Source: Runella sp. MFBS21
Lineage (GTDB): Bacteria; Bacteroidota; Bacteroidia; Cytophagales; Spirosomataceae
NCBI RefSeq assembly: GCF_029433105.1
Contig: NZ_JARNTW010000017.1
Coordinates: 1-64,000 of the forward strand
Reading direction: 5' to 3'
Length of the DNA: 64,000 nucleotides
Below, one piece after another: positions 1-64,000 of the stretch (the first letter of the stretch is position 1; each line of letters opens with the position of its first letter). The translations under genes were made by a program, and so were the position numbers. Below the pieces are notes generated by a model. The model was given only the letters and a program-made list of their open reading frames with translations, did no database searches and had not been told where the DNA came from.

Positions 1-86
1 TCCAATCGATACAGTTCAATGACATGCCATCGAAAGGCACCTGTTTTGTACTTTTTCTTTAAATTAATAAAGCTGCTCACTTTCAT
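1..86 (-). CDS. Partial hypothetical protein, N-terminus only
   Basis: An open frame starts with ATG at 86 and runs off the left edge, giving 28 residues rich in Lys and aromatic residues (begins MKVSSFINLK). No family is recognisable from so short a piece. A 13-bp palindrome sits just upstream. It could be the start of a real gene or a chance frame. Confidence 0.3.
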   Translation of the reverse strand, partial: MKVSSFINLKKKYKTGAFRWHVIELYRL

Positions 87-92
87 AACTTT

Positions 93-105
93 ACACAATT
101 TGTGT
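93..105. promoter_or_regulatory. 13-bp palindrome upstream of the partial gene
   Basis: ACACAA-T-TTGTGT is a perfect palindrome with a one-base centre, 6 nt upstream of the ATG at 86. The position suits an operator, but length and context are too weak to name a regulator. Confidence 0.25.
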
Positions 106-191
106 CAAGCTATTTCAGGGATATACACCAAGTTTCGAAGTTGTTTTTATGTTAAACTTGGGAAGTTTGGGCGTTGCTCTTAATAAGAAAG

Positions 192-1358
192 CTAGTTGAT
201 AGGCCTCAACAGACGATTCCAACGGATTTTATGCAAAAATGACTTTGGATTGGGGTCAATAGACATCCACGTAAAAATTGCTTTACCTACGATATGGTCT
301 TCGGGAACAAACCCCCAAAAGCGCGAATCGGCTGATTCGTAGCGATTGTCGCCCATCATAAAATAATAGTCTTGTTTGAAAGTGTAGCTATTGAGAGGTT
401 TGCCATCAATGCTGATTTTGCCATTGGCGATGATTACCTTTTCTGTATCATTGTGGTCAAAGTACTTGATAGCGTTTCCGTATTTAGCCACATTAGCCGA
501 ATCTAGCTGAATTGTCCAGCCTTTTTTGGGTACTTGAAGTGGCCCCCAAAACTCCTGATTTTGTTTTATCGCCGCCGGGAAAATACCCATTTCGGGGCTT
601 GACGCCGCAGAAGCATATCTTGTTACTTGAGCAATATTTTTTATGAAATCGTGTTTTTTTAGACCTTCTACAATTTCGGGAGTAGTGCGAATTTGGTACA
701 AAAACAAATTTGGTTTTGAAGAGTCCGCAGGGTAGGCACCGTGGTCTTGGATGTCTTCATTTTCAAAAAAACGGTCATCAAGAGCGTCAGAAGATTCTAA
801 ACGATAATAAAATTCGGCATGAGGCGGAACAGCGCCCGGTTGACCGTTTACGTACACAACCGCATTTTTGATTTCTATCACATCGCCGCTGACACCGATA
901 CACCGTTTGATGAAGTTGTTACGCAAATCTACTGGAAAATGTTTATAGCCTCCGTCACCTCGTATTACATCTTCAAAAGGTTCGTCAGGGTCGCCAGGAT
1001 AATTGAAAACCACTACATCGTTGCGTTTGACATCAGTAAAGCCCGGTAAGCGGTACATCGGAAGCTGAATCAAAGTTGAAAAAGAGGGGATACGCGTTCC
1101 CCAAATAGTCTGATGAGTAAGCGGTACTTGCAGAGGCGTCACGGGAGTACGCGCGCCATAATGAAGATTGCTGACAAAAATGAAATCTCCCACAAGCAAG
1201 GTTTTTTCCATGGACGAAGAAGGAATCACATAGGGCGTAAAAAACAACCAACGAATGAAAGTGGCTGCCACTACGGCAAAAACTATAGAATCTATCCACT
1301 CTCTAAAAGCAGATTTCTTTTTCTTTTGGGGCGCAGTGGCCGAGGGCGTTGGGTTCAT
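192..1358 (-). CDS. lepB: Signal peptidase I
   Basis: Membrane-bound serine protease that removes signal peptides from exported proteins. The 388-residue protein has a basic N-terminus, one membrane segment at about 23-41, and then the box PSSSMEKTL with nucleophile Ser49. Lys151 in the KRCIGVSGDVIEI box is the expected general base, and the C-terminal MMGDNRYESADSRFWGFV box is intact. A long insertion (about 170-310) separates the last two boxes and makes the protein longer than the E. coli enzyme; long forms are usual in Bacteroidota. ATG at 1358 is directly followed by a short basic tail and the membrane segment. It is transcribed alone, between the left edge and an ABC permease gene on the same strand. 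Confidence 0.95.
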   Translation of the reverse strand: MNPTPSATAPQKKKKSAFREWIDSIVFAVVAATFIRWLFFTPYVIPSSSMEKTLLVGDFIFVSNLHYGARTPVTPLQVPLTHQTIWGTRIPSFSTLIQLPMYRLPGFTDVKRNDVVVFNYPGDPDEPFEDVIRGDGGYKHFPVDLRNNFIKRCIGVSGDVIEIKNAVVYVNGQPGAVPPHAEFYYRLESSDALDDRFFENEDIQDHGAYPADSSKPNLFLYQIRTTPEIVEGLKKHDFIKNIAQVTRYASAASSPEMGIFPAAIKQNQEFWGPLQVPKKGWTIQLDSANVAKYGNAIKYFDHNDTEKVIIANGKISIDGKPLNSYTFKQDYYFMMGDNRYESADSRFWGFVPEDHIVGKAIFTWMSIDPNPKSFLHKIRWNRLLRPIN

Positions 1359-1405
1359 AGTACGTAAGGTAACTCCAGGCTAGAATAAATTATCGGTGAG
1401 CATGT

Positions 1406-1438
1406 AGACCTGCTAAGTTTTCACAACTTAGCAGGTCT
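1406..1438. terminator. Hairpin with 14-bp perfect stem downstream of the ABC permease gene
   Basis: AGACCTGCTAAGTT (1406-1419) and its exact complement (1425-1438) flank the loop TTCAC. It lies between the permease stop codon (1454) and the lepB start (1358). The stem is strong but no clear T-run follows on the minus strand, so a dispersed palindromic repeat is as likely as an intrinsic terminator. Confidence 0.5.
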
Positions 1439-1453
1439 CGTAGAGATAGTTAA

Positions 1454-2797
1454 TTAGCCTTTATAAAAAATCCATTTAGACAATTCTTTGTAATTGACTT
1501 TTTTGCCGTACATCAAAATACCTACTCGGTAGATGCGCGCCGCCAACCATGTAGTACCTACAAAACCTAATACAAGCAGCACCATGGAAAGCGCAATTTC
1601 CCAAGCAGGTACTCCAAAAGGAATGCGTGCCATCATCACCACGGGGGAGGTAAAAGGAATCATCGAAGTCCAGAAAGCCAAGGCCCCGTCGGGTTGATTG
1701 ATAGCCAACTGCGCAAAAAAGATAGCAGCAATGATAGGCAGCATAATCGGAAACGTAAATTGACCTGCTTCTTGTTGGTTTTCGACTGAGGCACCTATCG
1801 CAGCATAGAGTGAACTATAAAGCAGATATCCACCTAAGAAATAAAATAGAAAACAAACGAAGATTTGAATAAGTGGCAATGATTGGGCTGAAGCAGAAAA
1901 ATCGCTGATGGTTTTGAGAGTGTTGCTTTGTGTTTTCTCAATCTCCTTTTTGAGTTCGGGGTCGGCTTGGGCCGTTTGTTGGTTTAAGACTTCCTCCGTA
2001 GCAGTAAATCGATTAAAACCAAAGAGCGTTTGGGTAGCGCTTGTCACGCCAAAAGTCAGAACTCCCCAAAGCAAAAACTGCGTAAGCCCTACGGCAGCAA
2101 CACCTAAGATTTTGCCCATCATCAAATGGAAAGGCTTCACCGACGAGATGATGACCTCAATGATACGGTTTGATTTTTCTTCCATTACACCCTGCATCAC
2201 TCCCGCGCCATAAATCAGAATAAAAATATAAAGCAAAAAGGCCGCTGCATAACCCGCTACATACGCCGCCATGGTACTACTCGAACGCGTTTTACCTTCA
2301 TCGTCGAGGTTGAAAGTTTGGGCATCTACGTTTTGGTTGGCTTCTTCAATCACCTCTTGTGTAATTCCTGCCTTAGAAAGCTTGATATTGCGAAGTTCTT
2401 TTTGGACAATCTTTTCGATACGTCCTTGAAGCATAGGCCCTATGTTTTTTTCAGAATAAATCTGCAAACCTTTTGGTTGCTCCATGATATTGGCAGGAAT
2501 AAAAACCAGTAGATTACCTTCTTTACCTTTGAGCTTTTTTTGGGCTTCGCTGATAGGTTGATTGATGAATTCGAAGGTGGTGTTTTTGTCATTTTTAAAT
2601 TTGTCTTTAAACAATCCACTTTGGTCAATCACTTGGATGGTCTTGTGTTCGTTTTTGAATGAACCAACAGCCGACCATACAATGATACCATAAAACGCTG
2701 CGATGAGAATAGGAGTCAGGAAAGTCATAATAATAAATGACTTCTTACGTACCCGAACCAGATACTCACGTTTGAGAACAAGGAATATATTTTTCAT
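1454..2797 (-). CDS. ABC-2 type transporter permease (NatB/YhaP-like)
   Basis: Membrane subunit of an ABC exporter, 447 residues. It has an N-terminal membrane segment (about 20-45), a large extracytoplasmic domain (about 46-175), then at least five further hydrophobic segments to the C-terminus, the ABC-2 (PF12698-like) layout. The region around 205-215 (GVMEEKSNRIIEVIISSVKP) is the conserved cytoplasmic coupling segment of NatB-like permeases. The ATPase gene lies 65 nt upstream on the same strand, so the two very likely form one exporter. NatAB of Bacillus exports sodium, but the substrate here cannot be read from sequence. Confidence 0.88.
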   Translation of the reverse strand: MKNIFLVLKREYLVRVRKKSFIIMTFLTPILIAAFYGIIVWSAVGSFKNEHKTIQVIDQSGLFKDKFKNDKNTTFEFINQPISEAQKKLKGKEGNLLVFIPANIMEQPKGLQIYSEKNIGPMLQGRIEKIVQKELRNIKLSKAGITQEVIEEANQNVDAQTFNLDDEGKTRSSSTMAAYVAGYAAAFLLYIFILIYGAGVMQGVMEEKSNRIIEVIISSVKPFHLMMGKILGVAAVGLTQFLLWGVLTFGVTSATQTLFGFNRFTATEEVLNQQTAQADPELKKEIEKTQSNTLKTISDFSASAQSLPLIQIFVCFLFYFLGGYLLYSSLYAAIGASVENQQEAGQFTFPIMLPIIAAIFFAQLAINQPDGALAFWTSMIPFTSPVVMMARIPFGVPAWEIALSMVLLVLGFVGTTWLAARIYRVGILMYGKKVNYKELSKWIFYKG

Positions 2798-2862
2798 AAT
2801 TTGTAGTCGTAATGGTTGATAATTAACTTCTTGGTTTAGGGAAATCTTCCAATGATTTTCTT

Positions 2863-3798
2863 TTAAGAGATACTACCTACTTCATCGGGAATTTCGCCCC
2901 CTACGGCTTTGATAAATATCTGATTGAAAGAAGGGATGTTTTCGTGAAACGAAACTAACTCTACTTGATTGATCAGATGTCCTACTAATTGATTGACAGA
3001 CGCATCGCCTACGAGCTTGATATTGAATTGGTTAAGATTATTTTCAATATTTTTTTGGGAAATAACCTCAAAATCAGAAGGCAAAGAGTCTAAACTACCG
3101 TGGAATCTGACAGAATAGCTATTGTCTTTGAACTGATTTTTTATTTCACTCTTGCTCCCGTTAAGAATCACTTTAGACTTGTTGATAAGAGCGATATGGT
3201 CACAAAGCTCCTCGACCGATTCCATGCGGTGCGTCGAGAAGATAATGGTGGTGCCACGGTCGCGGAGTTCCAAGATTTCATCTTTGATGAGGTTGGCATT
3301 GATAGGGTCGAAGCCCGAAAAAGGTTCATCCAAAATAATGAGTTTAGGTTCGTGCATGACCGTGGCCACAAACTGAATCTTCTGCTGCATCCCTTTTGAA
3401 AGGTCTTCGATACTTTTGGTCCACCAAGTTTTGATGTCAAATTTTTTGAACCAAATCTTGAGTTTTTCCATCGCTTGCTTCTCCGAAAGTCCCTTTAACT
3501 GAGCTAAATACAAAAGCTGTTCGCCAACTTTCATTTTTTTGTACAAGCCGCGTTCTTCGGGCAGATATCCTATATCTTCGATATGGTCAGGTTTGAGGCG
3601 TTGACCATCGAGAAGTACATAGCCTTCGTCGGGAGCAGTAATCTGCGTGATGATACGGATAAGTGACGTTTTTCCGGCGCCGTTGGGCCCAAGTAAACCA
3701 AAAATACTGCCTTTCGGAACACTCACGCTCACGTTGTCGAGGGCGCGATGCGTGGCATACTGTTTTACGATGTTGTGAGCTTCGAGAATATTGGACAT
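2863..3798 (-). CDS. ABC transporter ATP-binding protein (NatA-like)
   Basis: ATPase partner of the permease downstream. From the chosen start (MSNILEAHNIV) it has 311 residues: Walker A GPNGAGKT at about 37-44, signature LSKGMQQ at about 133-139, Walker B ILDEP at about 155-159, and the switch His of FSTHRM near 190. The C-terminal 90 residues resemble the DUF4162 extension seen on NatA-type ATPases. An in-frame ATG at 3831 would add 11 hydrophobic residues, but the ABC fold begins right after Met 3798, so the shorter form is preferred. Confidence 0.9.
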   Translation of the reverse strand: MSNILEAHNIVKQYATHRALDNVSVSVPKGSIFGLLGPNGAGKTSLIRIITQITAPDEGYVLLDGQRLKPDHIEDIGYLPEERGLYKKMKVGEQLLYLAQLKGLSEKQAMEKLKIWFKKFDIKTWWTKSIEDLSKGMQQKIQFVATVMHEPKLIILDEPFSGFDPINANLIKDEILELRDRGTTIIFSTHRMESVEELCDHIALINKSKVILNGSKSEIKNQFKDNSYSVRFHGSLDSLPSDFEVISQKNIENNLNQFNIKLVGDASVNQLVGHLINQVELVSFHENIPSFNQIFIKAVGGEIPDEVGSIS

Positions 3799-4093
3799 AT
3801 GGCTTAAGGTTAAGAAGATAAAAGAGAGCAAACCGCCCTCTGTAATGGTATTTCGTAGTGGATGACTGTAAACTAGGATGGGAAAATACAGCCTTCGTGG
3901 CTACAGTTTCAAGCGATTGAGGATAACTGGAGTTTTTGAGGGGTTAAGCGGTAAGGCTAGGGGCTTTAAGGAAAGTGAATATTTTGATGTGTAGAACCTA
4001 CAAACGATAAATAAAAAAAACTTGCAGTCAGGAGGTTAGCTTTTGCTTTACAGTATCTTTGATGCGTAACTCATTTACAAAAACCTCAACTAC

Positions 4094-5080
4094 ATGAAAA
4101 AACTCTTCAAAATCGTCGGTATCGTTTTAGGTATCGGTATTGTTGGCCTTTTGGGCGCTATGGCGTATGTTAAATTGGCTCTGCCTAATGTAGGCGATGC
4201 ACCTGATATGAAAGTCGAGCTCACTCCTGAGCGTATCAAAAGAGGAGACTATCTGGCCAATCACGTCAATGTTTGTATGGATTGCCACAGTACGCGAGAT
4301 TATACTTTGTTTTCGGCGCCATTGGTACCCGGTACCCTCGGCAAAGGTGGCGAGCTGTTTGATCAAAGGGCTGGCTTTCCCGGGGCATTTACTTCCAAAA
4401 ATATCACTCCCTACGGGATTGGTGACTGGACCGATGGCGAAATTTACCGCGCCATCACGACGGGTGTTAGTCGCGACGGTCACGCTTTTTTCCCAGTGAT
4501 GCCTTATCCTTACTATGGAAGCATGGACGAAGAAGATGCCAAAAGTATCATTGCTTACCTTCGTACCCTAAAACCTATCGAAAACAAGCCTGCTGAGTCG
4601 AAAGCTGATTTTCCGTTTAATTTTATTCTGAATACTATTCCTAAAAAAGCCCAGCCTACCAAGCGCCCTGCTGACACTGATGTACTAGCTTCGGGCAAGT
4701 ATTTGGTCAATATCGCAGGCTGTGTAGAGTGTCATACACAAGCTGATAAAGGACAAATTATCGCTGAGAAAATGTTTGCCGGTGGGCGTGAGTTTGCCCT
4801 TCCTAACGGTACGCTGATTACGCCAAACATCACCCCTGACAAAGAAACTGGTATTGGAAACTGGACCAAAGATGCTTTTGTGGCTCGTTTTAAAGCTTTT
4901 TCGGATAGCACCTATACTCCTCACAAAGTAGGTCCTAAAGAAATGCAGACACTCATGCCTTGGATGATGTATGCTGGCATGACTGAACAGGATTTAGGAG
5001 CGATTTATACTTATTTGATGTCGTTGAAGCCTATCAAAAATCCAGTGCCGGAAAAATTTAAGCCTTTGGCAAGTCTCTAA
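4094..5080 (+). CDS. Membrane-anchored dihaem cytochrome c
   Basis: Periplasmic electron carrier or dehydrogenase subunit, 328 residues. An uncleaved N-terminal membrane helix (about 7-28) is followed by two class I cytochrome c domains with haem motifs CMDCH (61-65) and CVECH (210-214). Candidate axial methionines lie at FFPVMPYPYY (Met136) and within the LMPWMMYAGM stretch near the C-terminus. The layout is like cytochrome subunits of periplasmic alcohol or sugar dehydrogenases, but no dehydrogenase gene is adjacent, so the electron donor is unknown. A TATCTTTG box at 4054-4061 matches the Bacteroidota -7 element, without a convincing -33 partner. Confidence 0.88.
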   Translation: MKKLFKIVGIVLGIGIVGLLGAMAYVKLALPNVGDAPDMKVELTPERIKRGDYLANHVNVCMDCHSTRDYTLFSAPLVPGTLGKGGELFDQRAGFPGAFTSKNITPYGIGDWTDGEIYRAITTGVSRDGHAFFPVMPYPYYGSMDEEDAKSIIAYLRTLKPIENKPAESKADFPFNFILNTIPKKAQPTKRPADTDVLASGKYLVNIAGCVECHTQADKGQIIAEKMFAGGREFALPNGTLITPNITPDKETGIGNWTKDAFVARFKAFSDSTYTPHKVGPKEMQTLMPWMMYAGMTEQDLGAIYTYLMSLKPIKNPVPEKFKPLASL

Positions 5081-5168
5081 AAAAGCCTTGAGATTTGGAT
5101 AAAGGAATGGTCACGGGTTTGGTTGTCTCAAAAACTTTGTGTTAGTTGAGAAAAAAACACGCACATAT

Positions 5169-6029
5169 ATGACCATTTCTAAAAGAGTATTAGCAACGGC
5201 AATGTTGGCGAGCTTTTGGGCTTGTAATCCAACCGAAAAAAAAGAAGAAGCTAGCAGCGAAGATACAATTGCTACCTTTTCGTATGATTTTACTAAATCT
5301 GACGAAAAATATGAGATGCCCAAGATTTTAAAAGAAATCTCGGGCATCTCTTTTTATGCCGACGGGCAGCTTGTATGTGTGCAAGATGAAGACGGAGAGG
5401 TGTTTGTGTATGATCTCAATCAGAAAAAAGTCACGGCTCAACATCAATTTGGCCCACCAGACGACTATGAGGGCATTGAGAAAGTAGAAGATGAAATCTA
5501 CGTAATGCGCAGCGATGGCAAACTCCTTAGTTTTAAATTTGGGGATAAAGAAACGCGAGAAATTGAAACGAGTTTGCCCGGAAAAAATGACCTTGAAGGG
5601 CTGACCTATGATAAAGTAAACAAACGACTTTGGTTGGCCGTGAAAGACCCTTCCAAAAAAGCAGCCAAAGGTGACGATAAGCTGATTTACTCTTTTGATT
5701 TGAAAAGCAGGAGGATTTTTACAGAACTCGAACTCAAAGAACAACAATTTGAGAATGTAGGACTCAAAGGTAAAGATTGGAAAGATTTTAAGCCTTCGGG
5801 AGTTGCGTTTCATCCCCAAACTGGCGAAGTATATTTGATAAGCTCGGCGGGGCATCGTCTCATCATTATGAGTCGTAGTGGGGTTCCTTTAAAAAACATT
5901 GAGTTGGATAAAGAGCTTTTGAAGCAACCAGAAGGCATTGCCTTTTCGCCTGATGGTACTTTGTATATTGCAAGTGAAGGCGATGGTGGAAATGGCTATA
6001 TTCTGAAGTTTTCACCTACTTCTAAGTAA
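5169..6029 (+). CDS. SdiA-regulated-domain lipoprotein, beta-propeller
   Basis: Predicted exported protein of the SdiA-regulated/YjiK type (PF06977-like). From Met 5169 it has 286 residues with a signal peptide ending in an Ala-Cys (SFWAC), so probable lipid attachment. Propeller-like repeats follow, such as ISGISFYADGQL, YEGIEKVEDEIYVM, LEGLTYDKVNKRLWL and PSGVAFHPQTGEVYL. An upstream in-frame start at 5139 would place charged residues before the signal peptide and is rejected. It converges on the S9 peptidase gene with a shared terminator between them. The molecular role of this family is not established. Confidence 0.75.
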   Translation: MTISKRVLATAMLASFWACNPTEKKEEASSEDTIATFSYDFTKSDEKYEMPKILKEISGISFYADGQLVCVQDEDGEVFVYDLNQKKVTAQHQFGPPDDYEGIEKVEDEIYVMRSDGKLLSFKFGDKETREIETSLPGKNDLEGLTYDKVNKRLWLAVKDPSKKAAKGDDKLIYSFDLKSRRIFTELELKEQQFENVGLKGKDWKDFKPSGVAFHPQTGEVYLISSAGHRLIIMSRSGVPLKNIELDKELLKQPEGIAFSPDGTLYIASEGDGGNGYILKFSPTSK

Positions 6030-6032
6030 GTA

Positions 6033-6065
6033 AACCCCGGCGCCGTTCAAAACGTCACCGGGGTT
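6033..6065. terminator. Bidirectional terminator between convergent genes
   Basis: AACCCCGG (6033-6040) pairs with CCGGGGTT (6058-6065), and an inner CGTT/AACG extends the structure. It sits between the stop codons of the convergent genes ending at 6029 and 6070, so it can serve both strands. Confidence 0.7.
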
Positions 6066-6069
6066 AGTG

Positions 6070-8175
6070 TTACAGTTTCTTCTCAAAAAACGTCGCAATT
6101 GCCTTATTGGCTTTGACTTGATTGGCGTGTAGCATAAAATGATGCGTATCATCCACAATCACCATGGTTTCGATAGGGGTGCCTTGGTCTTCTAAGCGTC
6201 TCACAAGGTCGGTGGTTTGGCTAAAGCGGACGTTGCGGTCGTCGTCGCCGTGGATAAAAAGAACCGGGGATTTCCAGGTATTTACATAAGCTATGGGCGA
6301 CGATTTCCAAGCTACTTCTAGCGCACGGGCAGCGTCGGGGGCTTTCTCATATTGGTCGGGCAGCATCAGATTGCGGGTACGTTCGATAGTGCGGTCGTGT
6401 ACCCCATGTACGTCTACCCCCGCCGCAAAGAGTTTTGAGTCATGCCCTAGGGCAAGGGCGGTCAGAAAACCACCGTATGAGCCTCCATATACGCCTATGC
6501 GTTTGGGGTCAATTTGGGGCTGTTTGGCAAGCCACTCGCCCGCAGCTTTGATGTCTATGTATTCAGAGGCACCGTTTGAACCAGCATTTTTGGGTTGGTG
6601 AAATTCGTATCCGTAACCAATACCTAAGCGGTAATTGACCGAAAGTACTACAAATCCCTTGCTTGCCAAGTATTGATTCATGGCATAAGCATTGGCATAA
6701 TAATCCGAATAATGCCACCCCAAAAGCATCTGACGCGGAGGACCACCGTGTATATAAACGATAGCTGGCTTTTTGGCCGCGCCTCCTGCTTTCTCAAAAA
6801 GTTGACAGTGAATAGTAAACCCGTCGGGAGTTTTGAAAGTAACCTGTTTAGGAATGACCAAATCGTTGGTAGGGAAGTTGACAGGAATGAGTTCCAAAGC
6901 AATGTTTTGTGACGACCCTCCCTTAAAAGCAATAATACTGACCAAAGGTGGGCGCTGCGCTGTGGCGCTGATATAAGCCACCGACTGAGCATCGCCCAGT
7001 ACCACAGGCGACCATTCTAAGCTTTCTCCGGGAGTAAGTATTTGCATATCAGCTTTATCCACTGATACTTTTACTACGTGACGGCGGTCTATATCTTGGG
7101 GAGTATTGCCCGCATTGGCTGAAAAAACGAGGGATTTACCATCTGAACTAAGTTTGATGTGCTCACACATGAAATTCCCCGATGTTAGTAAAAGGGGGCT
7201 TCCGCCTTGTTCGGGAAGGGAGTATAAATGCGGCCAACCGTCATGATAAGATAAAAAAACGATGCGATTGGCGGCCCAATGCAAATTAGTTCCTCCGTGG
7301 GTAGTGGGCAGCGAGCCATTGAGCCTATTGGGAGATTTCCACAATGTCTTTGTTTCACCGGTGGATAAGTCGGTAGTCATGAGGTGCCACGGCACTAATC
7401 GGCGGCTTAAAACTGAATCTGGTTTTCCACCTAGTCCATTGGTACGTACAAATACCAATTTCTTACCGTCGGGTGACCACCTTGGAGAGCTATCACGTTT
7501 ATACTGAGGGTCTACCCAAATAATGGGATTTTGAGAATCCGTAAAAACACCAATAAAACTATGGTCGGTACGATTTGATTGAAATGCCAAACGGCTTCCG
7601 TCGGGCGACCATACAGGAGAACTGTTGCTACCTCGGGCTGAAAACAGCAATGTAGCAGTTTGTGAGCCATCAACGGGTGCAGTGTAAATTTGACCTCCTT
7701 TGCTGAAGGCTATTTTATCACTTTTGGGAGAGATGACGGGCGTTTCGCCATCTCCCAAAAGACGAGGATTCCCTCCTTCAAAGGGTATACTCCAAATTTG
7801 TACTTTTGGAGGAGTAGGCATAAAAGTCGGATTGACGGGTAAGTCGTCGTTCCAGTTAGAACCATGGTCACCACCCCGTACATACACTACCCACTTTCCA
7901 TCTGCTGAGAGTGATACACTGCTGAGTTCTTGACCATCATCTTGCAGATAGTTGGTAAGGCGTTTGGCCTGAAAGATCGGCCCTTCTGCTACATAAATAT
8001 TTCGCTTTCCTTCTTGATTGATAGCCCACGCAATGCGCGTACCTGTAGCGGCAGCCGTAAGCTCATTAGGAAAGGGGTAAGATTTGAGAGATTCTAGAGG
8101 CAGGCCGTTTTGTGACCAAACGAAAAGGTTTGTTGTCAACCACAAACCCAAAATAAGGTGTAGAGGAAGTTTCAT
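6070..8175 (-). CDS. S9 family prolyl oligopeptidase with TolB-like propeller
   Basis: Exported serine peptidase, 701 residues from Met 8175, which begins a clean signal peptide (MKLPLHLILG to VWSQ). The N-terminal half has WD40/TolB-type repeats of the form SPDGxxLxF (for example VWSPDGSRLAF and RWSPDGKKLVF). The C-terminal alpha/beta-hydrolase domain has nucleophile GGSYGG (Ser about 566), acid HGDDDRNV (about 642-649) and His about 678 in DDTHHF. The longer start at 8199 adds eight residues that weaken the signal peptide. Likely role: trimming of peptides in the periplasm. It is alone on the minus strand, divergent from the aldehyde dehydrogenase gene. Confidence 0.9.
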   Translation of the reverse strand: MKLPLHLILGLWLTTNLFVWSQNGLPLESLKSYPFPNELTAAATGTRIAWAINQEGKRNIYVAEGPIFQAKRLTNYLQDDGQELSSVSLSADGKWVVYVRGGDHGSNWNDDLPVNPTFMPTPPKVQIWSIPFEGGNPRLLGDGETPVISPKSDKIAFSKGGQIYTAPVDGSQTATLLFSARGSNSSPVWSPDGSRLAFQSNRTDHSFIGVFTDSQNPIIWVDPQYKRDSSPRWSPDGKKLVFVRTNGLGGKPDSVLSRRLVPWHLMTTDLSTGETKTLWKSPNRLNGSLPTTHGGTNLHWAANRIVFLSYHDGWPHLYSLPEQGGSPLLLTSGNFMCEHIKLSSDGKSLVFSANAGNTPQDIDRRHVVKVSVDKADMQILTPGESLEWSPVVLGDAQSVAYISATAQRPPLVSIIAFKGGSSQNIALELIPVNFPTNDLVIPKQVTFKTPDGFTIHCQLFEKAGGAAKKPAIVYIHGGPPRQMLLGWHYSDYYANAYAMNQYLASKGFVVLSVNYRLGIGYGYEFHQPKNAGSNGASEYIDIKAAGEWLAKQPQIDPKRIGVYGGSYGGFLTALALGHDSKLFAAGVDVHGVHDRTIERTRNLMLPDQYEKAPDAARALEVAWKSSPIAYVNTWKSPVLFIHGDDDRNVRFSQTTDLVRRLEDQGTPIETMVIVDDTHHFMLHANQVKANKAIATFFEKKL

Positions 8176-8358
8176 GAAAATGAAGTTGATGAAATTCAAA
8201 CTTACTAAAAAACGTTTGTAAAAAGGGAGAGAAGGATAGCCTTTTTTTCCTAGAAACTGTATTCAATAGCAGTAGCTATAAAAAGACTCATATCTGATAC
8301 CAAACTCTAAAATTTCAAAAAATAGCCGTATTTTTCGGACTTATTGTCTCTCAAACTA

Positions 8359-9753
8359 ATGAAAACATTTCAAGTTATTTCTCCTGTAGATGGCTCAGTG
8401 TATCTTGAGCGTGAATACATCACTTCCAACCAAATAGAAACCTTATTGGCAACGGCCACAGCTGCTCAAAAAACTTGGCAGAAAGTGCCTCTTTCTGAAA
8501 AAATGGCTATTTGTGAAAGAGCCGTTGAGTATTTTCTAGCTCATGCCGATGCTATCGGCGAAGAGCTTACTTGGCAAATGGGACGGCCTATCGCTTATAC
8601 ACCTAATGAAATCCGTCGAGGTTTTCAGGAGCGGGCACGTTATATGATGCAAGCAGCTCCGCAAGCCTTAGCCGAGGTGTCCGTTTCGGAAAAAGAAGGT
8701 TTTCGTCGTTTTATTCGTCGCGATGCTCTCGGTACTGTATTTGTGGTAGCTCCGTGGAATTATCCTTATTTGACTTCCGTAAATGTGATTATTCCGGCTT
8801 TGTTGGCGGGCAATACCGTGATTCTAAAACACGCCCAACAAACGCCTCTATGTGCAGAACGCTATGCTGAAGCCTTCAAAGCCGCAGGTCTGCCAGAAGG
8901 AGTATTTCAATATTTGCATACTACTCACGACGATGTAGCGCGTATCATCGGCGATTCGCGCATTGATTTTGTCGCATTTACTGGCTCAGTTTCGGGTGGT
9001 CATGCGGTGCAGCGGGCAGCCGCCGAGCGGTTTATCGCCACAGGTTTAGAGCTAGGAGGCAAAGACCCCGCCTATGTACGTGCCGATGCTCCCTTGGCCT
9101 TTGCCGTCGAAAACTTGGTGGACGGGGCACTTTTCAATTCAGGGCAATCTTGCTGTGGCATTGAGCGTATTTATGTACACGAAAAAGTCTATGATGATTT
9201 TGTGCAGGGTGCAGTGGCGTTGGTCAACCAATACATTCTAGGAAATCCTCTGGATGCAGGTGTACATTTAGGGCCGATGGTTCGCACTTCAGCGGCTGAG
9301 TTTGTAAGAGGACAAATCAGCGAAGCCGTAACTCAAGGTGCACAAGCACTTATCGATTCTACTTCTTTTGCCCTTGATAAAGCCGGTACGCCTTATCTAG
9401 CCCCCCAGCTTTTGGTCAATGTGGATCATAGTATGCGTATCATGACCGAGGAGACTTTCGGACCTGCGGTGGGAATTATGAAAGTAAGTAGCGATGAAGA
9501 GGCAATTCAATTGATGAACGATAGCGAATACGGTCTTACGGCTTCTGTGTGGACAGGTGATGCCGACGCAGCTTTACACATCGGAAATCAAATCGAAACC
9601 GGAACATGGTTTATGAATCGTTGCGACTATCTCGACCCTGAATTGGCATGGACAGGCGTCAAAGATTCGGGGCGTGGCTGTACTCTTTCAGCTTTGGGCT
9701 ACGAATCGCTTACGAGACCTAAGTCATTTCATTTGAGAGTATCGGGGTATTAA
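8359..9753 (+). CDS. NAD(P)-dependent aldehyde dehydrogenase
   Basis: Oxidises an aldehyde to a carboxylic acid in the cytoplasm. From ATG 8359 it has 464 residues, somewhat short of the typical 480-500. Seen: the Asn box APWNYPY (Asn about 134), the Glu box LELGGKDPAY (Glu about 231) and the cysteine box GQSCCGIER (Cys about 265). The C-terminal EETFGPAVGI and GLTASVW blocks are also typical. Succinate-semialdehyde or betaine-aldehyde dehydrogenase relatives are possible, but the substrate is not evident and no pathway partner is adjacent. A TTG at 8344 is less likely as start. A 48-bp palindrome follows as probable terminator. Confidence 0.88.
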   Translation: MKTFQVISPVDGSVYLEREYITSNQIETLLATATAAQKTWQKVPLSEKMAICERAVEYFLAHADAIGEELTWQMGRPIAYTPNEIRRGFQERARYMMQAAPQALAEVSVSEKEGFRRFIRRDALGTVFVVAPWNYPYLTSVNVIIPALLAGNTVILKHAQQTPLCAERYAEAFKAAGLPEGVFQYLHTTHDDVARIIGDSRIDFVAFTGSVSGGHAVQRAAAERFIATGLELGGKDPAYVRADAPLAFAVENLVDGALFNSGQSCCGIERIYVHEKVYDDFVQGAVALVNQYILGNPLDAGVHLGPMVRTSAAEFVRGQISEAVTQGAQALIDSTSFALDKAGTPYLAPQLLVNVDHSMRIMTEETFGPAVGIMKVSSDEEAIQLMNDSEYGLTASVWTGDADAALHIGNQIETGTWFMNRCDYLDPELAWTGVKDSGRGCTLSALGYESLTRPKSFHLRVSGY

Positions 9754-9760
9754 AATCATG

Positions 9761-9808
9761 AAAAGTTTTCCAAAAGTAAACAAATTTGTTTACTTTTGGA
9801 AAACTTTT
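9761..9808. terminator. Perfect 48-bp palindrome with T-run, terminator and possible operator
   Basis: Both 24-nt arms (9761-9784 and 9785-9808) are exact complements with no spacer, and T9809-T9810 extend the terminal T-run. It lies 7 nt after the aldehyde dehydrogenase stop and 47 nt before higB. It should work as an intrinsic terminator. Its position just before a toxin-antitoxin operon also suits an operator for the HigA repressor. Confidence 0.7.
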
Positions 9809-9855
9809 TTGGCTATATTTACTCTAAATCCTTTACTTGATCAGGATATTTGTGC

Positions 9856-10167
9856 ATGTTTAATATTTTATCTACCAAAACATTAAATCATTATATTTTA
9901 ATATATCCTGAAGCTGCTAATGCGCTTCGGAAATTATATAAAGAGATTGAGAAATCAGATTTTGAGAATTTTAATGAGTTGAAGACCGTGTATGGGAATG
10001 CAAGTATTGTGGGTGATAATAGAGTCATTTTCAATATACTTGGGAACAAGTATCGATTAATTGTGAGGGTCAATTTTCAACATAAAAGAATGATGATAAA
10101 GTGGTTTGGTACACATCAAGAGTATGATAAAATTGATGCAAATACCATAGAGTATATCTATAAATAA
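9856..10167 (+). CDS. higB: HigB-type toxin (mRNA interferase)
   Basis: Type II toxin of the HigB family (PF09907), 103 residues from ATG 9856 (MFNILSTKTL). Members cleave mRNA on translating ribosomes. The family pattern is clear: NHYILIYPEAANALR, then NASIVGDNRVIFNI, GNKYRLIVRVNF and the ending FGTHQEYDKID. A TTG at 9850 is the only longer start and is not favoured. The antitoxin gene follows after 16 nt, giving the toxin-first order typical of HigBA. The region is visibly richer in A and T than the flanking genes, as expected for a mobile pair. Confidence 0.88.
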   Translation: MFNILSTKTLNHYILIYPEAANALRKLYKEIEKSDFENFNELKTVYGNASIVGDNRVIFNILGNKYRLIVRVNFQHKRMMIKWFGTHQEYDKIDANTIEYIYK

Positions 10168-10183
10168 TAGTAAAGTGAGGCAT

Positions 10184-10531
10184 ATGAATCGTATTTTGAA
10201 ATCTGAAAAAGACTATTTGGAAAGTCTCCGTCGAATTGAAGAGATTTTTGATGCAGCTCCCGGAACTCCCGAGGGGGATGAAGCAGAGTTATTAGTACTG
10301 TTAATTAAAAATTATGAAGCAAGGTATCATCCTGTGTTGCCTCCAGATCCAATTGAAGCCATTAAGTTGACAATGGAAGAAAAAGGTATGAAAGCTAAAG
10401 ATTTAGTTGGTTTGATTGGTTCAAAAGGATATGTTTCTCAGATTTTGAATCGTAAAAAGCCCCTTACTGCTGAAATCATGCGTGTATTAAATCGTCAACT
10501 GGGGATTCCGGCAGATATTTTACTTTCTTAA
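10184..10531 (+). CDS. higA: HigA-type antitoxin with XRE helix-turn-helix
   Basis: Antitoxin partner of HigB and probable repressor of the pair, 115 residues from ATG 10184. The N-terminal half (about 1-55) is helical and acidic and resembles the toxin-binding part of HigA. The C-terminal half is an XRE-type helix-turn-helix, with IKLTMEEKGMKAKDLVGLIG and the recognition helix region GSKGYVSQILNRKKP followed by LTAEIMRVLNRQLGIPADILL. A GTG at 10175 is possible but less likely. The next gene starts 18 nt after the stop, so the amidotransferase may be co-transcribed. Confidence 0.88.
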   Translation: MNRILKSEKDYLESLRRIEEIFDAAPGTPEGDEAELLVLLIKNYEARYHPVLPPDPIEAIKLTMEEKGMKAKDLVGLIGSKGYVSQILNRKKPLTAEIMRVLNRQLGIPADILLS

Positions 10532-10549
10532 ATTTGGTATAATATAATT

Positions 10550-11257
10550 ATGAAAATTGGTCTTTTAGAATGTGACCATGTGCGAGACGATTTTCGTCCT
10601 ATTGCGGGCGATTATCGCGAAATGTTCCCTGCGTTGTTTAAGCCGTTGGCGAGTGATTGGGAGTTTACCTTTTATGATGTTGTCAATCATCATTTTCCAG
10701 CGTCTATTGATGAATGTGATGTTTATATCTGTACCGGTTCCAAATTTTCGGTATATGACCAAGAACCATGGATACAAACCTTAAAAGCTTTTGTCAGAGA
10801 GCTTTACATTCATCAAAAAATATATCTTGGCGTTTGTTTTGGGCATCAGATGCTTGGCGAAGCATTGGGAGGAAAGGTACAAAAATCGGCAGTAGGGTGG
10901 TGCGTAGGTATTCATGAACTCACCATTGTGGAGCCTCAAAAGTGGATGCAACCTGCCCAGCCAACGCTCAATCTACTGATGATGTGTCAAGACCAAGTTC
11001 ATACTTTACCGCCTGATAGTTGTGTATTAGCAACCGCGTCTGATTGCCCTATTGCCATGTTTAGGGTAGGCGACCGGATGCTAGGTGTACAAGCGCATCC
11101 AGAGTTTCCCTTGGCTTATGAAAAGGAATTGATGCTATCCAGAGTAGAGCGTATCGGTATGCCAAAAATTGAAGCAGGTTTGGAAAGTTTATCAAATCCA
11201 CTTCACAGTACTTTGATGGCCGAATGGATGATAGCCTTTGTGAAATCTGTTTTGTAA
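10550..11257 (+). CDS. Class I glutamine amidotransferase-like protein
   Basis: 235 residues with the class I amidotransferase triad: Cys96 in GVCFGHQML, and His183 and Glu185 in QAHPEFP. This is the GMP-synthase-like (GATase1_GMPS_like) group, whose members release ammonia from glutamine or act as gamma-glutamyl hydrolases. The N-terminus MKIGLLECDHV is typical of stand-alone members. It lies 18 nt after higA, probably by chance of insertion since no functional link with toxin-antitoxin modules is known. The substrate is unknown. Confidence 0.8.
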   Translation: MKIGLLECDHVRDDFRPIAGDYREMFPALFKPLASDWEFTFYDVVNHHFPASIDECDVYICTGSKFSVYDQEPWIQTLKAFVRELYIHQKIYLGVCFGHQMLGEALGGKVQKSAVGWCVGIHELTIVEPQKWMQPAQPTLNLLMMCQDQVHTLPPDSCVLATASDCPIAMFRVGDRMLGVQAHPEFPLAYEKELMLSRVERIGMPKIEAGLESLSNPLHSTLMAEWMIAFVKSVL

Positions 11258-11278
11258 AAAAGGCTTAAAAGCCTGTTC

Positions 11279-11323
11279 TTTGTCATATCGATGGGCCATT
11301 GCTGCAGTGTCGGTATGACAAAA
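11279..11323. terminator. Hairpin after the amidotransferase gene
   Basis: TTTGTCATATCGA (11279 region) pairs with TCGGTATGACAAA near 11311-11323, with one U-G wobble and an 18-nt loop. A smaller AGGCTT/AAGCCT hairpin lies at 11261-11274. Together they probably end the higBA-amidotransferase transcript, although no long T-run follows. Confidence 0.45.
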
Positions 11324-11333
11324 TTAATTTGAA

Positions 11334-11930
11334 ATGATTATTGCCCAATTCCAAGTCAGCGAACTGGCGGAATTTCTCAAATACGGTATTTCTGGATTAA
11401 GTGCGATTGCTTTTATCCTGTCGTTTTTTCTTTTGAGCCGAGAGAGTAGCCGCACCAAGCCTCGTCCCGAAATGTTGCGTTCTATCCGAATGTTTATGGT
11501 ACTGGCGTTGGTGTTGGGGGTAGTATCGGGTATTGCGGCCATCATGAATCCGACCCATGAAATTCCCAAATCGACCCGTAAGCCTGTTAAATCGTCGGGT
11601 TTGAGCTATGTTCAAAAGAAAACAGTTTCTCCTAAAGTGTGGAAAGTAGAGATATTTTATGATGCAGGAGCTAAACCACTCGCCGAAGAGCTAGAGAGGG
11701 AGTTGGGAAATTATCAAGAATATGATGCTAAAATCATACTTTTGAGGCCGACCAAGAAAAAAGAATTGAAAATTAAAAATAGCCAAATCAGATACGAAGT
11801 ACTTGAAAAAGACGTAGCCAATCAGCTTCAGAAGCGTCTGTCGGGGGTATTGCCTCAGGATGTAACCTTGGCACTTAAGCAAATCACTTCATCATCTCCC
11901 GATTATTTAAGCATCTTTGTGTGCGATTAG
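11334..11930 (+). CDS. Hypothetical membrane protein with soluble C-terminal domain
   Basis: Not recognised. 198 residues: two hydrophobic segments at about 17-34 and 52-69 joined by a short basic loop, then a basic linker and a soluble domain of about 110 residues with alternating strands and helices (for example WKVEIFYDAGAKPLAEELE and YDAKIILLRPTKKKELK). The pattern beginning with VEIFYDAG and a helix suggests a small alpha/beta fold. It lies between the amidotransferase and DUF1080 genes on the same strand, with its own intergenic space on both sides. Confidence 0.7.
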   Translation: MIIAQFQVSELAEFLKYGISGLSAIAFILSFFLLSRESSRTKPRPEMLRSIRMFMVLALVLGVVSGIAAIMNPTHEIPKSTRKPVKSSGLSYVQKKTVSPKVWKVEIFYDAGAKPLAEELERELGNYQEYDAKIILLRPTKKKELKIKNSQIRYEVLEKDVANQLQKRLSGVLPQDVTLALKQITSSSPDYLSIFVCD

Positions 11931-12023
11931 TAGATTTGATACGTTAAAAAAACACTTATCTATTCTTTCGTAAGAAGTCATCAAAATTTATGTAACCAAA
12001 CTTTTAATTATTATAAAACTACG

Positions 12024-12800
12024 ATGAAGAAAACGTTTTTGACCCTTTCCTTGTTGGCTTGCGCAGCAGCCGGGTTTGCACAAACGCCAGGCGGTACGCC
12101 TCCAGCGGTTTCGCCTATGCCTATGAAACCCGAAATGACCGAAATCTGGGAACCTGAAGTGCCTACCGTCACTCCAGGCAAAAATGCAGGTGACCCGCCT
12201 TCAGATGCCATCGTGTTGTTTAATGGTAAAGACCTCTCTCAATGGGTTTCGGCTAGAGACGGTGGGCCGGCTCCTTGGAAAATCGTAAACGGTGATCATT
12301 TGGAAGTAGTCCCTAAGAGTGGAGATATCAAAACTAAAATGAAATTTGGTGATTGCCAACTTCACCTCGAATTTAGCGCACCCGACCAAGTAGAAGGAGC
12401 TAGCCAAGGTCGTGGCAATAGTGGGATATTTTTCCAAGACCGTTATGAACTCCAAATTTTGGATTCGTACCAAAACCGTACCTATCGCAATGGTCAGGCG
12501 GGAAGTATTTATAAAGACCATGCTCCCCTCGTCAATCCTATGCGTAGCCCTCTTGAGTGGAATGTATATGATGTAGTATATACAGCACCACGTTTCAAGC
12601 CTGATGGACGTTTGGATTATCCAGCTCGTATTACTGTGTTTTTGAACGGGGTATTGGTTCAAAACAACGTTACTATCAATGGATTAACGCTTTACATTGG
12701 TTTACACCACTATCCTGAAGCGCACGGTGATGATGTACTTCACCTCCAAGATCACGGAAATAAAACTCAATTCCGTAATATCTGGGTTAGAAAGCTGTAA
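12024..12800 (+). CDS. DUF1080 (3-keto-disaccharide hydrolase-like) exported protein
   Basis: 258 residues with a signal peptide ending FAQ (about residue 20), then a concanavalin-like DUF1080 domain (PF06439). Family hallmarks are IVLFNGKDLSQWV near 69-81, WKIVNGDHLEVVP, QLHLEFSAPD, GRGNSGIFFQDRYELQILDSY and the C-terminal FRNIWVRKL. Some family members hydrolyse 3-keto-glycosides, so a periplasmic role in sugar breakdown is plausible. No oxidoreductase of that pathway is adjacent. A Pro-rich linker (about 22-60) separates signal peptide and domain. Confidence 0.85.
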   Translation: MKKTFLTLSLLACAAAGFAQTPGGTPPAVSPMPMKPEMTEIWEPEVPTVTPGKNAGDPPSDAIVLFNGKDLSQWVSARDGGPAPWKIVNGDHLEVVPKSGDIKTKMKFGDCQLHLEFSAPDQVEGASQGRGNSGIFFQDRYELQILDSYQNRTYRNGQAGSIYKDHAPLVNPMRSPLEWNVYDVVYTAPRFKPDGRLDYPARITVFLNGVLVQNNVTINGLTLYIGLHHYPEAHGDDVLHLQDHGNKTQFRNIWVRKL

Positions 12801-12824
12801 GCACTTGTAAGAATCATAAACATG

Positions 12825-12847
12825 AGTCATCTCGAATTTAGATGATT
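12825..12847. repeat. Short palindrome sharing 15 nt with one at 48.1 kb
   Basis: AGTCATCT (12825-12832) pairs with AGATGATT (12840-12847) through one wobble. The 15 bases AGTCATCTCGAATTT recur identically at 48114-48128 inside a longer hairpin, suggesting a dispersed palindromic family. Confidence 0.4.
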
Positions 12848-12850
12848 CCC

Positions 12851-12915
12851 AAAAAAACCTTCTGATTTGTGTTTGAGTAGGTGCAAACTCTCAAATGTAA
12901 ATGGAAGGTTTTTTT
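12851..12915 (+). terminator. Intrinsic terminator of the DUF1080 gene
   Basis: A run of seven A plus CCTTC (12851-12862) pairs with GAAGG plus seven T (12904-12915). An inner hairpin, TTTGAG (12872-12877) with CTCAAA (12890-12895), closes the structure. The T-run on the plus strand fits termination of the DUF1080 transcript. Confidence 0.65.
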
Positions 12916-12990
12916 ATGCTTATCATAAGTAGTGATTGCAGCTATCGTTTTTACAAATCTCTTTTGATTCTCTCCTCAAGCAAGCTTATG

Positions 12991-13161
12991 TTTGACTTCT
13001 CCGAAGTCGTTTGTTTTGGGTGGAGAATCTGTTAGCTACAAATTTTGCGCCTCTCCGAGGCAGAATATGAGAATGCTATTAGAGAGGAATAGCTTCGGAG
13101 AAGCTTAACCTTTATAGTATGAGGTTTTCAGCTTCACACCAAGAACTTCGGAGAAGTCAAA
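12991..13161. repeat. Structured intergenic repeat with four mini-hairpins
   Basis: The non-coding stretch 12916-13234 holds four short hairpins with a TCC or GGA loop. They are ACTTC-TCC-GAAGT (12995-13007), GCCTC-TCC-GAGGC (13049-13061), AGCTTC-GGA-GAAGCT (13091-13105) and ACTTC-GGA-GAAGT (13145-13157). The outer two belong to an exact 17-nt inverted repeat (12991-13007 with 13145-13161) and the inner two sit symmetrically between them, so the whole element is a large imperfect palindrome. This resembles a REP/BIME- or MITE-like element. Confidence 0.6.
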
Positions 13162-13234
13162 CAAACCTAAACAATCTTCTGCTTCTATCTGGTACGTCTT
13201 GCAGGTTATCTGTTGCATTCTCCAATCTTCGGGA

Positions 13235-14332
13235 TTATAATCCTACGATTTCCTTGAGTTTGCTAAAAAAGGCTTTTTTGCGAGGCGAACTTATTTGCCA
13301 GTTGACAGGTACGGATTGATAGCCTTCCTCAAAACCTTCGTTTTTCATCCGATAATCAAAGAATCCCCAAGAGGTATAGACACTAGTTGCTGCCACGAAG
13401 TTGTTCATCGGTTTGTCGAAATCAAAATGGTCATCTTCATTAAAAACAATAGGCATGGGGCGATAGCTCGGTAAAGTACGGGTCTTTTCCACCATTTCTA
13501 TAATTTTGGCGGGGTCGCTTACGCCATTGCCATGAAGAAGAAGAAAGTCTGCTTCTTTTACAACATTTTCATGAGGAATAGCTCCGCCGCCATAGCTGGT
13601 ACTTACCAACAATCGCCTGCCTTTATGTTTAGTGTTTTTAATCCTACCGATAAGTTCGTGCACCCGTTCGGGCTGTAAAATAGGATGGTCGTAACGAATG
13701 TTACATTCATTGTTGACTTCGATGATTACATTTCCATAGCCTTCTTCCAAAATCCACTTAGTGGCATTGTCTACCGCCCGTACCACTGCTGCTTCATCTC
13801 GGAGGCGTTCGTCTTGACCAAAATAGAAGAAGCCAAGGATAACTACCATACCTTGGTCGTCGGCTTTATCTAAGATTTTTTTGAGACGATGCCAATAATA
13901 AGGATTCCATGAGCCGTCGGCATTGAAGGCGGAGTTGTGCCAAGGTTGGTCTTTGGAGTACCCTTGTGGACTACCCCCTTGTAAGTTGAGCGTAAAAGCC
14001 AAAAGCCCGTGCTGTTTCCAGACGGGCATGGCTGCTAAAAATTCGTTTGTATTACGGTCGGCATCCCACTTTTGAGTATCGGGGTAAGCCCATTGAGTGC
14101 GAGTGTCGGGGTTGGTATCATCAAAAATCCCCTGTACCATCCGCGAATTAGGAAGTAATCCTTCAATGCTGTATCCTTGCCATATTCGCTTAGGAAAGGT
14201 GGGTTTTCCATTGATAAAAAACTTCTCTCCTTTGATGCTAACTTTGGTGTGTCGTTTGGGTGGATTGGCCAATGACACGGTTGCCCAAAGCACCCAAACG
14301 ACAATAAATCTACAACGTAAGGTCCTCATCAT
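13235..14332 (-). CDS. Exported GH-A-like glycoside hydrolase
   Basis: 365 residues: a signal peptide (about 1-22, ending SLANPP), then a probable TIM barrel. EVNNECN contains Asn208-Glu209, the usual acid/base pair of clan GH-A on strand 4, and PIVFNEDDHF places Glu299 on the strand-7 nucleophile position. The N-terminal FFINGKPTFPKRIW and the WHRLKKILDKADDQGMVVILGFF segment are typical of cellulase-like (GH5-related) folds. Substrate and exact family are not determined. It ends beside the structured repeat and starts 8 nt downstream of the GLPGLI gene end, so the two may share a transcript. Confidence 0.72.
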   Translation of the reverse strand: MMRTLRCRFIVVWVLWATVSLANPPKRHTKVSIKGEKFFINGKPTFPKRIWQGYSIEGLLPNSRMVQGIFDDTNPDTRTQWAYPDTQKWDADRNTNEFLAAMPVWKQHGLLAFTLNLQGGSPQGYSKDQPWHNSAFNADGSWNPYYWHRLKKILDKADDQGMVVILGFFYFGQDERLRDEAAVVRAVDNATKWILEEGYGNVIIEVNNECNIRYDHPILQPERVHELIGRIKNTKHKGRRLLVSTSYGGGAIPHENVVKEADFLLLHGNGVSDPAKIIEMVEKTRTLPSYRPMPIVFNEDDHFDFDKPMNNFVAATSVYTSWGFFDYRMKNEGFEEGYQSVPVNWQISSPRKKAFFSKLKEIVGL

Positions 14333-14340
14333 CTTGGTCT

Positions 14341-15093
14341 TTAGTATCTAATAGACCAATAAGGGTTTCGTTGGGCTTTTATACTATCTGCAATGTGTTT
14401 TTTGAGCAACTGGTCGTAGTCACTGTTTTTGATTTTCTTACCTTTCATTTTAGGTAAGGTCAAGTCTTTATCGACGTTTTTGAGTTCTACCTTTTGAGCA
14501 GAAACAACAACATCACCATCGTTGATATCCAATTCTAAAATGACCCCAGGAAGACCTAAATAACGCTCCGGCCCCGCTGGTACGGGAATATCTTGCGCAA
14601 ACCAAGCAGTAATTTTGTGGTTTTTGATAGGGTCAAACGTTTCAGCTTTCATACACACATAACCTGCCACATCCTTGATTTGGTTTTGGATACGCCAGTT
14701 GTAGCTCATCAAAGAATCTTCTAATAAGAAAGTTTTTCCGAGCATTTCGTAGTGCTCTATTATTTTTTCTTTTTCAAAATTTCGATAAACGAGATAGTCT
14801 TCCTGACGCCACGAGTATCGACCGTCTTCGGTTTGGCCTTGTTCGTTGCCATAAGTATAGATACTCTGCTTGTCATTGAAAATCAGCTTCATTTTAGTGC
14901 CAGGCCCATTATCTTCGTTACCCCAAGTGAGCTGCATACGGTCTTTTTCTTCCTTGCTAAGATAGGTGAGCCGTGAGTTTACCTTAATCCAATTGTATTT
15001 GTGGTCGTAGGTGATGATGCCCTCGGTTTGTTGGGCAAGTGCTCCTAAGGCTACACAACAGAGAATCGTTAGTGAAAAAAGGGTCTTTTTCAT
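14341..15093 (-). CDS. GLPGLI family exported protein
   Basis: 250 residues with a signal peptide (about 1-20, ending ALAQ). The family motif is present as GLPGVILEL at about 180-188, after the usual RYLGLPG lead-in and the segment ITAWFAQDIPVPAGP. GLPGLI proteins (TIGR01200) are restricted to Bacteroidota and have no proven function. As is common for the family, an outer-membrane TonB-type barrel gene lies immediately upstream on the same strand (64-nt gap), suggesting a joint cell-envelope role. Confidence 0.88.
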   Translation of the reverse strand: MKKTLFSLTILCCVALGALAQQTEGIITYDHKYNWIKVNSRLTYLSKEEKDRMQLTWGNEDNGPGTKMKLIFNDKQSIYTYGNEQGQTEDGRYSWRQEDYLVYRNFEKEKIIEHYEMLGKTFLLEDSLMSYNWRIQNQIKDVAGYVCMKAETFDPIKNHKITAWFAQDIPVPAGPERYLGLPGVILELDINDGDVVVSAQKVELKNVDKDLTLPKMKGKKIKNSDYDQLLKKHIADSIKAQRNPYWSIRY

Positions 15094-15157
15094 AATTTTC
15101 GAAAAGTCGAATAAAAAATGAATTTAAAAGTATTTTGTGCTTTTTACAAAGTCGGGT

Positions 15158-18022
15158 TTAGTACCATCCTCTACGTTTGATGTTGGTATTCATACCGCGC
15201 ATATTGTAGGTAAAGCTAAGCATGTAGTAGCGAGCCAATGTTTGGATACGTTCTTGTGATACGTAGTTTTGGTTGGCAAACTGATTTACTCCCAAGTTAC
15301 GATTGAAAGCGTCGTATAGCGATAGTCTGATTTCTGCTTTTTTAGATTTTCCCAAAACCTTATAAATCGAAGAATTCAAAACAGGTACTTGCTGGTTAAA
15401 CCCAAATCGGTCGTTGGTGTAAATTTGGTAATTGAAATTGGAGTTGATATAAAAATCTTTGGGCAAACGAATATTCATCGTACCTCCATAGGTCTGGGTC
15501 ACAATCTTCTGATTTTGTGTGGTATTGATTGAGTACTTAGTGTTGCCTATGCTCCAGTTGGCATTGGGATAAAACGTAAACACATCGCTTGGTGTAAGAT
15601 CAAGACGCACCCCAAAACGGAGGCTATTGGTATTGGTCTCATTCATAATGCCATTGATAGGCGTTAAGTTTTTGCTGATGCCCGGACTAGCATTGAAGTT
15701 GATAGTCGCTTTGGTTTTTTTCAGAGGAAAGCCAAAACCAATGTAAGAACCCAAATTTTGACCACCTGAAATGTTAACAGGTTTGGTGACAGTAATCAGT
15801 GTATTAGGGTCAACTTGTTGATTATAAATAATTTGATTGATATTGTAAGTGTAATAAAGGTTCACATTTAGGCTTGTAAAACTAGCGGGGTTAAACATAT
15901 TATACCCCATGCTGATACCATGTGATAGCGACGGCAATAAATCAGGATTACCTTGACGAATCACGAGCGGGTTGCTATTGTCGATGATGGGCTGTAGGTC
16001 TCTTGTATTGGGTTGATTGACATTCACATTGTATCCTGACCAGAAATAACGGTTGTTTTTGAGGTCATAGCTAAAGGAGGCATTGGGGATTACCGTTGTG
16101 TAGTTTCGTTTTACATTGATAAAAGTATTGGGTTCTTGCCCAAGGCCAAATTTACCGTCGATTTGGAAAGTCTGAACCGCCAAGCCACCTGAGAAATTCA
16201 ACCCTTTGTACGAATAACGAATACTGCTACCAAGTCGAGCGTAGTTATAATTGTTTTTATAATAACTACTGAGGCTATCTACTGGAATGCGTCGTCCATT
16301 TTCTTTGGCCAAATCAAATACATTACGATCTACAAAATCAGAACGATGACTTAAATTGACGAAGGTTTCGGAAAAGAAACGCTTACCTATAGGCTCAACA
16401 AATAGTAGGCTTGTTTTAAACAAATTGACACGGCTACCAGTGTTGTTGGTAAGATCCAGTAATTGTCTAATAACGTCGTTGGGATTGGTAGCATTGTAAA
16501 ATAAATTGAGTGAATTTTGGTCAGCTACCCCGTCGTTGTTAGTAAAATTATAGGAAGCACTTGCGGCAAAACTCCGGCCTTTTTTCTTGAATTTATGACG
16601 ATACAGAAGGGTATTTGCCGTCTCGATTTTGTCTACCAAAGTAGAATTGTTGATGGTACTTTCGTTCGATTTAAAATTGTTACTTCTCAAATATTCCGTA
16701 AAGCTACTCAAACGCGTATTACCAGCATTTAATCTACTATTGTTGCTGAAAATCAAAGTGTTGAGAGAGTCGATGGTTTGCTCGTGTCTAAAAGACAATC
16801 GGTGGTTACCTACAAAATTCACTTGATTGCTTTCTTCATTGGTTTGGAATGAACCATTCTGGAGGAAGTTTTCGCGGGTACGTAAGGCATCAAATACTTG
16901 GCGATTGGAGTTGTAATAATAACTAGCGTTGGTCTTGATTTTTTTGGTGTTACGGTTGTAGTTAATCCCCGCTGCGATGTTGTTGGAGTAGCCGCGGTTT
17001 AGTCCACCGCCTACTGGAATACTCAAGCCGCCGTCGTCGTCGCCGCCGATAGAAATATAATATCCTCCGCCTCCGCCACCAAATCCAAAGTCGCCGTTGT
17101 CGTTCCATTGATTAAAAGAACCACTTCCTCTAAAATCTTGATAATCATCCCACGACATCCCTGTTTGGTTGGTGTTGTTGGTAAGGCCGATGATTGAAAA
17201 CTGATTTTTGTCGTCAAATTTGTTATAGTTTCCTTTGATTTCGCCGCGAGGGTTGGCGCTATTGTTACCGTCGAGTCCCACACCGGCTGTTACTTTTCCA
17301 AAACCACCTTTTTTAAAGCTGTCTTTCAGTTGAAGGTTTACGGTTTTTTCCTGCTTTCCGTCATCTACTCCCGTTACTTTTGATTGTTCGGTTTTATCAT
17401 TGAAAATCTGGACTTTATTGATGGCTTCGGCAGGCAGGTTTTTGGTTGCCATTTTTGGGTCATCTCCAAAAAAACGTTTTCCATCTACGGTTACTTTTTG
17501 GACTTGTTGCCCCTGAGCGATGATATTGCCGTTTTGGTCGATTTGCACACCGGGTAGTTTACGAAGTAGGTCTTCGACCGTTGACCCTGGGGGTACTTTA
17601 AAAGAAGCAGGATTGTACTCGATGGTATCGCCTTTGATACTCATCGGGGCGCGAGCGGTTTTGATTACTACCTCAAAAAGCTCTTTGGTGATAGGCTTGA
17701 GTCTAAGCGTGCCCAAATCAATGAGTTCTTTATCACCAAAAACAATGTCTTTTTCAAGTGGAATAAATCCTACGTAGGTGATTTTGAGGAGATAGTCTCC
17801 TTTTTTGATATTGCGAAAAGAAAATGCCCCTTTTTCGTTGGTACGAGAAAAGTTGACAAGTGAGGAATCTTTTCGTTGTAGAAGCATTACCGTGGCTGAG
17901 CCTAATGGATTGGCTACTGTATCGGTAGTCATACCTTGAATCTGAAAACGACTGGGAGTGGTTTGGGCATACAATGCACTCAGGCATGGCCACAAGAATG
18001 CCAGGAGGAGAATTTTTCGCAT
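15158..18022 (-). CDS. Outer-membrane beta-barrel TonB-dependent receptor-like protein
   Basis: 954 residues: a signal peptide ending YAQ (about 20), a carboxypeptidase-regulatory-like domain (about 25-110), then a plug domain (about 130-220, including STVEDLLRKLPGVQID and VTVDGKRFFGDDPKMATKNLPA). An OMP_b-brl_3-type barrel (PF14905-like) follows to the C-terminus. It probably moves a peptide or metal-related ligand across the outer membrane, powered by TonB, but the ligand is unknown. A Gly-rich segment (about 300-340) is likely an extracellular loop or linker. A good promoter lies at 18094-18124, and the GLPGLI gene follows. Confidence 0.88.
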   Translation of the reverse strand: MRKILLLAFLWPCLSALYAQTTPSRFQIQGMTTDTVANPLGSATVMLLQRKDSSLVNFSRTNEKGAFSFRNIKKGDYLLKITYVGFIPLEKDIVFGDKELIDLGTLRLKPITKELFEVVIKTARAPMSIKGDTIEYNPASFKVPPGSTVEDLLRKLPGVQIDQNGNIIAQGQQVQKVTVDGKRFFGDDPKMATKNLPAEAINKVQIFNDKTEQSKVTGVDDGKQEKTVNLQLKDSFKKGGFGKVTAGVGLDGNNSANPRGEIKGNYNKFDDKNQFSIIGLTNNTNQTGMSWDDYQDFRGSGSFNQWNDNGDFGFGGGGGGYYISIGGDDDGGLSIPVGGGLNRGYSNNIAAGINYNRNTKKIKTNASYYYNSNRQVFDALRTRENFLQNGSFQTNEESNQVNFVGNHRLSFRHEQTIDSLNTLIFSNNSRLNAGNTRLSSFTEYLRSNNFKSNESTINNSTLVDKIETANTLLYRHKFKKKGRSFAASASYNFTNNDGVADQNSLNLFYNATNPNDVIRQLLDLTNNTGSRVNLFKTSLLFVEPIGKRFFSETFVNLSHRSDFVDRNVFDLAKENGRRIPVDSLSSYYKNNYNYARLGSSIRYSYKGLNFSGGLAVQTFQIDGKFGLGQEPNTFINVKRNYTTVIPNASFSYDLKNNRYFWSGYNVNVNQPNTRDLQPIIDNSNPLVIRQGNPDLLPSLSHGISMGYNMFNPASFTSLNVNLYYTYNINQIIYNQQVDPNTLITVTKPVNISGGQNLGSYIGFGFPLKKTKATINFNASPGISKNLTPINGIMNETNTNSLRFGVRLDLTPSDVFTFYPNANWSIGNTKYSINTTQNQKIVTQTYGGTMNIRLPKDFYINSNFNYQIYTNDRFGFNQQVPVLNSSIYKVLGKSKKAEIRLSLYDAFNRNLGVNQFANQNYVSQERIQTLARYYMLSFTYNMRGMNTNIKRRGWY

Positions 18023-18093
18023 GACTGTTGTTAGAATAGAGGTTTAAGAAAATGTGGTTAGATGGTGTATTTCTCAATACGGCTATTGAATCG

Positions 18094-18124
18094 TAAACGT
18101 ACTAATGATTTAGTTTATTGTCAA
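18094..18124 (-). promoter_or_regulatory. Bacteroidota-type promoter of the TonB receptor gene
   Basis: On the minus strand TTG (18124-18122) is followed after exactly 20 nt by TACGTTTA (18101-18094). This matches the -33/-7 pattern TTTG and TAnnTTTG in all but the last base. Transcription would begin about 65 nt before the ATG at 18022. Confidence 0.5.
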
Positions 18125-18231
18125 GAAATATTAAAAATATATTTAAGAATGTTAGATATATAGAAATTTATAAGTAAGGAATGCTGCGGATATATACTTT
18201 ATGATTATGAAAAGGTTACAGCTAAAAACAA

Positions 18232-18262
18232 AAAAAGAGCCAATTTGTGGTTGGCTCTTTTT
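18232..18262 (-). terminator. Intrinsic terminator of the rpsL-rpsG operon
   Basis: AAAAAGAGCCAA (18232-18243) and its exact complement (18251-18262) form a 12-bp stem with a 7-nt loop. On the minus strand it is followed by a T-run, 24 nt after the rpsG stop codon. Confidence 0.8.
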
Positions 18263-18285
18263 GAATGATATAAAATCGCTTGAAA

Positions 18286-18753
18286 TTAGAAGCGGAAGTG
18301 CGAAAACGCCTTGTTGGCTTCGGCCATACGGTGGGTATCGTCTTTTTTCTTTACAGAAGCACCTTCACCTTTTGACGCAGCAACGATTTCAGCAGCTAGA
18401 CGGTCACGCATGGTTTTTTCACCGCGCAAACGAGCATACTTAATCATCCATTTCATACCTAAAGCTACCTTACGATCAGGACGAACTTCGGTAGGAACTT
18501 GGAAGTTAGCTCCCCCCACACGGCGGCTTTTTACTTCTACGGCAGGCATTACGTTGTTCAATGCGCGGCGCCAGATTTCGAGGCCATTTTCGTTGAGGCG
18601 TTTTTCGGCAATTTCCAAAGCACCATAGAAAATATCATAAGCGATGCTTTTTTTGCCTTCCAACATCAAGTTGTTTACAAATTTGGTTACCATTACATCC
18701 CTGTATTTAGGGTCAGGCAATAGGTATCTTTTTTTAGGTTTTGCTTTTCTCAT
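18286..18753 (-). CDS. rpsG: 30S ribosomal protein S7
   Basis: 155 residues, the usual length. Typical S7 features are [34 protein letters not shown], the [18 protein letters not shown] loop that contacts 16S rRNA, and [20 protein letters not shown] at the end. S7 starts assembly of the 30S head. It follows rpsL by 137 nt on the same strand and is itself followed by a strong terminator rather than by fusA. Confidence 0.98.
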
Positions 18754-18890
18754 TGTACTGAGTTGTTAATCAATGGAGGTTTCGTTTTGTTCAGCTTTAT
18801 CGCTGATTTTAACTGATTCATCCCGAACTAACTTCGGAATTACTACCCTTTTATGCTATTGTACTGTCTTACGCAAACAAAAAGGACGGA

Positions 18891-19319
18891 TTACTTCTTC
18901 TTACCTGGAGCTGGTTTACCACCTTTTCCTACAGGTGCTGCTTGACCTGGTTTCGGACGTTTTGCACCGTAAAGTGAGCGGCTTTGTTTACGACCGTTTA
19001 CACCGGCTGTATCAAGCGCACCACGAACTACGTGATAACGCACCCCTGGAAGGTCTTTCACACGACCACCACGCACCAATACGATTGAGTGCTCTTGGAG
19101 GTTGTGGCCTTCACCTGGAATGTAAGCGTTGACTTCCTTCATATTTGATAAACGTACACGCGCTACTTTGCGCAAAGCCGAGTTTGGCTTCTTCGGGGTC
19201 GTGGTGTATACACGCGTACATACACCGCGGCGTTGTGGGCAAGAATCTAAAGCCGGAGACTTAGATTTCCACGTCATTTGTTCACGTCCTTTGCGTACTA
19301 ACTGTGAAATAGTTGGCAT
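18891..19319 (-). CDS. rpsL: 30S ribosomal protein S12
   Basis: 142 residues, longer than the E. coli protein (124) because of a C-terminal tail rich in Gly, Pro and Lys (about 123-142), common in Bacteroidota. The decoding-centre loops are intact: [12 protein letters not shown] with Lys43-Lys44, and [13 protein letters not shown] with Lys88. No streptomycin-resistance substitution is seen at these lysines. It is the first gene of the rpsL-rpsG unit, with a near-consensus promoter at 19373-19403. Confidence 0.98.
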
Positions 19320-19372
19320 TATATATTACTGATTATGAGAAAAATGGATATACCACCCCAAAAATGGGAGTG

Positions 19373-19403
19373 CAAAATTAGGGTCTTTCTTTGAAAAGAC
19401 CAA
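19373..19403 (-). promoter_or_regulatory. rpsL: Promoter of rpsL-rpsG
   Basis: On the minus strand TTG (19403-19401) is followed after 20 nt by TAATTTTG (19380-19373), a perfect TAnnTTTG element. The spacer itself holds a 7-bp hairpin, GGTCTTT with AAAGACC (19382-19401). The leader to the ATG at 19319 is about 50 nt. Confidence 0.6.
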
Positions 19404-19440
19404 GTGATAGACGATAAATTTGAAGATTAAATGATTGGGT

Positions 19441-19466
19441 GCTAGCTTTTTTAGCGTAAAGCTAGC
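19441..19466. terminator. Hairpin overlapping the ruvA stop codon
   Basis: GCTAGCTTT (19441-19449) pairs with AAAGCTAGC (19458-19466); the loop contains the ruvA stop codon (19451-19453). It probably ends the ruvA transcript, though no long T-run follows on the minus strand. Confidence 0.4.
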
Positions 19467-20041
19467 TTGATAAGCTGCTCCACGGTGATTTGATCGCCTT
19501 CACGTTTGAGAATTGTGTCAACGCTTTTCTCGGCGGTAGGTTTTGGAATACCCAACATCACCAAAGCGGCAATCGCTTCGTTTCGGATTTGGCTGTTGGC
19601 TCCCAAGAATATGCTAGGCTGAGGAGCCGTGAGCCCTTCTTTTTTGATTTTATCTTTTAAATCTATGATGACTCTTTGGGCTGTTTTACTACCAATTCCT
19701 TTGATAGTCTGAATAAGGCGGACATCTTCTCCGACAATAGCTTGTTTGATTTCGGGAGCCGACAACGAAGAAAGCATAATAAGTGCCGTAGCCGAGCCTA
19801 CCCCTGATACACTGATAAGATCTAGAAAAAGATTTTTTTCGGTAAGTTCTGCAAATCCATACAAAACATGAGCATCTTCCCTGATTTGTTGGTAAGTCAA
19901 TATTTTACACACTTCACCAAGGTTAGGCAATGCACTGTAGGTTTGTAAAGAAATTTTTACTTCATAGCCCACTCCTCCTACATCCATGATAAGATATGCG
20001 GGATCTTTGTGGGCAAGTTTACCGTTTAGATAAGCTATCAT
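19451..20041 (-). CDS. ruvA: Holliday junction branch migration protein RuvA
   Basis: 196 residues, normal for RuvA. The N-terminal OB domain starts MIAYLNGKLAHKDPAYLIMDVGGVGYEV. The double helix-hairpin-helix region contains LISVSGVGSATALIMLS and TIKGIGSKTAQRVIIDLKDK, which bind the junction. The C-terminal domain III (about 148-196), which contacts RuvB, follows a short linker. RuvB and RuvC are not nearby. A 15-bp hairpin lies 14 nt before the start codon, between ruvA and the upstream gene. Confidence 0.97.
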   Translation of the reverse strand: MIAYLNGKLAHKDPAYLIMDVGGVGYEVKISLQTYSALPNLGEVCKILTYQQIREDAHVLYGFAELTEKNLFLDLISVSGVGSATALIMLSSLSAPEIKQAIVGEDVRLIQTIKGIGSKTAQRVIIDLKDKIKKEGLTAPQPSIFLGANSQIRNEAIAALVMLGIPKPTAEKSVDTILKREGDQITVEQLIKLALR

Positions 20042-20055
20042 ATATTGTTGAGGAG

Positions 20056-20092
20056 ATTAGCTCTTTGGTAATTTTTGTACCAAAGAGCTAAT
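20056..20092. terminator. 15-bp hairpin between the Dabb gene and ruvA
   Basis: Perfect 15-bp arms 20056-20070 and 20078-20092 enclose the loop ATTTTTG. It begins 1 nt after the upstream stop codon and ends 14 nt before the ruvA ATG. No T-run follows on the minus strand, so it may end the upstream transcript or affect ruvA translation. Confidence 0.5.
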
Positions 20093-20093
20093 A

Positions 20094-20468
20094 TTATTTT
20101 TGTGTCCAATAATCAACCACCAATACCTTGTCGAGGTAGGGACCCAGCACTTTGCCAAATGCTTTGTGGTCAGGGTGAGGTAGATATATGGCGCGGTCTT
20201 CTTCAGAATTGAAAGTCAAAAAGAAACAATGCGTAAATCCTTGGGCGAGGCCTTCGGGGCTATTGTTGGTGCCCCACTCAAAGCCTTTGATTTGTTTGAT
20301 TTGGGTAGGGAGCTTTCTAAAAGCATCCTCTACTTGTTTTACTTGGGCTGGGGTAGTATTGTCTTTAAACTTAAACAATACTACGTGTCGTAGTACTTTG
20401 TCGTTTTTTTGGGCCATAGCGCCAAAGGCAAAAAAGGTTAGAAAAAGGGCTAAGAGTTTGATTTTCAT
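20094..20468 (-). CDS. Exported Dabb (stress-responsive A/B barrel) protein
   Basis: From Met 20468 it has 124 residues with a signal peptide (MKIKLLALFL to AMAQ). The ferredoxin-like Dabb domain (PF07876) begins LRHVVLFKFKDNT and continues with VEDAFRKLP, IKGFEWGTNNSPEGLAQGFTH, the YLPHPDHKAF block and LVVDYWTQK. A longer in-frame start at 20555 would run through the end of the neighbouring gene and bury the signal peptide, so it is rejected. Dabb dimers are often seen in stress and catabolic proteins; the exact role is unknown. Confidence 0.82.
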   Translation of the reverse strand: MKIKLLALFLTFFAFGAMAQKNDKVLRHVVLFKFKDNTTPAQVKQVEDAFRKLPTQIKQIKGFEWGTNNSPEGLAQGFTHCFFLTFNSEEDRAIYLPHPDHKAFGKVLGPYLDKVLVVDYWTQK

Positions 20469-20520
20469 GTAAGTGAAATTAATACATAAGAAAAAAATTG
20501 ATTGAGATGCTGCCACAAAA

Positions 20521-20721
20521 CTAGCCTGAGCAGTTGATACATTCGCCACTTTCATCTCTTACGCTACGTTCAAAATCACCGAGTTGTTCTTTCAATTCCA
20601 AGATTTCGTCTTCAATTTCGCAGCGTTCAAAGAGGGAAAGCTCGCCAGAGGCTATTTCTTTTTCAAGGGTTTTGAGTTTCACGCGCATTTCTGAAACTTC
20701 CATTAATGTTAAAGTTGCCAT
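20521..20721 (-). CDS. Small helical protein with C-terminal CxxC
   Basis: 66 residues, mostly a charged heptad-like helix (VSEMRVKLKTLEKEIASG to ILELKEQLGDFERSV) ending in ECINCSG. Composition and codon use look like a genuine gene and the ATG is 75 nt downstream of the preceding lipoprotein gene. The Cys pair could bind a metal or be redox active. No named family is recognised. Confidence 0.6.
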   Translation of the reverse strand: MATLTLMEVSEMRVKLKTLEKEIASGELSLFERCEIEDEILELKEQLGDFERSVRDESGECINCSG

Positions 20722-20796
20722 GAGATATTTTGGGAGTAAATTATGAAATTATGGTTTTGTGTTAATGCGAAAGTTACTAAAAAAGTTCGGAAAAAT

Positions 20797-21666
20797 TTAT
20801 TGAATTACGGAGTTGTTGTACCACCATTCGTCATTTTCCCAGTAGTTTTCCCACCCTAAATGACGATACTTTTTATTGATTTCAACTTCTCGTTCGCCAA
20901 TCGAAAATTCGGTCAAAATTTGATTTGCAAAAGCAAACAAATCTTTGGCCCATACCACAGGCTTGGTGAGATTTTGCTGATAGCTTCGCCACGTACCCTC
21001 AAATTTGAAACCACTAGCTTGGGCAGGTGCATTTGGCGAAAAATACCATAATTCTGTATTTCCGTCCTTTTTTTCAAAGAAGTCAATCAACATTTTGCCC
21101 GAAAATAGGCCCGACGCCTTGGTGCTTGGTTCTTCTTTTAGCTCAAAAGTAGCTTCGGCAGTGTAGGCTTCTTTAAGGTCAAACCCACCTTCGTCGTAAT
21201 GCTCCTCCTTAAGATTAGGGTCTTTGAAGGTACTGAGATTGTGAAACGTAAGCGTGCCTTCAAAGGGGATAATATTGTTTTTAAAGCGATTTTTGCCAGA
21301 CACGTGATAAACATGAGGCTGTAAAGAATCTTTTTTGAAGTTTGAAAAATAAAATTCAATACGATGATAATCATTGCCATAAAAACCATCAAAGCGATTG
21401 GCATATCCTCCCTCGGGGGTAGCATCAAAAAATAATCCACTTAGGTCATGATTGCTGAAAAAAGCCGCTCTTTTGTCGTCCGACAATCTTTGTATTTTAA
21501 GCGCTTTGAGGGGGGCAGTGGTATCACGCCGAAGAGAGTCTATGGCTTCTTTGTGCGTAATGAGCTTAAGCGGAACGGCGGTAGGTTTGGTATTTTCTTT
21601 AGCTTGGCGAGCGCAAGCATACCAAAGCAAACTAACGGCTAACATCCCTAAGGCAATTTTTTTCAT
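20797..21666 (-). CDS. Hypothetical lipoprotein
   Basis: 289 residues. The N-terminus MKKIALGMLAVSLLWYACAR looks like a lipoprotein signal with Cys18. The mature part has a SDLSGLFFDATPEGGYA-like region, many aromatic and charged residues and an extended-strand pattern (EFYFSNF, HVYHVSG, GTLTFHNL, EATFELKEE), suggesting a beta-rich envelope protein. No family is recognised. Its start is 11 nt after the DUF2306 gene, so it is probably co-transcribed with the ATPase/HNH/DUF2306 genes. Confidence 0.72.
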   Translation of the reverse strand: MKKIALGMLAVSLLWYACARQAKENTKPTAVPLKLITHKEAIDSLRRDTTAPLKALKIQRLSDDKRAAFFSNHDLSGLFFDATPEGGYANRFDGFYGNDYHRIEFYFSNFKKDSLQPHVYHVSGKNRFKNNIIPFEGTLTFHNLSTFKDPNLKEEHYDEGGFDLKEAYTAEATFELKEEPSTKASGLFSGKMLIDFFEKKDGNTELWYFSPNAPAQASGFKFEGTWRSYQQNLTKPVVWAKDLFAFANQILTEFSIGEREVEINKKYRHLGWENYWENDEWWYNNSVIQ

Positions 21667-21677
21667 CGACGCACTAT

Positions 21678-22328
21678 TTATCTAGCTTTTTGCAGGATTT
21701 TTTTTGCTAAATCATTATATATCAAAATCTCTACTATCATCAAATTGATCACCCAAGAGGCCCAGGTGACTGTGAGGTAAGTTTCGATAGGTTTGGTATA
21801 AAAAAAATAGACCATTCCAAAACTTCCTATGCGCAAACTCATGGCAGCCAGAGTGACGGCGTAGCTTCGCATCATCCATTCAACGTGCTTTTGCCAGTGT
21901 TGCTTTACAATTTCGCGCCATGCGACCCAAGTGATAAGCCACCATACGACACATTGAAGCGAAAAGCCTACTTTGGCAGGAAGGCCTCCGTTGGCATAGT
22001 ATCCTAAAACCAAACCTGAGGGTGCGGCCAAAATCAATATCGAAAATACATAAATTTTTCCAAGGAGGCGATGCCCGTTGGAATATTTTTTAAGAAATAG
22101 CGGAACAAATTGAAATATTCCTATAGTCATTACCCATGCACTGCTCAGTATATGTACGTAAAAGGCTGTGGTAAAGCTTTTTTTGCTTAAGACAGCATTG
22201 GTTTTTGTTGTTAAAAATCCAATTTCTGATTCGAAGCTAAGGTAAGGTATTATTTTGGTAAACATAAGCAGCGTAAATGCCGCTACTGAAAATAGGAAAA
22301 GAATATATATGAGGGGTGTCGTACGCAT
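21678..22328 (-). CDS. DUF2306 family membrane protein
   Basis: 216 residues from Met 22328, with about six membrane segments. The DUF2306 pattern is seen in FYVHILSSAWVMTIGIFQF, NGHRLLGKIYVFSILILAAPSGLVLG and the HVEWMMRSYAVTLAAMSLR block, which carries conserved His and Arg residues like those of cytochrome b561/ferric-reductase-like proteins. The ATG shares its A with the upstream stop codon (TAATG), which indicates translational coupling to the HNH-like gene. An ATG 27 nt further upstream would overlap that gene and is less likely. Function unknown. Confidence 0.8.
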   Translation of the reverse strand: MRTTPLIYILFLFSVAAFTLLMFTKIIPYLSFESEIGFLTTKTNAVLSKKSFTTAFYVHILSSAWVMTIGIFQFVPLFLKKYSNGHRLLGKIYVFSILILAAPSGLVLGYYANGGLPAKVGFSLQCVVWWLITWVAWREIVKQHWQKHVEWMMRSYAVTLAAMSLRIGSFGMVYFFYTKPIETYLTVTWASWVINLMIVEILIYNDLAKKILQKAR

Positions 22329-22990
22329 TAACTTTCTTGCATTTTTTGCCGACACATTTCCAGAGCAGTAAAAAATTGGTGATTCACTGCGGATTCATGT
22401 TCCCAATTGCCTAGCCCACTTTGTATTTTTTCGATGATTCTACGTAAATGATTTTTACGACTTTTTACTACCCACGACAAATTAATTCCAAGCACCACCA
22501 GCATATCGTTAATCCGTTGTTGAAGTATTTCATCTAATTCGGTATTTGCAATAAAAACGTGCAATTGATTGTCGTACTCCAAAAGCTTAAAAGGGTCGTA
22601 GTCGCTCAAATCGGGTTTTAGGATATAATCTACAGCTTTCTCTCTTTTATGTTTATCATTGATGTCTTTCGAAACCATAAAAAAATTACTCCATAGCCAG
22701 CCTTGTGTTGGTTTTAAATTAGGGTCAAAATGGTCTAAAGCACCGCTAAATTCTGGTTTTTGGGAACAATATTTTCCATTGTCCCAAAGCTCAAATTGAT
22801 AATATTCATCATCACATAAACTAATTTCACTATAAGCACATACTCCTTTTTGGCAATGAAATAAGTTCATAACTACATCATAATAGTATTTGCCATTCGA
22901 AGAATTATAGAAGGGATGATTGTCGTAGAAACCTTCCTCCCAATTTTTATAAGCTGTGGAAAAGATTTGTGTTTTATCAATTTTCTGCAT
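22328..22990 (-). CDS. HNH-like protein of a Septu-type (PtuB-like) pair
   Basis: 220 residues. The arrangement matches the HNH proteins paired with AAA ATPases in Septu and related systems (TIGR02646-like): GVCAYSE (50-55, Cys51), then ALDHFDP (84-90, His87), the W-rich segment WLWSNFF (98-104), and KDINDKHKR (108-116). After these comes ILKPDLSDYDPFKLLEYD (123-140), in the place of the usual 'DP..ddP' segment. In typical members the first motif is CxxC and a second CxxC sits before the Asn; here Ser54 and no later Cys pair are seen, so the zinc site looks lost. It overlaps the ATPase gene by 14 nt and is coupled to the DUF2306 gene. The family call is inference from motif order. Confidence 0.65.
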   Translation of the reverse strand: MQKIDKTQIFSTAYKNWEEGFYDNHPFYNSSNGKYYYDVVMNLFHCQKGVCAYSEISLCDDEYYQFELWDNGKYCSQKPEFSGALDHFDPNLKPTQGWLWSNFFMVSKDINDKHKREKAVDYILKPDLSDYDPFKLLEYDNQLHVFIANTELDEILQQRINDMLVVLGINLSWVVKSRKNHLRRIIEKIQSGLGNWEHESAVNHQFFTALEMCRQKMQES

Positions 22991-24245
22991 CGTATTCCCA
23001 ATCTAATAAATTCGCCAATTTTTCAAATTGGGCTTGCAGCTTTTGTTTTTCTTCCATCGAAAGCTGACCGTTGTCTTTGTGAAGTTTGCTACGTAATGTT
23101 GCCAACTCCATCAATTTACGCGTACGTGCCTCGTTACTGTCATTATCTAAATCAAATATCCGAGTCAAAATAGAATCCCAACGAAGATAGCGAGGGTCTA
23201 TGGTATAATTGTCAACGTGATTTTCTTTTTGTGAGTCATAGTATAGCTCTCTGTACACACTGCCATCGGGTTTAAATTTGAGTTCGACGATTTCCCAAGG
23301 TTCAAAACAAGAAGCAATCAAAGGAGAGTGCGTAGCAAAAAAGAATTGACAATCGGTGGATAAGCTTGTATAAAAATCTATGATTTTAGTCTGAATATCA
23401 GGGTAGAGAGACCGTTCTGGTTCGTCAAATAGAATTATCGTTTTTGTAGGCTTTGAAGCATACAAGGGAAGTGTTGTTAAAATAATCTGTTTGGTACCAG
23501 TGCTCAATAAATTGTTTGGAACTTCTTTTCCCTCGATTGTCTCAATTTTAATAGTTTTTATATCTTCTGTCTTTTTAAAATCTAAGCTTTGTTTCACTCT
23601 CAAATAAAATTGAGAAAGAAGTTTATCTAAGTAGTTGTCTGCTAAATCTTTGAGAGGGTTTGGTCGGCTTTTTTGCCATTCGTTAAATTTATCCAGTTCG
23701 GTCTGAAGTAGTTCTTGATTAGTAGTAACCAATTCCGCTATTTCTAATTTTTTCTGAATTTCTTGTTCTCTAAAAACAATTATATCTTTTATTATATCTT
23801 GCCAATACTGTAAATTTTCTCCTAAATCTTTGTCACCTGTATGAGCGTCAATGATTATAGGTAAGGAATACCGTGATTGTGAGTATTCAGCTCCATTCTT
23901 ATAAACTAAGTAACCATTGTCAAATAAAGTAAACCGAATGTCATTGTCGCTATTTACATATTTTATAAAACTTAAATTTTTATTATTAAAATCCAAGGGA
24001 GTAGTAATCTGATTATTGTTAAACAAATCAGATTTGGTAGTAGGGTCTGAATAATATTTTTTTTCAGCTGGCTTGGGCTTGGCAAGCTTATTTAACAAAC
24101 TCGTTTTCCCTGTGCCGCTTTGGCCGATAATACAGACTTTATCCAGCGGTTTCCCTGCTTTGGGGTGCCCCGCTGGATAAGTTAAGTCCAATTCAAAGTC
24201 TTTAAATTGGTGATAGTCTTTTATGTAAATATGAGAAACTTTCAT
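22977..24245 (-). CDS. AAA (RecF/SMC-like) ATPase of a Septu-type (PtuA-like) pair
   Basis: 422 residues. Walker A GQSGTGKTS lies at 41-49 after the RecF-like opening MKVSHIYIKDYHQFKDFELD. A helical insert (about 150-225) precedes a signature-like STGTKQ (248-253), Walker B TIILFDEPE (269-277) and a switch His306 in FFFATHSPLIAS. No TOPRIM domain follows, so this is not an OLD nuclease. The C-terminal tail (about 350-422) includes ILTRIFDLDNDSNEARTR, as in PtuA-like ATPases. The gene starts one base after the trpB stop and overlaps the HNH-like gene. By eye it is more A+T rich than trpB, suggesting recent arrival. Confidence 0.75.
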   Translation of the reverse strand: MKVSHIYIKDYHQFKDFELDLTYPAGHPKAGKPLDKVCIIGQSGTGKTSLLNKLAKPKPAEKKYYSDPTTKSDLFNNNQITTPLDFNNKNLSFIKYVNSDNDIRFTLFDNGYLVYKNGAEYSQSRYSLPIIIDAHTGDKDLGENLQYWQDIIKDIIVFREQEIQKKLEIAELVTTNQELLQTELDKFNEWQKSRPNPLKDLADNYLDKLLSQFYLRVKQSLDFKKTEDIKTIKIETIEGKEVPNNLLSTGTKQIILTTLPLYASKPTKTIILFDEPERSLYPDIQTKIIDFYTSLSTDCQFFFATHSPLIASCFEPWEIVELKFKPDGSVYRELYYDSQKENHVDNYTIDPRYLRWDSILTRIFDLDNDSNEARTRKLMELATLRSKLHKDNGQLSMEEKQKLQAQFEKLANLLDWEYDAEN

Positions 24246-24246
24246 T

Positions 24247-25440
24247 TTACAAATACTTCATATAAGTTGACAAGTCCTTGTCGCCGCGTCCAGAGAGATT
24301 GATGACGACTGTTTCGTCGGAAGTAGCTTTCAAATACGACAAAACCGCCAAGGCATGAGCGCTTTCTAAGGCTGGAATGATTCCTTCTAATTTGGAAAGC
24401 TCCATCGCTGCTTTTACTGATTCATCATCCGTAATGGCATAAAACTGCGCCCGATGCGTATCATGCAAATGTGCGTGAAGTGGCCCGATACCTGGATAGT
24501 CCAAACCCGCAGAAATAGAGTGTGGCTCGACTACTTGCCCGTCTTCGGTTTGCATCAAAATACTTTTGCTACCGTGCAAAACTCCCATTTTTCCAAGAAA
24601 TGTGGTGGCTGCTGACATCCCCGAACTAATTCCATGTCCGCCTGCTTCGGCAGCAATGAGTTTGACGGAAGTATCATCTAAAAAATGAAAAAAAGCACCA
24701 GCGGCATTGGAACCTCCCCCTACACACGCAATGACATAGTTAGGAAGTTCGGAGCCTGTTTTTTCTAGTAATTGCTTTTTGATTTCTTCCGAAATGACCG
24801 ATTGAAAACGCGCCACCATATCGGGATAAGGATGTGGCCCTACTACCGACCCAATGATATAGTGCGTGTCGGTAGGATTGTTGATCCAATGTCGCATGGC
24901 TTCGTTGGTAGCGTCTTTGAGGGTTTGTGAGCCACTCGTAGCGGGGCGTACTTCTGCTCCGAGCATGCGCATACGAGCCACATTAGGCGCTTGACGTTCG
25001 ATGTCAATCGCACCCATATATACGATACATTCCATGCCCATCAACGCACATACAGTGGCTGTTGCCACGCCATGTTGACCGGCTCCCGTTTCGGCCACGA
25101 TTTTGTTTTTACCGAGGCGTTTGGCAAGCAATATCTGACCGATTGTGTTATTTACTTTGTGAGCACCCGTGTGGCAAAGGTCCTCACGCTTAAGGTAGAC
25201 GTTGGTATTGTATTTCTCAGAAAGTCGTTTCGCAAAATATAGCGGCGTAGGGCGGCCTACATAATCGCGCAACAATCCGTGAAATTCTTCCTGAAAATCA
25301 GGCTGTGCGATGATTTGGAGGTAGTTTTCTCGAAGCTCTTCCACGTTAGGATATAGCATTTCGGGAATATATGCCCCTCCAAACTGCCCGTAGTAGCCAC
25401 GGGTATCCACTTGGAAAGGGGAGTTTACTAACGTTGTCAT
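24247..25440 (-). CDS. trpB: Tryptophan synthase beta subunit
   Basis: 397 residues, standard TrpB1. It joins indole and serine to form tryptophan with PLP. Lys95 in [12 protein letters not shown] is the PLP lysine, [10 protein letters not shown] is the phosphate loop, and [10 protein letters not shown] and [13 protein letters not shown] are conserved. It lies 81 nt downstream of trpF. The gene normally next to it, trpA (alpha subunit, makes indole), is absent; the ATPase gene begins in its place. Confidence 0.98.
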
Positions 25441-25521
25441 GGGATGCTCTATTAAATTAGATTCTGAAAAAGTGATAAAACAAAGGTCGATTTTGTGGGC
25501 TGGTGTAACATAAAGAGCGAT

Positions 25522-26163
25522 TTAGGCTTCTACTTCTTCGGCGGCAGGTCTAACCATTTCCATAAGTTGTTTTAGTTTCTCAATGTCTTTGATGGCTGGT
25601 TCTGTCTCAAACTTGCTGTTTACGTCTAAACCAAAAATGGCGTTTTCGAGTTTAGAAACATCTTCAATATTTTCGAGCGATAGCCCACCACTTAAAAAGA
25701 AAGGTTTGTCGTTGTCGTAGCGCTTAAGAACGTCCCAGTTAAACGTAATGCCATTCCCGCCTGGCTGAGTGCCTTTGGCGTCGAAGAGAAAAAAGTCGCA
25801 ATGAGGTTTGTAATTGTTGAGGGTTGCGAAGTTGAAGTTTTCATCTACCGAAAACGCTTTTATGATATTAGCACCACGCATTTTGAGGGTTCGACAAAAG
25901 TCAGGTGTTTCATGACCATGCAGTTGTACAAACTGTAAATCGTATTTCTTGACATTTCTGAGAATAAAGTCGGGATTGGCATTGACAAAAACACCTACTT
26001 TTTTGATAGGTTTTGGTATATTTTTTACAAACTCTTCATCAAGGGCTTCTCCCACAAAACGAGGAGATTTGTCATAAAAAATAAAACCTATAAAATCAGG
26101 TTTCAACTCAAGTAGTTCAGCTAAATTAGCTGTGTCGCGCATTCCACAAACTTTAATCTTCAT
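25522..26163 (-). CDS. trpF: Phosphoribosylanthranilate isomerase
   Basis: 213 residues, TIM barrel. KVCGMRD carries the catalytic Cys, FLFDAKGTQPGGNGITFNW the catalytic Asp and substrate loop, and FFLSGGLSLENI the phosphate site. It converts PRA to CdRP in tryptophan synthesis. A Met one codon upstream (26166) is an equal alternative start. It lies 25 nt after trpC, between trpC and trpB, the usual order. Confidence 0.96.
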   Translation of the reverse strand: MKIKVCGMRDTANLAELLELKPDFIGFIFYDKSPRFVGEALDEEFVKNIPKPIKKVGVFVNANPDFILRNVKKYDLQFVQLHGHETPDFCRTLKMRGANIIKAFSVDENFNFATLNNYKPHCDFFLFDAKGTQPGGNGITFNWDVLKRYDNDKPFFLSGGLSLENIEDVSKLENAIFGLDVNSKFETEPAIKDIEKLKQLMEMVRPAAEEVEA

Positions 26164-26188
26164 CATAGTAGTAGGTACTTTATGGTTG

Positions 26189-26989
26189 TTAGTTGATGCT
26201 CATTTGAAACTCATCGATGAGGTTTTTGAGCGCAAGTCCAGGGTCGTCAGTAGTCATAAACGATTCTCCAATCAAAAACCCTTGGTAGCCAGCAGCTCTG
26301 AGTTTTTGAATAGTTTCGGCATTTTTGAGACCACTTTCTGATATTTTGACGAAATCATTTGGAATAAGTTGCGCTAATTCCAAAGAAGTTTCGATAGAGG
26401 TTACAAAAGTTTTAAGATTTCGATTGTTGACTCCTACCATATCCACAAATTCACATATACTTTGTTCCAATTCTTCTTGGTTGTGGACTTCTAGCAAAAC
26501 CTCTAATCCTAGGCTTTGGGCTTTTTGACCCAAATGCCGAACTTCGGCAGGAGTAAGATTGGCGGCAATGAGCAAAATCACATCGGCCCCTATCGCCTTA
26601 GCTTCCCATAGCTGGTATTCGTCAATCATAAAATCCTTGCGAAGCATAGGAGTGTAAGGATTGGCCGCGCGCGCTTTGGCAAAGTCGTCGAAAGTGCCTC
26701 CAAAAAACGCTGTATCTGTCAAGACCGACAAGCCATTAGCCCCTGCTTCTACGTATCCTTTGGTGACGATTTCGGGCAAAAGACGGTCATTGATAATGCC
26801 TTTGGAAGGTGATTTGCGCTTAAACTCAGAGATAATACCTGATGCGCCTTCCGCTTTAAGGGCATTTTTAAGTGAGATGGTCTGACGCGTGAAAAGAGGA
26901 GCTTGTTCGAGTTGTTCGAGGCTTACTTTAGCTTTGGCCGCTTCTACTTCTGTGCGCTTATGGGCTATTATTTTATCTAAAATATTCAT
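26189..26989 (-). CDS. trpC: Indole-3-glycerol phosphate synthase
   Basis: 266 residues, single-domain IGPS (not fused to TrpF). SEFKRKSPSKG, LRKDFMIDEYQ, DVILLIAANL, LEVHNQEEL, VGVNNRNLKTF and ISESGL are all present, covering the catalytic Lys and Glu residues. The ATG overlaps the stop of the upstream Uma2-family gene (TAATG), so the two are translationally coupled. Confidence 0.97.
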   Translation of the reverse strand: MNILDKIIAHKRTEVEAAKAKVSLEQLEQAPLFTRQTISLKNALKAEGASGIISEFKRKSPSKGIINDRLLPEIVTKGYVEAGANGLSVLTDTAFFGGTFDDFAKARAANPYTPMLRKDFMIDEYQLWEAKAIGADVILLIAANLTPAEVRHLGQKAQSLGLEVLLEVHNQEELEQSICEFVDMVGVNNRNLKTFVTSIETSLELAQLIPNDFVKISESGLKNAETIQKLRAAGYQGFLIGESFMTTDDPGLALKNLIDEFQMSIN

Positions 26990-27597
26990 TAAGGTTCAAA
27001 AATTTTACTGACAGATATTTCAAGGTTTGGAATCACACTGGATCTGATAATGTCGTTTTCTGTATAAGGACGTAAACCTATATATTTCCCTTCATCATTA
27101 AGAACATATACAATGATGACATTGTCGTTAGGTTCGACTAACCAATATTCTTTTACCCCATTTTCTTCATACACTTGAAATTTGTCGCTCATTTCTTTTT
27201 TTGTATTGCCTGGCGATAAAATCTCAACAATCATATCAGGGGCACCTAAGCATCCGCGCTCATCGAGTTTTGTGGGATCGCAAATCACACAAATATCAGG
27301 TTGTACTACTGTATAAATCTGATTGTCTGTGTGCTTGCTTTGTCGCGGGGTAAGTCTGACATCAAAAGGAGCAGCATATACTTCACATAGCTGTCCATCC
27401 AGTAAGAGGCTGATAGGGGTAAATATTCTTCCTGAAATCTTTTGGTGCCGTCGGGCAGGAGCAGGCGACATATTGAAAATTTTCCCCTTGATGAGTTCAA
27501 TGCGCTCATCGAAGGTCCATTTCAAATAGTCGGCATAAGTATAGATACCGCTTGGATTTAAATCTTTTATACTTAGTACTCCCATATCAATCTTCAA
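26989..27597 (-). CDS. Uma2 family (DUF820) putative endonuclease
   Basis: 202 residues of the Uma2 family (PF05685), a PD-(D/E)xK nuclease fold. Seen: ERIELIKGKIFNMSPAP near 31-47, VVQPDICVI with Asp101, DMIVEILSPGNTKKEMSDK with Glu125 and Lys139 as candidate metal and catalytic residues, and YEENGVKEYWLVEP. The family is widespread and often multicopy, with little known function. It overlaps trpD by 11 nt upstream and trpC by 1 nt downstream, so it is embedded in the tryptophan operon. Confidence 0.88.
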   Translation of the reverse strand: MKIDMGVLSIKDLNPSGIYTYADYLKWTFDERIELIKGKIFNMSPAPARRHQKISGRIFTPISLLLDGQLCEVYAAPFDVRLTPRQSKHTDNQIYTVVQPDICVICDPTKLDERGCLGAPDMIVEILSPGNTKKEMSDKFQVYEENGVKEYWLVEPNDNVIIVYVLNDEGKYIGLRPYTENDIIRSSVIPNLEISVSKIFEP

Positions 27598-28576
27598 TTA
27601 GTTTTTTGAAACAAGCCAGTGCTTTTTTGCTTTCTAATGATTCGCGGGCAGTGGCAATGGCATCCGACAACGACAGAGAGGGGTTAGCAGCATAAATAGC
27701 TAAACCAGCATTGGCCAATACTGCCTGTTTTTGGGCAGGAGTGGCTTCGTCTTGAAGTACATTTAAGAAAATATCAGCTGATTCTTTGAGGCTACTCCCT
27801 CCCGATAATTCGCTAGGCGCAAGAATGTCTAAGCCGAGATGAAGCGGCGAAAGAATTTGCTCGCTTTGAGCTGTAGTTATTTTAAAATCACCCGTCAAAG
27901 ACACTTCATCATAACCGTCTAAAGCGTGAACAATCACATAATAATGCTTGGATTGCTGGTAAAGATAGGCATAAAGTCTGGCTAATTCAAGGCTAAATAC
28001 TCCGACCAACTGTTTTTTGGGAAAACAAGGATTGGTAATAGGGCCTAACATATTGAAAAATGTTTTGATGCCTAATTCTTTCCGAATAGGTGCTACGTAT
28101 TTCATCGCAGGATGAAAAAGTGGCGCGTGTAGATAGCAGATATTTGCAGTTTCGATTTTTCGAGTGAGATAATCTACATCGTTTGAAAACTTAATCCCCA
28201 AATACTCAAGAACAGTAGAAGAGCCTACCAAACTCGATACGCCGTGATTGCCGTGTTTGGCAATACGCTGGCCCGTGCCGGCTACCACAAAAGCCGAAAG
28301 CGTGGAAATATTGAAAGTGTCTTTGCCGTCACCGCCCGTGCCGCATACGTCCATGGGGTCAAAAGCCGAAAAATCAAGGGGAAGGCACAACTCCAACATC
28401 GCATCCCGAAATCCTCTTAGTTCTTCTACGGTAATTCCTCTAATGGCAAAAATGGTAAGAAAGCTCGCTGTTTGAGACGGGTTAAATTCGCCTCTTCCTA
28501 TGCCGAGCAAGGTTTGATAGGCCGTTTGGTGGTCGATGGTTTGGTAATTGAGGAGATGATTGAGCGTAGCCTTCAT
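27587..28576 (-). CDS. trpD: Anthranilate phosphoribosyltransferase
   Basis: 329 residues from Met 28576 (MKATLNHLL). DVCGTGGDGKDTFNIST is the PRPP-binding signature, AKHGNHGVSSLVGS and RKELGIKTFFNMLGPITNP follow as expected. It transfers phosphoribose to anthranilate. An in-frame ATG at 28594 would add six residues and is less likely. hemC ends 21 nt upstream on the same strand. Confidence 0.97.
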   Translation of the reverse strand: MKATLNHLLNYQTIDHQTAYQTLLGIGRGEFNPSQTASFLTIFAIRGITVEELRGFRDAMLELCLPLDFSAFDPMDVCGTGGDGKDTFNISTLSAFVVAGTGQRIAKHGNHGVSSLVGSSTVLEYLGIKFSNDVDYLTRKIETANICYLHAPLFHPAMKYVAPIRKELGIKTFFNMLGPITNPCFPKKQLVGVFSLELARLYAYLYQQSKHYYVIVHALDGYDEVSLTGDFKITTAQSEQILSPLHLGLDILAPSELSGGSSLKESADIFLNVLQDEATPAQKQAVLANAGLAIYAANPSLSLSDAIATARESLESKKALACFKKLIED

Positions 28577-28597
28577 TGGTGGGGTAAAGGTCAAATA

Positions 28598-29524
28598 TTA
28601 CTGGTTTTGTTTGATTTGGGCTAAAATATCAGCCGCGCCTTGGGCCAAAAGCGCTTCGGCTAGTTGAGTTCCTACGGATTCGCGTTTAGAGCGTGAACCA
28701 TTGAGGGTCTGTTTGAGAAGGGTGTTTCCGTCTAAACTTACCACTCCTCCTGTCATCACTAAGGAGTCGGCTTGTAAAGTAGCTAACCCAAAAACGGGTA
28801 CACTACATCCTCCCTGTAACCGTCGCAGAAAAGCCCTCTCGGCCAAAAGACAGGTTTCGGTATCTGCATGATTGAGCAATGACCTTATTTTATCACGTTT
28901 GGTAGGGTCGAGGGTTTGGCTACATTCAATAGCCACGCTTCCTTGACCTACCGCAGGTGTAAATTCGTCTAAAGAGAGGTGCTCAGCAATCAATTCGTCG
29001 TATTCCATGCGATGAACGCCTGCAAATGCCAACAAAATGGCATCGCATTGGCCTTCGTCTAATTTACGAAGTCGGGTTTGCAGATTGCCGCGCATATCGA
29101 CTGTGCGGATATGGGGATAAAAATGTTTGAGCAAAGCTACTCGTCTCGTAGAAGAAGTTCCTACCGTAAAGCTATCGCCCCCTTTGAGAGAAAGTGAAGT
29201 ATTACGGCTCACCAATACATCATTGACTTGTTCGCGCTCAGTAAAGGCGATTAGATTGAGGTCCTCATCAAGCTCTGATTGTAAATCTTTGGCACTATGA
29301 ACTGCGATATCGATACGGCCATCGCGGAGCTGGTCTTCAAGCTCTTGCGTAAAGACGCCTTTACTACCGATTTTGGACAAAGAACGGTCAAGGATTTGAT
29401 CACCTTTTGTCTCGATGAGTACGATTTCGGTCGGAAGTCCTCCTTTTTGCAATAAATTTTCGACATAATAAGCTTGCCAAAGTGCCAAACGGCTGCCGCG
29501 TGTTCCGATTTTGATAGGAGTCAT
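28598..29524 (-). CDS. hemC: Hydroxymethylbilane synthase (porphobilinogen deaminase)
   Basis: 308 residues. IGTRGSRLALWQ begins domain 1, Asp80 in HSAKDLQ is the catalytic Asp, TSSTRRVALLKH and VDMRGNLQTRL bind substrate, and Cys240 in LQGGCSVPV carries the dipyrromethane cofactor. It belongs to haem/siroheme synthesis, not tryptophan synthesis, yet sits between hldE/rfaE1 and trpD with gaps of about 20-25 nt, as if in the same transcript. No other hem gene is near. Confidence 0.97.
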   Translation of the reverse strand: MTPIKIGTRGSRLALWQAYYVENLLQKGGLPTEIVLIETKGDQILDRSLSKIGSKGVFTQELEDQLRDGRIDIAVHSAKDLQSELDEDLNLIAFTEREQVNDVLVSRNTSLSLKGGDSFTVGTSSTRRVALLKHFYPHIRTVDMRGNLQTRLRKLDEGQCDAILLAFAGVHRMEYDELIAEHLSLDEFTPAVGQGSVAIECSQTLDPTKRDKIRSLLNHADTETCLLAERAFLRRLQGGCSVPVFGLATLQADSLVMTGGVVSLDGNTLLKQTLNGSRSKRESVGTQLAEALLAQGAADILAQIKQNQ

Positions 29525-29549
29525 GGAAAAAATGGGTATAGCTGCTTGA

Positions 29550-30530
29550 TTATTCCAAGCTTTTTTTTGCTTCTGATTTTAGAGTTTCTTTGTTGATGGG
29601 CACTACGCCTACGTGCTCGCATACAAGCCCCCCGCCGAGGTTTGAAAGTTCGGCAACGATATTGGGTGGGAGCTTGAGCGCAAGGGCACACGCGGCAATG
29701 CTGATGACTGTGTCACCCGCACCCGACACATCTGCAATTTCGCGCTCGTGAGCGGCAATACGGTGTTGTTGGTCAGAGAAATCGATATAAACCCCTCTTT
29801 CGGAAAGGGTTACAAAAGCGCCTTTGGCATTTAGTTCGTGGCGTAATTTTTTGACAACCGCTTTGAGTTCCTCTTCTTTTCTTACATCAAAATCTACTTT
29901 CAAGCCCTCTTTAAGTTCTTTAAGATTAGGTTTAAAAAGGGTTACATTTTGATAAGCCAAGAAATTCCGCTTTTTAGGGTCTACTACCGTCGGAATATCG
30001 TGAAGATTGGCATAATCCGTAATTTCTTTGATGACATTGGGACACAACACGCCTTTGTCATAATCCTGAAACAGAACTACATCACAGTTTTTCATCAACT
30101 CCTTCGCTTTGTCGATGAGCTGTGCTTGCTCTTCTAAAGTGATGACTTTATCAGTTTCGGTATCTACTCTGACGACTTGCTGTGAACCCGCAATGATGCG
30201 TTCTTTGATAGTAGTGATACGGTCGGGACTTTGGAGGATGCCGTCGGTTCGCAAGCCTCTTTTAGTTAGTTCTTCCAACAAATTTTGACCTTGGGTATCG
30301 GTACCAATCACCGAACAAATGATAGGCTCAGCCCCTAGCGCATGCACATTCAGAATGACATTGCCAGCGCCGCCCAAACGGTATTCGCGGTGATGTGCTA
30401 CTACCACAGGCACAGGAGCTTCGGGCGAAATTCGTTCTACTTTTCCCCATACATACGCATCCAACATCACATCTCCTACAATCAGTACTCTTAGGTTGGG
30501 GAAAGAGTCAAATATTTGATCAACTGTCAT
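29550..30530 (-). CDS. rfaE1: D-glycero-beta-D-manno-heptose-7-phosphate kinase-like (RfaE1)
   Basis: 326 residues, PfkB/ribokinase fold. VLIVGDVMLDAYVWGKVERISPEAPVPVV is the classic RfaE domain I opening (given here only as a region, about 15-43). RLGGAGNVILN follows, and SGAGDTV near 270 contains the catalytic Asp. It phosphorylates heptose 7-phosphate for LPS core synthesis. The second (adenylyltransferase) domain of HldE is missing, so this is the stand-alone kinase. It starts after a 197-nt intergenic space with two hairpins. Confidence 0.92.
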   Translation of the reverse strand: MTVDQIFDSFPNLRVLIVGDVMLDAYVWGKVERISPEAPVPVVVAHHREYRLGGAGNVILNVHALGAEPIICSVIGTDTQGQNLLEELTKRGLRTDGILQSPDRITTIKERIIAGSQQVVRVDTETDKVITLEEQAQLIDKAKELMKNCDVVLFQDYDKGVLCPNVIKEITDYANLHDIPTVVDPKKRNFLAYQNVTLFKPNLKELKEGLKVDFDVRKEEELKAVVKKLRHELNAKGAFVTLSERGVYIDFSDQQHRIAAHEREIADVSGAGDTVISIAACALALKLPPNIVAELSNLGGGLVCEHVGVVPINKETLKSEAKKSLE

Positions 30531-30673
30531 TTTATAAAAATCAAATTTGATAAATGAATGATTAATGAAGAGGTTTGTGTATTTGGAATAATCTTCTAAA
30601 ACACCCTACTTCAAATAAGGCAGAAGAATCTGCAAAAGGCGATTGCTGCCTATCAATCAAAAATACGAGGTGA

Positions 30674-30701
30674 AAGTAAGTATTTGGGTCGCTACTTACT
30701 T
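30674..30701. terminator. 9-bp hairpin between trpG and rfaE1
   Basis: AAGTAAGTA (30674-30682) pairs with TACTTACTT (30693-30701) around a 10-nt loop. A smaller GCAGA/TCTGC hairpin lies at 30620-30633. They fill the trpG-rfaE1 gap, and could end the trpG transcript or attenuate read-through, but no leader peptide with Trp codons is seen. Confidence 0.4.
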
Positions 30702-30727
30702 CCAACTTTTATGGTAGAAATGTATTT

Positions 30728-31294
30728 TTAAATAGCGAGCCAATTTTGCAACATTTGTTTGCCATGCTCAGTCAATACCGATTCGGGGTGAAACTGCACC
30801 CCTCTTACATCATAAGTATTGTGATGAAGGGCCATTACTTCCCCGTTTTCGTCGACGGCGGTGATAGTCATGGTATCAGGGACGGTCGCACCTACCACCG
30901 TCCATGAGTGGTATCGACCTACTTGAAAAGAGGAAGGAAGCCCCTGAAAAAGAGGCTCAGAAGGGTCTGTGACGATTGCTTTATCGCTAATTCCATGCAA
31001 TACGTCCGACATATTGTTGAGGGTAGCGCCAAAAACTTCTCCAATACCTTGATGCCCTAAACATACTCCCATGATGCTCTTAGTGGGAGCGTATGTTCGA
31101 ATCAAATCCTGCATGATACCTGCTTCGGAAGGAATGCCAGGGCCAGGAGATAGAAGAATTTTATCATACTGAGCTACCTCATCAAGAGATATTTTATCGT
31201 TGCGATGGACTTCTACATCGTCATGCAGCTCTCGTAAAATATAGACTAAATTATAAGTAAAAGAGTCGTAATTGTCAAGGACTAAGATACGCAT
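30728..31294 (-). CDS. trpG: Anthranilate synthase component II (glutamine amidotransferase)
   Basis: 188 residues from Met 31294 (MRILVLDNYDSFTYN). The triad is intact: Cys78 in MGVCLGHQGIG, and His169 and Glu171 in QFHPESV. It supplies ammonia to TrpE. PabA-type proteins are very similar, and the tryptophan genes nearby favour TrpG. The upstream in-frame extension to 31354 lacks family similarity. trpE is not in the window; mgsA lies upstream on the same strand. Confidence 0.92.
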   Translation of the reverse strand: MRILVLDNYDSFTYNLVYILRELHDDVEVHRNDKISLDEVAQYDKILLSPGPGIPSEAGIMQDLIRTYAPTKSIMGVCLGHQGIGEVFGATLNNMSDVLHGISDKAIVTDPSEPLFQGLPSSFQVGRYHSWTVVGATVPDTMTITAVDENGEVMALHHNTYDVRGVQFHPESVLTEHGKQMLQNWLAI

Positions 31295-31378
31295 TGGTGG
31301 ATTAATGAAAAAGTGAGTAGGTAACCAAATATGTTTATTTTCAATTGAAAACACAAAAATACCATTTCCTATCTTACC

Positions 31379-31828
31379 TCAAACCTTCCGTTGGAGATAA
31401 GCATCATAATCAGGCAAAATGCTCTCGTAAGGCTGACTCATGAGAGGAGAGGTCATCAGGAAATCGGCGGAGGCGCGGTCGCAGGCAATCGGTATATTCC
31501 AGACTACTACAAGGCGAAGAAGGGCTTTGATATCGGGGTCGTGAGGCTGTGCCGACATAGGATCCCAAAAGAAAATCAATACATCAATCCGACCTTCGGC
31601 AATCATAGCGCCTATTTGTTGATCTCCGCCGAGAGGGCCACTCAAAAGCCGCGTTACGGGAGTATCTAAAGCCACTTCGAGTAGTTTGCCGGTGGTGCCT
31701 GTCGCATACAATTCATGAGGGATTAGTAGGTCTTTATTGTGCGAAGCCCATTGAATAAGATCTACTTTTTTGTGGTCATGGGCTACCAATGCGATACGTT
31801 TTCGAGCGGCAAGTTGACGAATATGCAT
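31379..31828 (-). CDS. mgsA: Methylglyoxal synthase
   Basis: 149 residues, full length. Converts dihydroxyacetone phosphate to methylglyoxal and phosphate. The active-site set is clear: LVAHDHKK (His17), TGTTG phosphate loop (43-47), SGPLGGDQQIG with Asp69, and FFWDPMSAQPHDPDI with Asp89, His96 and Asp99. The short C-terminus ends IPIACDRASADFLMTSP. Located between nadE and trpG with no tight coupling to either. Confidence 0.96.
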   Translation of the reverse strand: MHIRQLAARKRIALVAHDHKKVDLIQWASHNKDLLIPHELYATGTTGKLLEVALDTPVTRLLSGPLGGDQQIGAMIAEGRIDVLIFFWDPMSAQPHDPDIKALLRLVVVWNIPIACDRASADFLMTSPLMSQPYESILPDYDAYLQRKV

Positions 31829-31876
31829 TTTGTTAATAGTTTTAGAAAAACTTTTTGATGTCTTTAGGCTACAATT

Positions 31877-33901
31877 TTAAAACCCAATTTTGCCTTTGCG
31901 ACCTGTGTTGGATTTACCTTCATAATAAGCTTTTAGCTCTTCCAATTCTTTTTCAAAACCTCCTGACAAAATCGGAAAACGGCACCAAGAGCGTGGATCG
32001 AGATTGAGGTCATCGAGATGAAAGCTCGGTGCATAGCGTTCTCGTTTCCATTGATTGCGACTCCACAATTTAAAAAATCTATCTACCGAAGTAAACAACA
32101 TCTCACGGGAGTATTTTCCTTCAAAACGTACCTCCATGAATTTTAAACAATCAATAGGCGATTTTTTATCGCGGATGGCGACCTCTTCGATAGCATCCAA
32201 TACTTCATAAGGCATCAAATCTTTTTCGTCGGTTTGCATTTTGTCTTTAGGGCGTAGTTCGGCCGTTGGCTGAAGGCTGTTTACTTTTTTCAAACCTTCT
32301 ATTTTGATATGATACCCTTTGACATGGCAGCCGATAGTTTCGAGCCACACTAGCCACTCACGTAGCCAATGCTTGTCAATGCCCGCAATGGGACTAATAC
32401 TCCCCGCCGTGTCGCCGTCCATTGTACAATAGCCCACCGCTACTTCGGAGCGATTAGAAGTCGCCAAGAGCAAATGCCCATAAAGGTTAGTCAACAACCA
32501 TACACTTGGGGCACGTACCCTTGCTTGGATATTTTGAAGTGAAATATCATCTTGCTCCCAAGTCAAGTCTCGTCCAATCTGCTGCTCAATAAGTCCTTTA
32601 TAAGTTTCGACGAGCCCATTGATGTTGACATTATAAAAGGTAGCACCAATCGAATCAGCCAAGCTTTCGGCTGATTCGTAAGTATCTTTTGAGCTATTTT
32701 CGGTACCTTGGTAGATGCTGTGAATCAATTGTTTGGCAATGCCTTCAATCGTGGTTTCAGCCTGAATTTTTTTGATATAACTTAGCTTTTGTTTGAAAGC
32801 CTCCAGACCTATGCTTTCGTCGGCTAGCCGAATCATCAAACCACACAGAGCCACGCAAGCGCAGGAATCGGCTCCCCCTGAAAGCGAAATCGTAAAACCT
32901 TGCGAACGAGATTTGCGCAAGTAATCAAACAAAGCCAAACATACCGCGCGCGCAAATTCTTCTTCTTTCAGGAAACCACCTCTTTCAAAAGGCTCTAACT
33001 CTGCTACTTGGTAAGCAGGGCTAGTTTCTGGCCATGCAAAAGTATCGGTGACTTTCCAATTGCCCGTTGGAAGAGAAGATTTAATTTGGGAGTGAGAAAG
33101 ACGTGTGAGGTCAGTATCAATAACAGCCGCAGTAAGATGATAATCCGCATACCCAAATCGCGGACTTGACGCTAGTAAGGTGCCATCAGATGCAATCATT
33201 GCATCTCCGTCAAAAATAAGGCGGCCCGATTCGTTGCCAAGCAAATTGGTATAGACGTAACTGCATGAAAAAGAACGAGAACCGTCAATCACGAATCTTT
33301 CGCGGGTCAGGAATTTATGAAAGGCAAAAGGACTTGCACTTGGATTGAGCATAATATCCACCCCTCGCTCAAAATGAGAGCGTCCTGGTCGCAATGCTAC
33401 CCAGGCATCTTCACATATTTCAAAGGCAATTCTGACGCCAGAGAGGTCAAAAACCAAATCGCCAATAGGATAGCTAAAATCGCCTACCTTGATTTCTTCT
33501 CGTGCTCCACTTGGCCAGCGATGAAACCACCTATCTTCATAAAACAAGCCATAGTTGGGAAGATGCTGTTTGGCCGTGAAACCTAGAATACGTTTGTTGG
33601 CAATCAAACAAGCCGTGTTATAAATTTTATTGTTGAAACGCAGAGGCAATCCTACTGAGACCACTATTCCACTCGTCTGATTTACTATTTCGTGAAGGCT
33701 TTCAAGGGCTTGATTAAGGGTGTTTTGACTATAAAAGGCATCGTCGCAACCATAGCCTGTGATGCACAATTCGGGTAGGCACAATAGGCTTATGTTTTGT
33801 TGACGCGCTTCCTCTATGGCATCAATGATAATCTTTTTGTTTGATTCCCACGCCAGGGGCGTTGTATTGATAGTTCCTGCGGCTACTTTGAGGAGTGGCA
33901 T
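31877..33901 (-). CDS. nadE: Glutamine-dependent NAD+ synthetase
   Basis: 674 residues from Met 33901 (MPLLKVAAGTIN). The N-terminal nitrilase-type amidohydrolase has Glu44 (LPELCITGYG), Lys111 (TAKQHLPNY) and Cys163 (FEICEDAW). The C-terminal synthetase has the P-loop SLSGGADS, the loop GTENSSKDT, and TSNRSEVAVGYCTMDGDTAGSISPI. It amidates NaAD to NAD+. Length fits the long glutamine-dependent type. The extended start at 33928 adds nine unrelated residues. A 648-nt non-coding stretch lies upstream. Confidence 0.96.
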   Translation of the reverse strand: MPLLKVAAGTINTTPLAWESNKKIIIDAIEEARQQNISLLCLPELCITGYGCDDAFYSQNTLNQALESLHEIVNQTSGIVVSVGLPLRFNNKIYNTACLIANKRILGFTAKQHLPNYGLFYEDRWFHRWPSGAREEIKVGDFSYPIGDLVFDLSGVRIAFEICEDAWVALRPGRSHFERGVDIMLNPSASPFAFHKFLTRERFVIDGSRSFSCSYVYTNLLGNESGRLIFDGDAMIASDGTLLASSPRFGYADYHLTAAVIDTDLTRLSHSQIKSSLPTGNWKVTDTFAWPETSPAYQVAELEPFERGGFLKEEEFARAVCLALFDYLRKSRSQGFTISLSGGADSCACVALCGLMIRLADESIGLEAFKQKLSYIKKIQAETTIEGIAKQLIHSIYQGTENSSKDTYESAESLADSIGATFYNVNINGLVETYKGLIEQQIGRDLTWEQDDISLQNIQARVRAPSVWLLTNLYGHLLLATSNRSEVAVGYCTMDGDTAGSISPIAGIDKHWLREWLVWLETIGCHVKGYHIKIEGLKKVNSLQPTAELRPKDKMQTDEKDLMPYEVLDAIEEVAIRDKKSPIDCLKFMEVRFEGKYSREMLFTSVDRFFKLWSRNQWKRERYAPSFHLDDLNLDPRSWCRFPILSGGFEKELEELKAYYEGKSNTGRKGKIGF

Positions 33902-34093
33902 GTTTGAATAGGAGTTTATTTGGTACAAAATTGAGATTTCCGACGGAGAAAGCCAATCTATCTGCTTGAAACCTTTTAGGAAGATAAAAACGGGACGTAG
34001 CTAAGAAATATATTTGAGAGAAGGAGAATGTCTTTATTGACCTGTTATGTTAGTGAATATTTGTTATAAAAAGTCGCCATTTTAGGAGTGTGT

Positions 34094-34117
34094 CTGTCAT
34101 TTTTCGCGCGTTAGACG
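34094..34117 (+). repeat. Direct repeat copy 1
   Basis: CTGTCATTTTT then a variable part, then GTTAGACG. The second copy is 381 nt downstream, in the same orientation. The conserved ends and variable middle suggest a repeated signal or recombination remnant. Confidence 0.4.
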
Positions 34118-34427
34118 TTGTATTGGTATATAAGTAACGTTGTTTTAGGATATTTTTTTGAAAGTTTTTCTGGACAATTATGCTATTTTTAATTTTTACG
34201 ATACCAATCATTACATCTTAAAGTATGTACTCACTCTTGATCGCTGACTATGACTACGGTTATCTGCTCAATATCAATGAATTGCATCAAAATCACTCCC
34301 TAAAGACGTACTTGAAATTGAGGTTAATAGTACAAAATTAAGTTATATCTCGTGTTTAATTATGTATATACGTCAAAACAAGAAATTTGCATTTTTTAAT
34401 TATAATGCGATAGGTGAAAAAATGTAA

Positions 34428-34450
34428 ATATCTCATAGTTAATGAGATAT
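34428..34450. repeat. 9-bp hairpin in the long non-coding stretch
   Basis: ATATCTCAT (34428-34436) pairs with ATGAGATAT (34442-34450) around AGTTA. It lies about 100 nt downstream of the glycosyltransferase stop on the minus strand; no T-run. Confidence 0.35.
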
Positions 34451-34474
34451 AAGGTGAAGGGTTGTGAAATGTAG

Positions 34475-34497
34475 CTGTCATTTTTTTGGGTTAGACG
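34475..34497 (+). repeat. Direct repeat copy 2
   Basis: CTGTCATTTTT, variable part, GTTAGACG; partner of the copy at 34094-34117. It ends 53 nt before the glycosyltransferase stop codon at 34550. Confidence 0.4.
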
Positions 34498-34549
34498 CTA
34501 GAGATTAATAAAAGTCACGCCTAAAAGCGGGTAAGTTTTTTGGATAAAA

Positions 34550-35698
34550 CTACTTTTGAGTAAAAGTGGCTATTTCTTCATAACCTTTTATTAATAGCTC
34601 TTTGAGCTGGGTCGAAACTTGTTCAGCGGCTTGTTTGCGTTTTTTTACATCTTGAAGAGTAATATTTTTCATATACAGTTCTACCTGATTATCAATACTT
34701 CCATTTTCGTCAATGTGCCAACCTGCGTTTTGGAGTAATGCCCATGTATCGGCTTCTTTGCTTCCACAAAACAGTATACTTCCTCCTGCCCCTATCGAAC
34801 TCATAGCTTTGGAAGGAACCGCAATGTGCGTCCATTTAATGAGAAGACTTACTAGATGAACATCAATATAGCGTAGCTGACTACGAGGCACACTGTCCAA
34901 AATCGTAATACCAGCACGGTCTCTGGCAATTTGGAGTACTTTATCGGCTTTGGTACCATATAGGGCCAAAATGAGATGATGTTTTTGAGGATTGAGGTGC
35001 TTTATAAGTGCTAAAAGAAAAATATCAGAATGAGCATCTCCTAGATTCCCAGCATAGCCAAAGTAAATTTTATCGTCGTTGAGTCGCCATGAGGGGAGGT
35101 GGGGGTCAAGGGGTTGATTGAGAAGCACCCCACATGGTATAATAGTAGTAGCAATCTTCTTCCCATAGCTATTTTGGACATAGAATGCTTGATTGGGACC
35201 CAAGGCAAACAGGGCAGAGGGGGCAAAACGATAAGTGACCCAATGTACGAACCGATAAATAGGATTTGAGGCTTTGATTACACCATCCGCTGCAAAACCT
35301 TCGGGAAATAAATCCATCGACCATAAGGCCCATCGTACTCCAAACAATGGAAAAAGCCAAGAAGCCCAAAAAGGTAGAAGTGGAGGGCTTGTCATGCAGA
35401 GAACAGGGCCGCGTCGAACTTGTAAGGTTTTGATAATGAGAAAAAATCCGTCAAAAAAACCAGCGACAAGTTTTAAAAACCCTTTTTTGCCTTTATAAAG
35501 GGTTGGGATAGAGAATGTTTGGCCAATAGGCACTCGTACAGCCCCCCCCCCTAAATCACTTCTTTTGACATGGACGATACGGACTTCAAAGCCATGATAT
35601 TCGATTAAGTATTGAGCCAAATCCCAGGCTGATTCTCCCGTGATACCAGGGTTGGGAGGGTAATGACGATTGACAATTGTGAGAAATTTGTTAGGCAT
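34550..35698 (-). CDS. GT4-like glycosyltransferase (WbuB-like) with G10 tract
   Basis: 382 residues, GT-B fold. The N-terminal domain has the VNRHYPPNPGITGESAWDLAQYL-type acceptor opening (about 9-31) of WbuB-like transferases. A hydrophobic patch follows (about 100-120), then the hinge IIPCGV and the second Rossmann domain from IYFGYAGNLGDAHSD. SSIGAGGSILFCGSKEADTW carries a partly conserved end of the sugar-nucleotide site. It probably builds a surface polysaccharide. A run of ten G (plus-strand C 35542-35551) encodes Gly50-Gly52 and the start of Ala53; slippage there would break the frame. Confidence 0.82.
   Translation of the reverse strand: MPNKFLTIVNRHYPPNPGITGESAWDLAQYLIEYHGFEVRIVHVKRSDLGGGAVRVPIGQTFSIPTLYKGKKGFLKLVAGFFDGFFLIIKTLQVRRGPVLCMTSPPLLPFWASWLFPLFGVRWALWSMDLFPEGFAADGVIKASNPIYRFVHWVTYRFAPSALFALGPNQAFYVQNSYGKKIATTIIPCGVLLNQPLDPHLPSWRLNDDKIYFGYAGNLGDAHSDIFLLALIKHLNPQKHHLILALYGTKADKVLQIARDRAGITILDSVPRSQLRYIDVHLVSLLIKWTHIAVPSKAMSSIGAGGSILFCGSKEADTWALLQNAGWHIDENGSIDNQVELYMKNITLQDVKKRKQAAEQVSTQLKELLIKGYEEIATFTQK
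35542..35551 (-). repeat. Homopolymer G10 within the glycosyltransferase coding region
   Basis: Ten consecutive C on the plus strand (G on the coding strand) near codons 50-53. Runs of this length are prone to replication slippage. In this copy the reading frame is intact. Confidence 0.85.
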
Positions 35699-35770
35699 TC
35701 CGCAAACTCAGTAAAATAAGCTGGAATTACAAAGGTTTATGTTTTGAATGAATCTATCACATTTTAAGAA

Positions 35771-36292
35771 TCACAAAATTTTTGCGGGTGCTTTTTTTCG
35801 ATTGATAAGACAGCCTACGGTTTCTGTTTTGTTAGGCGTAATAGTTTCCCCCTTTAGAAGTGCTTCTAAGGCAGTTTTAAGATAAAATTCGGTGGTTTTT
35901 GGGCGATATTTTCCTAATCCAAAAAACTGATTATCGATTGCACCACGGTATACTTCTTGATTTTGTGCATTGAACAATACTACTTCAGGGGTAGTTTTGG
36001 CGTCATACTGTTCGACGAGCTTATGTTTTTTGTCAATCACATAAGGGACGGAGAAGTTATACTCTTTGTTGAATTGCTTTACGGCAGATTTTTTAAGGGT
36101 TTTGGTCGAAAAAACTACCTTAAACGCAACATTTGTGTGATATTTCTCGTACAATTCTTGTAAACGTTGAGACGATTTTTGACAGATAGGACATTCCGTA
36201 TCAAAAAAGATGAATACTTGTCCTTGGGCTTTACTTATGACTGGTAAGACCAGTATACCAAGCAGTAAAATAAGGGTTGAACGAAGTGTCAT
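35771..36292 (-). CDS. Exported thioredoxin-fold (AhpC/TSA-like) protein
   Basis: 173 residues. Signal peptide about 1-22 (ending SKAQ). Redox motif CPIC at 34-37 in FFDTECPICQKS, followed by the cis-Pro site KTTPEVVLF (Pro102). A third cysteine near the C-terminus (GCLINRKK, Cys161) is typical of Bacteroidota relatives that often accompany cytochrome or copper proteins. Likely a periplasmic reductant; the substrate is not known. It is divergent from the SusC gene. Confidence 0.82.
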   Translation of the reverse strand: MTLRSTLILLLGILVLPVISKAQGQVFIFFDTECPICQKSSQRLQELYEKYHTNVAFKVVFSTKTLKKSAVKQFNKEYNFSVPYVIDKKHKLVEQYDAKTTPEVVLFNAQNQEVYRGAIDNQFFGLGKYRPKTTEFYLKTALEALLKGETITPNKTETVGCLINRKKAPAKIL

Positions 36293-36489
36293 TTTTTTGT
36301 ATATTTTTAGATTTGGGTATCAGAAAGAGGTCTTTATAAAACAATCAGCCTCCTGTTTCGTTTTTAAATTTGCAAATAATTTGGTAGAGTGTCATTTGAG
36401 CCAAATTTTTTCTCTAAATTTTCGACCTAGAACCACACACCTACAAAAGCTCTTTTAGAAATTCCTTATATTTTTCAAAATTTTCATAC

Positions 36490-39400
36490 ATGAATCATTC
36501 GTTACTTAAGTATTGTGTTACTGTTTTTTGTGCGATGCTTTTGAGTGTGGCAGTTGTAGCTCAAACGCGTACGGTGACTGGAAAAGTTACCTCTGCCAAT
36601 AGTGGGGAACCGATGCCAGGCGTAAACGTGACCCTCAAGGGAGCTACCACGGGGGCGAGCACTGATATTGAGGGCAACTATCGTATTACTATTCCAAGTG
36701 GCAAAGCTACGCTGGTTTTTTCATTTATTGGGATGCTTACCCAAGAAGTCAATATTACAAGCCGCACTACCATCAATGTCGAACTAGTTGAAAGCCCTAC
36801 TCAACTCAATGAAGTGGTGGTCACGGGTTATAATTCCACCCAAAAGAAAGATATACTAGGGTCAATTACTTCTATTTCTACCTCCAAATTTAAGGATATT
36901 CCGGTAGCGGGTTTTGACCAAGCACTGCAAGGTCAAGCTGCTGGCGTACAAGTGACACAGTCTTCGGGTACGCCGGGTGGAGGAGTTGCAGTGAGGATTC
37001 GAGGAAATACCTCTATCTCTGCTTCCAATCGCCCACTTTTTGTAGTTGACGGTATTCCTGTAATGGATGATGCCGTATCAGGGCGTAGTTTTGGGGGGCA
37101 AAACGACAATACACTATCATTTATTAACCCCAATGATATAGAGTCGATGCAAGTCCTGAAAGATGCATCGGCCAAGGCGATTTATGGATCAAGAGCTGCC
37201 AATGGGGTAGTTCTTATTACAACAAAAAGAGGAAAAGCCAACTCTCGTACTACGGTAACGCTTGATGCACAACGAGGTATCGTAGATATCATCAAAAAGG
37301 TTGATTTGTTGAATTCCAGCGAACTACTCGCTTTACAAAGAGAGGCGGTCATCAATGCAGGGCAAGACCCCGACCGCAGAGGGCTCATAGCGGGTGTAAC
37401 AGACGGAATCAATACCGATTGGTTGGATGCGATTTTGAGGCGAGGTATTTATCAACAATATCAAGTTTCGGCAAATGGAGGTAACGATAAAACGCGGTTT
37501 TATTTAAGTGGAGGGTTTAGGGATGAAGAAGGCGTGCAGCTCAACAACCGTTTTACGCGTTATTCTGGGGCGTTGAATTTAGACCATAAAGCTAGTAATA
37601 AGTTTACCATTAGTTCAAATTTGGCTTTGACCTTTACAACCAATGACCGGGTCAAAGGAGACAACTTCTTGGATGGGGTGTACTCGGGAGCTATAAAGAG
37701 TCTCCCTTATTACTCTCCCTACAATGAGCAAGGGCGACTTTACGCACCGGGTGATGCCAATTATCCAGGTTTTCCCAATTTCAATCCCGTCGCACAAGCT
37801 GTTTTGCCCCGTTTCAAAACCTACGGAACCAAAATTTTAGCGGGAGTAAGTGGCCAATACGAAATCATTAAAAATTTAAAGCTCACTAGTAAAGTTAGTT
37901 TGGATTATAACAACTCTGAAGAAGATCAATATGAGTCTTCGGCTACGGCAATTGGTGGCTTTTTGCCCGCAGTAGGTGGGCAAGGGTATGGGGTATATAG
38001 TACCAATACACTTTATACACTGCTCAATTCAAATACCCTTACTTATTTGTTTAATATAGGTGAAAAACATCATTTCAATACACTTTTGGGGGCTGAAATT
38101 TTACAAACCAAAAATCGTAGCTCTTTTGCGTCAGGAAGAATTTTTCCAAGCGATGATTTTACTTATATCAACTCGTCGGGCGTACAGGATGCCGCCGGTT
38201 CTGGATTTGCCCAAAATGGCCTAATGTCAGGTTTTGGGGAAGTTAGGTACGATTTTGAAGAAAAATACTTGGCCACCTTTACGGCGCGTTATGATGGTTC
38301 ATCACGCTTTGGGCCGAATCGCCGCTTTGGCTTTTTCCCCTCCCTATCGTTAGGGTGGCGCCTGTCTGAGGAAGAGTGGCTCAAATCTTGGGACTTTCTC
38401 CAAGATTTGAAAGTAAGGGGTAGTTTTGGATATACAGGAAATGAGCGCATCGGAAACTTTACCTATTTAGGTACATGGGCGGCCTCAACCTATAGTGGTG
38501 CCACGGGAGTAAGCCCTAACAATCTCAATAATCCATTGCTCCAATGGGAGCGTACCCGTGAAGCAAACGTTGGAATAGATGCTTCTTTTTGGAGTGGACG
38601 TTTGAGTGTTATTATAGAGGCTTATGACAACCTCACCGATAATTTACTCTTTAACCAACCTCTCCCGCTTACTACTGGGTTTGGGGGTTTTCAGGGTAAT
38701 ATCGGGTCTATCTCCAATCGCGGCTTAGAATTTACCCTTTCTACTGTTAACATCGATAGAAGTGGAGATGGAGGGGTTCGTTGGAATACTGATTTGAATC
38801 TCTCGCACAATCAAAACAAAGTAGTTCAACTCGTAAATGATCAACCCCTTTTTCGTGGTTATACTGCCAATGGTGTAAGTGCTACCAACGTCATTTTACC
38901 TGGTCAGCCTTTGGGTACATTTTGGGGATTGAAGTTTTTGGGAGTGGATGTAGCCACGGGCGATGCACTTTATGAAGATTACAACAAAGACGGCAGAATT
39001 AGTCCTGATGATGCGCAAGTAATCGGCACAGCACAGCCTAAGGTCATTGGTGGTTTTACCAATCGTATTTCTTGGCGAAATTTTGATTTGAGCGTATTTT
39101 TTCAATTTACATACGGTAATAAAATTCTTAATTTCTCTAATACTACTTTGCTAGATAATGGTGCAAACCTAGAAAATAATCAGGTGAGGGCTGCTTTGAG
39201 ACGTTGGCAAAAACCTGGCGATATTACTGATGTACCTCGCTATGAGTTGGGGAATACTTATAATAATTACCATAGCAGTCGCTTCTTAGAAGATGGCTCT
39301 TACCTTCGCCTAAAAAACGTCGCATTGGGCTATAACTTACCGCAGCAGTGGTTGAGTAAAGTAAAGGTCAGAACTGCACGCTTGTATGCCACGGGCATTA

Positions 39401-39540
39401 ACCTTTGGACTTTGACCTCCTACTCTGGGGCAGACCCCGAAGTAAGTACTTTGGACGGTTCTACCTCTGCTCAAGGGATAGACTTCTTTACATTGCCCCA
39501 AACTCGGAATATTACTGTAGGATTAACTGTCGGATTTTGA
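36490..39540 (+). CDS. SusC/RagA family TonB-linked outer membrane protein
   Basis: 1016 residues. Signal peptide to about 24 (VVAQ). Carboxypeptidase-D regulatory domain (GKVTSANSGEPMPGVNVTLKG, about 31-115), then the plug domain (VVVTGYNSTQKKDILGSI, about 120-240, including the SusC-type ESMQVLKDASAKAIYGSRAANGVVLITTK stretch). A 22-stranded barrel follows to the C-terminus (GLTVGF). It forms an active-transport pore with SusD. It is the first gene of an operon with SusD, two lipoproteins and a secreted M43 metalloprotease, so its substrate is likely a peptide or protein fragment rather than glycan, by inference. Confidence 0.95.
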   Translation: MNHSLLKYCVTVFCAMLLSVAVVAQTRTVTGKVTSANSGEPMPGVNVTLKGATTGASTDIEGNYRITIPSGKATLVFSFIGMLTQEVNITSRTTINVELVESPTQLNEVVVTGYNSTQKKDILGSITSISTSKFKDIPVAGFDQALQGQAAGVQVTQSSGTPGGGVAVRIRGNTSISASNRPLFVVDGIPVMDDAVSGRSFGGQNDNTLSFINPNDIESMQVLKDASAKAIYGSRAANGVVLITTKRGKANSRTTVTLDAQRGIVDIIKKVDLLNSSELLALQREAVINAGQDPDRRGLIAGVTDGINTDWLDAILRRGIYQQYQVSANGGNDKTRFYLSGGFRDEEGVQLNNRFTRYSGALNLDHKASNKFTISSNLALTFTTNDRVKGDNFLDGVYSGAIKSLPYYSPYNEQGRLYAPGDANYPGFPNFNPVAQAVLPRFKTYGTKILAGVSGQYEIIKNLKLTSKVSLDYNNSEEDQYESSATAIGGFLPAVGGQGYGVYSTNTLYTLLNSNTLTYLFNIGEKHHFNTLLGAEILQTKNRSSFASGRIFPSDDFTYINSSGVQDAAGSGFAQNGLMSGFGEVRYDFEEKYLATFTARYDGSSRFGPNRRFGFFPSLSLGWRLSEEEWLKSWDFLQDLKVRGSFGYTGNERIGNFTYLGTWAASTYSGATGVSPNNLNNPLLQWERTREANVGIDASFWSGRLSVIIEAYDNLTDNLLFNQPLPLTTGFGGFQGNIGSISNRGLEFTLSTVNIDRSGDGGVRWNTDLNLSHNQNKVVQLVNDQPLFRGYTANGVSATNVILPGQPLGTFWGLKFLGVDVATGDALYEDYNKDGRISPDDAQVIGTAQPKVIGGFTNRISWRNFDLSVFFQFTYGNKILNFSNTTLLDNGANLENNQVRAALRRWQKPGDITDVPRYELGNTYNNYHSSRFLEDGSYLRLKNVALGYNLPQQWLSKVKVRTARLYATGINLWTLTSYSGADPEVSTLDGSTSAQGIDFFTLPQTRNITVGLTVGF

Positions 39541-39589
39541 TAGAAGAAGGCTCGTGGGAATTTTTTAAATGTTTCAACTGAAATTACAC

Positions 39590-40987
39590 ATGAACAGATA
39601 CCATATTTCATTTACATTAGTAATGGCCTTGTGGCTAAGTAGTTGCCGAGAGATATTAGAACCTAAGCCTATTGATATTTTGGCCGATCAGTTTGTACTC
39701 AATGAAGCAAAAGATGTAACAACAGTGCGCTTAGGGGCTTATGCTGCTTTCCGTAGCACTGCTGCTCCTAAGGTGATTGTAGGAGATTTTACGGCCGATT
39801 ATATACAGCACAATGGTACTTTTACGGATTATCAAGAACTTGGAAACAAACAAATCACTTCGGCCAATGGTGTAGCTGGAGCTTTATGGGGAGCTATTTT
39901 CAATACAATTTATGTATGTAATTTTTTGATAGAGAAGCTCCCTACGGTACCGGGCGTTCGGGAAGCTGATAGAAAATCAGTAACTGCTGAGGCTCGTTAC
40001 TTGCGCGGAATGGCCAATTTCATCGGGGCAACTACTTTTGGTGGAATTCCCAAAGTAACCACTACTGATATAGATGCCAATAAAGTAATTGCCAAATCTT
40101 CTAAAGAAGAGATTTTGGCGAGTGCGCTTGCCGATTTTCAAGCTGCTTTGACAGACTTGCCCGAGGGTAGCCCTACGCAGGGACGTTCGGTATTTGCGGG
40201 TTATGCTACTAAAGGAGCTGCGAGAGCAGCACTGGCACGGTATTATCTATACCAAAAACAGTGGGCAGAGGCCGAAAACTACGCTACTTTGGTTATTAAT
40301 TCTGCAAACTATGAGCTGGTAAATTACATTGATGTAGTGGCTAAAGATTTTAATAACGAATCCATATTTGAAGTAGGTTATACAGCATCAGATGACCCTG
40401 GAACAAGTGCTTTTGGCTTGAACAACTTGCTCGTGGGTCGTAGAGAGGTGATTCCTTCAAATCAGTATATTTCTCAGCTTATCACCCGTGATGCTGGCGA
40501 AAGGCAGCAAACTATCTCGTTTGATTTCAATGAACAAGGTGGTGGGGACAATGGCTGGAGAGTAGATAAGTATGGCACACCCGATGAAGACAACAACAAT
40601 ATCGTTATTTTCAGATTAGGTGAGATGTACCTTATTCGGGCGGAGGCTCGGGCTCAACAAGGACGAGTAACAGGTGCCAATGGGGCGTTGAGTGACATTA
40701 ATGTGCTTCGCACTCGGGCTGGCAAAAATTTAGCTACCGATCAAAAACCCCTCTTGATGACAGCGGCCTCGCAATCAGAAGCACTCTTGATTATTGAAAG
40801 AGAACGATTGTATGAATTGTCTTTTGAAGGACACCGTTGGTATGATTTAGTACGCACAGGGAGAGCACAGGTAGTTATGTCTGCTTTTTCTCCTAATTGG
40901 ACTCAGAAATATGAACTTTGGCCAATTCCTCAGACCGAAATACAACGCAATCCGTCGCTGGTAGGTCAGCAAAACCCAGGGTATTAG
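39590..40987 (+). CDS. SusD/RagB family nutrient-binding lipoprotein
   Basis: 465 residues from Met 39590. Lipoprotein signal MNRYHISFTLVMALWLSSC with Cys19. SusD features: the LEPKPIDIL opening, YLRGMANFIGATTFGGIP, TPR-like helices, GYATKGAARAALARYYLYQKQWAEAENYATLVI, and the C-terminal VIFRLGEMYLIRAEARAQQG, INVLRTRAG, ERLYELSFEGHRWYDLVR and WPIPQTEIQRNP. It lies 49 nt after SusC and acts as its surface lid. An in-frame ATG at 39569 gives a longer, poorer signal peptide. Confidence 0.95.
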   Translation: MNRYHISFTLVMALWLSSCREILEPKPIDILADQFVLNEAKDVTTVRLGAYAAFRSTAAPKVIVGDFTADYIQHNGTFTDYQELGNKQITSANGVAGALWGAIFNTIYVCNFLIEKLPTVPGVREADRKSVTAEARYLRGMANFIGATTFGGIPKVTTTDIDANKVIAKSSKEEILASALADFQAALTDLPEGSPTQGRSVFAGYATKGAARAALARYYLYQKQWAEAENYATLVINSANYELVNYIDVVAKDFNNESIFEVGYTASDDPGTSAFGLNNLLVGRREVIPSNQYISQLITRDAGERQQTISFDFNEQGGGDNGWRVDKYGTPDEDNNNIVIFRLGEMYLIRAEARAQQGRVTGANGALSDINVLRTRAGKNLATDQKPLLMTAASQSEALLIIERERLYELSFEGHRWYDLVRTGRAQVVMSAFSPNWTQKYELWPIPQTEIQRNPSLVGQQNPGY

Positions 40988-41034
40988 ATTTAAAAATATT
41001 GAAACGAATTAGTATTTAGCAAAATACATTCCTT

Positions 41035-41919
41035 ATGAGAAATAAAAAATATTTGTTTAACGGGACCGTAGCGGTATTTTTCTTGCTTTTTATGGTAGCG
41101 GCAGGTCTTGGATTAGCAGGTTGTGAAGAGCAGGTAATTGTATATGACGGGCCTAACTTCGTGAGATTTTCGGATACTACCTTGAGCTATAAGGAGAGTT
41201 ATCCCAAAGCGATTAAGATAAAAGTCCACAACGGAGGACCCATTTTGAACGAATCTATCAATGTATCTTATACCGTAGGCGGAACAGCTCGCGAAGGCCG
41301 TGATTACCGTATCGAAGGCAATAAAGGGACGGTTATTATTCCGCTAGGGCAAAGCTTTGGGGAGATTACATTGTATCTTCTCAATAATTCCAATAACATT
41401 TTAGAATCAAGTTCTATTGAGTTTACCCTTACCTCCGTATCTCCTAGCGATAAGATAAAAGTGGGTTTTGGCGAAGGAGGATTAGGCACAAAAATGACCT
41501 TTACCATACACGATGCTTGCATTATGGAAGGATTATTTACGGGGCAGCTCCCAGTAGGTGGCAATCGGGTGTATCAAGTAACCGATATCGATATTGCTAG
41601 CTCAGATTGTAAGCGATATACAGTGTCAAATATCAATATTGGTTTGCTAGGGTTTCCCCAGTTTTTTAATTGGGATGCTCCTGTAGGATTTGAAGCTGAG
41701 CGCCCGAAGCTTGATTTTATAGATAATGGCAACAATACCCTGACGATTCCTCCTCAAGCAGTTTCGGGACTAGCTTCTGGCTACGACACTCTCTCGGGAA
41801 CAGGGGTATGGAATCCACTCAATAAGCGTATTACCCTCAATATCAGGTGGAAAATTTATCGCTTGGCTGATGGTAAAGATAGTGTTGTTACTATTCCGCT
41901 GACTTATATCCCTCAGTGA
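41035..41919 (+). CDS. DUF4843-type lipoprotein of the SusCD operon
   Basis: 294 residues. Lipobox near LAGCEEQV (Cys about 30). The mature part begins YDGPNFVRFSDTT and continues with a Calx-beta-like strand pattern (SVSYTVGGTAREGRDY and IIPLGQSFGEITLYLLN), then a C-terminal beta-rich region. Similar surface lipoproteins accompany SusCD pairs and help to bind substrate. Gap to SusD is 47 nt. Confidence 0.78.
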   Translation: MRNKKYLFNGTVAVFFLLFMVAAGLGLAGCEEQVIVYDGPNFVRFSDTTLSYKESYPKAIKIKVHNGGPILNESINVSYTVGGTAREGRDYRIEGNKGTVIIPLGQSFGEITLYLLNNSNNILESSSIEFTLTSVSPSDKIKVGFGEGGLGTKMTFTIHDACIMEGLFTGQLPVGGNRVYQVTDIDIASSDCKRYTVSNINIGLLGFPQFFNWDAPVGFEAERPKLDFIDNGNNTLTIPPQAVSGLASGYDTLSGTGVWNPLNKRITLNIRWKIYRLADGKDSVVTIPLTYIPQ

Positions 41920-41971
41920 GGTTAGTTGCTATAAACAGTCTGGCTGTAAAAAAACTTTTAAAAAGAGTCAT

Positions 41972-42460
41972 ATGAAATCAATTTTAAATATTGTCGTTTT
42001 TGGCTTGATGATAGCTATCGCAAGTAGCTGTTCGGAGAAACTGGAGCCGAAGCCCATTACCTATTCTCAACTCTTGACAGGTACCGAAAAAAAGTCGTGG
42101 GGGCTTACATCTGTTACTATTGTGGATCAAAAAGATCCCTTTGATCTTCCAGGTAATCAGGTTCTTAACCCTTGTGCATTGGATGACCAATTTGTGTTTT
42201 ATGCCGATGAAGAGAAAAAAATGGAGTATACAAACGGAACGCTAAAATGTAGTGCAAGCGAGCCTGCTGTTCTCATTACTGATACTTGGCAACTGACCAA
42301 TGCTAATGCTACCCTCGAAATTGGTATTCCACGTATTTTTGGGGGCGTTAAGTTGCCATTTATAATCAAAACCCTAACTGAAAATACAATGGTACTGGAG
42401 ATATTTTTTGATGATATAGATGCCAGTTATCGTTTTACTTTTAATTCAAGCAGCAAATAG
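41972..42460 (+). CDS. Small lipocalin-like lipoprotein of the SusCD operon
   Basis: 162 residues. Signal with Cys20 (IASSCSEK). LLTGTEKKSWGLTSVTI, DDQFVFYADEEKKMEYTNG and ITDTWQLTNANATLEIG resemble lipocalin-like small beta-barrel domains in Bacteroidota lipoproteins. It ends one base before the start of the M43 protease (stop TAG 42458-42460, ATG 42462), so both are co-translated. No precise family is assigned. Confidence 0.7.
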   Translation: MKSILNIVVFGLMIAIASSCSEKLEPKPITYSQLLTGTEKKSWGLTSVTIVDQKDPFDLPGNQVLNPCALDDQFVFYADEEKKMEYTNGTLKCSASEPAVLITDTWQLTNANATLEIGIPRIFGGVKLPFIIKTLTENTMVLEIFFDDIDASYRFTFNSSSK

Positions 42461-42461
42461 C

Positions 42462-44840
42462 ATGTCAAGAGTATTTACGCGTATCCTGTTAGCTTCGTTT
42501 ATGCTGGTAGTGGGCTGGGTTCAGGCGCAGCGTCGTCCAGAGCAATGTGCCACTATGGAGATGGATAGCTTGTTACGATTACGGCATCCTGAAGAAGGTT
42601 CACTCAGCGAGTTTGAGCGAGATTTGCAGCGAAAAATGGTGCAAATCAAAGCTAAAATGGCCGCAAATAGAGGTACTGCCGAGGTGATTACGATTCCAAT
42701 TATAGTTCATATTGTACACAACGGTGAAGCAATAGGCACGGGGCGTAACATTAGTCAAGCGCAGGTGCAATCTCAAATCGAAACCCTCAATGAGGATTTC
42801 AGAAGAAAGGCTAACACCAATGGCTTCAATAATGATCCTCGTGGGGCAGATATCGAAATAGAGTTTTGTTTGGCGCAGCTAAATCCACAAGGTCAACGGA
42901 TGGCAGAGCCAGGCATTGAGCGTATCAATGGCAATCGGGCCGATTGGGCGCGTAATGATATTGAAGGAACTCTTAAACCTACTACTTCTTGGGACCCCAA
43001 CAAGTACTATAATGTGTGGGTACTTGATTTTGGTGGCCAAGATGGAAATCTTTTAGGATATGCCCAATTTCCTAGCAATTCCAATTTAGCAGGGATTCCA
43101 TCAGGAGGAGGAGCTGCTAGTACGGATGGAGTAGTGATTAATTACGCTAATTTTGGAAATGCTCAAAAAGGTAGTTTTCCTATTTTGGCCGCGCCCAACA
43201 ATCTAGGTCGGACGCTTACTCATGAAACTGGCCACTGGTTAGGCTTACGTCATATTTGGGGAGATGCTTCTTGTGGAGATGATTTTTGTGATGATACTCC
43301 TCCACAAGCTTCCGAAAGCCGTGGTTGTCAGAAAGGAAGGGTAAGTTGTGGCTCTACCAATATGGTCGAAAATTACATGGATTATTCCGATGATGGCTGT
43401 TTTAATATTTTTACACGCGACCAAAAAACAAGGATGCGAGCTGTCATGGAAATAAGTCCACGTCGTGCTATTTTACTCACATCCAATGTGTGTGGTCAAT
43501 TGGTCGTATCGCGTCCTGTTCCTGAGTTTCAGGCCGAAAATCGGGTTGTATTGCTTGGTGGTCAAGTGAAATTTACGGATCTCTCTTCTAGTTTTCCTAC
43601 TGCGTGGCAATGGGAGTTTGAAGGAGGTGACCCCGCTACTTCTACTCTTCAAAATCCGACAGTCACTTACAAATCCCCTGGTAAATTCAAGGTATCGCTG
43701 ATTGTATCTAACTCAGTGGGAGCTTCTGCGCCACTCGTCAAAACAGAATATATTGAGGTGATCAATGCAGGGCTTTGTACTACCATAACCAATTTTGTAG
43801 GAACTGGTACGGTGATAAAGCAAACTCCTGGTACAGGCTATGTCGCAGGGCAGAATAGCCGACGTACAAAGGCAGTAGCCGAATTGTTTGAAAATGTGTT
43901 GGGGTATACTAATCTTCGAGGTGCTTCTTTGAAATTTGGAGTGGCAAAAGCCGCCCGTGGTAGTGCTACCGAATCAGTGGTTAGGGTAAAAGTATGGAAT
44001 GCTCGGGGCTTTCAAGGAGGGCCCGGTTCGGAGTTGACGGTCAAAGAAATCCCGCTTAGGCGTATCCTAGAAGATGTTACCAACAACCGTCCTACAAATG
44101 TGATTTTCGATCAAAATATTGACCTATCTCGACAAAACAACCTTGCGTTTTTGATAGGAGTAGAGTTTGACTATGTGGCAGGGGATACGGTAGCTTTAGT
44201 CACTACCAAAGATGGTGAGTCGCTCAATGCAACTTCTTGGGAGCAGGATGTGAATGGGAGTTGGGATCGTTATATTGTACGAACAGGTCTCAATGTGGCT
44301 CACGCTATCACGGCCCAAGTAGGGATGAAGCCATCCGTACAAATACAAACCTCTGCCCAATTTATAGACCCTGGACAAGCGGTGACACTTCAAGGTCGGG
44401 GTGCGGGAATTATCAACTGGTCGCCACCTGAAGGACTAAGTTCTACGCTTGGTCCTCAAGTAGTAGCTCGTCCTACCCGAACTATTACTTATTCTCTTAA
44501 AGGAACAGGTTCTGATGTATGTGTAGATTCGGCAAGTGTAACTTTATATGTCAGAAATGCGCAGGTGCTATCCAATGAAAAGCTGTCCGAAAAAGACTTT
44601 ACTCTTACCCCAAATCCGACCAATGGATTGGTAGAAGTAAGTTTTACAAATGCCTTAAGAGGAAAAGTAAATGTACGATTGCGTAGCATAACAGGTGCTG
44701 AAATTTGGAAAGGAGACTTTGAAAAAGAAAGCGATATATTCAAGCATACTCTCAATATGCAAGGCTATCCGGCTGGCTCTTATTTTATCGATATTCAATT
44801 AGGTGAATTTGCCGACCGAAGGCGTTTGGTTAAGTACTAA
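42462..44840 (+). CDS. Secreted M43 zinc metalloprotease with PKD domain and T9SS C-terminal signal
   Basis: 792 residues from Met 42462. Signal peptide to about 22 (WVQAQ). Pappalysin-type (M43) protease domain with zinc site HETGHWLGLRH (254-264, catalytic Glu255) and the Met-turn VENYMDYSDD. A PKD-like domain (about 480-530, VKFTDLSSSFPTAWQWEFEGG) is followed by a beta-rich region. The C-terminal type A sorting domain (LTPNPTNGLVEVSF to RRRLVKY) directs export by the type IX system. It probably digests proteins outside the cell and feeds SusCD. An upstream ATG at 42420 overlaps the previous gene and spoils the signal peptide. Confidence 0.92.
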   Translation: MSRVFTRILLASFMLVVGWVQAQRRPEQCATMEMDSLLRLRHPEEGSLSEFERDLQRKMVQIKAKMAANRGTAEVITIPIIVHIVHNGEAIGTGRNISQAQVQSQIETLNEDFRRKANTNGFNNDPRGADIEIEFCLAQLNPQGQRMAEPGIERINGNRADWARNDIEGTLKPTTSWDPNKYYNVWVLDFGGQDGNLLGYAQFPSNSNLAGIPSGGGAASTDGVVINYANFGNAQKGSFPILAAPNNLGRTLTHETGHWLGLRHIWGDASCGDDFCDDTPPQASESRGCQKGRVSCGSTNMVENYMDYSDDGCFNIFTRDQKTRMRAVMEISPRRAILLTSNVCGQLVVSRPVPEFQAENRVVLLGGQVKFTDLSSSFPTAWQWEFEGGDPATSTLQNPTVTYKSPGKFKVSLIVSNSVGASAPLVKTEYIEVINAGLCTTITNFVGTGTVIKQTPGTGYVAGQNSRRTKAVAELFENVLGYTNLRGASLKFGVAKAARGSATESVVRVKVWNARGFQGGPGSELTVKEIPLRRILEDVTNNRPTNVIFDQNIDLSRQNNLAFLIGVEFDYVAGDTVALVTTKDGESLNATSWEQDVNGSWDRYIVRTGLNVAHAITAQVGMKPSVQIQTSAQFIDPGQAVTLQGRGAGIINWSPPEGLSSTLGPQVVARPTRTITYSLKGTGSDVCVDSASVTLYVRNAQVLSNEKLSEKDFTLTPNPTNGLVEVSFTNALRGKVNVRLRSITGAEIWKGDFEKESDIFKHTLNMQGYPAGSYFIDIQLGEFADRRRLVKY

Positions 44841-44856
44841 TACGGAGAGAGGTCAG

Positions 44857-44904
44857 ATAATGCCTCATAAAGAAAAGCGATAACTTTTCTTTATGAGGCA
44901 TTAT
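44857..44904. terminator. Strong terminator after the SusCD-protease operon
   Basis: A 21-bp perfect stem (44857-44877 with 44884-44904) encloses the loop CGATAA, and TTCTTTT follows on the plus strand. It lies 16 nt after the protease stop codon. Confidence 0.85.
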
Positions 44905-44950
44905 TCTTTTTTATTATTACCAATTAGGATTTTCGCTCATAATCACCCAA

Positions 44951-45030
44951 ATTTGCATAACAATACTAATTCAATAGAATATATTTATCTATAATCTATT
45001 TGCATAGAAGATAAATAGGATTGTATTGGT
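44951..45030. promoter_or_regulatory. Repeat-rich leader upstream of the siroheme reductase gene
   Basis: ATTTGCATA occurs twice in the same orientation (44951-44959 and 44998-45006). An inverted repeat TATTTATCT (44982-44990) / AGATAAATA (45009-45017) sits between, and CAATAC/GTATTG lie outside. The arrangement suits binding of a regulator of sulfur or nitrogen assimilation. Confidence 0.35.
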
Positions 45031-45101
45031 AATCCCCCCAAGGCCTCAAAAGCCTTCTTACATTTGAATTAAAAAATATAAAATCGATAGAATATAAGGA
45101 T

Positions 45102-47276
45102 ATGTCAATTCCATTCTCACCTAATGTTAGTGAAGCCGCACGCCGAGATATACTTGAGTTAGAAAGTAAAATCAGTGTATTTCGCAGCGGTGATGTACCC
45201 GAAGAGGCTTTTCGTAAGTTTCGTTTGGCCCGTGGAGTATATGGGCAACGCCAACCTGGCGTGCAAATGATTCGGATTAAATTGCCTTATGGACGAGTAA
45301 CCGCCGATCAATTGGTAAGAATTGCTGATTGCTCAGACAAATATGCTACTGGAAATCTCCATGCTACTACTCGACAGGATATCCAGCTTCACTTTGTGAA
45401 ATTGGCCGATTCGCCAGCGCTGTGGGCAGAGTTGGAAGATGCTCGTATTACCTTGCGCGAAGCTTGCGGCAATACCGTTAGAAACGTAACTGCTTCTGCT
45501 AAAGCAGGTATTGATCCTGATGAACCATTTGACGTAACCCCTATTACTCATGCTATTTTTGAATATTTCCTTCGCAACCCCATTTGTCAGGATATGGGGC
45601 GGAAATTCAAAATAGCTGTTTCTTCTTCAGAAAAAGATTCTGCTTATGCTTTTATGCATGATGTGGGATTGATTCCTCAGACTCGTATCAATGAAAAGGG
45701 TGAGTCTATCAATGGCTTCAAAGTATTGATTGGAGGGGGATTGGGCGCGCAGCCTTTATTGGCCAAGCAAGCCTACGAATTTTTGGAAGAAGAAGCCGTG
45801 ATTCCTTTTATTGAAGCCGTTATCAGAGTATTTGACCGCTATGGTGAGCGCGTTCGTCGTCACAAAGCACGGATGAAATTCTTGTTGGCAGATATTGGTT
45901 TAGAAGAGTTTTTAAGAAGAGTTGAAGAGGAAAGAATCGCCGTTAAAAATAAGCAGTACAGTATTCCTACGCCTGCTTTTTTGGTCGATAATACCCTCTA
46001 TCAAAGTGAAAGAATCGATACAATCACAAAAGAAGAATTGATAGCTCAATCCTTGACTCAGGGAGATAGCCAATATACACATTGGTTGAAAACCAACGTG
46101 TTTGAACAAAAACAAAAAGGATGGTATGCCGTACAGCTTCGTGTATTATTAGGCGATTTTCATTCTTCGATTGCCCGCCAATTAGCTGATGTTGTACGTC
46201 AGTACGCAGCAGATGATATTCGCGTTACGGTCAACCAAGGCTATTTATTGCGTTTTGTAAAAGCCGAAGACTTGGCGGCAGTTTACCAAAAATTGAATGA
46301 ATTGGGCTTGGCCGAACCAGGTTTTGATACTACTGCTGATATCACTACTTGCCCCGGAACAGATACTTGTAACTTGGCAATTTCGAGTAGCTACGGAATC
46401 ACGCGGGTCTTGGAAAGCATGATGAAAGAAGAATTTCCAGACCTCATTTACAACAATGACATCAAAATCAAAATCAGTGGGTGTATGAATGGCTGTGGGC
46501 AGCATAGCGCCGCTAATATTGGTTTTCATGGTAGCTCTCTCAAAAACGGTAAACTGGTTTTACCAGCTATTCAGGTATTGTTGGGTGGGGGATTCAATGG
46601 TGCAGGCGAAGGGATGATTGGGGATAAAGTAATCAAGCTTCCTGCCAAACGTGGTCCTCAGGCATTGCGCGTGTTGTTGAATGACTATGAAAACAATGCT
46701 TACGAAGGTGAGTATTACAACGATTATTTCGTGCGTCAAGGAAATAAGTACTTTTATGCTTTGCTCAAGCCTTTGGCCGATTTGACTTCTCTTGTAAGTA
46801 GCGATTATGTGGATTGGGATCATGATGAGCCATATCAGACCGAAGTAGGGGTAGGAGAGTGTGCAAGTGTGTTGATTGATTTAGTGGCCACAACTATCAT
46901 CGAAGCACAAGAAAAATTAACTTGGGCTTCCGAAACCCTCACCAAAGGAGTTTGGGCCGATGCTATCTATCATGCTTACAATGTGTTTGTGACGGGTGCC
47001 AAAGCGCTCTTGGTAAGCAAAGGAGTATCTACAAATACTCAATATGGTATTATCAAAGATTTTGAAGAAAATTTTGGAACTGACTTCAGTGAAGGCGAAT
47101 CTTTTAAAGAGTTGGTGTTTAGTATCAATAAAAATGAGCCAACTGAAGCTTTCGCCCAAGATTTTGTGACTAAAGCTGCTGGGTTTTTGAAAAAAGTTAA
47201 CGAAATTCGGAAAGCCCAATTGGCCGAAGACGACGAGCCTGAACTGTCTTTGGTAGAATTTGGAAAAGATAGTTAA
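45102..47276 (+). CDS. Siroheme-dependent nitrite/sulfite reductase with extra helical C-terminal domain
   Basis: 724 residues. Residues 1-570 form the two-repeat assimilatory sulfite/nitrite reductase fold: GNLHATTRQDIQLHF (84-98) for siroheme binding, and the 4Fe-4S/siroheme cysteines Cys417 and Cys423 (TTCPGTDTCNLA) with Cys461 and Cys465 (SGCMNGCGQHSA). About 150 further residues (WASETLTKGVWADAIYHAYN and on) look like an all-helical HEPN-like domain. Whether the substrate is sulfite or nitrite is unclear. cobA follows after 4 nt and makes the siroheme precursor, so the two genes are a unit. Confidence 0.88.
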   Translation: MSIPFSPNVSEAARRDILELESKISVFRSGDVPEEAFRKFRLARGVYGQRQPGVQMIRIKLPYGRVTADQLVRIADCSDKYATGNLHATTRQDIQLHFVKLADSPALWAELEDARITLREACGNTVRNVTASAKAGIDPDEPFDVTPITHAIFEYFLRNPICQDMGRKFKIAVSSSEKDSAYAFMHDVGLIPQTRINEKGESINGFKVLIGGGLGAQPLLAKQAYEFLEEEAVIPFIEAVIRVFDRYGERVRRHKARMKFLLADIGLEEFLRRVEEERIAVKNKQYSIPTPAFLVDNTLYQSERIDTITKEELIAQSLTQGDSQYTHWLKTNVFEQKQKGWYAVQLRVLLGDFHSSIARQLADVVRQYAADDIRVTVNQGYLLRFVKAEDLAAVYQKLNELGLAEPGFDTTADITTCPGTDTCNLAISSSYGITRVLESMMKEEFPDLIYNNDIKIKISGCMNGCGQHSAANIGFHGSSLKNGKLVLPAIQVLLGGGFNGAGEGMIGDKVIKLPAKRGPQALRVLLNDYENNAYEGEYYNDYFVRQGNKYFYALLKPLADLTSLVSSDYVDWDHDEPYQTEVGVGECASVLIDLVATTIIEAQEKLTWASETLTKGVWADAIYHAYNVFVTGAKALLVSKGVSTNTQYGIIKDFEENFGTDFSEGESFKELVFSINKNEPTEAFAQDFVTKAAGFLKKVNEIRKAQLAEDDEPELSLVEFGKDS

Positions 47277-47280
47277 TCCT

Positions 47281-48027
47281 ATGACGAAAGTGACACTTAT
47301 CGGGGCAGGCCCCGGCGATCCTGACCTCATTACGCTCAAAGGGCTAAAAGCTTTACAAACGGCCGATGTGGTATTGCATGATGCCTTGGCAAGTACTGAG
47401 CTGTTGGCACATTGTAAGCCATCTTGTGTGATTGTCAATGTAGGCAAGCGTTTTGCCCAGCATAGCTGCAATCAAGATGTGATTAATCATCTCATTGTGG
47501 AGTATGCCCAGCAATACGGCCACGTAGTACGACTAAAAGGTGGCGATCCCTTTATTTTTGGTCGGGGCTATGAGGAGTTAGAGTTTGTACAGCGTCACGG
47601 AATAGAAGTAGAGATAGTACCGGGTATTTCGAGTAGTTATGCTGTGCCTGCTTTGGCAGGGATTCCGCTTACTAATCGCGGTATGAGTGAAAGCTTTTGG
47701 GTTATTACGGGGACTACCAAAGACCATAAACTTTCGGCAGATTTACAACTTGCTGCTCAATCTACCGCTACGGTTGTAGTTCTAATGGGAATGCACAAAC
47801 TGGGCGAGATTGTAGAAATATACGCCCAGCTCGGAAAAATTGACTTACCGGCTGCCATTATCCAAAATGGAACACGAGCCGACGAGAAGATTGTCACGGG
47901 TAAAGTAGGAAATATATTACAATTAGCCCAAGCCGCAGGACTTAGTTCACCAGCTATCATTGTGTTGGGAAATGTGGCACAACTCGCCGATAAAGTTCAC
48001 CAGATTTCTCAATTTGCGATTAATTAA
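47281..48027 (+). CDS. cobA: Uroporphyrinogen-III C-methyltransferase
   Basis: 248 residues from ATG 47281. Starts with the SAM methyltransferase box IGAGPGDPDLITLKG; then VNVGKR, VVRLKGGDPFIFGRG, EVVPGISSSYAVPALAGIPLTNR and VVLMGMHKL are present. It makes precorrin-2 for siroheme. It lacks the CysG dehydrogenase/ferrochelatase part, so those steps must be encoded elsewhere. It is tightly linked to the siroheme reductase gene upstream. Confidence 0.95.
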   Translation: MTKVTLIGAGPGDPDLITLKGLKALQTADVVLHDALASTELLAHCKPSCVIVNVGKRFAQHSCNQDVINHLIVEYAQQYGHVVRLKGGDPFIFGRGYEELEFVQRHGIEVEIVPGISSSYAVPALAGIPLTNRGMSESFWVITGTTKDHKLSADLQLAAQSTATVVVLMGMHKLGEIVEIYAQLGKIDLPAAIIQNGTRADEKIVTGKVGNILQLAQAAGLSSPAIIVLGNVAQLADKVHQISQFAIN

Positions 48028-48057
48028 CCCACCCTTTAATTCGGTTTCCGTTGTCGT

Positions 48058-48089
48058 AGAGGCTTTTTGAGTAACCCTCAAAAGCCTCT
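48058..48089 (+). terminator. Terminator of the reductase-cobA unit
   Basis: AGAGGCTTTTTGAG pairs with CTCAAAAGCCTCT through one bulged T; T-rich sequence follows on the plus strand. Confidence 0.7.
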
Positions 48090-48106
48090 TTTCGTTTTTA
48101 TTAAAA

Positions 48107-48145
48107 AAGCAAAAGTCATCTCGAATTTCGAGATGACTTTTGCTT
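48107..48145. terminator. 19-bp palindromic terminator between convergent genes
   Basis: Arms 48107-48125 and 48127-48145 are exact complements around a single central T. A-runs on the left give a T-run on the minus strand, so it can end the choice-of-anchor gene. It shares 15 nt with the palindrome at 12825. Confidence 0.75.
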
Positions 48146-48156
48146 CAAAGGAGAAT

Positions 48157-49656
48157 TTAAAGAGGCTTGGCTTGAAAAACTTTAATAACACCGTCGTTTT
48201 CACTACTTACTACTAATAAACTTTGCTTCGTAGGACTATAAGTGGCTGAAATAAACAGCACTCCTTCTGGGGCATCACCAGATTTAAGAAGTTGTAAAAA
48301 TACGGGAGCTTGTGGGTTGGTGACATCATAAATAGCGACGGCATCTGAGCGTTCGAGGCCCACAAAGATTACTTTTTTAGCACCTACTTGCCCAATTGCT
48401 ATACCTTCTGGTTCTACACCTTTGTCGTCACTACGCCCATCATCATACAATCCGGCGGTGATGTTACGGGCTTCAAGATCATTTTGGCTGTCGAATACCA
48501 AAGCACCAGTATTACCATTCCATACACTGAAAGAACGAGCGCCAAAAGAGTACAGGGCGTCATAATCTTTATCGCCATCAGTGTCGCCGAGGGTAGTGGT
48601 GATATTAAGACGGCCTAGTTGTGCCTCCTGTTTGAGTGTACTGGCATTGGGAAAAATAGTAGGATCTAGCGCAACAGCATTAGCTCCGATACGGCGATTT
48701 TCGGCAAAACCAGTATATTCACGTACATCACCTTCGTTGGCCGTAAATAGGTAAGGAACGCCATTGTGCGTATAGGTGGCGATTGCATCAGGCTGATACA
48801 TACCATATACAGGCCATGCATTCAGTGAAATTGCGTTGTCGCGGTCGCTAGGGTCTATCCCCGTAGGTGATGTATTATAACTTTTGAAGCCCAACGGAAA
48901 AATCCCCGTAATGGTTTTGCTAACAAGGTCAATTTTGGCAATAGCATTGTTTTCTTGGAGTGTCACCCATGCTGTTTTTGAGTCTTCAGACACCGTGATG
49001 TATTCGGGCTCGATGTCTTGAGCAAAGCTAGCATTAGGGCCAAAAATTCTCAAACCTTTTGCCATCAATGCGGCTTGTTGGCTGGCAAATGGACTAAAAT
49101 CTAAGTTGACTACGGTATAATTATCCTTGACAGAAATAATAGACACACTCCCTACAGGGTCTACTGAATAGGCATCGTTGGGCTCGCCTTCGTTGGCTGT
49201 AAGGATAAAGTTACCGTCTTTTGAATAAGTAACCATATCGGGCAAAGCACCCACTTCTACCACTTTGATTTCGGCATAGGTAGTCGTATTAAACACCACT
49301 ACTTTTCCAGACTCTTGTTTATTAAGAGATTCAATAGCGGCGGCCAAATGACCATTAAAAGTACTGAGGCTATTAACTGCTCCTCCGTAAGGCGCCATAC
49401 TGATACTCCCGATGACCTTCATCGCCGAAGGATTGCTAAAATCCACTACGTCAATTTTATTTACTGTACCATTGTTTACTACAAAGAGCCTTTTTGTGAT
49501 AGGGTCATAGGCGGTGATTTCGGCAGCACCTACGTCGCCTATATCAATCATGCCTATTTCGCTGAATGCCGAAGCGTCTTCATTGACAAAGTCAAGGTTG
49601 TGGTCAGCACAGCCAAAAAATAAGGTAATGAATACAATAGGTAGTAATTTTTTCAT
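48157..49656 (-). CDS. Choice-of-anchor I family lipoprotein
   Basis: 499 residues. Lipoprotein signal MKKLLPIVFITLFFGCADH (Cys16). Propeller-like repeats with the family features GGAVNSLSTFNGHLAAA, YSKDGNFILTANEGEPND, DIEPEYITVSEDSKTAWVTLQENNAIAKIDL (a region about 208-238), and FTANEGDVREYTGF. Related proteins are anchored to the cell surface in many ways; some are described as alkaline phosphatase-like, without proof. Substrate and partner unknown. Divergent from the MoeB-like gene. Confidence 0.82.
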   Translation of the reverse strand: MKKLLPIVFITLFFGCADHNLDFVNEDASAFSEIGMIDIGDVGAAEITAYDPITKRLFVVNNGTVNKIDVVDFSNPSAMKVIGSISMAPYGGAVNSLSTFNGHLAAAIESLNKQESGKVVVFNTTTYAEIKVVEVGALPDMVTYSKDGNFILTANEGEPNDAYSVDPVGSVSIISVKDNYTVVNLDFSPFASQQAALMAKGLRIFGPNASFAQDIEPEYITVSEDSKTAWVTLQENNAIAKIDLVSKTITGIFPLGFKSYNTSPTGIDPSDRDNAISLNAWPVYGMYQPDAIATYTHNGVPYLFTANEGDVREYTGFAENRRIGANAVALDPTIFPNASTLKQEAQLGRLNITTTLGDTDGDKDYDALYSFGARSFSVWNGNTGALVFDSQNDLEARNITAGLYDDGRSDDKGVEPEGIAIGQVGAKKVIFVGLERSDAVAIYDVTNPQAPVFLQLLKSGDAPEGVLFISATYSPTKQSLLVVSSENDGVIKVFQAKPL

Positions 49657-49798
49657 GAAGTTTTTTTAAACAAAAATAGGCATGGTGTATGATGCAGATA
49701 TGACCCAAAAGTTAAACAGAAGTTAAATGTTGTGTATTTTTGGAACTTTTAGATAGTCCACATTTTTATATTATTTTAATCCTAAATTGGGTTTACAA

Positions 49799-50887
49799 AT
49801 GCTATCCACTGAAGAACTCCGCCGCTATAGTCGCCATTTGCTGATTCCCGAATTCGGGATAGAAGGGCAGCAGCGCCTCAAGGCTGCCAAAGTACTTGTG
49901 GTGGGGTGCGGCGGGCTAGGTAGCCCTATTTTATTGTATTTGGCCGCGGCAGGAGTAGGTACTTTAGGAATTATTGATGGTGATAGGGTAGATGAGAGCA
50001 ATCTTCAACGACAAATATTGTACGGCATTGAGTCGGTCGGGAAACCTAAAGTAGAAGAAACAGCCCGCCGTTTACAATCCCTAAATCCTTCGATAAAGAT
50101 AGAGCCTTATTTTGAACAACTAACTTCTCAAAACGCTCTTGAGATATTAGAACCTTATGATGTAGTGGTAGATGGCTCTGATAATTTTCCAACGCGATAT
50201 TTGGTCAATGACGCTTGTGTACTACTCAACAAACCACTGATATATGGTGCTATCTATCGATTTGAAGGACAAGTCGCCATTTTTAATTACCAAAATGGAC
50301 CCAATTATCGCGACTTATTTCCTGCTCCACCTCCTCCAGAGCTTGCTCCTAACTGCGCCGAAGCGGGAGTGTTGGGGATTTTGCCTGGAATCATAGGATG
50401 CTTGCAAGCCAACGAAACCATTAAACTCTTGGCTGGTATCGGAGAACCTCTCACGGGAAAGCTCTACGTGATGGATGCGCTTACGCTTCTGTCTCGTACT
50501 ATCAAAATTCCTCGTTTGCCCGAACGCCCCGTGATTGATAAACTTATCGATTACGACGAATTTTGTGGCGTCAAAAAAGAAATACCTGACGATGAAAATA
50601 TAAGTCCTAACAAGCTAAAACTGTTGTTTGAAGAAAAGGCAGATTTTCAGCTTATCGATGTCAGAGAGCCTCACGAATACGCTATTGATAATTTAGGAGC
50701 TATCCTCATGCCCTTGTCTCAATTGGAGCAATGGGTACCCCAAATTGAGCAAGAAAAAAGGGTAATTATTCATTGTCAAAGCGGTATGAGAAGCCAAAAA
50801 GCTATTCAACTCTTGCGGGAAAAATATGGTTTTACAAACCTGAAAAATTTGGAAGGAGGAATCGTCGCTTATCGAAAACTAGGATAA
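49799..50887 (+). CDS. MoeB/ThiF-family adenylyltransferase fused to rhodanese domain
   Basis: 362 residues from ATG 49799. The E1-like domain has VLVVGCGGLGSPILLYLAAAG (ATP site), DRVDESNLQRQILYG and the catalytic Cys of APNCAEAGVLGILPGIIG. The C-terminal rhodanese domain (about 265-362) has LIDVREPHEYAIDN and the active-site Cys of IIHCQSGMRSQ. It adenylates and thiolates sulfur carriers (MoaD or ThiS). The CxxC zinc knuckle usual in MoeB is replaced by YRDLFP, so the zinc site appears missing. Genes for the sulfur carrier are not nearby. Confidence 0.88.
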   Translation: MLSTEELRRYSRHLLIPEFGIEGQQRLKAAKVLVVGCGGLGSPILLYLAAAGVGTLGIIDGDRVDESNLQRQILYGIESVGKPKVEETARRLQSLNPSIKIEPYFEQLTSQNALEILEPYDVVVDGSDNFPTRYLVNDACVLLNKPLIYGAIYRFEGQVAIFNYQNGPNYRDLFPAPPPPELAPNCAEAGVLGILPGIIGCLQANETIKLLAGIGEPLTGKLYVMDALTLLSRTIKIPRLPERPVIDKLIDYDEFCGVKKEIPDDENISPNKLKLLFEEKADFQLIDVREPHEYAIDNLGAILMPLSQLEQWVPQIEQEKRVIIHCQSGMRSQKAIQLLREKYGFTNLKNLEGGIVAYRKLG

Positions 50888-50934
50888 TTTTGGGCACTAA
50901 ATCTAGCAGCATTTTGCTATAAATACTTTTTGTA

Positions 50935-51615
50935 ATGACTACTCAACTCGTTGTTACGGCTGATGGTTCGCATACTTTATTGAACGAAGCACTCAATGTT
51001 CATTACCATTCGATTCATGGGGCTTTGCAAGAATCGCTGCATATTTTTATCGATTTAGGACTCAGAGAAGCCTTCAAACGATACCAACCCGAAAACGGCC
51101 CCGTTACTATTTTTGAAATGGGATTTGGTACGGGACTCAACGCCCTTCTTACTTGGCTAGAAGCCGAAAAATCTCAAATTCCAGTGCATTATGTAGCCGT
51201 TGAGGCTTTTCCCGTGGCTATTCAGCAGCATCAGCTGCTCAATTATGGAGGAGTGCTAAATGCCGCTCATTTCTCCCAACTTTTTGAAGCATCTTGGGGA
51301 GAAAAGGTTCAGATTTCTCCTTATTTCTCTTTAGAAAAGCATCATACTACTTTACAATCGTTTCAGACTTCGTGGAGGTTTGATGCGGTGTATTACGATG
51401 CCTTTGCCACTTCGGCGCAGCCTGAACTGTGGACACAAGATATTTTTGAAAAACTAGCTCAATGGCTTAAACAAGGAAGTAACCTAACGACTTATTGCTC
51501 AAAAGGCTATGTACAGCGTAATTTGAAAGCGGCTGGTTTTGAAATCCAGAAACATCCTGGCCCTGGACATAAACGTGAGGTGCTGAGAGCTATCTTTATT
51601 GACACTCATGTATAG
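50935..51615 (+). CDS. mnmD: tRNA 5-methylaminomethyl-2-thiouridine methyltransferase (MnmD-like)
   Basis: 226 residues, stand-alone version of the N-terminal half of MnmC. LVVTADGSHTLLNEALNVHYHS opening, the SAM site IFEMGFGTGLNALL, DAVYYDAFATSAQPELWT and LTTYCSKGYVQRNLKAAGF are characteristic. It completes mnm5s2U at the wobble position of certain tRNAs. Its last 10 nt overlap the convergent hypothetical gene. Confidence 0.9.
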   Translation: MTTQLVVTADGSHTLLNEALNVHYHSIHGALQESLHIFIDLGLREAFKRYQPENGPVTIFEMGFGTGLNALLTWLEAEKSQIPVHYVAVEAFPVAIQQHQLLNYGGVLNAAHFSQLFEASWGEKVQISPYFSLEKHHTTLQSFQTSWRFDAVYYDAFATSAQPELWTQDIFEKLAQWLKQGSNLTTYCSKGYVQRNLKAAGFEIQKHPGPGHKREVLRAIFIDTHV

Positions 51616-52028
51616 GCACTAAGGTAGCTTTGAAGCGTGGCAAAATACCTTGCAGGCAACGCAATCGTAATACCGTCAATGGTGCATTTTGCTGAATGAC
51701 TCATCAGAAAATCAGTCTCATGTAGGTTTTTTAGCTCACTCCACGGAAACAACAGCGGAGGATGCCCCATACCAAAGAGAGACATGACGTGTAGGTAGAG
51801 TCCATTTTCGCTAAATGCTACTCGCAAAATCCCATTGTAACTTACCATGCCGATGCGCCCTGAGATACCAGTATAAAGGCCCTTGGTTTGGAGAGGAGTT
51901 TTGTATTTGAGGGCTAAGCGCTGCCATCCACTTAGGTAAGACATCAAAAAAACAATTCCTGACCATAAAGCTGAAACTAGCACAATACACCCAGCGCAGA
52001 GACCCAATATCATCAAAAACTCTTTCAT
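51606..52028 (-). CDS. Hypothetical protein with one membrane segment
   Basis: 140 residues. A hydrophobic segment at about 5-35, then a soluble beta-rich domain of about 95 residues (GRIGMVSYNGILRVAFSENGLYLHVM and FPWSELKNLHE) that resembles PH-like membrane-attached domains. No firm family. It overlaps mnmD by 10 nt at the 3' ends and lies 44 nt downstream of the LytTR gene on the same strand. Confidence 0.65.
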   Translation of the reverse strand: MKEFLMILGLCAGCIVLVSALWSGIVFLMSYLSGWQRLALKYKTPLQTKGLYTGISGRIGMVSYNGILRVAFSENGLYLHVMSLFGMGHPPLLFPWSELKNLHETDFLMSHSAKCTIDGITIALPARYFATLQSYLSAYT

Positions 52029-52072
52029 CGGATGTTGGAGAGCTTAGGGTTAGATAATCGTAAATAGAATAT

Positions 52073-52480
52073 TCAACTTGCTAAACGAGGAAGGAGAGCA
52101 AATGCTTGAGTGTATTGTTGAAAAAAAACTTTGCGCTTGCGGCGAGCTATAGGTAAGCAAATCCCATTGTAAAGACGTATTTCATAGCCTGCGTAATTGC
52201 AGCTTTCAATCGCACTGAGGTTCACTAGATATGATTTGTGGATACGCGCAAAAAGAAAAGCGTCTAATTGGTCATTGTATTCTTTGAGGGTTTTGGCAAT
52301 CAAAAACTTACGGCCATCTCGTAGATAAACATAACAATAATTGACGTCGCTTCTGATGTACAAAATCTCCGTAATAAATACCGACACGAAACGATTCATG
52401 AAAGGAAGGATGATTTTTTGATTTGAAAATTTACTACGATGAATTTGTAAAAAATGCGTTGAGTTAGAAATTGAATTCAT
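52073..52480 (-). CDS. Stand-alone LytTR DNA-binding protein
   Basis: 135 residues, with a LytTR domain (about 25-130): ITEILYIRSDVNYCYVYLRDGRKFLIAKTLKEYNDQL, FARIHKSYLVNLSAIESC and ICLPIARRKRKVFFQQ. No receiver domain precedes it. It is divergent from the propeller kinase gene, and its HKSYLVN helix closely resembles that of the response regulator at 55747. It may act as regulator or competitor in the same circuit. Confidence 0.82.
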   Translation of the reverse strand: MNSISNSTHFLQIHRSKFSNQKIILPFMNRFVSVFITEILYIRSDVNYCYVYLRDGRKFLIAKTLKEYNDQLDAFLFARIHKSYLVNLSAIESCNYAGYEIRLYNGICLPIARRKRKVFFQQYTQAFALLPRLAS

Positions 52481-52519
52481 GAGACTGAGCTATGGTTTAA
52501 TTAGAAGGATTAGTCAAAA

Positions 52520-52532
52520 CTAAGACTTAGTA
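52520..52532. promoter_or_regulatory. 13-bp palindrome between divergent LytTR and kinase genes
   Basis: ACTAAG-A-CTTAGT is a perfect palindrome in the 165-nt divergent spacer. A CAGCTT/AAGCTG inverted repeat (52564-52569, 52577-52582) and CTGGCAG direct repeat (52560-52566, 52580-52586) lie nearby. They are candidate operator sites. Confidence 0.35.
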
Positions 52533-52645
52533 TTTTTTCCAAAAACAACCGATGAATAACTGGCAGCTTCAATAAAAAGCTGGCAGGCTTTGATGTATTT
52601 TTGGTAATTACGTACTTTGACTTACACTCCTAAAGCCCCTTTTAA

Positions 52646-55600
52646 ATGCGCTATTGGTCACGGATTTTTGTAGGCTACTTTTTAATAATGATTCCTTGGG
52701 TAGGGATAGGGCAGGTGTTTCAAAATGTATGGGTCGAAAATTTTGATAACCGAAACGGACTTACCCAAAATACCGTTTGGGATATTCTTCAAGACCACTC
52801 GGGTTTTTTATGGCTCGGTACGGATGATGGCTTGCTGCGCTACGACGGCTATCAGTTTAAGGTATATAGGTCGGCGATTGGAAAAATTCAAAACGGCTTG
52901 GCGAGCAATAGCGTTCGGTATTTGTACCAAAATCAGGCAGATGTCTTGTGGGTTGGCACTCCCAATGGGCTTTCTCGTTTGCATCTAGCCACTGATTCGC
53001 TCAGGAGTTTTTTACCTAATATTCGGGTGAGGCGTATTGCTTACAGAGATAGTGCTAGCTTATGGCTTGCAACAAACAAAGGCCTTTACTATTTCAATAC
53101 TGCCAACAATACCTTTTTTTGTAAAGCTCCTAATCTCAATGTGCTCAATGTCATATATTTAAATCCCCAACGACTGCTTTTTACTACTCCCGAAAAAACA
53201 TGGGTGTTGGATGTGGTACAAAATCGATATTATCCAATTTTGAAAGAACTTCCCGAGGATTCCAATATCAGACCTATTATTTTAGAGAACAATATTGTTT
53301 GGATAGGTGTCGAAGATTTTGGACTATGGAAAGTAGATGCACGTACTTTTAAGGTAATCAAGAAGTATGATTTGCGGGAGTCGTTTCCTAAGCTCACTCG
53401 CTTTCCTGTACGAGAGGTGTTTAGAGACCGCGCTGGAAAGATATGGGTGAGTATTCATGAAGGAATTTTTTGTTTTAACCCCACTAGCGAAAAACTAGAG
53501 TTCTTGGCTTCTGATTTGGATTATCGGCGTCTCAATAGCCTCAAAGGAGCTCCCCTCAATAGTATTTATGAAGATAAGACAGGGTTGTTTTGGGTAGGAA
53601 GCAACAACAGTGGTCTCAATAAAATCAATTTGCGACTAGGTAAGTTTAGGACTATCAACCAAGACCAAGGACTAAACTACAATTTTGTCCTGTCTTTTGG
53701 AGAGTTTGGCAATCGGCTTCTGATAGGAACAGATGGAAAAGGAATCAATTTATGGAATCGTGATACCAATCAATTTGAAGTAGTAGAAACCCCCGAACAG
53801 CAGCAAAATCGGGTGTTTTCGATGGTGGAAGTGAGTCCTAGGGTATTTTGGTGCGCTACGGCTAGGGGTTTGATAAAAGTGGATGTTTTACAAAAAAAAA
53901 TCCTTTCGCCTCTTCCACATGAGAGGGAATTGTTTGAGTATTTATCCCAATCTCATCTAAGAACCCTATACAAAGATAGTCATCAACGTCTGTGGATTGG
54001 TTCAGTAAAGGGTTTTATTACCTACGATTTTGGTACGCATCGGCTGCAACTATGGCCCAATGCTAATCAAGCGGGAGATATAGTTACTTCTTTTAAAGAA
54101 GACCAAGAAGGAAATATATGGATAGGAAGAGGAATAGGGTTGCAGAAGTATGTGGCTAAGTCGGGGCTGATAGAGTCAGTTCGGCTGATGCTGCCCAAAA
54201 CTCAAAGTAAATTTGAAGACATAAGTGATGTAAACATTCAAGGCGACTCAATACTCTGGCTGAGTAGTTATCGAGTAGGGTTGGGTAAATACAATCTACG
54301 CACCAAACATCTCAAGCTTTATACGCCCACCGAAGGTTTGGCCAATAGCATTGTTTATGGCTCTTTGATTGATTCACAAGGCTATGTATGGATTAGTACC
54401 AATACGGGACTTTCTCGCTTTGATCCTGTCCGTGAGACTTTTACTAATTTTGATGTATACGATGGTCTTCAAAACAACGAGTTTATTGGAGGTTCGTTTT
54501 TGCTCTTAAAAAATGGTGAAATGGTGTTTGGGGGCGTCAATGGCTTCAATATTTTTCGTCCACAAGGTTTACAACGCAATAGTAATCTGTCGCCGGTAGC
54601 AATTACGGATGTGAAAGTCATGAACGAGTCGGTAGGGTTTGAGAGGGATTTGCCTTTGATTATTGATTATAAAAACAACTTTGTTTCTTTTGAATTTGCC
54701 GCCCTTGATTTTGCCGCACCTCAAAAAAACCAATATGCTTATCAACTAGAAGGTATCGATAAAAAGTGGATTTATAGTGGCAATCGTCACTTTGTGAGTT
54801 ACTCACAATTGCCAGCGGGCGACTATACCTTTAAAGTAAAAGCAAGTAATTCGGCAGGTGAATGGAATGAAACCGCCACTACTTTTCGCTTAAGAGTTGT
54901 CTCTCCTTTTTGGGTCAAAGATTGGTTTAAAACCCTAGCGATTGTTTTAGGTGTGATCGGCATTGTATTTTTCTTTACCCACCGAATCAGGTTTATTAAG
55001 GAGCGTGAAAAAGAAAAAATTAACCTCAATCGACAAATTGCCGAGTTAGAAATGAAAGCGTTACGGGCGCAAATGAACCCCCACTTTATTTTTAATTGCC
55101 TCAATTCGATTAACAATTTCATTTTGCATGACCAAAATCGGCAGGCTTCCAAATACCTCACCAAGTTTGCAAAATTGATTCGTCAGATTTTAGACAATAC
55201 CGATACGCCGCTAGCGTCGGTGGAGCGTATCGTCAATTTTATGAATCTCTACATCGAACTGGAACAAATGCGATTTGTGAACAATCGTTTTGATTTTGAG
55301 ATAGAAATCGATCCCTTGCTCAATGCTCACGAAACGGTTTTTCCGACGATGATGATTCAGCCGCACGTCGAAAATGCGATTTGGCATGGATTGATGCACA
55401 AAGCTGAACGAGGGAAAATCTCGCTAAAATTTTGTCGAGAAAATAAAGACTACGTGTCGTGCATCATCGAAGACAACGGAATAGGGAGGACCAAAGCACG
55501 TGAAATAGTGCAGCATCTTTCGCCTAGTCGTAAATCCAAAGGAACTCAAAATGTATTGGATAGTATCGAAACCTTCAATCGACAACACAATACAGAGGGG

Positions 55601-55720
55601 GCAAAGATTATCATTGATGATTTGTATGATATGCAGCAACAACCCACTGGTACGCGCGTGAAAATAATCTTGCCTGACTTGGCACAACAAGGGTTGAAAT
55701 TGGTAGACAATGGATTTTAG
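52646..55720 (+). CDS. Two-component-propeller histidine kinase (LytS-type)
   Basis: 1024 residues. Signal peptide (about 1-22), then two seven-bladed propellers (GLTQNTVWDILQDHSGFLWLGTDDGLLRYDG type repeats, about 35-650) and a Y_Y_Y domain (about 680-750). A membrane helix lies at about 755-775, then a coiled-coil linker and the LytS-type kinase (PF06580) with phosphoacceptor His813 in MNPHFIFNCLNS. The ATPase boxes TMMIQPHVENAIWHG and EDNGIGRTKA follow. It likely senses an extracytoplasmic ligand and phosphorylates the LytTR regulator 26 nt downstream. Unlike hybrid HTCS proteins it carries no fused receiver or DNA-binding domain. Confidence 0.92.
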   Translation: MRYWSRIFVGYFLIMIPWVGIGQVFQNVWVENFDNRNGLTQNTVWDILQDHSGFLWLGTDDGLLRYDGYQFKVYRSAIGKIQNGLASNSVRYLYQNQADVLWVGTPNGLSRLHLATDSLRSFLPNIRVRRIAYRDSASLWLATNKGLYYFNTANNTFFCKAPNLNVLNVIYLNPQRLLFTTPEKTWVLDVVQNRYYPILKELPEDSNIRPIILENNIVWIGVEDFGLWKVDARTFKVIKKYDLRESFPKLTRFPVREVFRDRAGKIWVSIHEGIFCFNPTSEKLEFLASDLDYRRLNSLKGAPLNSIYEDKTGLFWVGSNNSGLNKINLRLGKFRTINQDQGLNYNFVLSFGEFGNRLLIGTDGKGINLWNRDTNQFEVVETPEQQQNRVFSMVEVSPRVFWCATARGLIKVDVLQKKILSPLPHERELFEYLSQSHLRTLYKDSHQRLWIGSVKGFITYDFGTHRLQLWPNANQAGDIVTSFKEDQEGNIWIGRGIGLQKYVAKSGLIESVRLMLPKTQSKFEDISDVNIQGDSILWLSSYRVGLGKYNLRTKHLKLYTPTEGLANSIVYGSLIDSQGYVWISTNTGLSRFDPVRETFTNFDVYDGLQNNEFIGGSFLLLKNGEMVFGGVNGFNIFRPQGLQRNSNLSPVAITDVKVMNESVGFERDLPLIIDYKNNFVSFEFAALDFAAPQKNQYAYQLEGIDKKWIYSGNRHFVSYSQLPAGDYTFKVKASNSAGEWNETATTFRLRVVSPFWVKDWFKTLAIVLGVIGIVFFFTHRIRFIKEREKEKINLNRQIAELEMKALRAQMNPHFIFNCLNSINNFILHDQNRQASKYLTKFAKLIRQILDNTDTPLASVERIVNFMNLYIELEQMRFVNNRFDFEIEIDPLLNAHETVFPTMMIQPHVENAIWHGLMHKAERGKISLKFCRENKDYVSCIIEDNGIGRTKAREIVQHLSPSRKSKGTQNVLDSIETFNRQHNTEGAKIIIDDLYDMQQQPTGTRVKIILPDLAQQGLKLVDNGF

Positions 55721-55746
55721 GGCGGATACTTTAGATACTCAACGTT

Positions 55747-56508
55747 ATGTTAAAAGCACTCATTATTGATGACGAACTGATGGGCTGCCAAGCCTTAAAA
55801 AAAATGCTAGAGCCTTTTAGTTCCCAGATTTTTGTGGCGCAGTTTTGTCATTCGGCCGATGAAGGGATTAGGGCTATTCGGGCACTTACACCAGACTTGG
55901 TGTTTTTGGATATTCAAATGCCCAGCAAAAGCGGCCTTGATATGCTCAATAGTTTGGGGCATATTCCCTTTGAGGTCATTTTTACGACAGGTTTTGATCA
56001 TTATGCCGTCAAAGCCTTTAAGATTGGAGCTGTCGATTATTTATTAAAACCTATTGATATAGATGAACTCGAAACGGCGGTAGAAAGGGCGATTGCTCGT
56101 ATCAAGGGCAAGACCAATGTTATCCCAAATTTGGAAGTTTTTTTACAGAATTTGAGAGGAGGGCAAGCCGAAACCATGCAGATTGCTCTGCCCACACAGG
56201 AAGGTATTTTTTATGTGCCTATTAGAGAGATACTTCGTTGTGAGTCGGATGCCAATTATACCATTTTTTATATGGTAGGGCGCAAAAAAATCATGGTTTC
56301 TCGCAATCTGAAGGAGTATGAAGAATTGTTATCGCCTTATCATTTTGTGAGGGTGCATAATCAATATTTAGTCAATCTGAGACACGTAAAAAAATACATC
56401 AAAGGAGAGGGGGGCATCATCGTGATGAACGACGACACCCAAATCGAAGTAGCTCGTCGCCGAAAAGAAGATTTTCTGACCGAACTCGCTAAGTTGACCA
56501 TCAAATAA
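55747..56508 (+). CDS. LytTR-family response regulator
   Basis: 253 residues. Receiver domain with DD9-10 (LIIDDE), phosphoacceptor Asp55 (LVFLDIQMP), and Lys101 (YLLKPID). LytTR domain from about 150: FYVPIREILRCESDANYTIFYMVGRKKIM, SRNLKEYEELL, FVRVHNQYLVNL and IEVARRRKEDF. Partner of the kinase upstream, in the same operon. It ends 4 nt before the convergent recG gene. Confidence 0.94.
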   Translation: MLKALIIDDELMGCQALKKMLEPFSSQIFVAQFCHSADEGIRAIRALTPDLVFLDIQMPSKSGLDMLNSLGHIPFEVIFTTGFDHYAVKAFKIGAVDYLLKPIDIDELETAVERAIARIKGKTNVIPNLEVFLQNLRGGQAETMQIALPTQEGIFYVPIREILRCESDANYTIFYMVGRKKIMVSRNLKEYEELLSPYHFVRVHNQYLVNLRHVKKYIKGEGGIIVMNDDTQIEVARRRKEDFLTELAKLTIK

Positions 56509-56512
56509 GCCC

Positions 56513-58627
56513 CTAGCTGATTCGGCTCCAGTTGGTTTCTTCTTTGCGAAGCGAATCAATATGAGCTCTGATAGGTTCGTTTTTGGGTAAAATCAAATCC
56601 GTATCTTCTTGTAAAATCGCTTCGGCAGCGGCGCGGGCGGCTTTCAGGATTTCGCCATCTTTGGCCAAATCTGCAATCAGTAAATCAAGCAGACCGCTTT
56701 GCTGCGTGCCCGACAAATCCCCCGGCCCGCGTAGTTTGAGGTCCACATCTGCAATATCGAATCCATTGTTGGTTTGGCAGAGGGTATCGATGCGGAGCCT
56801 TGTGTCCTTGCTTAGTTTGACGCCTGTCATCAAAATACAATAACTCTGCTCGGCGCCCCGTCCTACGCGACCTCTGAGCTGATGGAGCTGAGAAAGCCCA
56901 AAACGCTCAGCACTTTCGATGACCATCACACTGGCATTGGGTACGTTGACTCCTACCTCTATCACGGTAGTAGCTACCATGATATGGGTTTCGCCCCTTA
57001 CAAATCGCTGCATTTCGTCGTCTTTTTCGTAGGCCAGCATTTTGCCGTGGACGATGCTCACATGGTATTCGGGAAAGGCGCGCGTCACGCTTTCGTAGCC
57101 GTCCATGAGGTCTTTGTAATCCAGTTTTTCTGACTCTTCGATGAGGGGATAAACGATGTAGATTTGACGCCCTTTTTTGATTTCTTCCCTCAAAAAACCA
57201 AATACCGTGATGCGATGCTGGTCGTAGCGGTGTACTGTTTTGATGGGCTTACGTCCTGCGGGAAGCTCATCAATGATACTTAAATCTAAATCGCCATAGA
57301 GCGTCATAGCTAAGGTACGCGGAATCGGGGTCGCTGTCATGACCAAAACGTGAGGCGGAATCGTGGGGTTTTTAGCCCAAAGTTTGGCGCGTTGAGCTAC
57401 GCCAAAGCGGTGCTGTTCATCGATGATACACAGCCCTAGATTTTTGAATTGAACGGGATCCTCAAGCAGCGCATGTGTACCCACTATGATATGAATGTTT
57501 CCTTCGGCTAAGTCCGGCAAAATCAACTTTCTGCCTTTTTTGGTCGTAGAGCCTGTCAGCAGGGCGATGTTGAGCCCAAGGGCATCGACAAATCCTTTCA
57601 ATCCGCGATAGTGCTGGTCGGCTAAGATTTCGGTAGGAGCCATGATACAGGTTTGGGCGCCATTGTCGATAGCCATGAGCATCGCCACAAAAGCCACAAT
57701 CGTCTTGCCACTTCCTACGTCGCCTTGCAGCAAGCGGTTCATTTGTTTGCCCGTTTTAAAATCTTCATGGATTTCGCGCAAGACGCGTTTTTGGGCATTG
57801 GTAAGTTCAAAAGGCAACAGGCCACCTTGGTAAAATTGTTTGACCAAATCTAGCTTCTGGAAGATTTGACCCGGATATTCGATTTTGTGAAGAATTTTGT
57901 TTTTCAACAATCGCAATTGATTGTAAAACAACTCTTCAAACTTGAGTCTTCTTAGGGCTTGATTGAGCGCTGCGTCGCTATCAGGCAAGTGAATATTCCA
58001 CATCGCATCGGTTTTAGAGAGCAGCCGAAACTTCCGAACAAGTTCTTCGGGTAGGGTTTCTCTAAAATGTGGAGTAGCGAGTTCGAGCAAATTGCGCATG
58101 ATTTTGCTCAAAAAGCGACTATCTAAATGCTTTTTGCGGAGAGTCTCAGTAAGGTTATAGATAGGCTGAAAATACCCGCCATTTTCGTTTTCGGGGTTGA
58201 GGGTTTCGATTTCGGGGTGGCTAAAATTGATGCGTTGCCCGTATCGTTGGGGTTTGCCGTAGGCAATGTATTCTCCACCTTCTTTAAGGTGCTTCAGGTG
58301 CCAGTCAATGCTCTGAAAATACACAAACTCTACCACGCCCGTACCGTCCGTAAATTCTACCGTAAGGCGACGTTTGTGGCCTTCTCCTACCACTACCATT
58401 CCTCTGATACGACCCTTAAGTTGAGCCGCGGGCATATCTTCGGTGAGTTCGTTGATATGGTGAAAACGACTACGGTCTTCATAGCGAAAAGGATAATACT
58501 GAATAAGTTCTCCGAAAGTAAAAATATTAAGTTGCTTATTGAGGGTTTCGGCGCGTTGGGGGCCTACTCCTTTCAAAAATTCAATTTTAGTTTCGAAAAA
58601 ATTGGTAGTAGTTCTTGTTTGATTCAT
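56513..58627 (-). CDS. recG: ATP-dependent DNA helicase RecG
   Basis: 704 residues. N-terminal wedge/OB domain (about 10-230, GVGPQRAETLNKQL and RYEDRSRFHHI). The helicase part has GDVGSGKTIVAFVAM (Walker A, near 304), MAPTEILADQHY, the DEQHRFG box, VMTATPIPRTLAM and the C-terminal QLRGRVGRGAEQSYCILM. It reverses stalled replication forks. Length is in the normal range (around 690). It converges on the response regulator gene. Confidence 0.97.
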   Translation of the reverse strand: MNQTRTTTNFFETKIEFLKGVGPQRAETLNKQLNIFTFGELIQYYPFRYEDRSRFHHINELTEDMPAAQLKGRIRGMVVVGEGHKRRLTVEFTDGTGVVEFVYFQSIDWHLKHLKEGGEYIAYGKPQRYGQRINFSHPEIETLNPENENGGYFQPIYNLTETLRKKHLDSRFLSKIMRNLLELATPHFRETLPEELVRKFRLLSKTDAMWNIHLPDSDAALNQALRRLKFEELFYNQLRLLKNKILHKIEYPGQIFQKLDLVKQFYQGGLLPFELTNAQKRVLREIHEDFKTGKQMNRLLQGDVGSGKTIVAFVAMLMAIDNGAQTCIMAPTEILADQHYRGLKGFVDALGLNIALLTGSTTKKGRKLILPDLAEGNIHIIVGTHALLEDPVQFKNLGLCIIDEQHRFGVAQRAKLWAKNPTIPPHVLVMTATPIPRTLAMTLYGDLDLSIIDELPAGRKPIKTVHRYDQHRITVFGFLREEIKKGRQIYIVYPLIEESEKLDYKDLMDGYESVTRAFPEYHVSIVHGKMLAYEKDDEMQRFVRGETHIMVATTVIEVGVNVPNASVMVIESAERFGLSQLHQLRGRVGRGAEQSYCILMTGVKLSKDTRLRIDTLCQTNNGFDIADVDLKLRGPGDLSGTQQSGLLDLLIADLAKDGEILKAARAAAEAILQEDTDLILPKNEPIRAHIDSLRKEETNWSRIS

Positions 58628-58789
58628 GGATGTTTATCTCGCTTATCTGGCATTCAAAGGCTCTCCTTAGGCGGAAGCTGCAAAGCCGCTAAAAAACTCA
58701 GAAGATAGATTTTTTAGTAAAAATAACCCATTAAGAGTATTTTTCCAATAAAGTTACGTTTTATCAAAAACTGTAATTTTATTCCAAAA

Positions 58790-59647
58790 ATGAAACGCCG
58801 AGAAGCTCTTATTCACTTGCCTGTGGTTGCGGCCTCTTTGTTAGGTGGTACCACTTTGTGGGGGCAGCCCACCAAAAAAAAGTATCATTTAGGGGCATGT
58901 GACTGGTCGCTGCATCGAGCCTGTAATCCAGAAGTATTTGCCTTTGCCAAGCAGATTGGTCTTGAAGGAGTACAGTTGAGTTATAATTCGCGCAAGGATG
59001 AAACCTATCTCTTACGCCCCGAAAATCAAGAAGCAATGCGCGCCGCTGCTTTGCAAACGGGGGTGAAAATCGCAAGCTTGGCCATCGGCGAATTGAATAG
59101 AGTTCCCCTTAAGTCTGAAGCGCGAACTGTGGATTGGGTCAGCGGAAGTATCGATGCTGCTCATGCCTTGGGAGTGCAGGTCGTATTATTGGCTTTTTTT
59201 TCACAAGGTGATTTGCGCAAAGACGACGAAGGCAAAAAAATAGTCATAGAACGGCTGCGGCAAGTGGCGCCAAAAGCCGAAAAACAAGGCGTAATATTGG
59301 CAATAGAGTCTTACTTGAGTGCCAAAGAACACTTAGAAATCATAGAAGCAGTAGGCTCGCCCAATGTGCGCGTTTATTACGACCCTCGCAATGCTGCCGA
59401 TGCAGGCCACGACCCTTATGCCGAGATTTTGATGCTGGGCAAACGCAAGTTAATCAGCGAAATCCATCTGAAAGAAAATGAATTTTTGCTAGGGCAAGGC
59501 TCTATTGATTGGAAGCACGTAAAAGTGCTTTTGGACGAAATTGAATATAAAGGGTGGGCTCAAATAGAAGGGGCTGTGCCCAAAGGAAAAACCGTGGAAG
59601 ATGCTTATCCCCAGAATGTGAAGTTTGTACGTGAAGTGTTTGGATAA
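58790..59647 (+). CDS. Exported sugar phosphate isomerase/epimerase-like TIM-barrel protein
   Basis: 285 residues of the xylose-isomerase-like AP_endonuc_2 family (PF01261). A signal peptide with a short twin-arginine-like start (MKRREALIHLPVVAASLLGG) ends at WGQ. Metal-site Glu/His/Asp residues are seen in VILAIESYLSAKE, VRVYYDPRNAADAGHDP and ISEIHLKENEFLLGQGSIDW. The neighbouring gene is a paralogue with a second exported barrel. Substrate unknown; likely a sugar. Confidence 0.85.
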   Translation: MKRREALIHLPVVAASLLGGTTLWGQPTKKKYHLGACDWSLHRACNPEVFAFAKQIGLEGVQLSYNSRKDETYLLRPENQEAMRAAALQTGVKIASLAIGELNRVPLKSEARTVDWVSGSIDAAHALGVQVVLLAFFSQGDLRKDDEGKKIVIERLRQVAPKAEKQGVILAIESYLSAKEHLEIIEAVGSPNVRVYYDPRNAADAGHDPYAEILMLGKRKLISEIHLKENEFLLGQGSIDWKHVKVLLDEIEYKGWAQIEGAVPKGKTVEDAYPQNVKFVREVFG

Positions 59648-59690
59648 GCGGGCTTTAACTTGTCTTTGAATCACCATAAAAAACAATATT

Positions 59691-60626
59691 ATGAACCGTC
59701 GTCAATTTATCGGTACCACCTTAGTCGGAAGTACTCTAGTGCATGAGGTGCTCCAAGCCCAGCCAGCTCAACTAAGTCAGCAAAAGATTTTTGTTTTTTC
59801 AAAGATGTTTCAATGGATTGACGACTATGAGCAGTTGGCCGAAACGGTGGCAAGTATTGGCTTTGATGGCCTTGATTTGACGGTGCGGCCGGGCGGGCAC
59901 GTATTGCCTGAGCGCGTAGAGCAGGATTTGCCTAAGGCGGTGGAAGCTTTTCGGAAACATAAGTTAGAAATTCCTTTGATGGTAACCAGCATATTGGAAG
60001 CCGATGCCCAAACTGAGCGAATCCTAAAAACGGCAAAGTCGCTAGGTATCAAGCATTATCGTATGGGATGGTATCCTTACAATTTAAAACAAAACAACAT
60101 AGCTGAGCAAAGCGTAGCTTTTGGACAGAAATTGAAAGCAATAGCGGCCCTTAATGACAAATACGGGATCACAGGCCAATACCAAAACCACTCTGGAAAT
60201 TATTTTGGAGCGGCGATTTGGGATTTGCATTCGCAACTCAAGGGCATCAAACCCATGGCACTAGGATCTCAATACGACATCAATCACGCCACTGCCGAAG
60301 CAGGTGGTTCATGGGAAGCGGGCTTTCATTTGATTGCACCGCATATTCAGTCGATTGCAATTAAAGACTTTTATTGGACCAAGAAAAATGATAAGTGGGG
60401 TAAGCAAGGATGTCCGCTAGGAGAGGGGGTAGTCAACTGGAAAAAGTATTTGGAAGTGCTAAAACCTTATGACTTTAAAGTGCCCATCACTATGCACTAC
60501 GAATACCCGCTCGGAGGAGCCGAAAATGGTGCCAAGAAACTCACTATTTCCAAAGAAGAGTTGGTGGTAGCGATGAAAAAAGACTTGAACCTGTTTAAAC
60601 AATGGCTCGTAGAGGCCAAACTTTAG
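59691..60626 (+). CDS. Exported sugar phosphate isomerase/epimerase-like TIM-barrel protein, second copy
   Basis: 311 residues, same superfamily as the gene upstream. Signal with twin-Arg pattern (MNRRQFIGTTLVGSTLVHE). GQYQNHSGNYFGAAIWD, LGSQYDINHATAEAGGSW, SIAIKDFYWTK and TMHYEYPLGGAENG contain candidate metal ligands. Tandem with the first copy, 43 nt apart, suggesting a two-enzyme step in a periplasmic sugar pathway. Confidence 0.84.
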   Translation: MNRRQFIGTTLVGSTLVHEVLQAQPAQLSQQKIFVFSKMFQWIDDYEQLAETVASIGFDGLDLTVRPGGHVLPERVEQDLPKAVEAFRKHKLEIPLMVTSILEADAQTERILKTAKSLGIKHYRMGWYPYNLKQNNIAEQSVAFGQKLKAIAALNDKYGITGQYQNHSGNYFGAAIWDLHSQLKGIKPMALGSQYDINHATAEAGGSWEAGFHLIAPHIQSIAIKDFYWTKKNDKWGKQGCPLGEGVVNWKKYLEVLKPYDFKVPITMHYEYPLGGAENGAKKLTISKEELVVAMKKDLNLFKQWLVEAKL

Positions 60627-60716
60627 TAGGAATAAAGACAAGGATTTTTCTTAAATACTTTGGTAACACTGCGTTTAGTTGTGACCTTTGCCCACGTTTT
60701 GATTAAAGTTTTATTC

Positions 60717-61346
60717 ATGCAAATACTTATCAACCAACTGGGCAAGCGTTTCAACCGTGAGTGGATTTTTAGGGAGTTAAATCTCGAACTACAAGCAGGG
60801 CAAACTTATACCTTCGTAGGGCCCAATGGAAGCGGAAAATCGACTTTGCTGCAAGTGATTTCGGGAGTGATACCATCTACCGAAGGCAAAATGGAGTATC
60901 GGCTTAATAACCAAACCATTGAAGAAGATAAATGGTATAAGCAGCTCATCATAGCGGCTCCTTATTTAGAACTGATTGAAGAGTTTACCTTGCTCGAATT
61001 GCTTGATTTTCACGCAGGCTTCAAACCTTTCAAAACGCCCAACGCCAAAGACGAAATTTTGGATAAACTAGAATTAGAGTCTTCTAAACATAAAGCCATC
61101 AAAAACTTCTCTTCGGGCATGAAGCAACGGCTTAAATTGGCATTGGCGTTTTATTCGGATGTACCTGTCGTAATGCTAGATGAGCCTACCTCCAACCTTG
61201 ATACGCGTTGGTCGGCTTGGTACAGGGAAGAAGTGCAGCGCCTTGGCACAAATCAACTGTTGCTGATTTGTTCAAATATCCCTGCCGAATATGATTTTGC
61301 TGATACTGTGATTAATGTGGGGGATTATAAACCTAAAGGTAAATAG
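60717..61346 (+). CDS. Lone ABC transporter ATPase
   Basis: 209 residues from Met 60717 (MQILINQLGKRFNREW). Walker A GPNGSGKST, signature SSGMKQRLKLALAF and Walker B VVMLDEPTSNLD are present. There is no adjacent permease gene. Short length and style are like CcmA/heme or lipoprotein-type ATPases, but the partner is unknown. The in-frame extension to 60660 adds a hydrophobic lead unrelated to the fold. Confidence 0.85.
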   Translation: MQILINQLGKRFNREWIFRELNLELQAGQTYTFVGPNGSGKSTLLQVISGVIPSTEGKMEYRLNNQTIEEDKWYKQLIIAAPYLELIEEFTLLELLDFHAGFKPFKTPNAKDEILDKLELESSKHKAIKNFSSGMKQRLKLALAFYSDVPVVMLDEPTSNLDTRWSAWYREEVQRLGTNQLLLICSNIPAEYDFADTVINVGDYKPKGK

Positions 61347-61347
61347 C

Positions 61348-61386
61348 AAACAGGACAGAGCGTGTTAAACACCTTCTGTCCTGTTT
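61348..61386. terminator. Bidirectional terminator between convergent genes
   Basis: AAACAGGACAGA (61348-61359) pairs with TCTGTCCTGTTT (61375-61386), with an inner GTGTT/AACAC stem. It lies between the ABC ATPase and rhaT, which converge. Confidence 0.75.
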
Positions 61387-61390
61387 AGTT

Positions 61391-62446
61391 TTAGTTCCAA
61401 TAATTACCGATCCCGACAATCACTACCGATAAAATTACGGTGGCAATTCCCAAAATAATGGTCCGATAAGTAGGAGTTGATACGCCTTTCCATTCTTTAA
61501 AGTAAATCCCCCAAACGTTGGATACAATGATGATGCAAGCCATGTGCAAAATCCATGAACTTGCGCCATTGCCTAGCTTGCTTTCACCCATACCATAGAA
61601 AAAAAACTGTAGAAACCAGGTAGTACCTGCAATGGCCGAAAATATATAATTGGTTTTGAGAGGGGCTTTAGAGTTGGTATAATCTACAAAAGTGCGATTG
61701 CGGGTATTGAGCAGCATACACCAAATAAAATTGGTAGTAAGCCCACCCCAAAGCAGCGGTACAAAAATGACGTTGTTTTGAAACAAAGGATTACTGCCAT
61801 TTGCCAGCGCAGCTTCGGCCATGCTTTTACCGGCTTCGATACCAAAATTGAAACAAGCACTCAATACGCCCGAAATAGTAGCTACAATAAGCCCTTTCCA
61901 GAAGTCAAATTCTTTGACACTTTCTTTTTTCGCTTCTTCTGAGAGTTCGTTTTCTTTCATGACCCCTGCTTTGCCGCAGATATAAATCCCCAAGAGGCAT
62001 ACTGCTACGCCCAGTAAAACGATTTGGCCACCTGTACTTTGGAGCATACTCGAAAAAGTGCCGTGGGTATCGTTGGTAAACAAATCGCGATAAATGGGCG
62101 GAATGAGTGCCCCGAAAGCTGAACAAAACCCCAAAACAATCGCCATCCCAAGCGACATCCCTAAATAACGCATGGTAAGTCCAAATGTAAGCCCGCCAAT
62201 TCCCCACAATACTCCCAACACATATACCCAAAATAGAATATTACTATCAGTATTTTGAATAATATCCATGAAATGAGGAACGGTCAAAAAAGCGGCTAAA
62301 AAAGGAGCTAACAGCCAAGAAAATATACCTCCTACAATCCAATAGCTTTCCCACGACCACTCACGGACTTTTTTGTAAGGGATATAAAAACTTCCAGAAG
62401 CAAAGCCACCTATAAAGTGATAGATGACACCAAATAGTACCTGCAT
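61391..62446 (-). CDS. rhaT: L-rhamnose/proton symporter RhaT-like
   Basis: 351 residues, about ten membrane helices. MQVLFGVIYHFIGGFASGSFYIPYKKVREWSWESYW is the characteristic RhaT opening (about 1-36). FGLTMRYLGMSLGMAIVLGFCSAFGALIPPIY is the conserved core segment (about 97-128), and the last helices are intact. It likely imports L-rhamnose with protons. No rhamnose catabolic genes lie in the window; a small membrane gene and an NCS1-type permease precede it on the same strand. Confidence 0.92.
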   Translation of the reverse strand: MQVLFGVIYHFIGGFASGSFYIPYKKVREWSWESYWIVGGIFSWLLAPFLAAFLTVPHFMDIIQNTDSNILFWVYVLGVLWGIGGLTFGLTMRYLGMSLGMAIVLGFCSAFGALIPPIYRDLFTNDTHGTFSSMLQSTGGQIVLLGVAVCLLGIYICGKAGVMKENELSEEAKKESVKEFDFWKGLIVATISGVLSACFNFGIEAGKSMAEAALANGSNPLFQNNVIFVPLLWGGLTTNFIWCMLLNTRNRTFVDYTNSKAPLKTNYIFSAIAGTTWFLQFFFYGMGESKLGNGASSWILHMACIIIVSNVWGIYFKEWKGVSTPTYRTIILGIATVILSVVIVGIGNYWN

Positions 62447-62543
62447 TTGTGAAAAGGTTAAAAAAGTTTTGGGACGAAAGATAAGAGTTGATAGCTCTCG
62501 CTTTTACCCTGTACTCACCTGTTTCACGATGCAGGTATTATCC

Positions 62544-62708
62544 CTAGCGTTTAATGAGCTTGGTAGCTGCCACAAACCACACAATCATTCCTATGGTCAT
62601 ATAGTTTTTGTTTTCACTAGAAGAAAGGGAGCCATTAAATACCATAATGGCCGGGATGATAGTAAGTCCTAGACCTAGAGCACCCAATAGATACCAGAGA
62701 AGTTTCAT
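62544..62708 (-). CDS. Small two-helix membrane protein
   Basis: 54 residues: MKLLWYLLGALGLGLTIIPA forms the first hydrophobic helix and a second runs from about 37 to 48 (NYMTIGMIVWFV), separated by a polar turn (GSLSSSENKN). ATG at 62708 lies 6 nt after the permease stop codon at 62715, and the stop (TAG 62544-62546) is 97 nt before rhaT. Small size and position between two transporters suggest a helper subunit or regulator, by inference. Conservation of the frame in relatives would settle it. Confidence 0.6.
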   Translation of the reverse strand: MKLLWYLLGALGLGLTIIPAIMVFNGSLSSSENKNYMTIGMIVWFVAATKLIKR

Positions 62709-62714
62709 GATATT

Positions 62715-64000
62715 TTATTTCAAAACTTTGCTTAAACCTAAATACAATCCAGTAGCTACAAACCAGCCGGGCAAGCCTAAAAAGAAGATTTCGATACCCA
62801 CCAGCAAGTTTAAAGCCAAACAAAAAACCAAGGTCAAAATCCAAGTAAGACCCGCGGCCCAATTGACGGATAATTTTTCTTTTTCAGCTTTTTCAACTTT
62901 TAAGTTGAGTTTGGGTAAGAGATATACATCCGCAAAAATCACGGCTCCCATAGGCATAAGCAATAATCCATACAAGGCTACAAAATCAAGTAGCTTCATA
63001 ACAAGCGCTGGAAACAAAGCGGCAATAGTGGTGATGAGACCCACTACAAGCGTAACTTTCCAAGTTTTCCATTGAGGAGAAAGGGATTGTAATGCCAAAC
63101 CGGCTCGATAAATCGTGGGATTGGCGGTAGTCCATCCCGCCACAATCACGCACACAATGCCTGCTACACCAGCGGCATAATAAGCAACTGGACCCGGTGC
63201 AAAGGCCAACTTGTCGGTAGCATTGAGTAGAAATATGGAATACAAAATGCCCGAGGCAGTCCAAGCGATATAGTGGCCCAAAAACATACCAGATACGGAG
63301 CCTAAGCCCGCTTTCCAGCTATCGGCATAGCGCAATATACTCATGTCGGCCATTCCGATGTGCATGGCCATATTACAAAACCACGAAAAAAACATGACGT
63401 GCCAAAAAGTAAACTTCGACTGTCCTTCTAAAGGTGTGCCTGTCCATATTTTGGTATTGGCAACGTCCCAAAAATCACCCAAAGAATGAACCCCTAATTC
63501 AGGTAAAACCGCTACTGCGGCTGCTACAAATACTAAAAACATCCAAGGGGCGGCTAAGTTGGCTACGTAAGAGATGAGATTATAACCTAGCATTGCCACT
63601 AGGGTAGTTACCAGACCTATCACTAAAACGATGATTACCCATGTGGCGCTGTTGGGATAAAAATCGGTGAGTTTGGGAAGAGGCAAATCAAACGGAATCC
63701 CTACTGCCGTAGCAGAAACCGCAATCATTGAACCTGCCAAAAAACAAAACATGAGTCCATTGACCACATTGTAGGTTTTGGTGAGGGTAGGGCCACAGAT
63801 TTTTTCTAATTTATAATAAAGCGTAATACGCTCTCTAACCGCAATAGGCGCGCACAACAAAGCCCAACTCAAAACCGCCAAAATATTGCCTACCAGAAGC
63901 CCTCCGAGCAAGTCGCCCGTACTCACGCCATGCGCCACAAACAACGGGCCAATTACAAATTCAGTACCAGCGGTATGCTCGCCTGCGTAGAGTCCAAAAA
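62715..64000 (-). CDS. NCS1-type purine/cytosine permease-like transporter, partial
   Basis: At least 428 residues; the frame continues past the right edge, and the visible part begins FGLYAGEHTAGTEF. Helices typical of the NCS1 family follow, including VSTGDLLGGLLVGNILAVLSWAL and AGWTTANPTIYRAGLALQ. NCS1 proteins import nucleobases or related compounds with cations. The true start lies outside the window. It is followed by the 54-residue membrane gene and rhaT on the same strand. Confidence 0.85.
   Translation of the reverse strand, partial: FGLYAGEHTAGTEFVIGPLFVAHGVSTGDLLGGLLVGNILAVLSWALLCAPIAVRERITLYYKLEKICGPTLTKTYNVVNGLMFCFLAGSMIAVSATAVGIPFDLPLPKLTDFYPNSATWVIIVLVIGLVTTLVAMLGYNLISYVANLAAPWMFLVFVAAAVAVLPELGVHSLGDFWDVANTKIWTGTPLEGQSKFTFWHVMFFSWFCNMAMHIGMADMSILRYADSWKAGLGSVSGMFLGHYIAWTASGILYSIFLLNATDKLAFAPGPVAYYAAGVAGIVCVIVAGWTTANPTIYRAGLALQSLSPQWKTWKVTLVVGLITTIAALFPALVMKLLDFVALYGLLLMPMGAVIFADVYLLPKLNLKVEKAEKEKLSVNWAAGLTWILTLVFCLALNLLVGIEIFFLGLPGWFVATGLYLGLSKVLK

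Follow-up and report, generated by a model that had tools for sequence, protein, structure and literature searches.

What is a gene pair resembling an anti-phage system doing one base behind trpB, and how did it come to be there? An earlier note on the window (the whole 64,000-nt stretch of Runella sp. MFBS21 DNA analysed here) had described two overlapping minus-strand reading frames as a Septu-like ATPase/HNH pair inside a tryptophan operon. The two frames are present, encode 422 and 220 amino acids and overlap by 14 nt, in the following setting.

25522..31354, minus strand: remaining trp cluster, with trpF, trpC, a Uma2 gene, trpD, hemC, a heptose-7-phosphate kinase gene and trpG
24247..25440, minus strand: trpB, left neighbour of the cassette (TIGR00263, 590.2 bits, above its cut-off)
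24246..24246, minus strand: single base from the trpB stop to the ptuA-like ATG (TAA-A-ATG)
22977..24245, minus strand: ptuA-like gene (open reading frame), encoding a 422-aa SMC/ABC-type AAA ATPase
22977..22990, minus strand: 14-nt overlap of the ptuA-like and ptuB-like genes
22328..22990, minus strand: ptuB-like gene (open reading frame), encoding a 220-aa HNH protein (H87, N102, N111)
22326..22330, minus strand: TAATG, the ptuB-like stop and the probable DUF2306 ATG, with a 1-nt overlap
21678..22328, minus strand: DUF2306 membrane protein gene, right neighbour (PF10067, E 5.6e-32)

The spacing at the three junctions is +1 nt (trpB-ptuA), -14 nt (ptuA-ptuB) and -1 nt (ptuB-DUF2306), and the intergenic gaps of the trp-cluster genes upstream of trpB run from -11 to 197 nt. 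Downstream of the DUF2306 gene come a 289-aa gene without a Pfam match and then more non-trp genes, and the only hit for trpA genome-wide falls on a different contig from the trp cluster and the pair. Placement inside the trp operon holds as far as tight co-directional linkage to trpB goes; the pair itself, however, comes after the last trp gene, at the cluster's 3' end. The 1-nt spacing behind trpB and the overlaps at ptuA-ptuB and ptuB-DUF2306 point to co-transcription with trpB: the trp transcript most probably runs on through the cassette, with translation of the genes coupled where they overlap. An Rfam search of positions 18000-34000 returned no regulatory RNA for the trp region. On the minus strand between 19 and 37 kb, the strict form of a Bacteroidota-type promoter matches at 33245 and 31383, where 0.26 matches are expected from single-base shuffles, and has no match within the ptuAB pair; a looser form also matches at 28649, 26150 and 23027, the last of these inside ptuA. 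An E. coli-type promoter has a 10/12 match directly before ptuA at 24273-24244, in a scan that gave 42 matches against 26.4 in shuffles, and because of such matches directly upstream ptuA may have its own promoter. Farther along, the gap between a Dabb-like gene and ruvA (window 20056-20092) holds a 15-pair stem-loop with T-rich sequence, a possible terminator.

The motifs that had been read by eye in the ATPase are all in place, with Walker A at G41-Q-S-G-T-G-K47-T (G41-T48), a signature-like S248-T-G250-T-K-Q (S248-Q253), Walker B at D274-E275 and the switch histidine at H306. In an alignment of 65 rows (64 of the 74 listed ATPases plus the window), G41, G46, K47, S248, G250, D274, E275 and H306 are invariant. 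PtuA is the best family in a PADLOC profile search (E 1.8e-67, 226.5 bits), and profile, residues and predicted fold agree with the Septu type I PtuA, which as an ATPase carries the Walker A and B motifs, the signature and the switch histidine. The partner's PADLOC matches (11 of 11) are to the HNH_I-A and PtuB1 families only, the retron family HNH_I-A (E 1.5e-11) being narrowly ahead of PtuB1 (E 4.8e-10), and a Pfam search gave no significant family for it. Its predicted fold is that of PtuB, with retron Ec78 PtuB as the best structural match. Invariant in the partner alignment (65 rows, being 64 of the 67 listed partners plus the window; the R. zeae partner L102, which is cut short, is among those omitted) are Q47, C51, Y53, E55, H87, N102 and N111; the rows were picked by the motif C-x-Y-x-E, so that the invariance of C51, Y53 and E55 comes partly from selection, and H87, N102 and N111 are unaffected. 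The PtuB1 profile, the fold and these last three residues agree with a PtuB HNH nuclease that carries a catalytic histidine and asparagine.

Family profiles also retrieved the solved PtuA and PtuB structures, to which identity is low (13-20%), and the NCBIfam cut-offs were missed for both PtuA (NF041760, 33.4 versus 500 bits) and PtuB (NF041761, 31.7 versus 150 bits). We regard the pair as almost certainly a member of the PtuAB family. The same assignment had been made by eye from motif order, and the outcome that would have spoken against it, namely matches to unrelated ATPase profiles only and a small protein without an HNH fold, was looked for and not found: the best profile is PtuA and the partner's fold is that of PtuB.

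The lead of HNH_I-A among the partner's profiles and the structural match to Ec78 PtuB would also suit the effector pair of a retron I-A (Septu type II) that has kept or lost its reverse transcriptase (RT) and RNA. We consider this very improbable, since the scanned neighbouring proteins include no RT, an Rfam search of 18000-34000 gives no retron RNA match with an E value of 1 or lower (searches that cover the neighbourhood only), and the flanks are trpB and DUF2306. Septu type II is the RT-bearing retron form (PMC8565338), and we assign the pair to type I because no RT is among the scanned neighbours and Rfam gave no match; adjacent ptuA and ptuB genes without an RT, here with the 14-nt overlap, are the arrangement of that type. 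Among the 13 neighbours scanned with PADLOC, only the Uma2 gene matches, to candidate family PDC-S03.

A survey of the same junction in related genomes, a check suggested in the earlier note, revealed intact, broken, remnant and empty states across 12 Runella genomes; trpB was located in 12 of 13 and was not found in G002, which is 83% complete. Both genes are intact 3' of trpB in G000 and in G012 (R. aurantiaca YX9). In G008 (R. zeae DSM 19591) ptuA is intact and ptuB is severed between codons 182 and 196, and the ptuB tail with part of DUF2306 is found ~38 kb off on the opposite strand of the same contig, in an inversion-like arrangement. In G009, ~36 ptuA codons remain behind trpB, and the last ~43 ptuB codons precede DUF2306 ~1.95 Mb away on the opposite strand, beside a gene that we take by eye to be lpxA, of which a partial copy is present at the first break. 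The remaining eight genomes run from trpB directly to DUF2306 with no pair. A rearrangement end thus lies inside the pair in two of the four Runella genomes with traces of it (G008, loci L067 and L182; G009, loci L068 and L183), and these breaks may be either chance events in dispensable DNA or a property of the locus.

The pair is, as had been judged by eye, richer in A+T than the trp genes: GC is 0.344 for ptuA and 0.341 for ptuB, whereas the 17 other genes that were measured have values of 0.384-0.494 and the window as a whole has 0.421. Between the window species and R. zeae, dN/dS is 0.12 for ptuA, 0.21 for ptuB (over its first 190 codons) and 0.03-0.13 for six trp-cluster genes, and dS is 0.19, 0.33 and 0.26-0.40, respectively; judged from these sequences, the pair is under purifying selection. 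Identity to G012 is 59% for ptuA, 67% for ptuB, 72% for DUF2306 and 82-90% for the trp-cluster genes.

Outside Runella, 18 loci were compared, from 39 non-Runella genomes with trpB, and a few of these loci end within 1-2 kb of trpB. None has a match to the pair, DUF2306 or the 289-aa gene near trpB, and four of the 18 have a 66-aa gene beside it. Since DUF2306 and the 289-aa gene (window 20797-22328) are absent from the 18 other-genus loci, they appear to be a Runella addition, which suggests that the trpB side has acquired genes more than once. The Uma2-family gene at 26989-27597 (PDC-S03, E 5.6e-54) separates trpD from trpC in each of the 11 Runella loci where this part is visible, and does so in one of the 18 other-genus loci (L089). 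Two Runella genomes also carry a second, divergent ATPase-HNH pair (L085 in G004 and L086 in G008), head-to-head with a 569-aa gene that, by eye, resembles lysS.

We propose that the Runella trpB-DUF2306 junction has two alleles, an empty one that mostly carries a hairpin, and a carrier one with ptuAB and a different DUF2306 5' end. In seven of the eight empty junctions (L062, L063, L064, L065, L066, L069 and L070) the sequence AAGGGTAG...CT(A/G)CCCTT spans the DUF2306 start, and the hairpin arms AAGGGTAG...CTACCCTT cover the start codon; the arms are nearly invariant, and their sole change, in G003, retains a U-G pair. RNA folds of six of these seven junctions have energies of -16.6 to -21.0 kcal/mol, empty G005 lacks the hairpin and takes another fold of -14.0 kcal/mol, and the carriers G000 (-2.9 kcal/mol) and G012 (-10.4 kcal/mol) do not form it, all values being without a shuffle control. 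The hairpin may couple DUF2306 translation to trpB. The carriers have in common an alternative DUF2306 N-terminus (MRT..LI), the first ~11 codons differing between carrier and empty alleles, and when empty G011 is compared with its near relative, the carrier G012, the difference extends from the trpB stop to about DUF2306 codon 11, a stretch of ~48 nt on the empty side.

The idea that the hairpin is a dispersed repeat that guides insertion was rejected, as AGGGTAG-N10-40-CTACCCT occurs just 0-4 times per strand in the 12 Runella genomes. There are 20 occurrences in total, and seven of the reversed pattern; six of the 20 are at the trpB junction, where the one-base variant of G003 is missed by the pattern, and of the rest some are shared by two related genomes.

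The trp-linked ATPases form a single clade (support 100/98), and the 12-gene nucleotide tree sets empty G006 (90.4/84) and empty G003 (100/100) between carrier lineages. An earlier protein tree likewise has G003 between carriers and leaves G006 outside (support 0.574); the conflict of the two species trees on G006 weakens the exact history of the junction, and the branching of G009, G011 and G012 is uncertain, the three possible pairings having 101, 81 and 53 sites. The history that we prefer is a single insertion followed by allele exchange through the flanks: Runella would have acquired the carrier allele, which afterwards spread or disappeared among its members, probably by recombination in the flanks, and we give its spread by such recombination about even odds. 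The chief competing history, strictly vertical descent with an early-Runella insertion at trpB, several losses and no allele exchange, would also account for the single ATPase clade and for the decay in G008 and G009, and agrees with the union of G000/G008 with the G003-G012 group in the protein tree (support 0.574). It is rather unlikely, however, since empty G003 and G011 have the hairpin junction of the distant G001/G004/G007/G010 group with no deletion scars, and the 12-gene tree puts G006 and G003 among carriers.

Is linkage to a biosynthetic operon a trait of the family? From 203 candidate stretches, 99 of which encode a relative, the best 80 of the 99 were kept and make 81 loci with the window. 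Usable ends are present at 75 of these 81 ATPase loci, and in 68 of the 75 an adjacent partner open reading frame has the C-x-Y-x-E motif, which argues that the pair is not a chance association; in L126 and L179 a partner without this motif was found by tblastn. The 14-nt overlap recurs in 21 of the 68 pairs, with start codons chosen by the analyst. With genes called by a simple ORF rule, and four of the 81 loci lacking an upstream gene, the gene upstream of the ATPase (n = 77) is co-directional within 50 nt in 34 cases, at 51-150 nt in 10 and further in 17, and is divergent in 16; the same four classes hold 194, 112, 140 and 118 of the 564 background genes of 150 aa or more from these loci. 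Operon embedding as a family trait was therefore rejected: 34/77 (44%) against 194/564 (34%) is no excess, given that 13 of the 34 closely linked ATPase genes represent one Spirosoma-type site and three the Runella trpB site. The location that had seemed odd is thus still surprising in having trpB as the neighbour, but this is softened by the family control. Where a co-directional gene closely precedes the ATPase gene, it is trpB in three Runella loci only.

The Spirosoma-type PtuAB site is found in Spirosoma and relatives (L154, L157, L159, L161, L164-L169, L172 and L174-L176), where it is flanked by genes identified by eye as GH3-like and dxr; in L157, L159, L161, L167 and L172 the same gap holds what we take, also by eye, to be small toxin-antitoxin-like genes. 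One of these loci, L175, is labelled Flavobacterium sp. SUN052; its content is Spirosomataceae-like, and its dxr-like protein is 90% identical to that of a Cytophagales MAG, so that the organism label may be wrong. Some neighbours of the pair in the family, trpB, alaS and lysS (the latter two by eye), hint at a possible link between the pair and the amino acid that its neighbour serves, but they are a handful beside many unrelated ones.

In this family, the ATPase PtuA joins PtuB in a complex and holds the HNH nuclease under its control. By analogy, the Runella SMC/ABC-type PtuA would assemble with PtuB and upon infection license the PtuB HNH nuclease, which would cut nucleic acid, either host tRNA or DNA, and so stop phage production. 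In Septu EcB88, residues K43 and D316 of PtuA and H75 and N91 of PtuB are required, and tRNA-Tyr is cleaved (PMC13096335); motif order suggests that the Runella partner's catalytic residues are counterparts of H75 and N91. PMC11555353 describes retron-Eco7 PtuAB as toxic and as degrading tRNA-Tyr, and reports other PtuAB as acting on DNA. We put the probability that the pair acts in phage defence at roughly 0.75. A pair that follows a biosynthetic gene, with no other known defence system adjoining, could instead be a tRNA- or stress-linked toxin or a housekeeping module tied to amino-acid supply, and the toxic, tRNA-Tyr-degrading Eco7 pair fits that idea as well. We think this improbable, because the pair is absent at 8 of the 12 Runella junctions and broken in two, and its characterised relatives are defence systems (PMC13096335, PMC11555353 and PMC8565338).

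If the pair does act in defence, the junction offers, in one genus, the cassette intact, broken, as a remnant and absent, joined by a single base to a biosynthetic gene. This is a clean natural comparison for how small defence systems come and go in rows of housekeeping genes without integrases, and for whether location tunes their expression. A long shot is that, through the trp transcript, production of the nuclease follows tryptophan supply, so that amino-acid status would set the level of a defence that may cut tRNA, and that Runella species exchange the two alleles of the trpB-DUF2306 junction, as a defence site, by flank recombination without a mobile element.

Among known systems, PARIS differs in that AriA has AriB beside it: beside the Runella ATPase stands an HNH protein with the PtuB fold, all 11 of whose PADLOC matches are to HNH_I-A or PtuB1, and the ATPase itself scores much higher as PtuA. 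The retron I-A effectors (Ec78/Eco7 and Ec83) differ from the Runella pair in that the latter has no retron RNA or RT nearby and misses the NCBIfam equivalog cut-offs. The pair is 13-15% identical to Septu type I proteins (E. coli PtuAB, PDB 8eea and 8ee4; Septu EcB88), and sits behind trpB, with the Uma2 gene in the trp cluster as the sole defence-type gene among the scanned neighbours; our literature search, of titles and abstract openings, found no report of Septu in this position among the papers listed. Overall, the reading of the pair as a Septu type I-like PtuA-PtuB is well supported; such genes are familiar, and what is unusual is their placement a single base behind trpB and the visible turnover of the junction.
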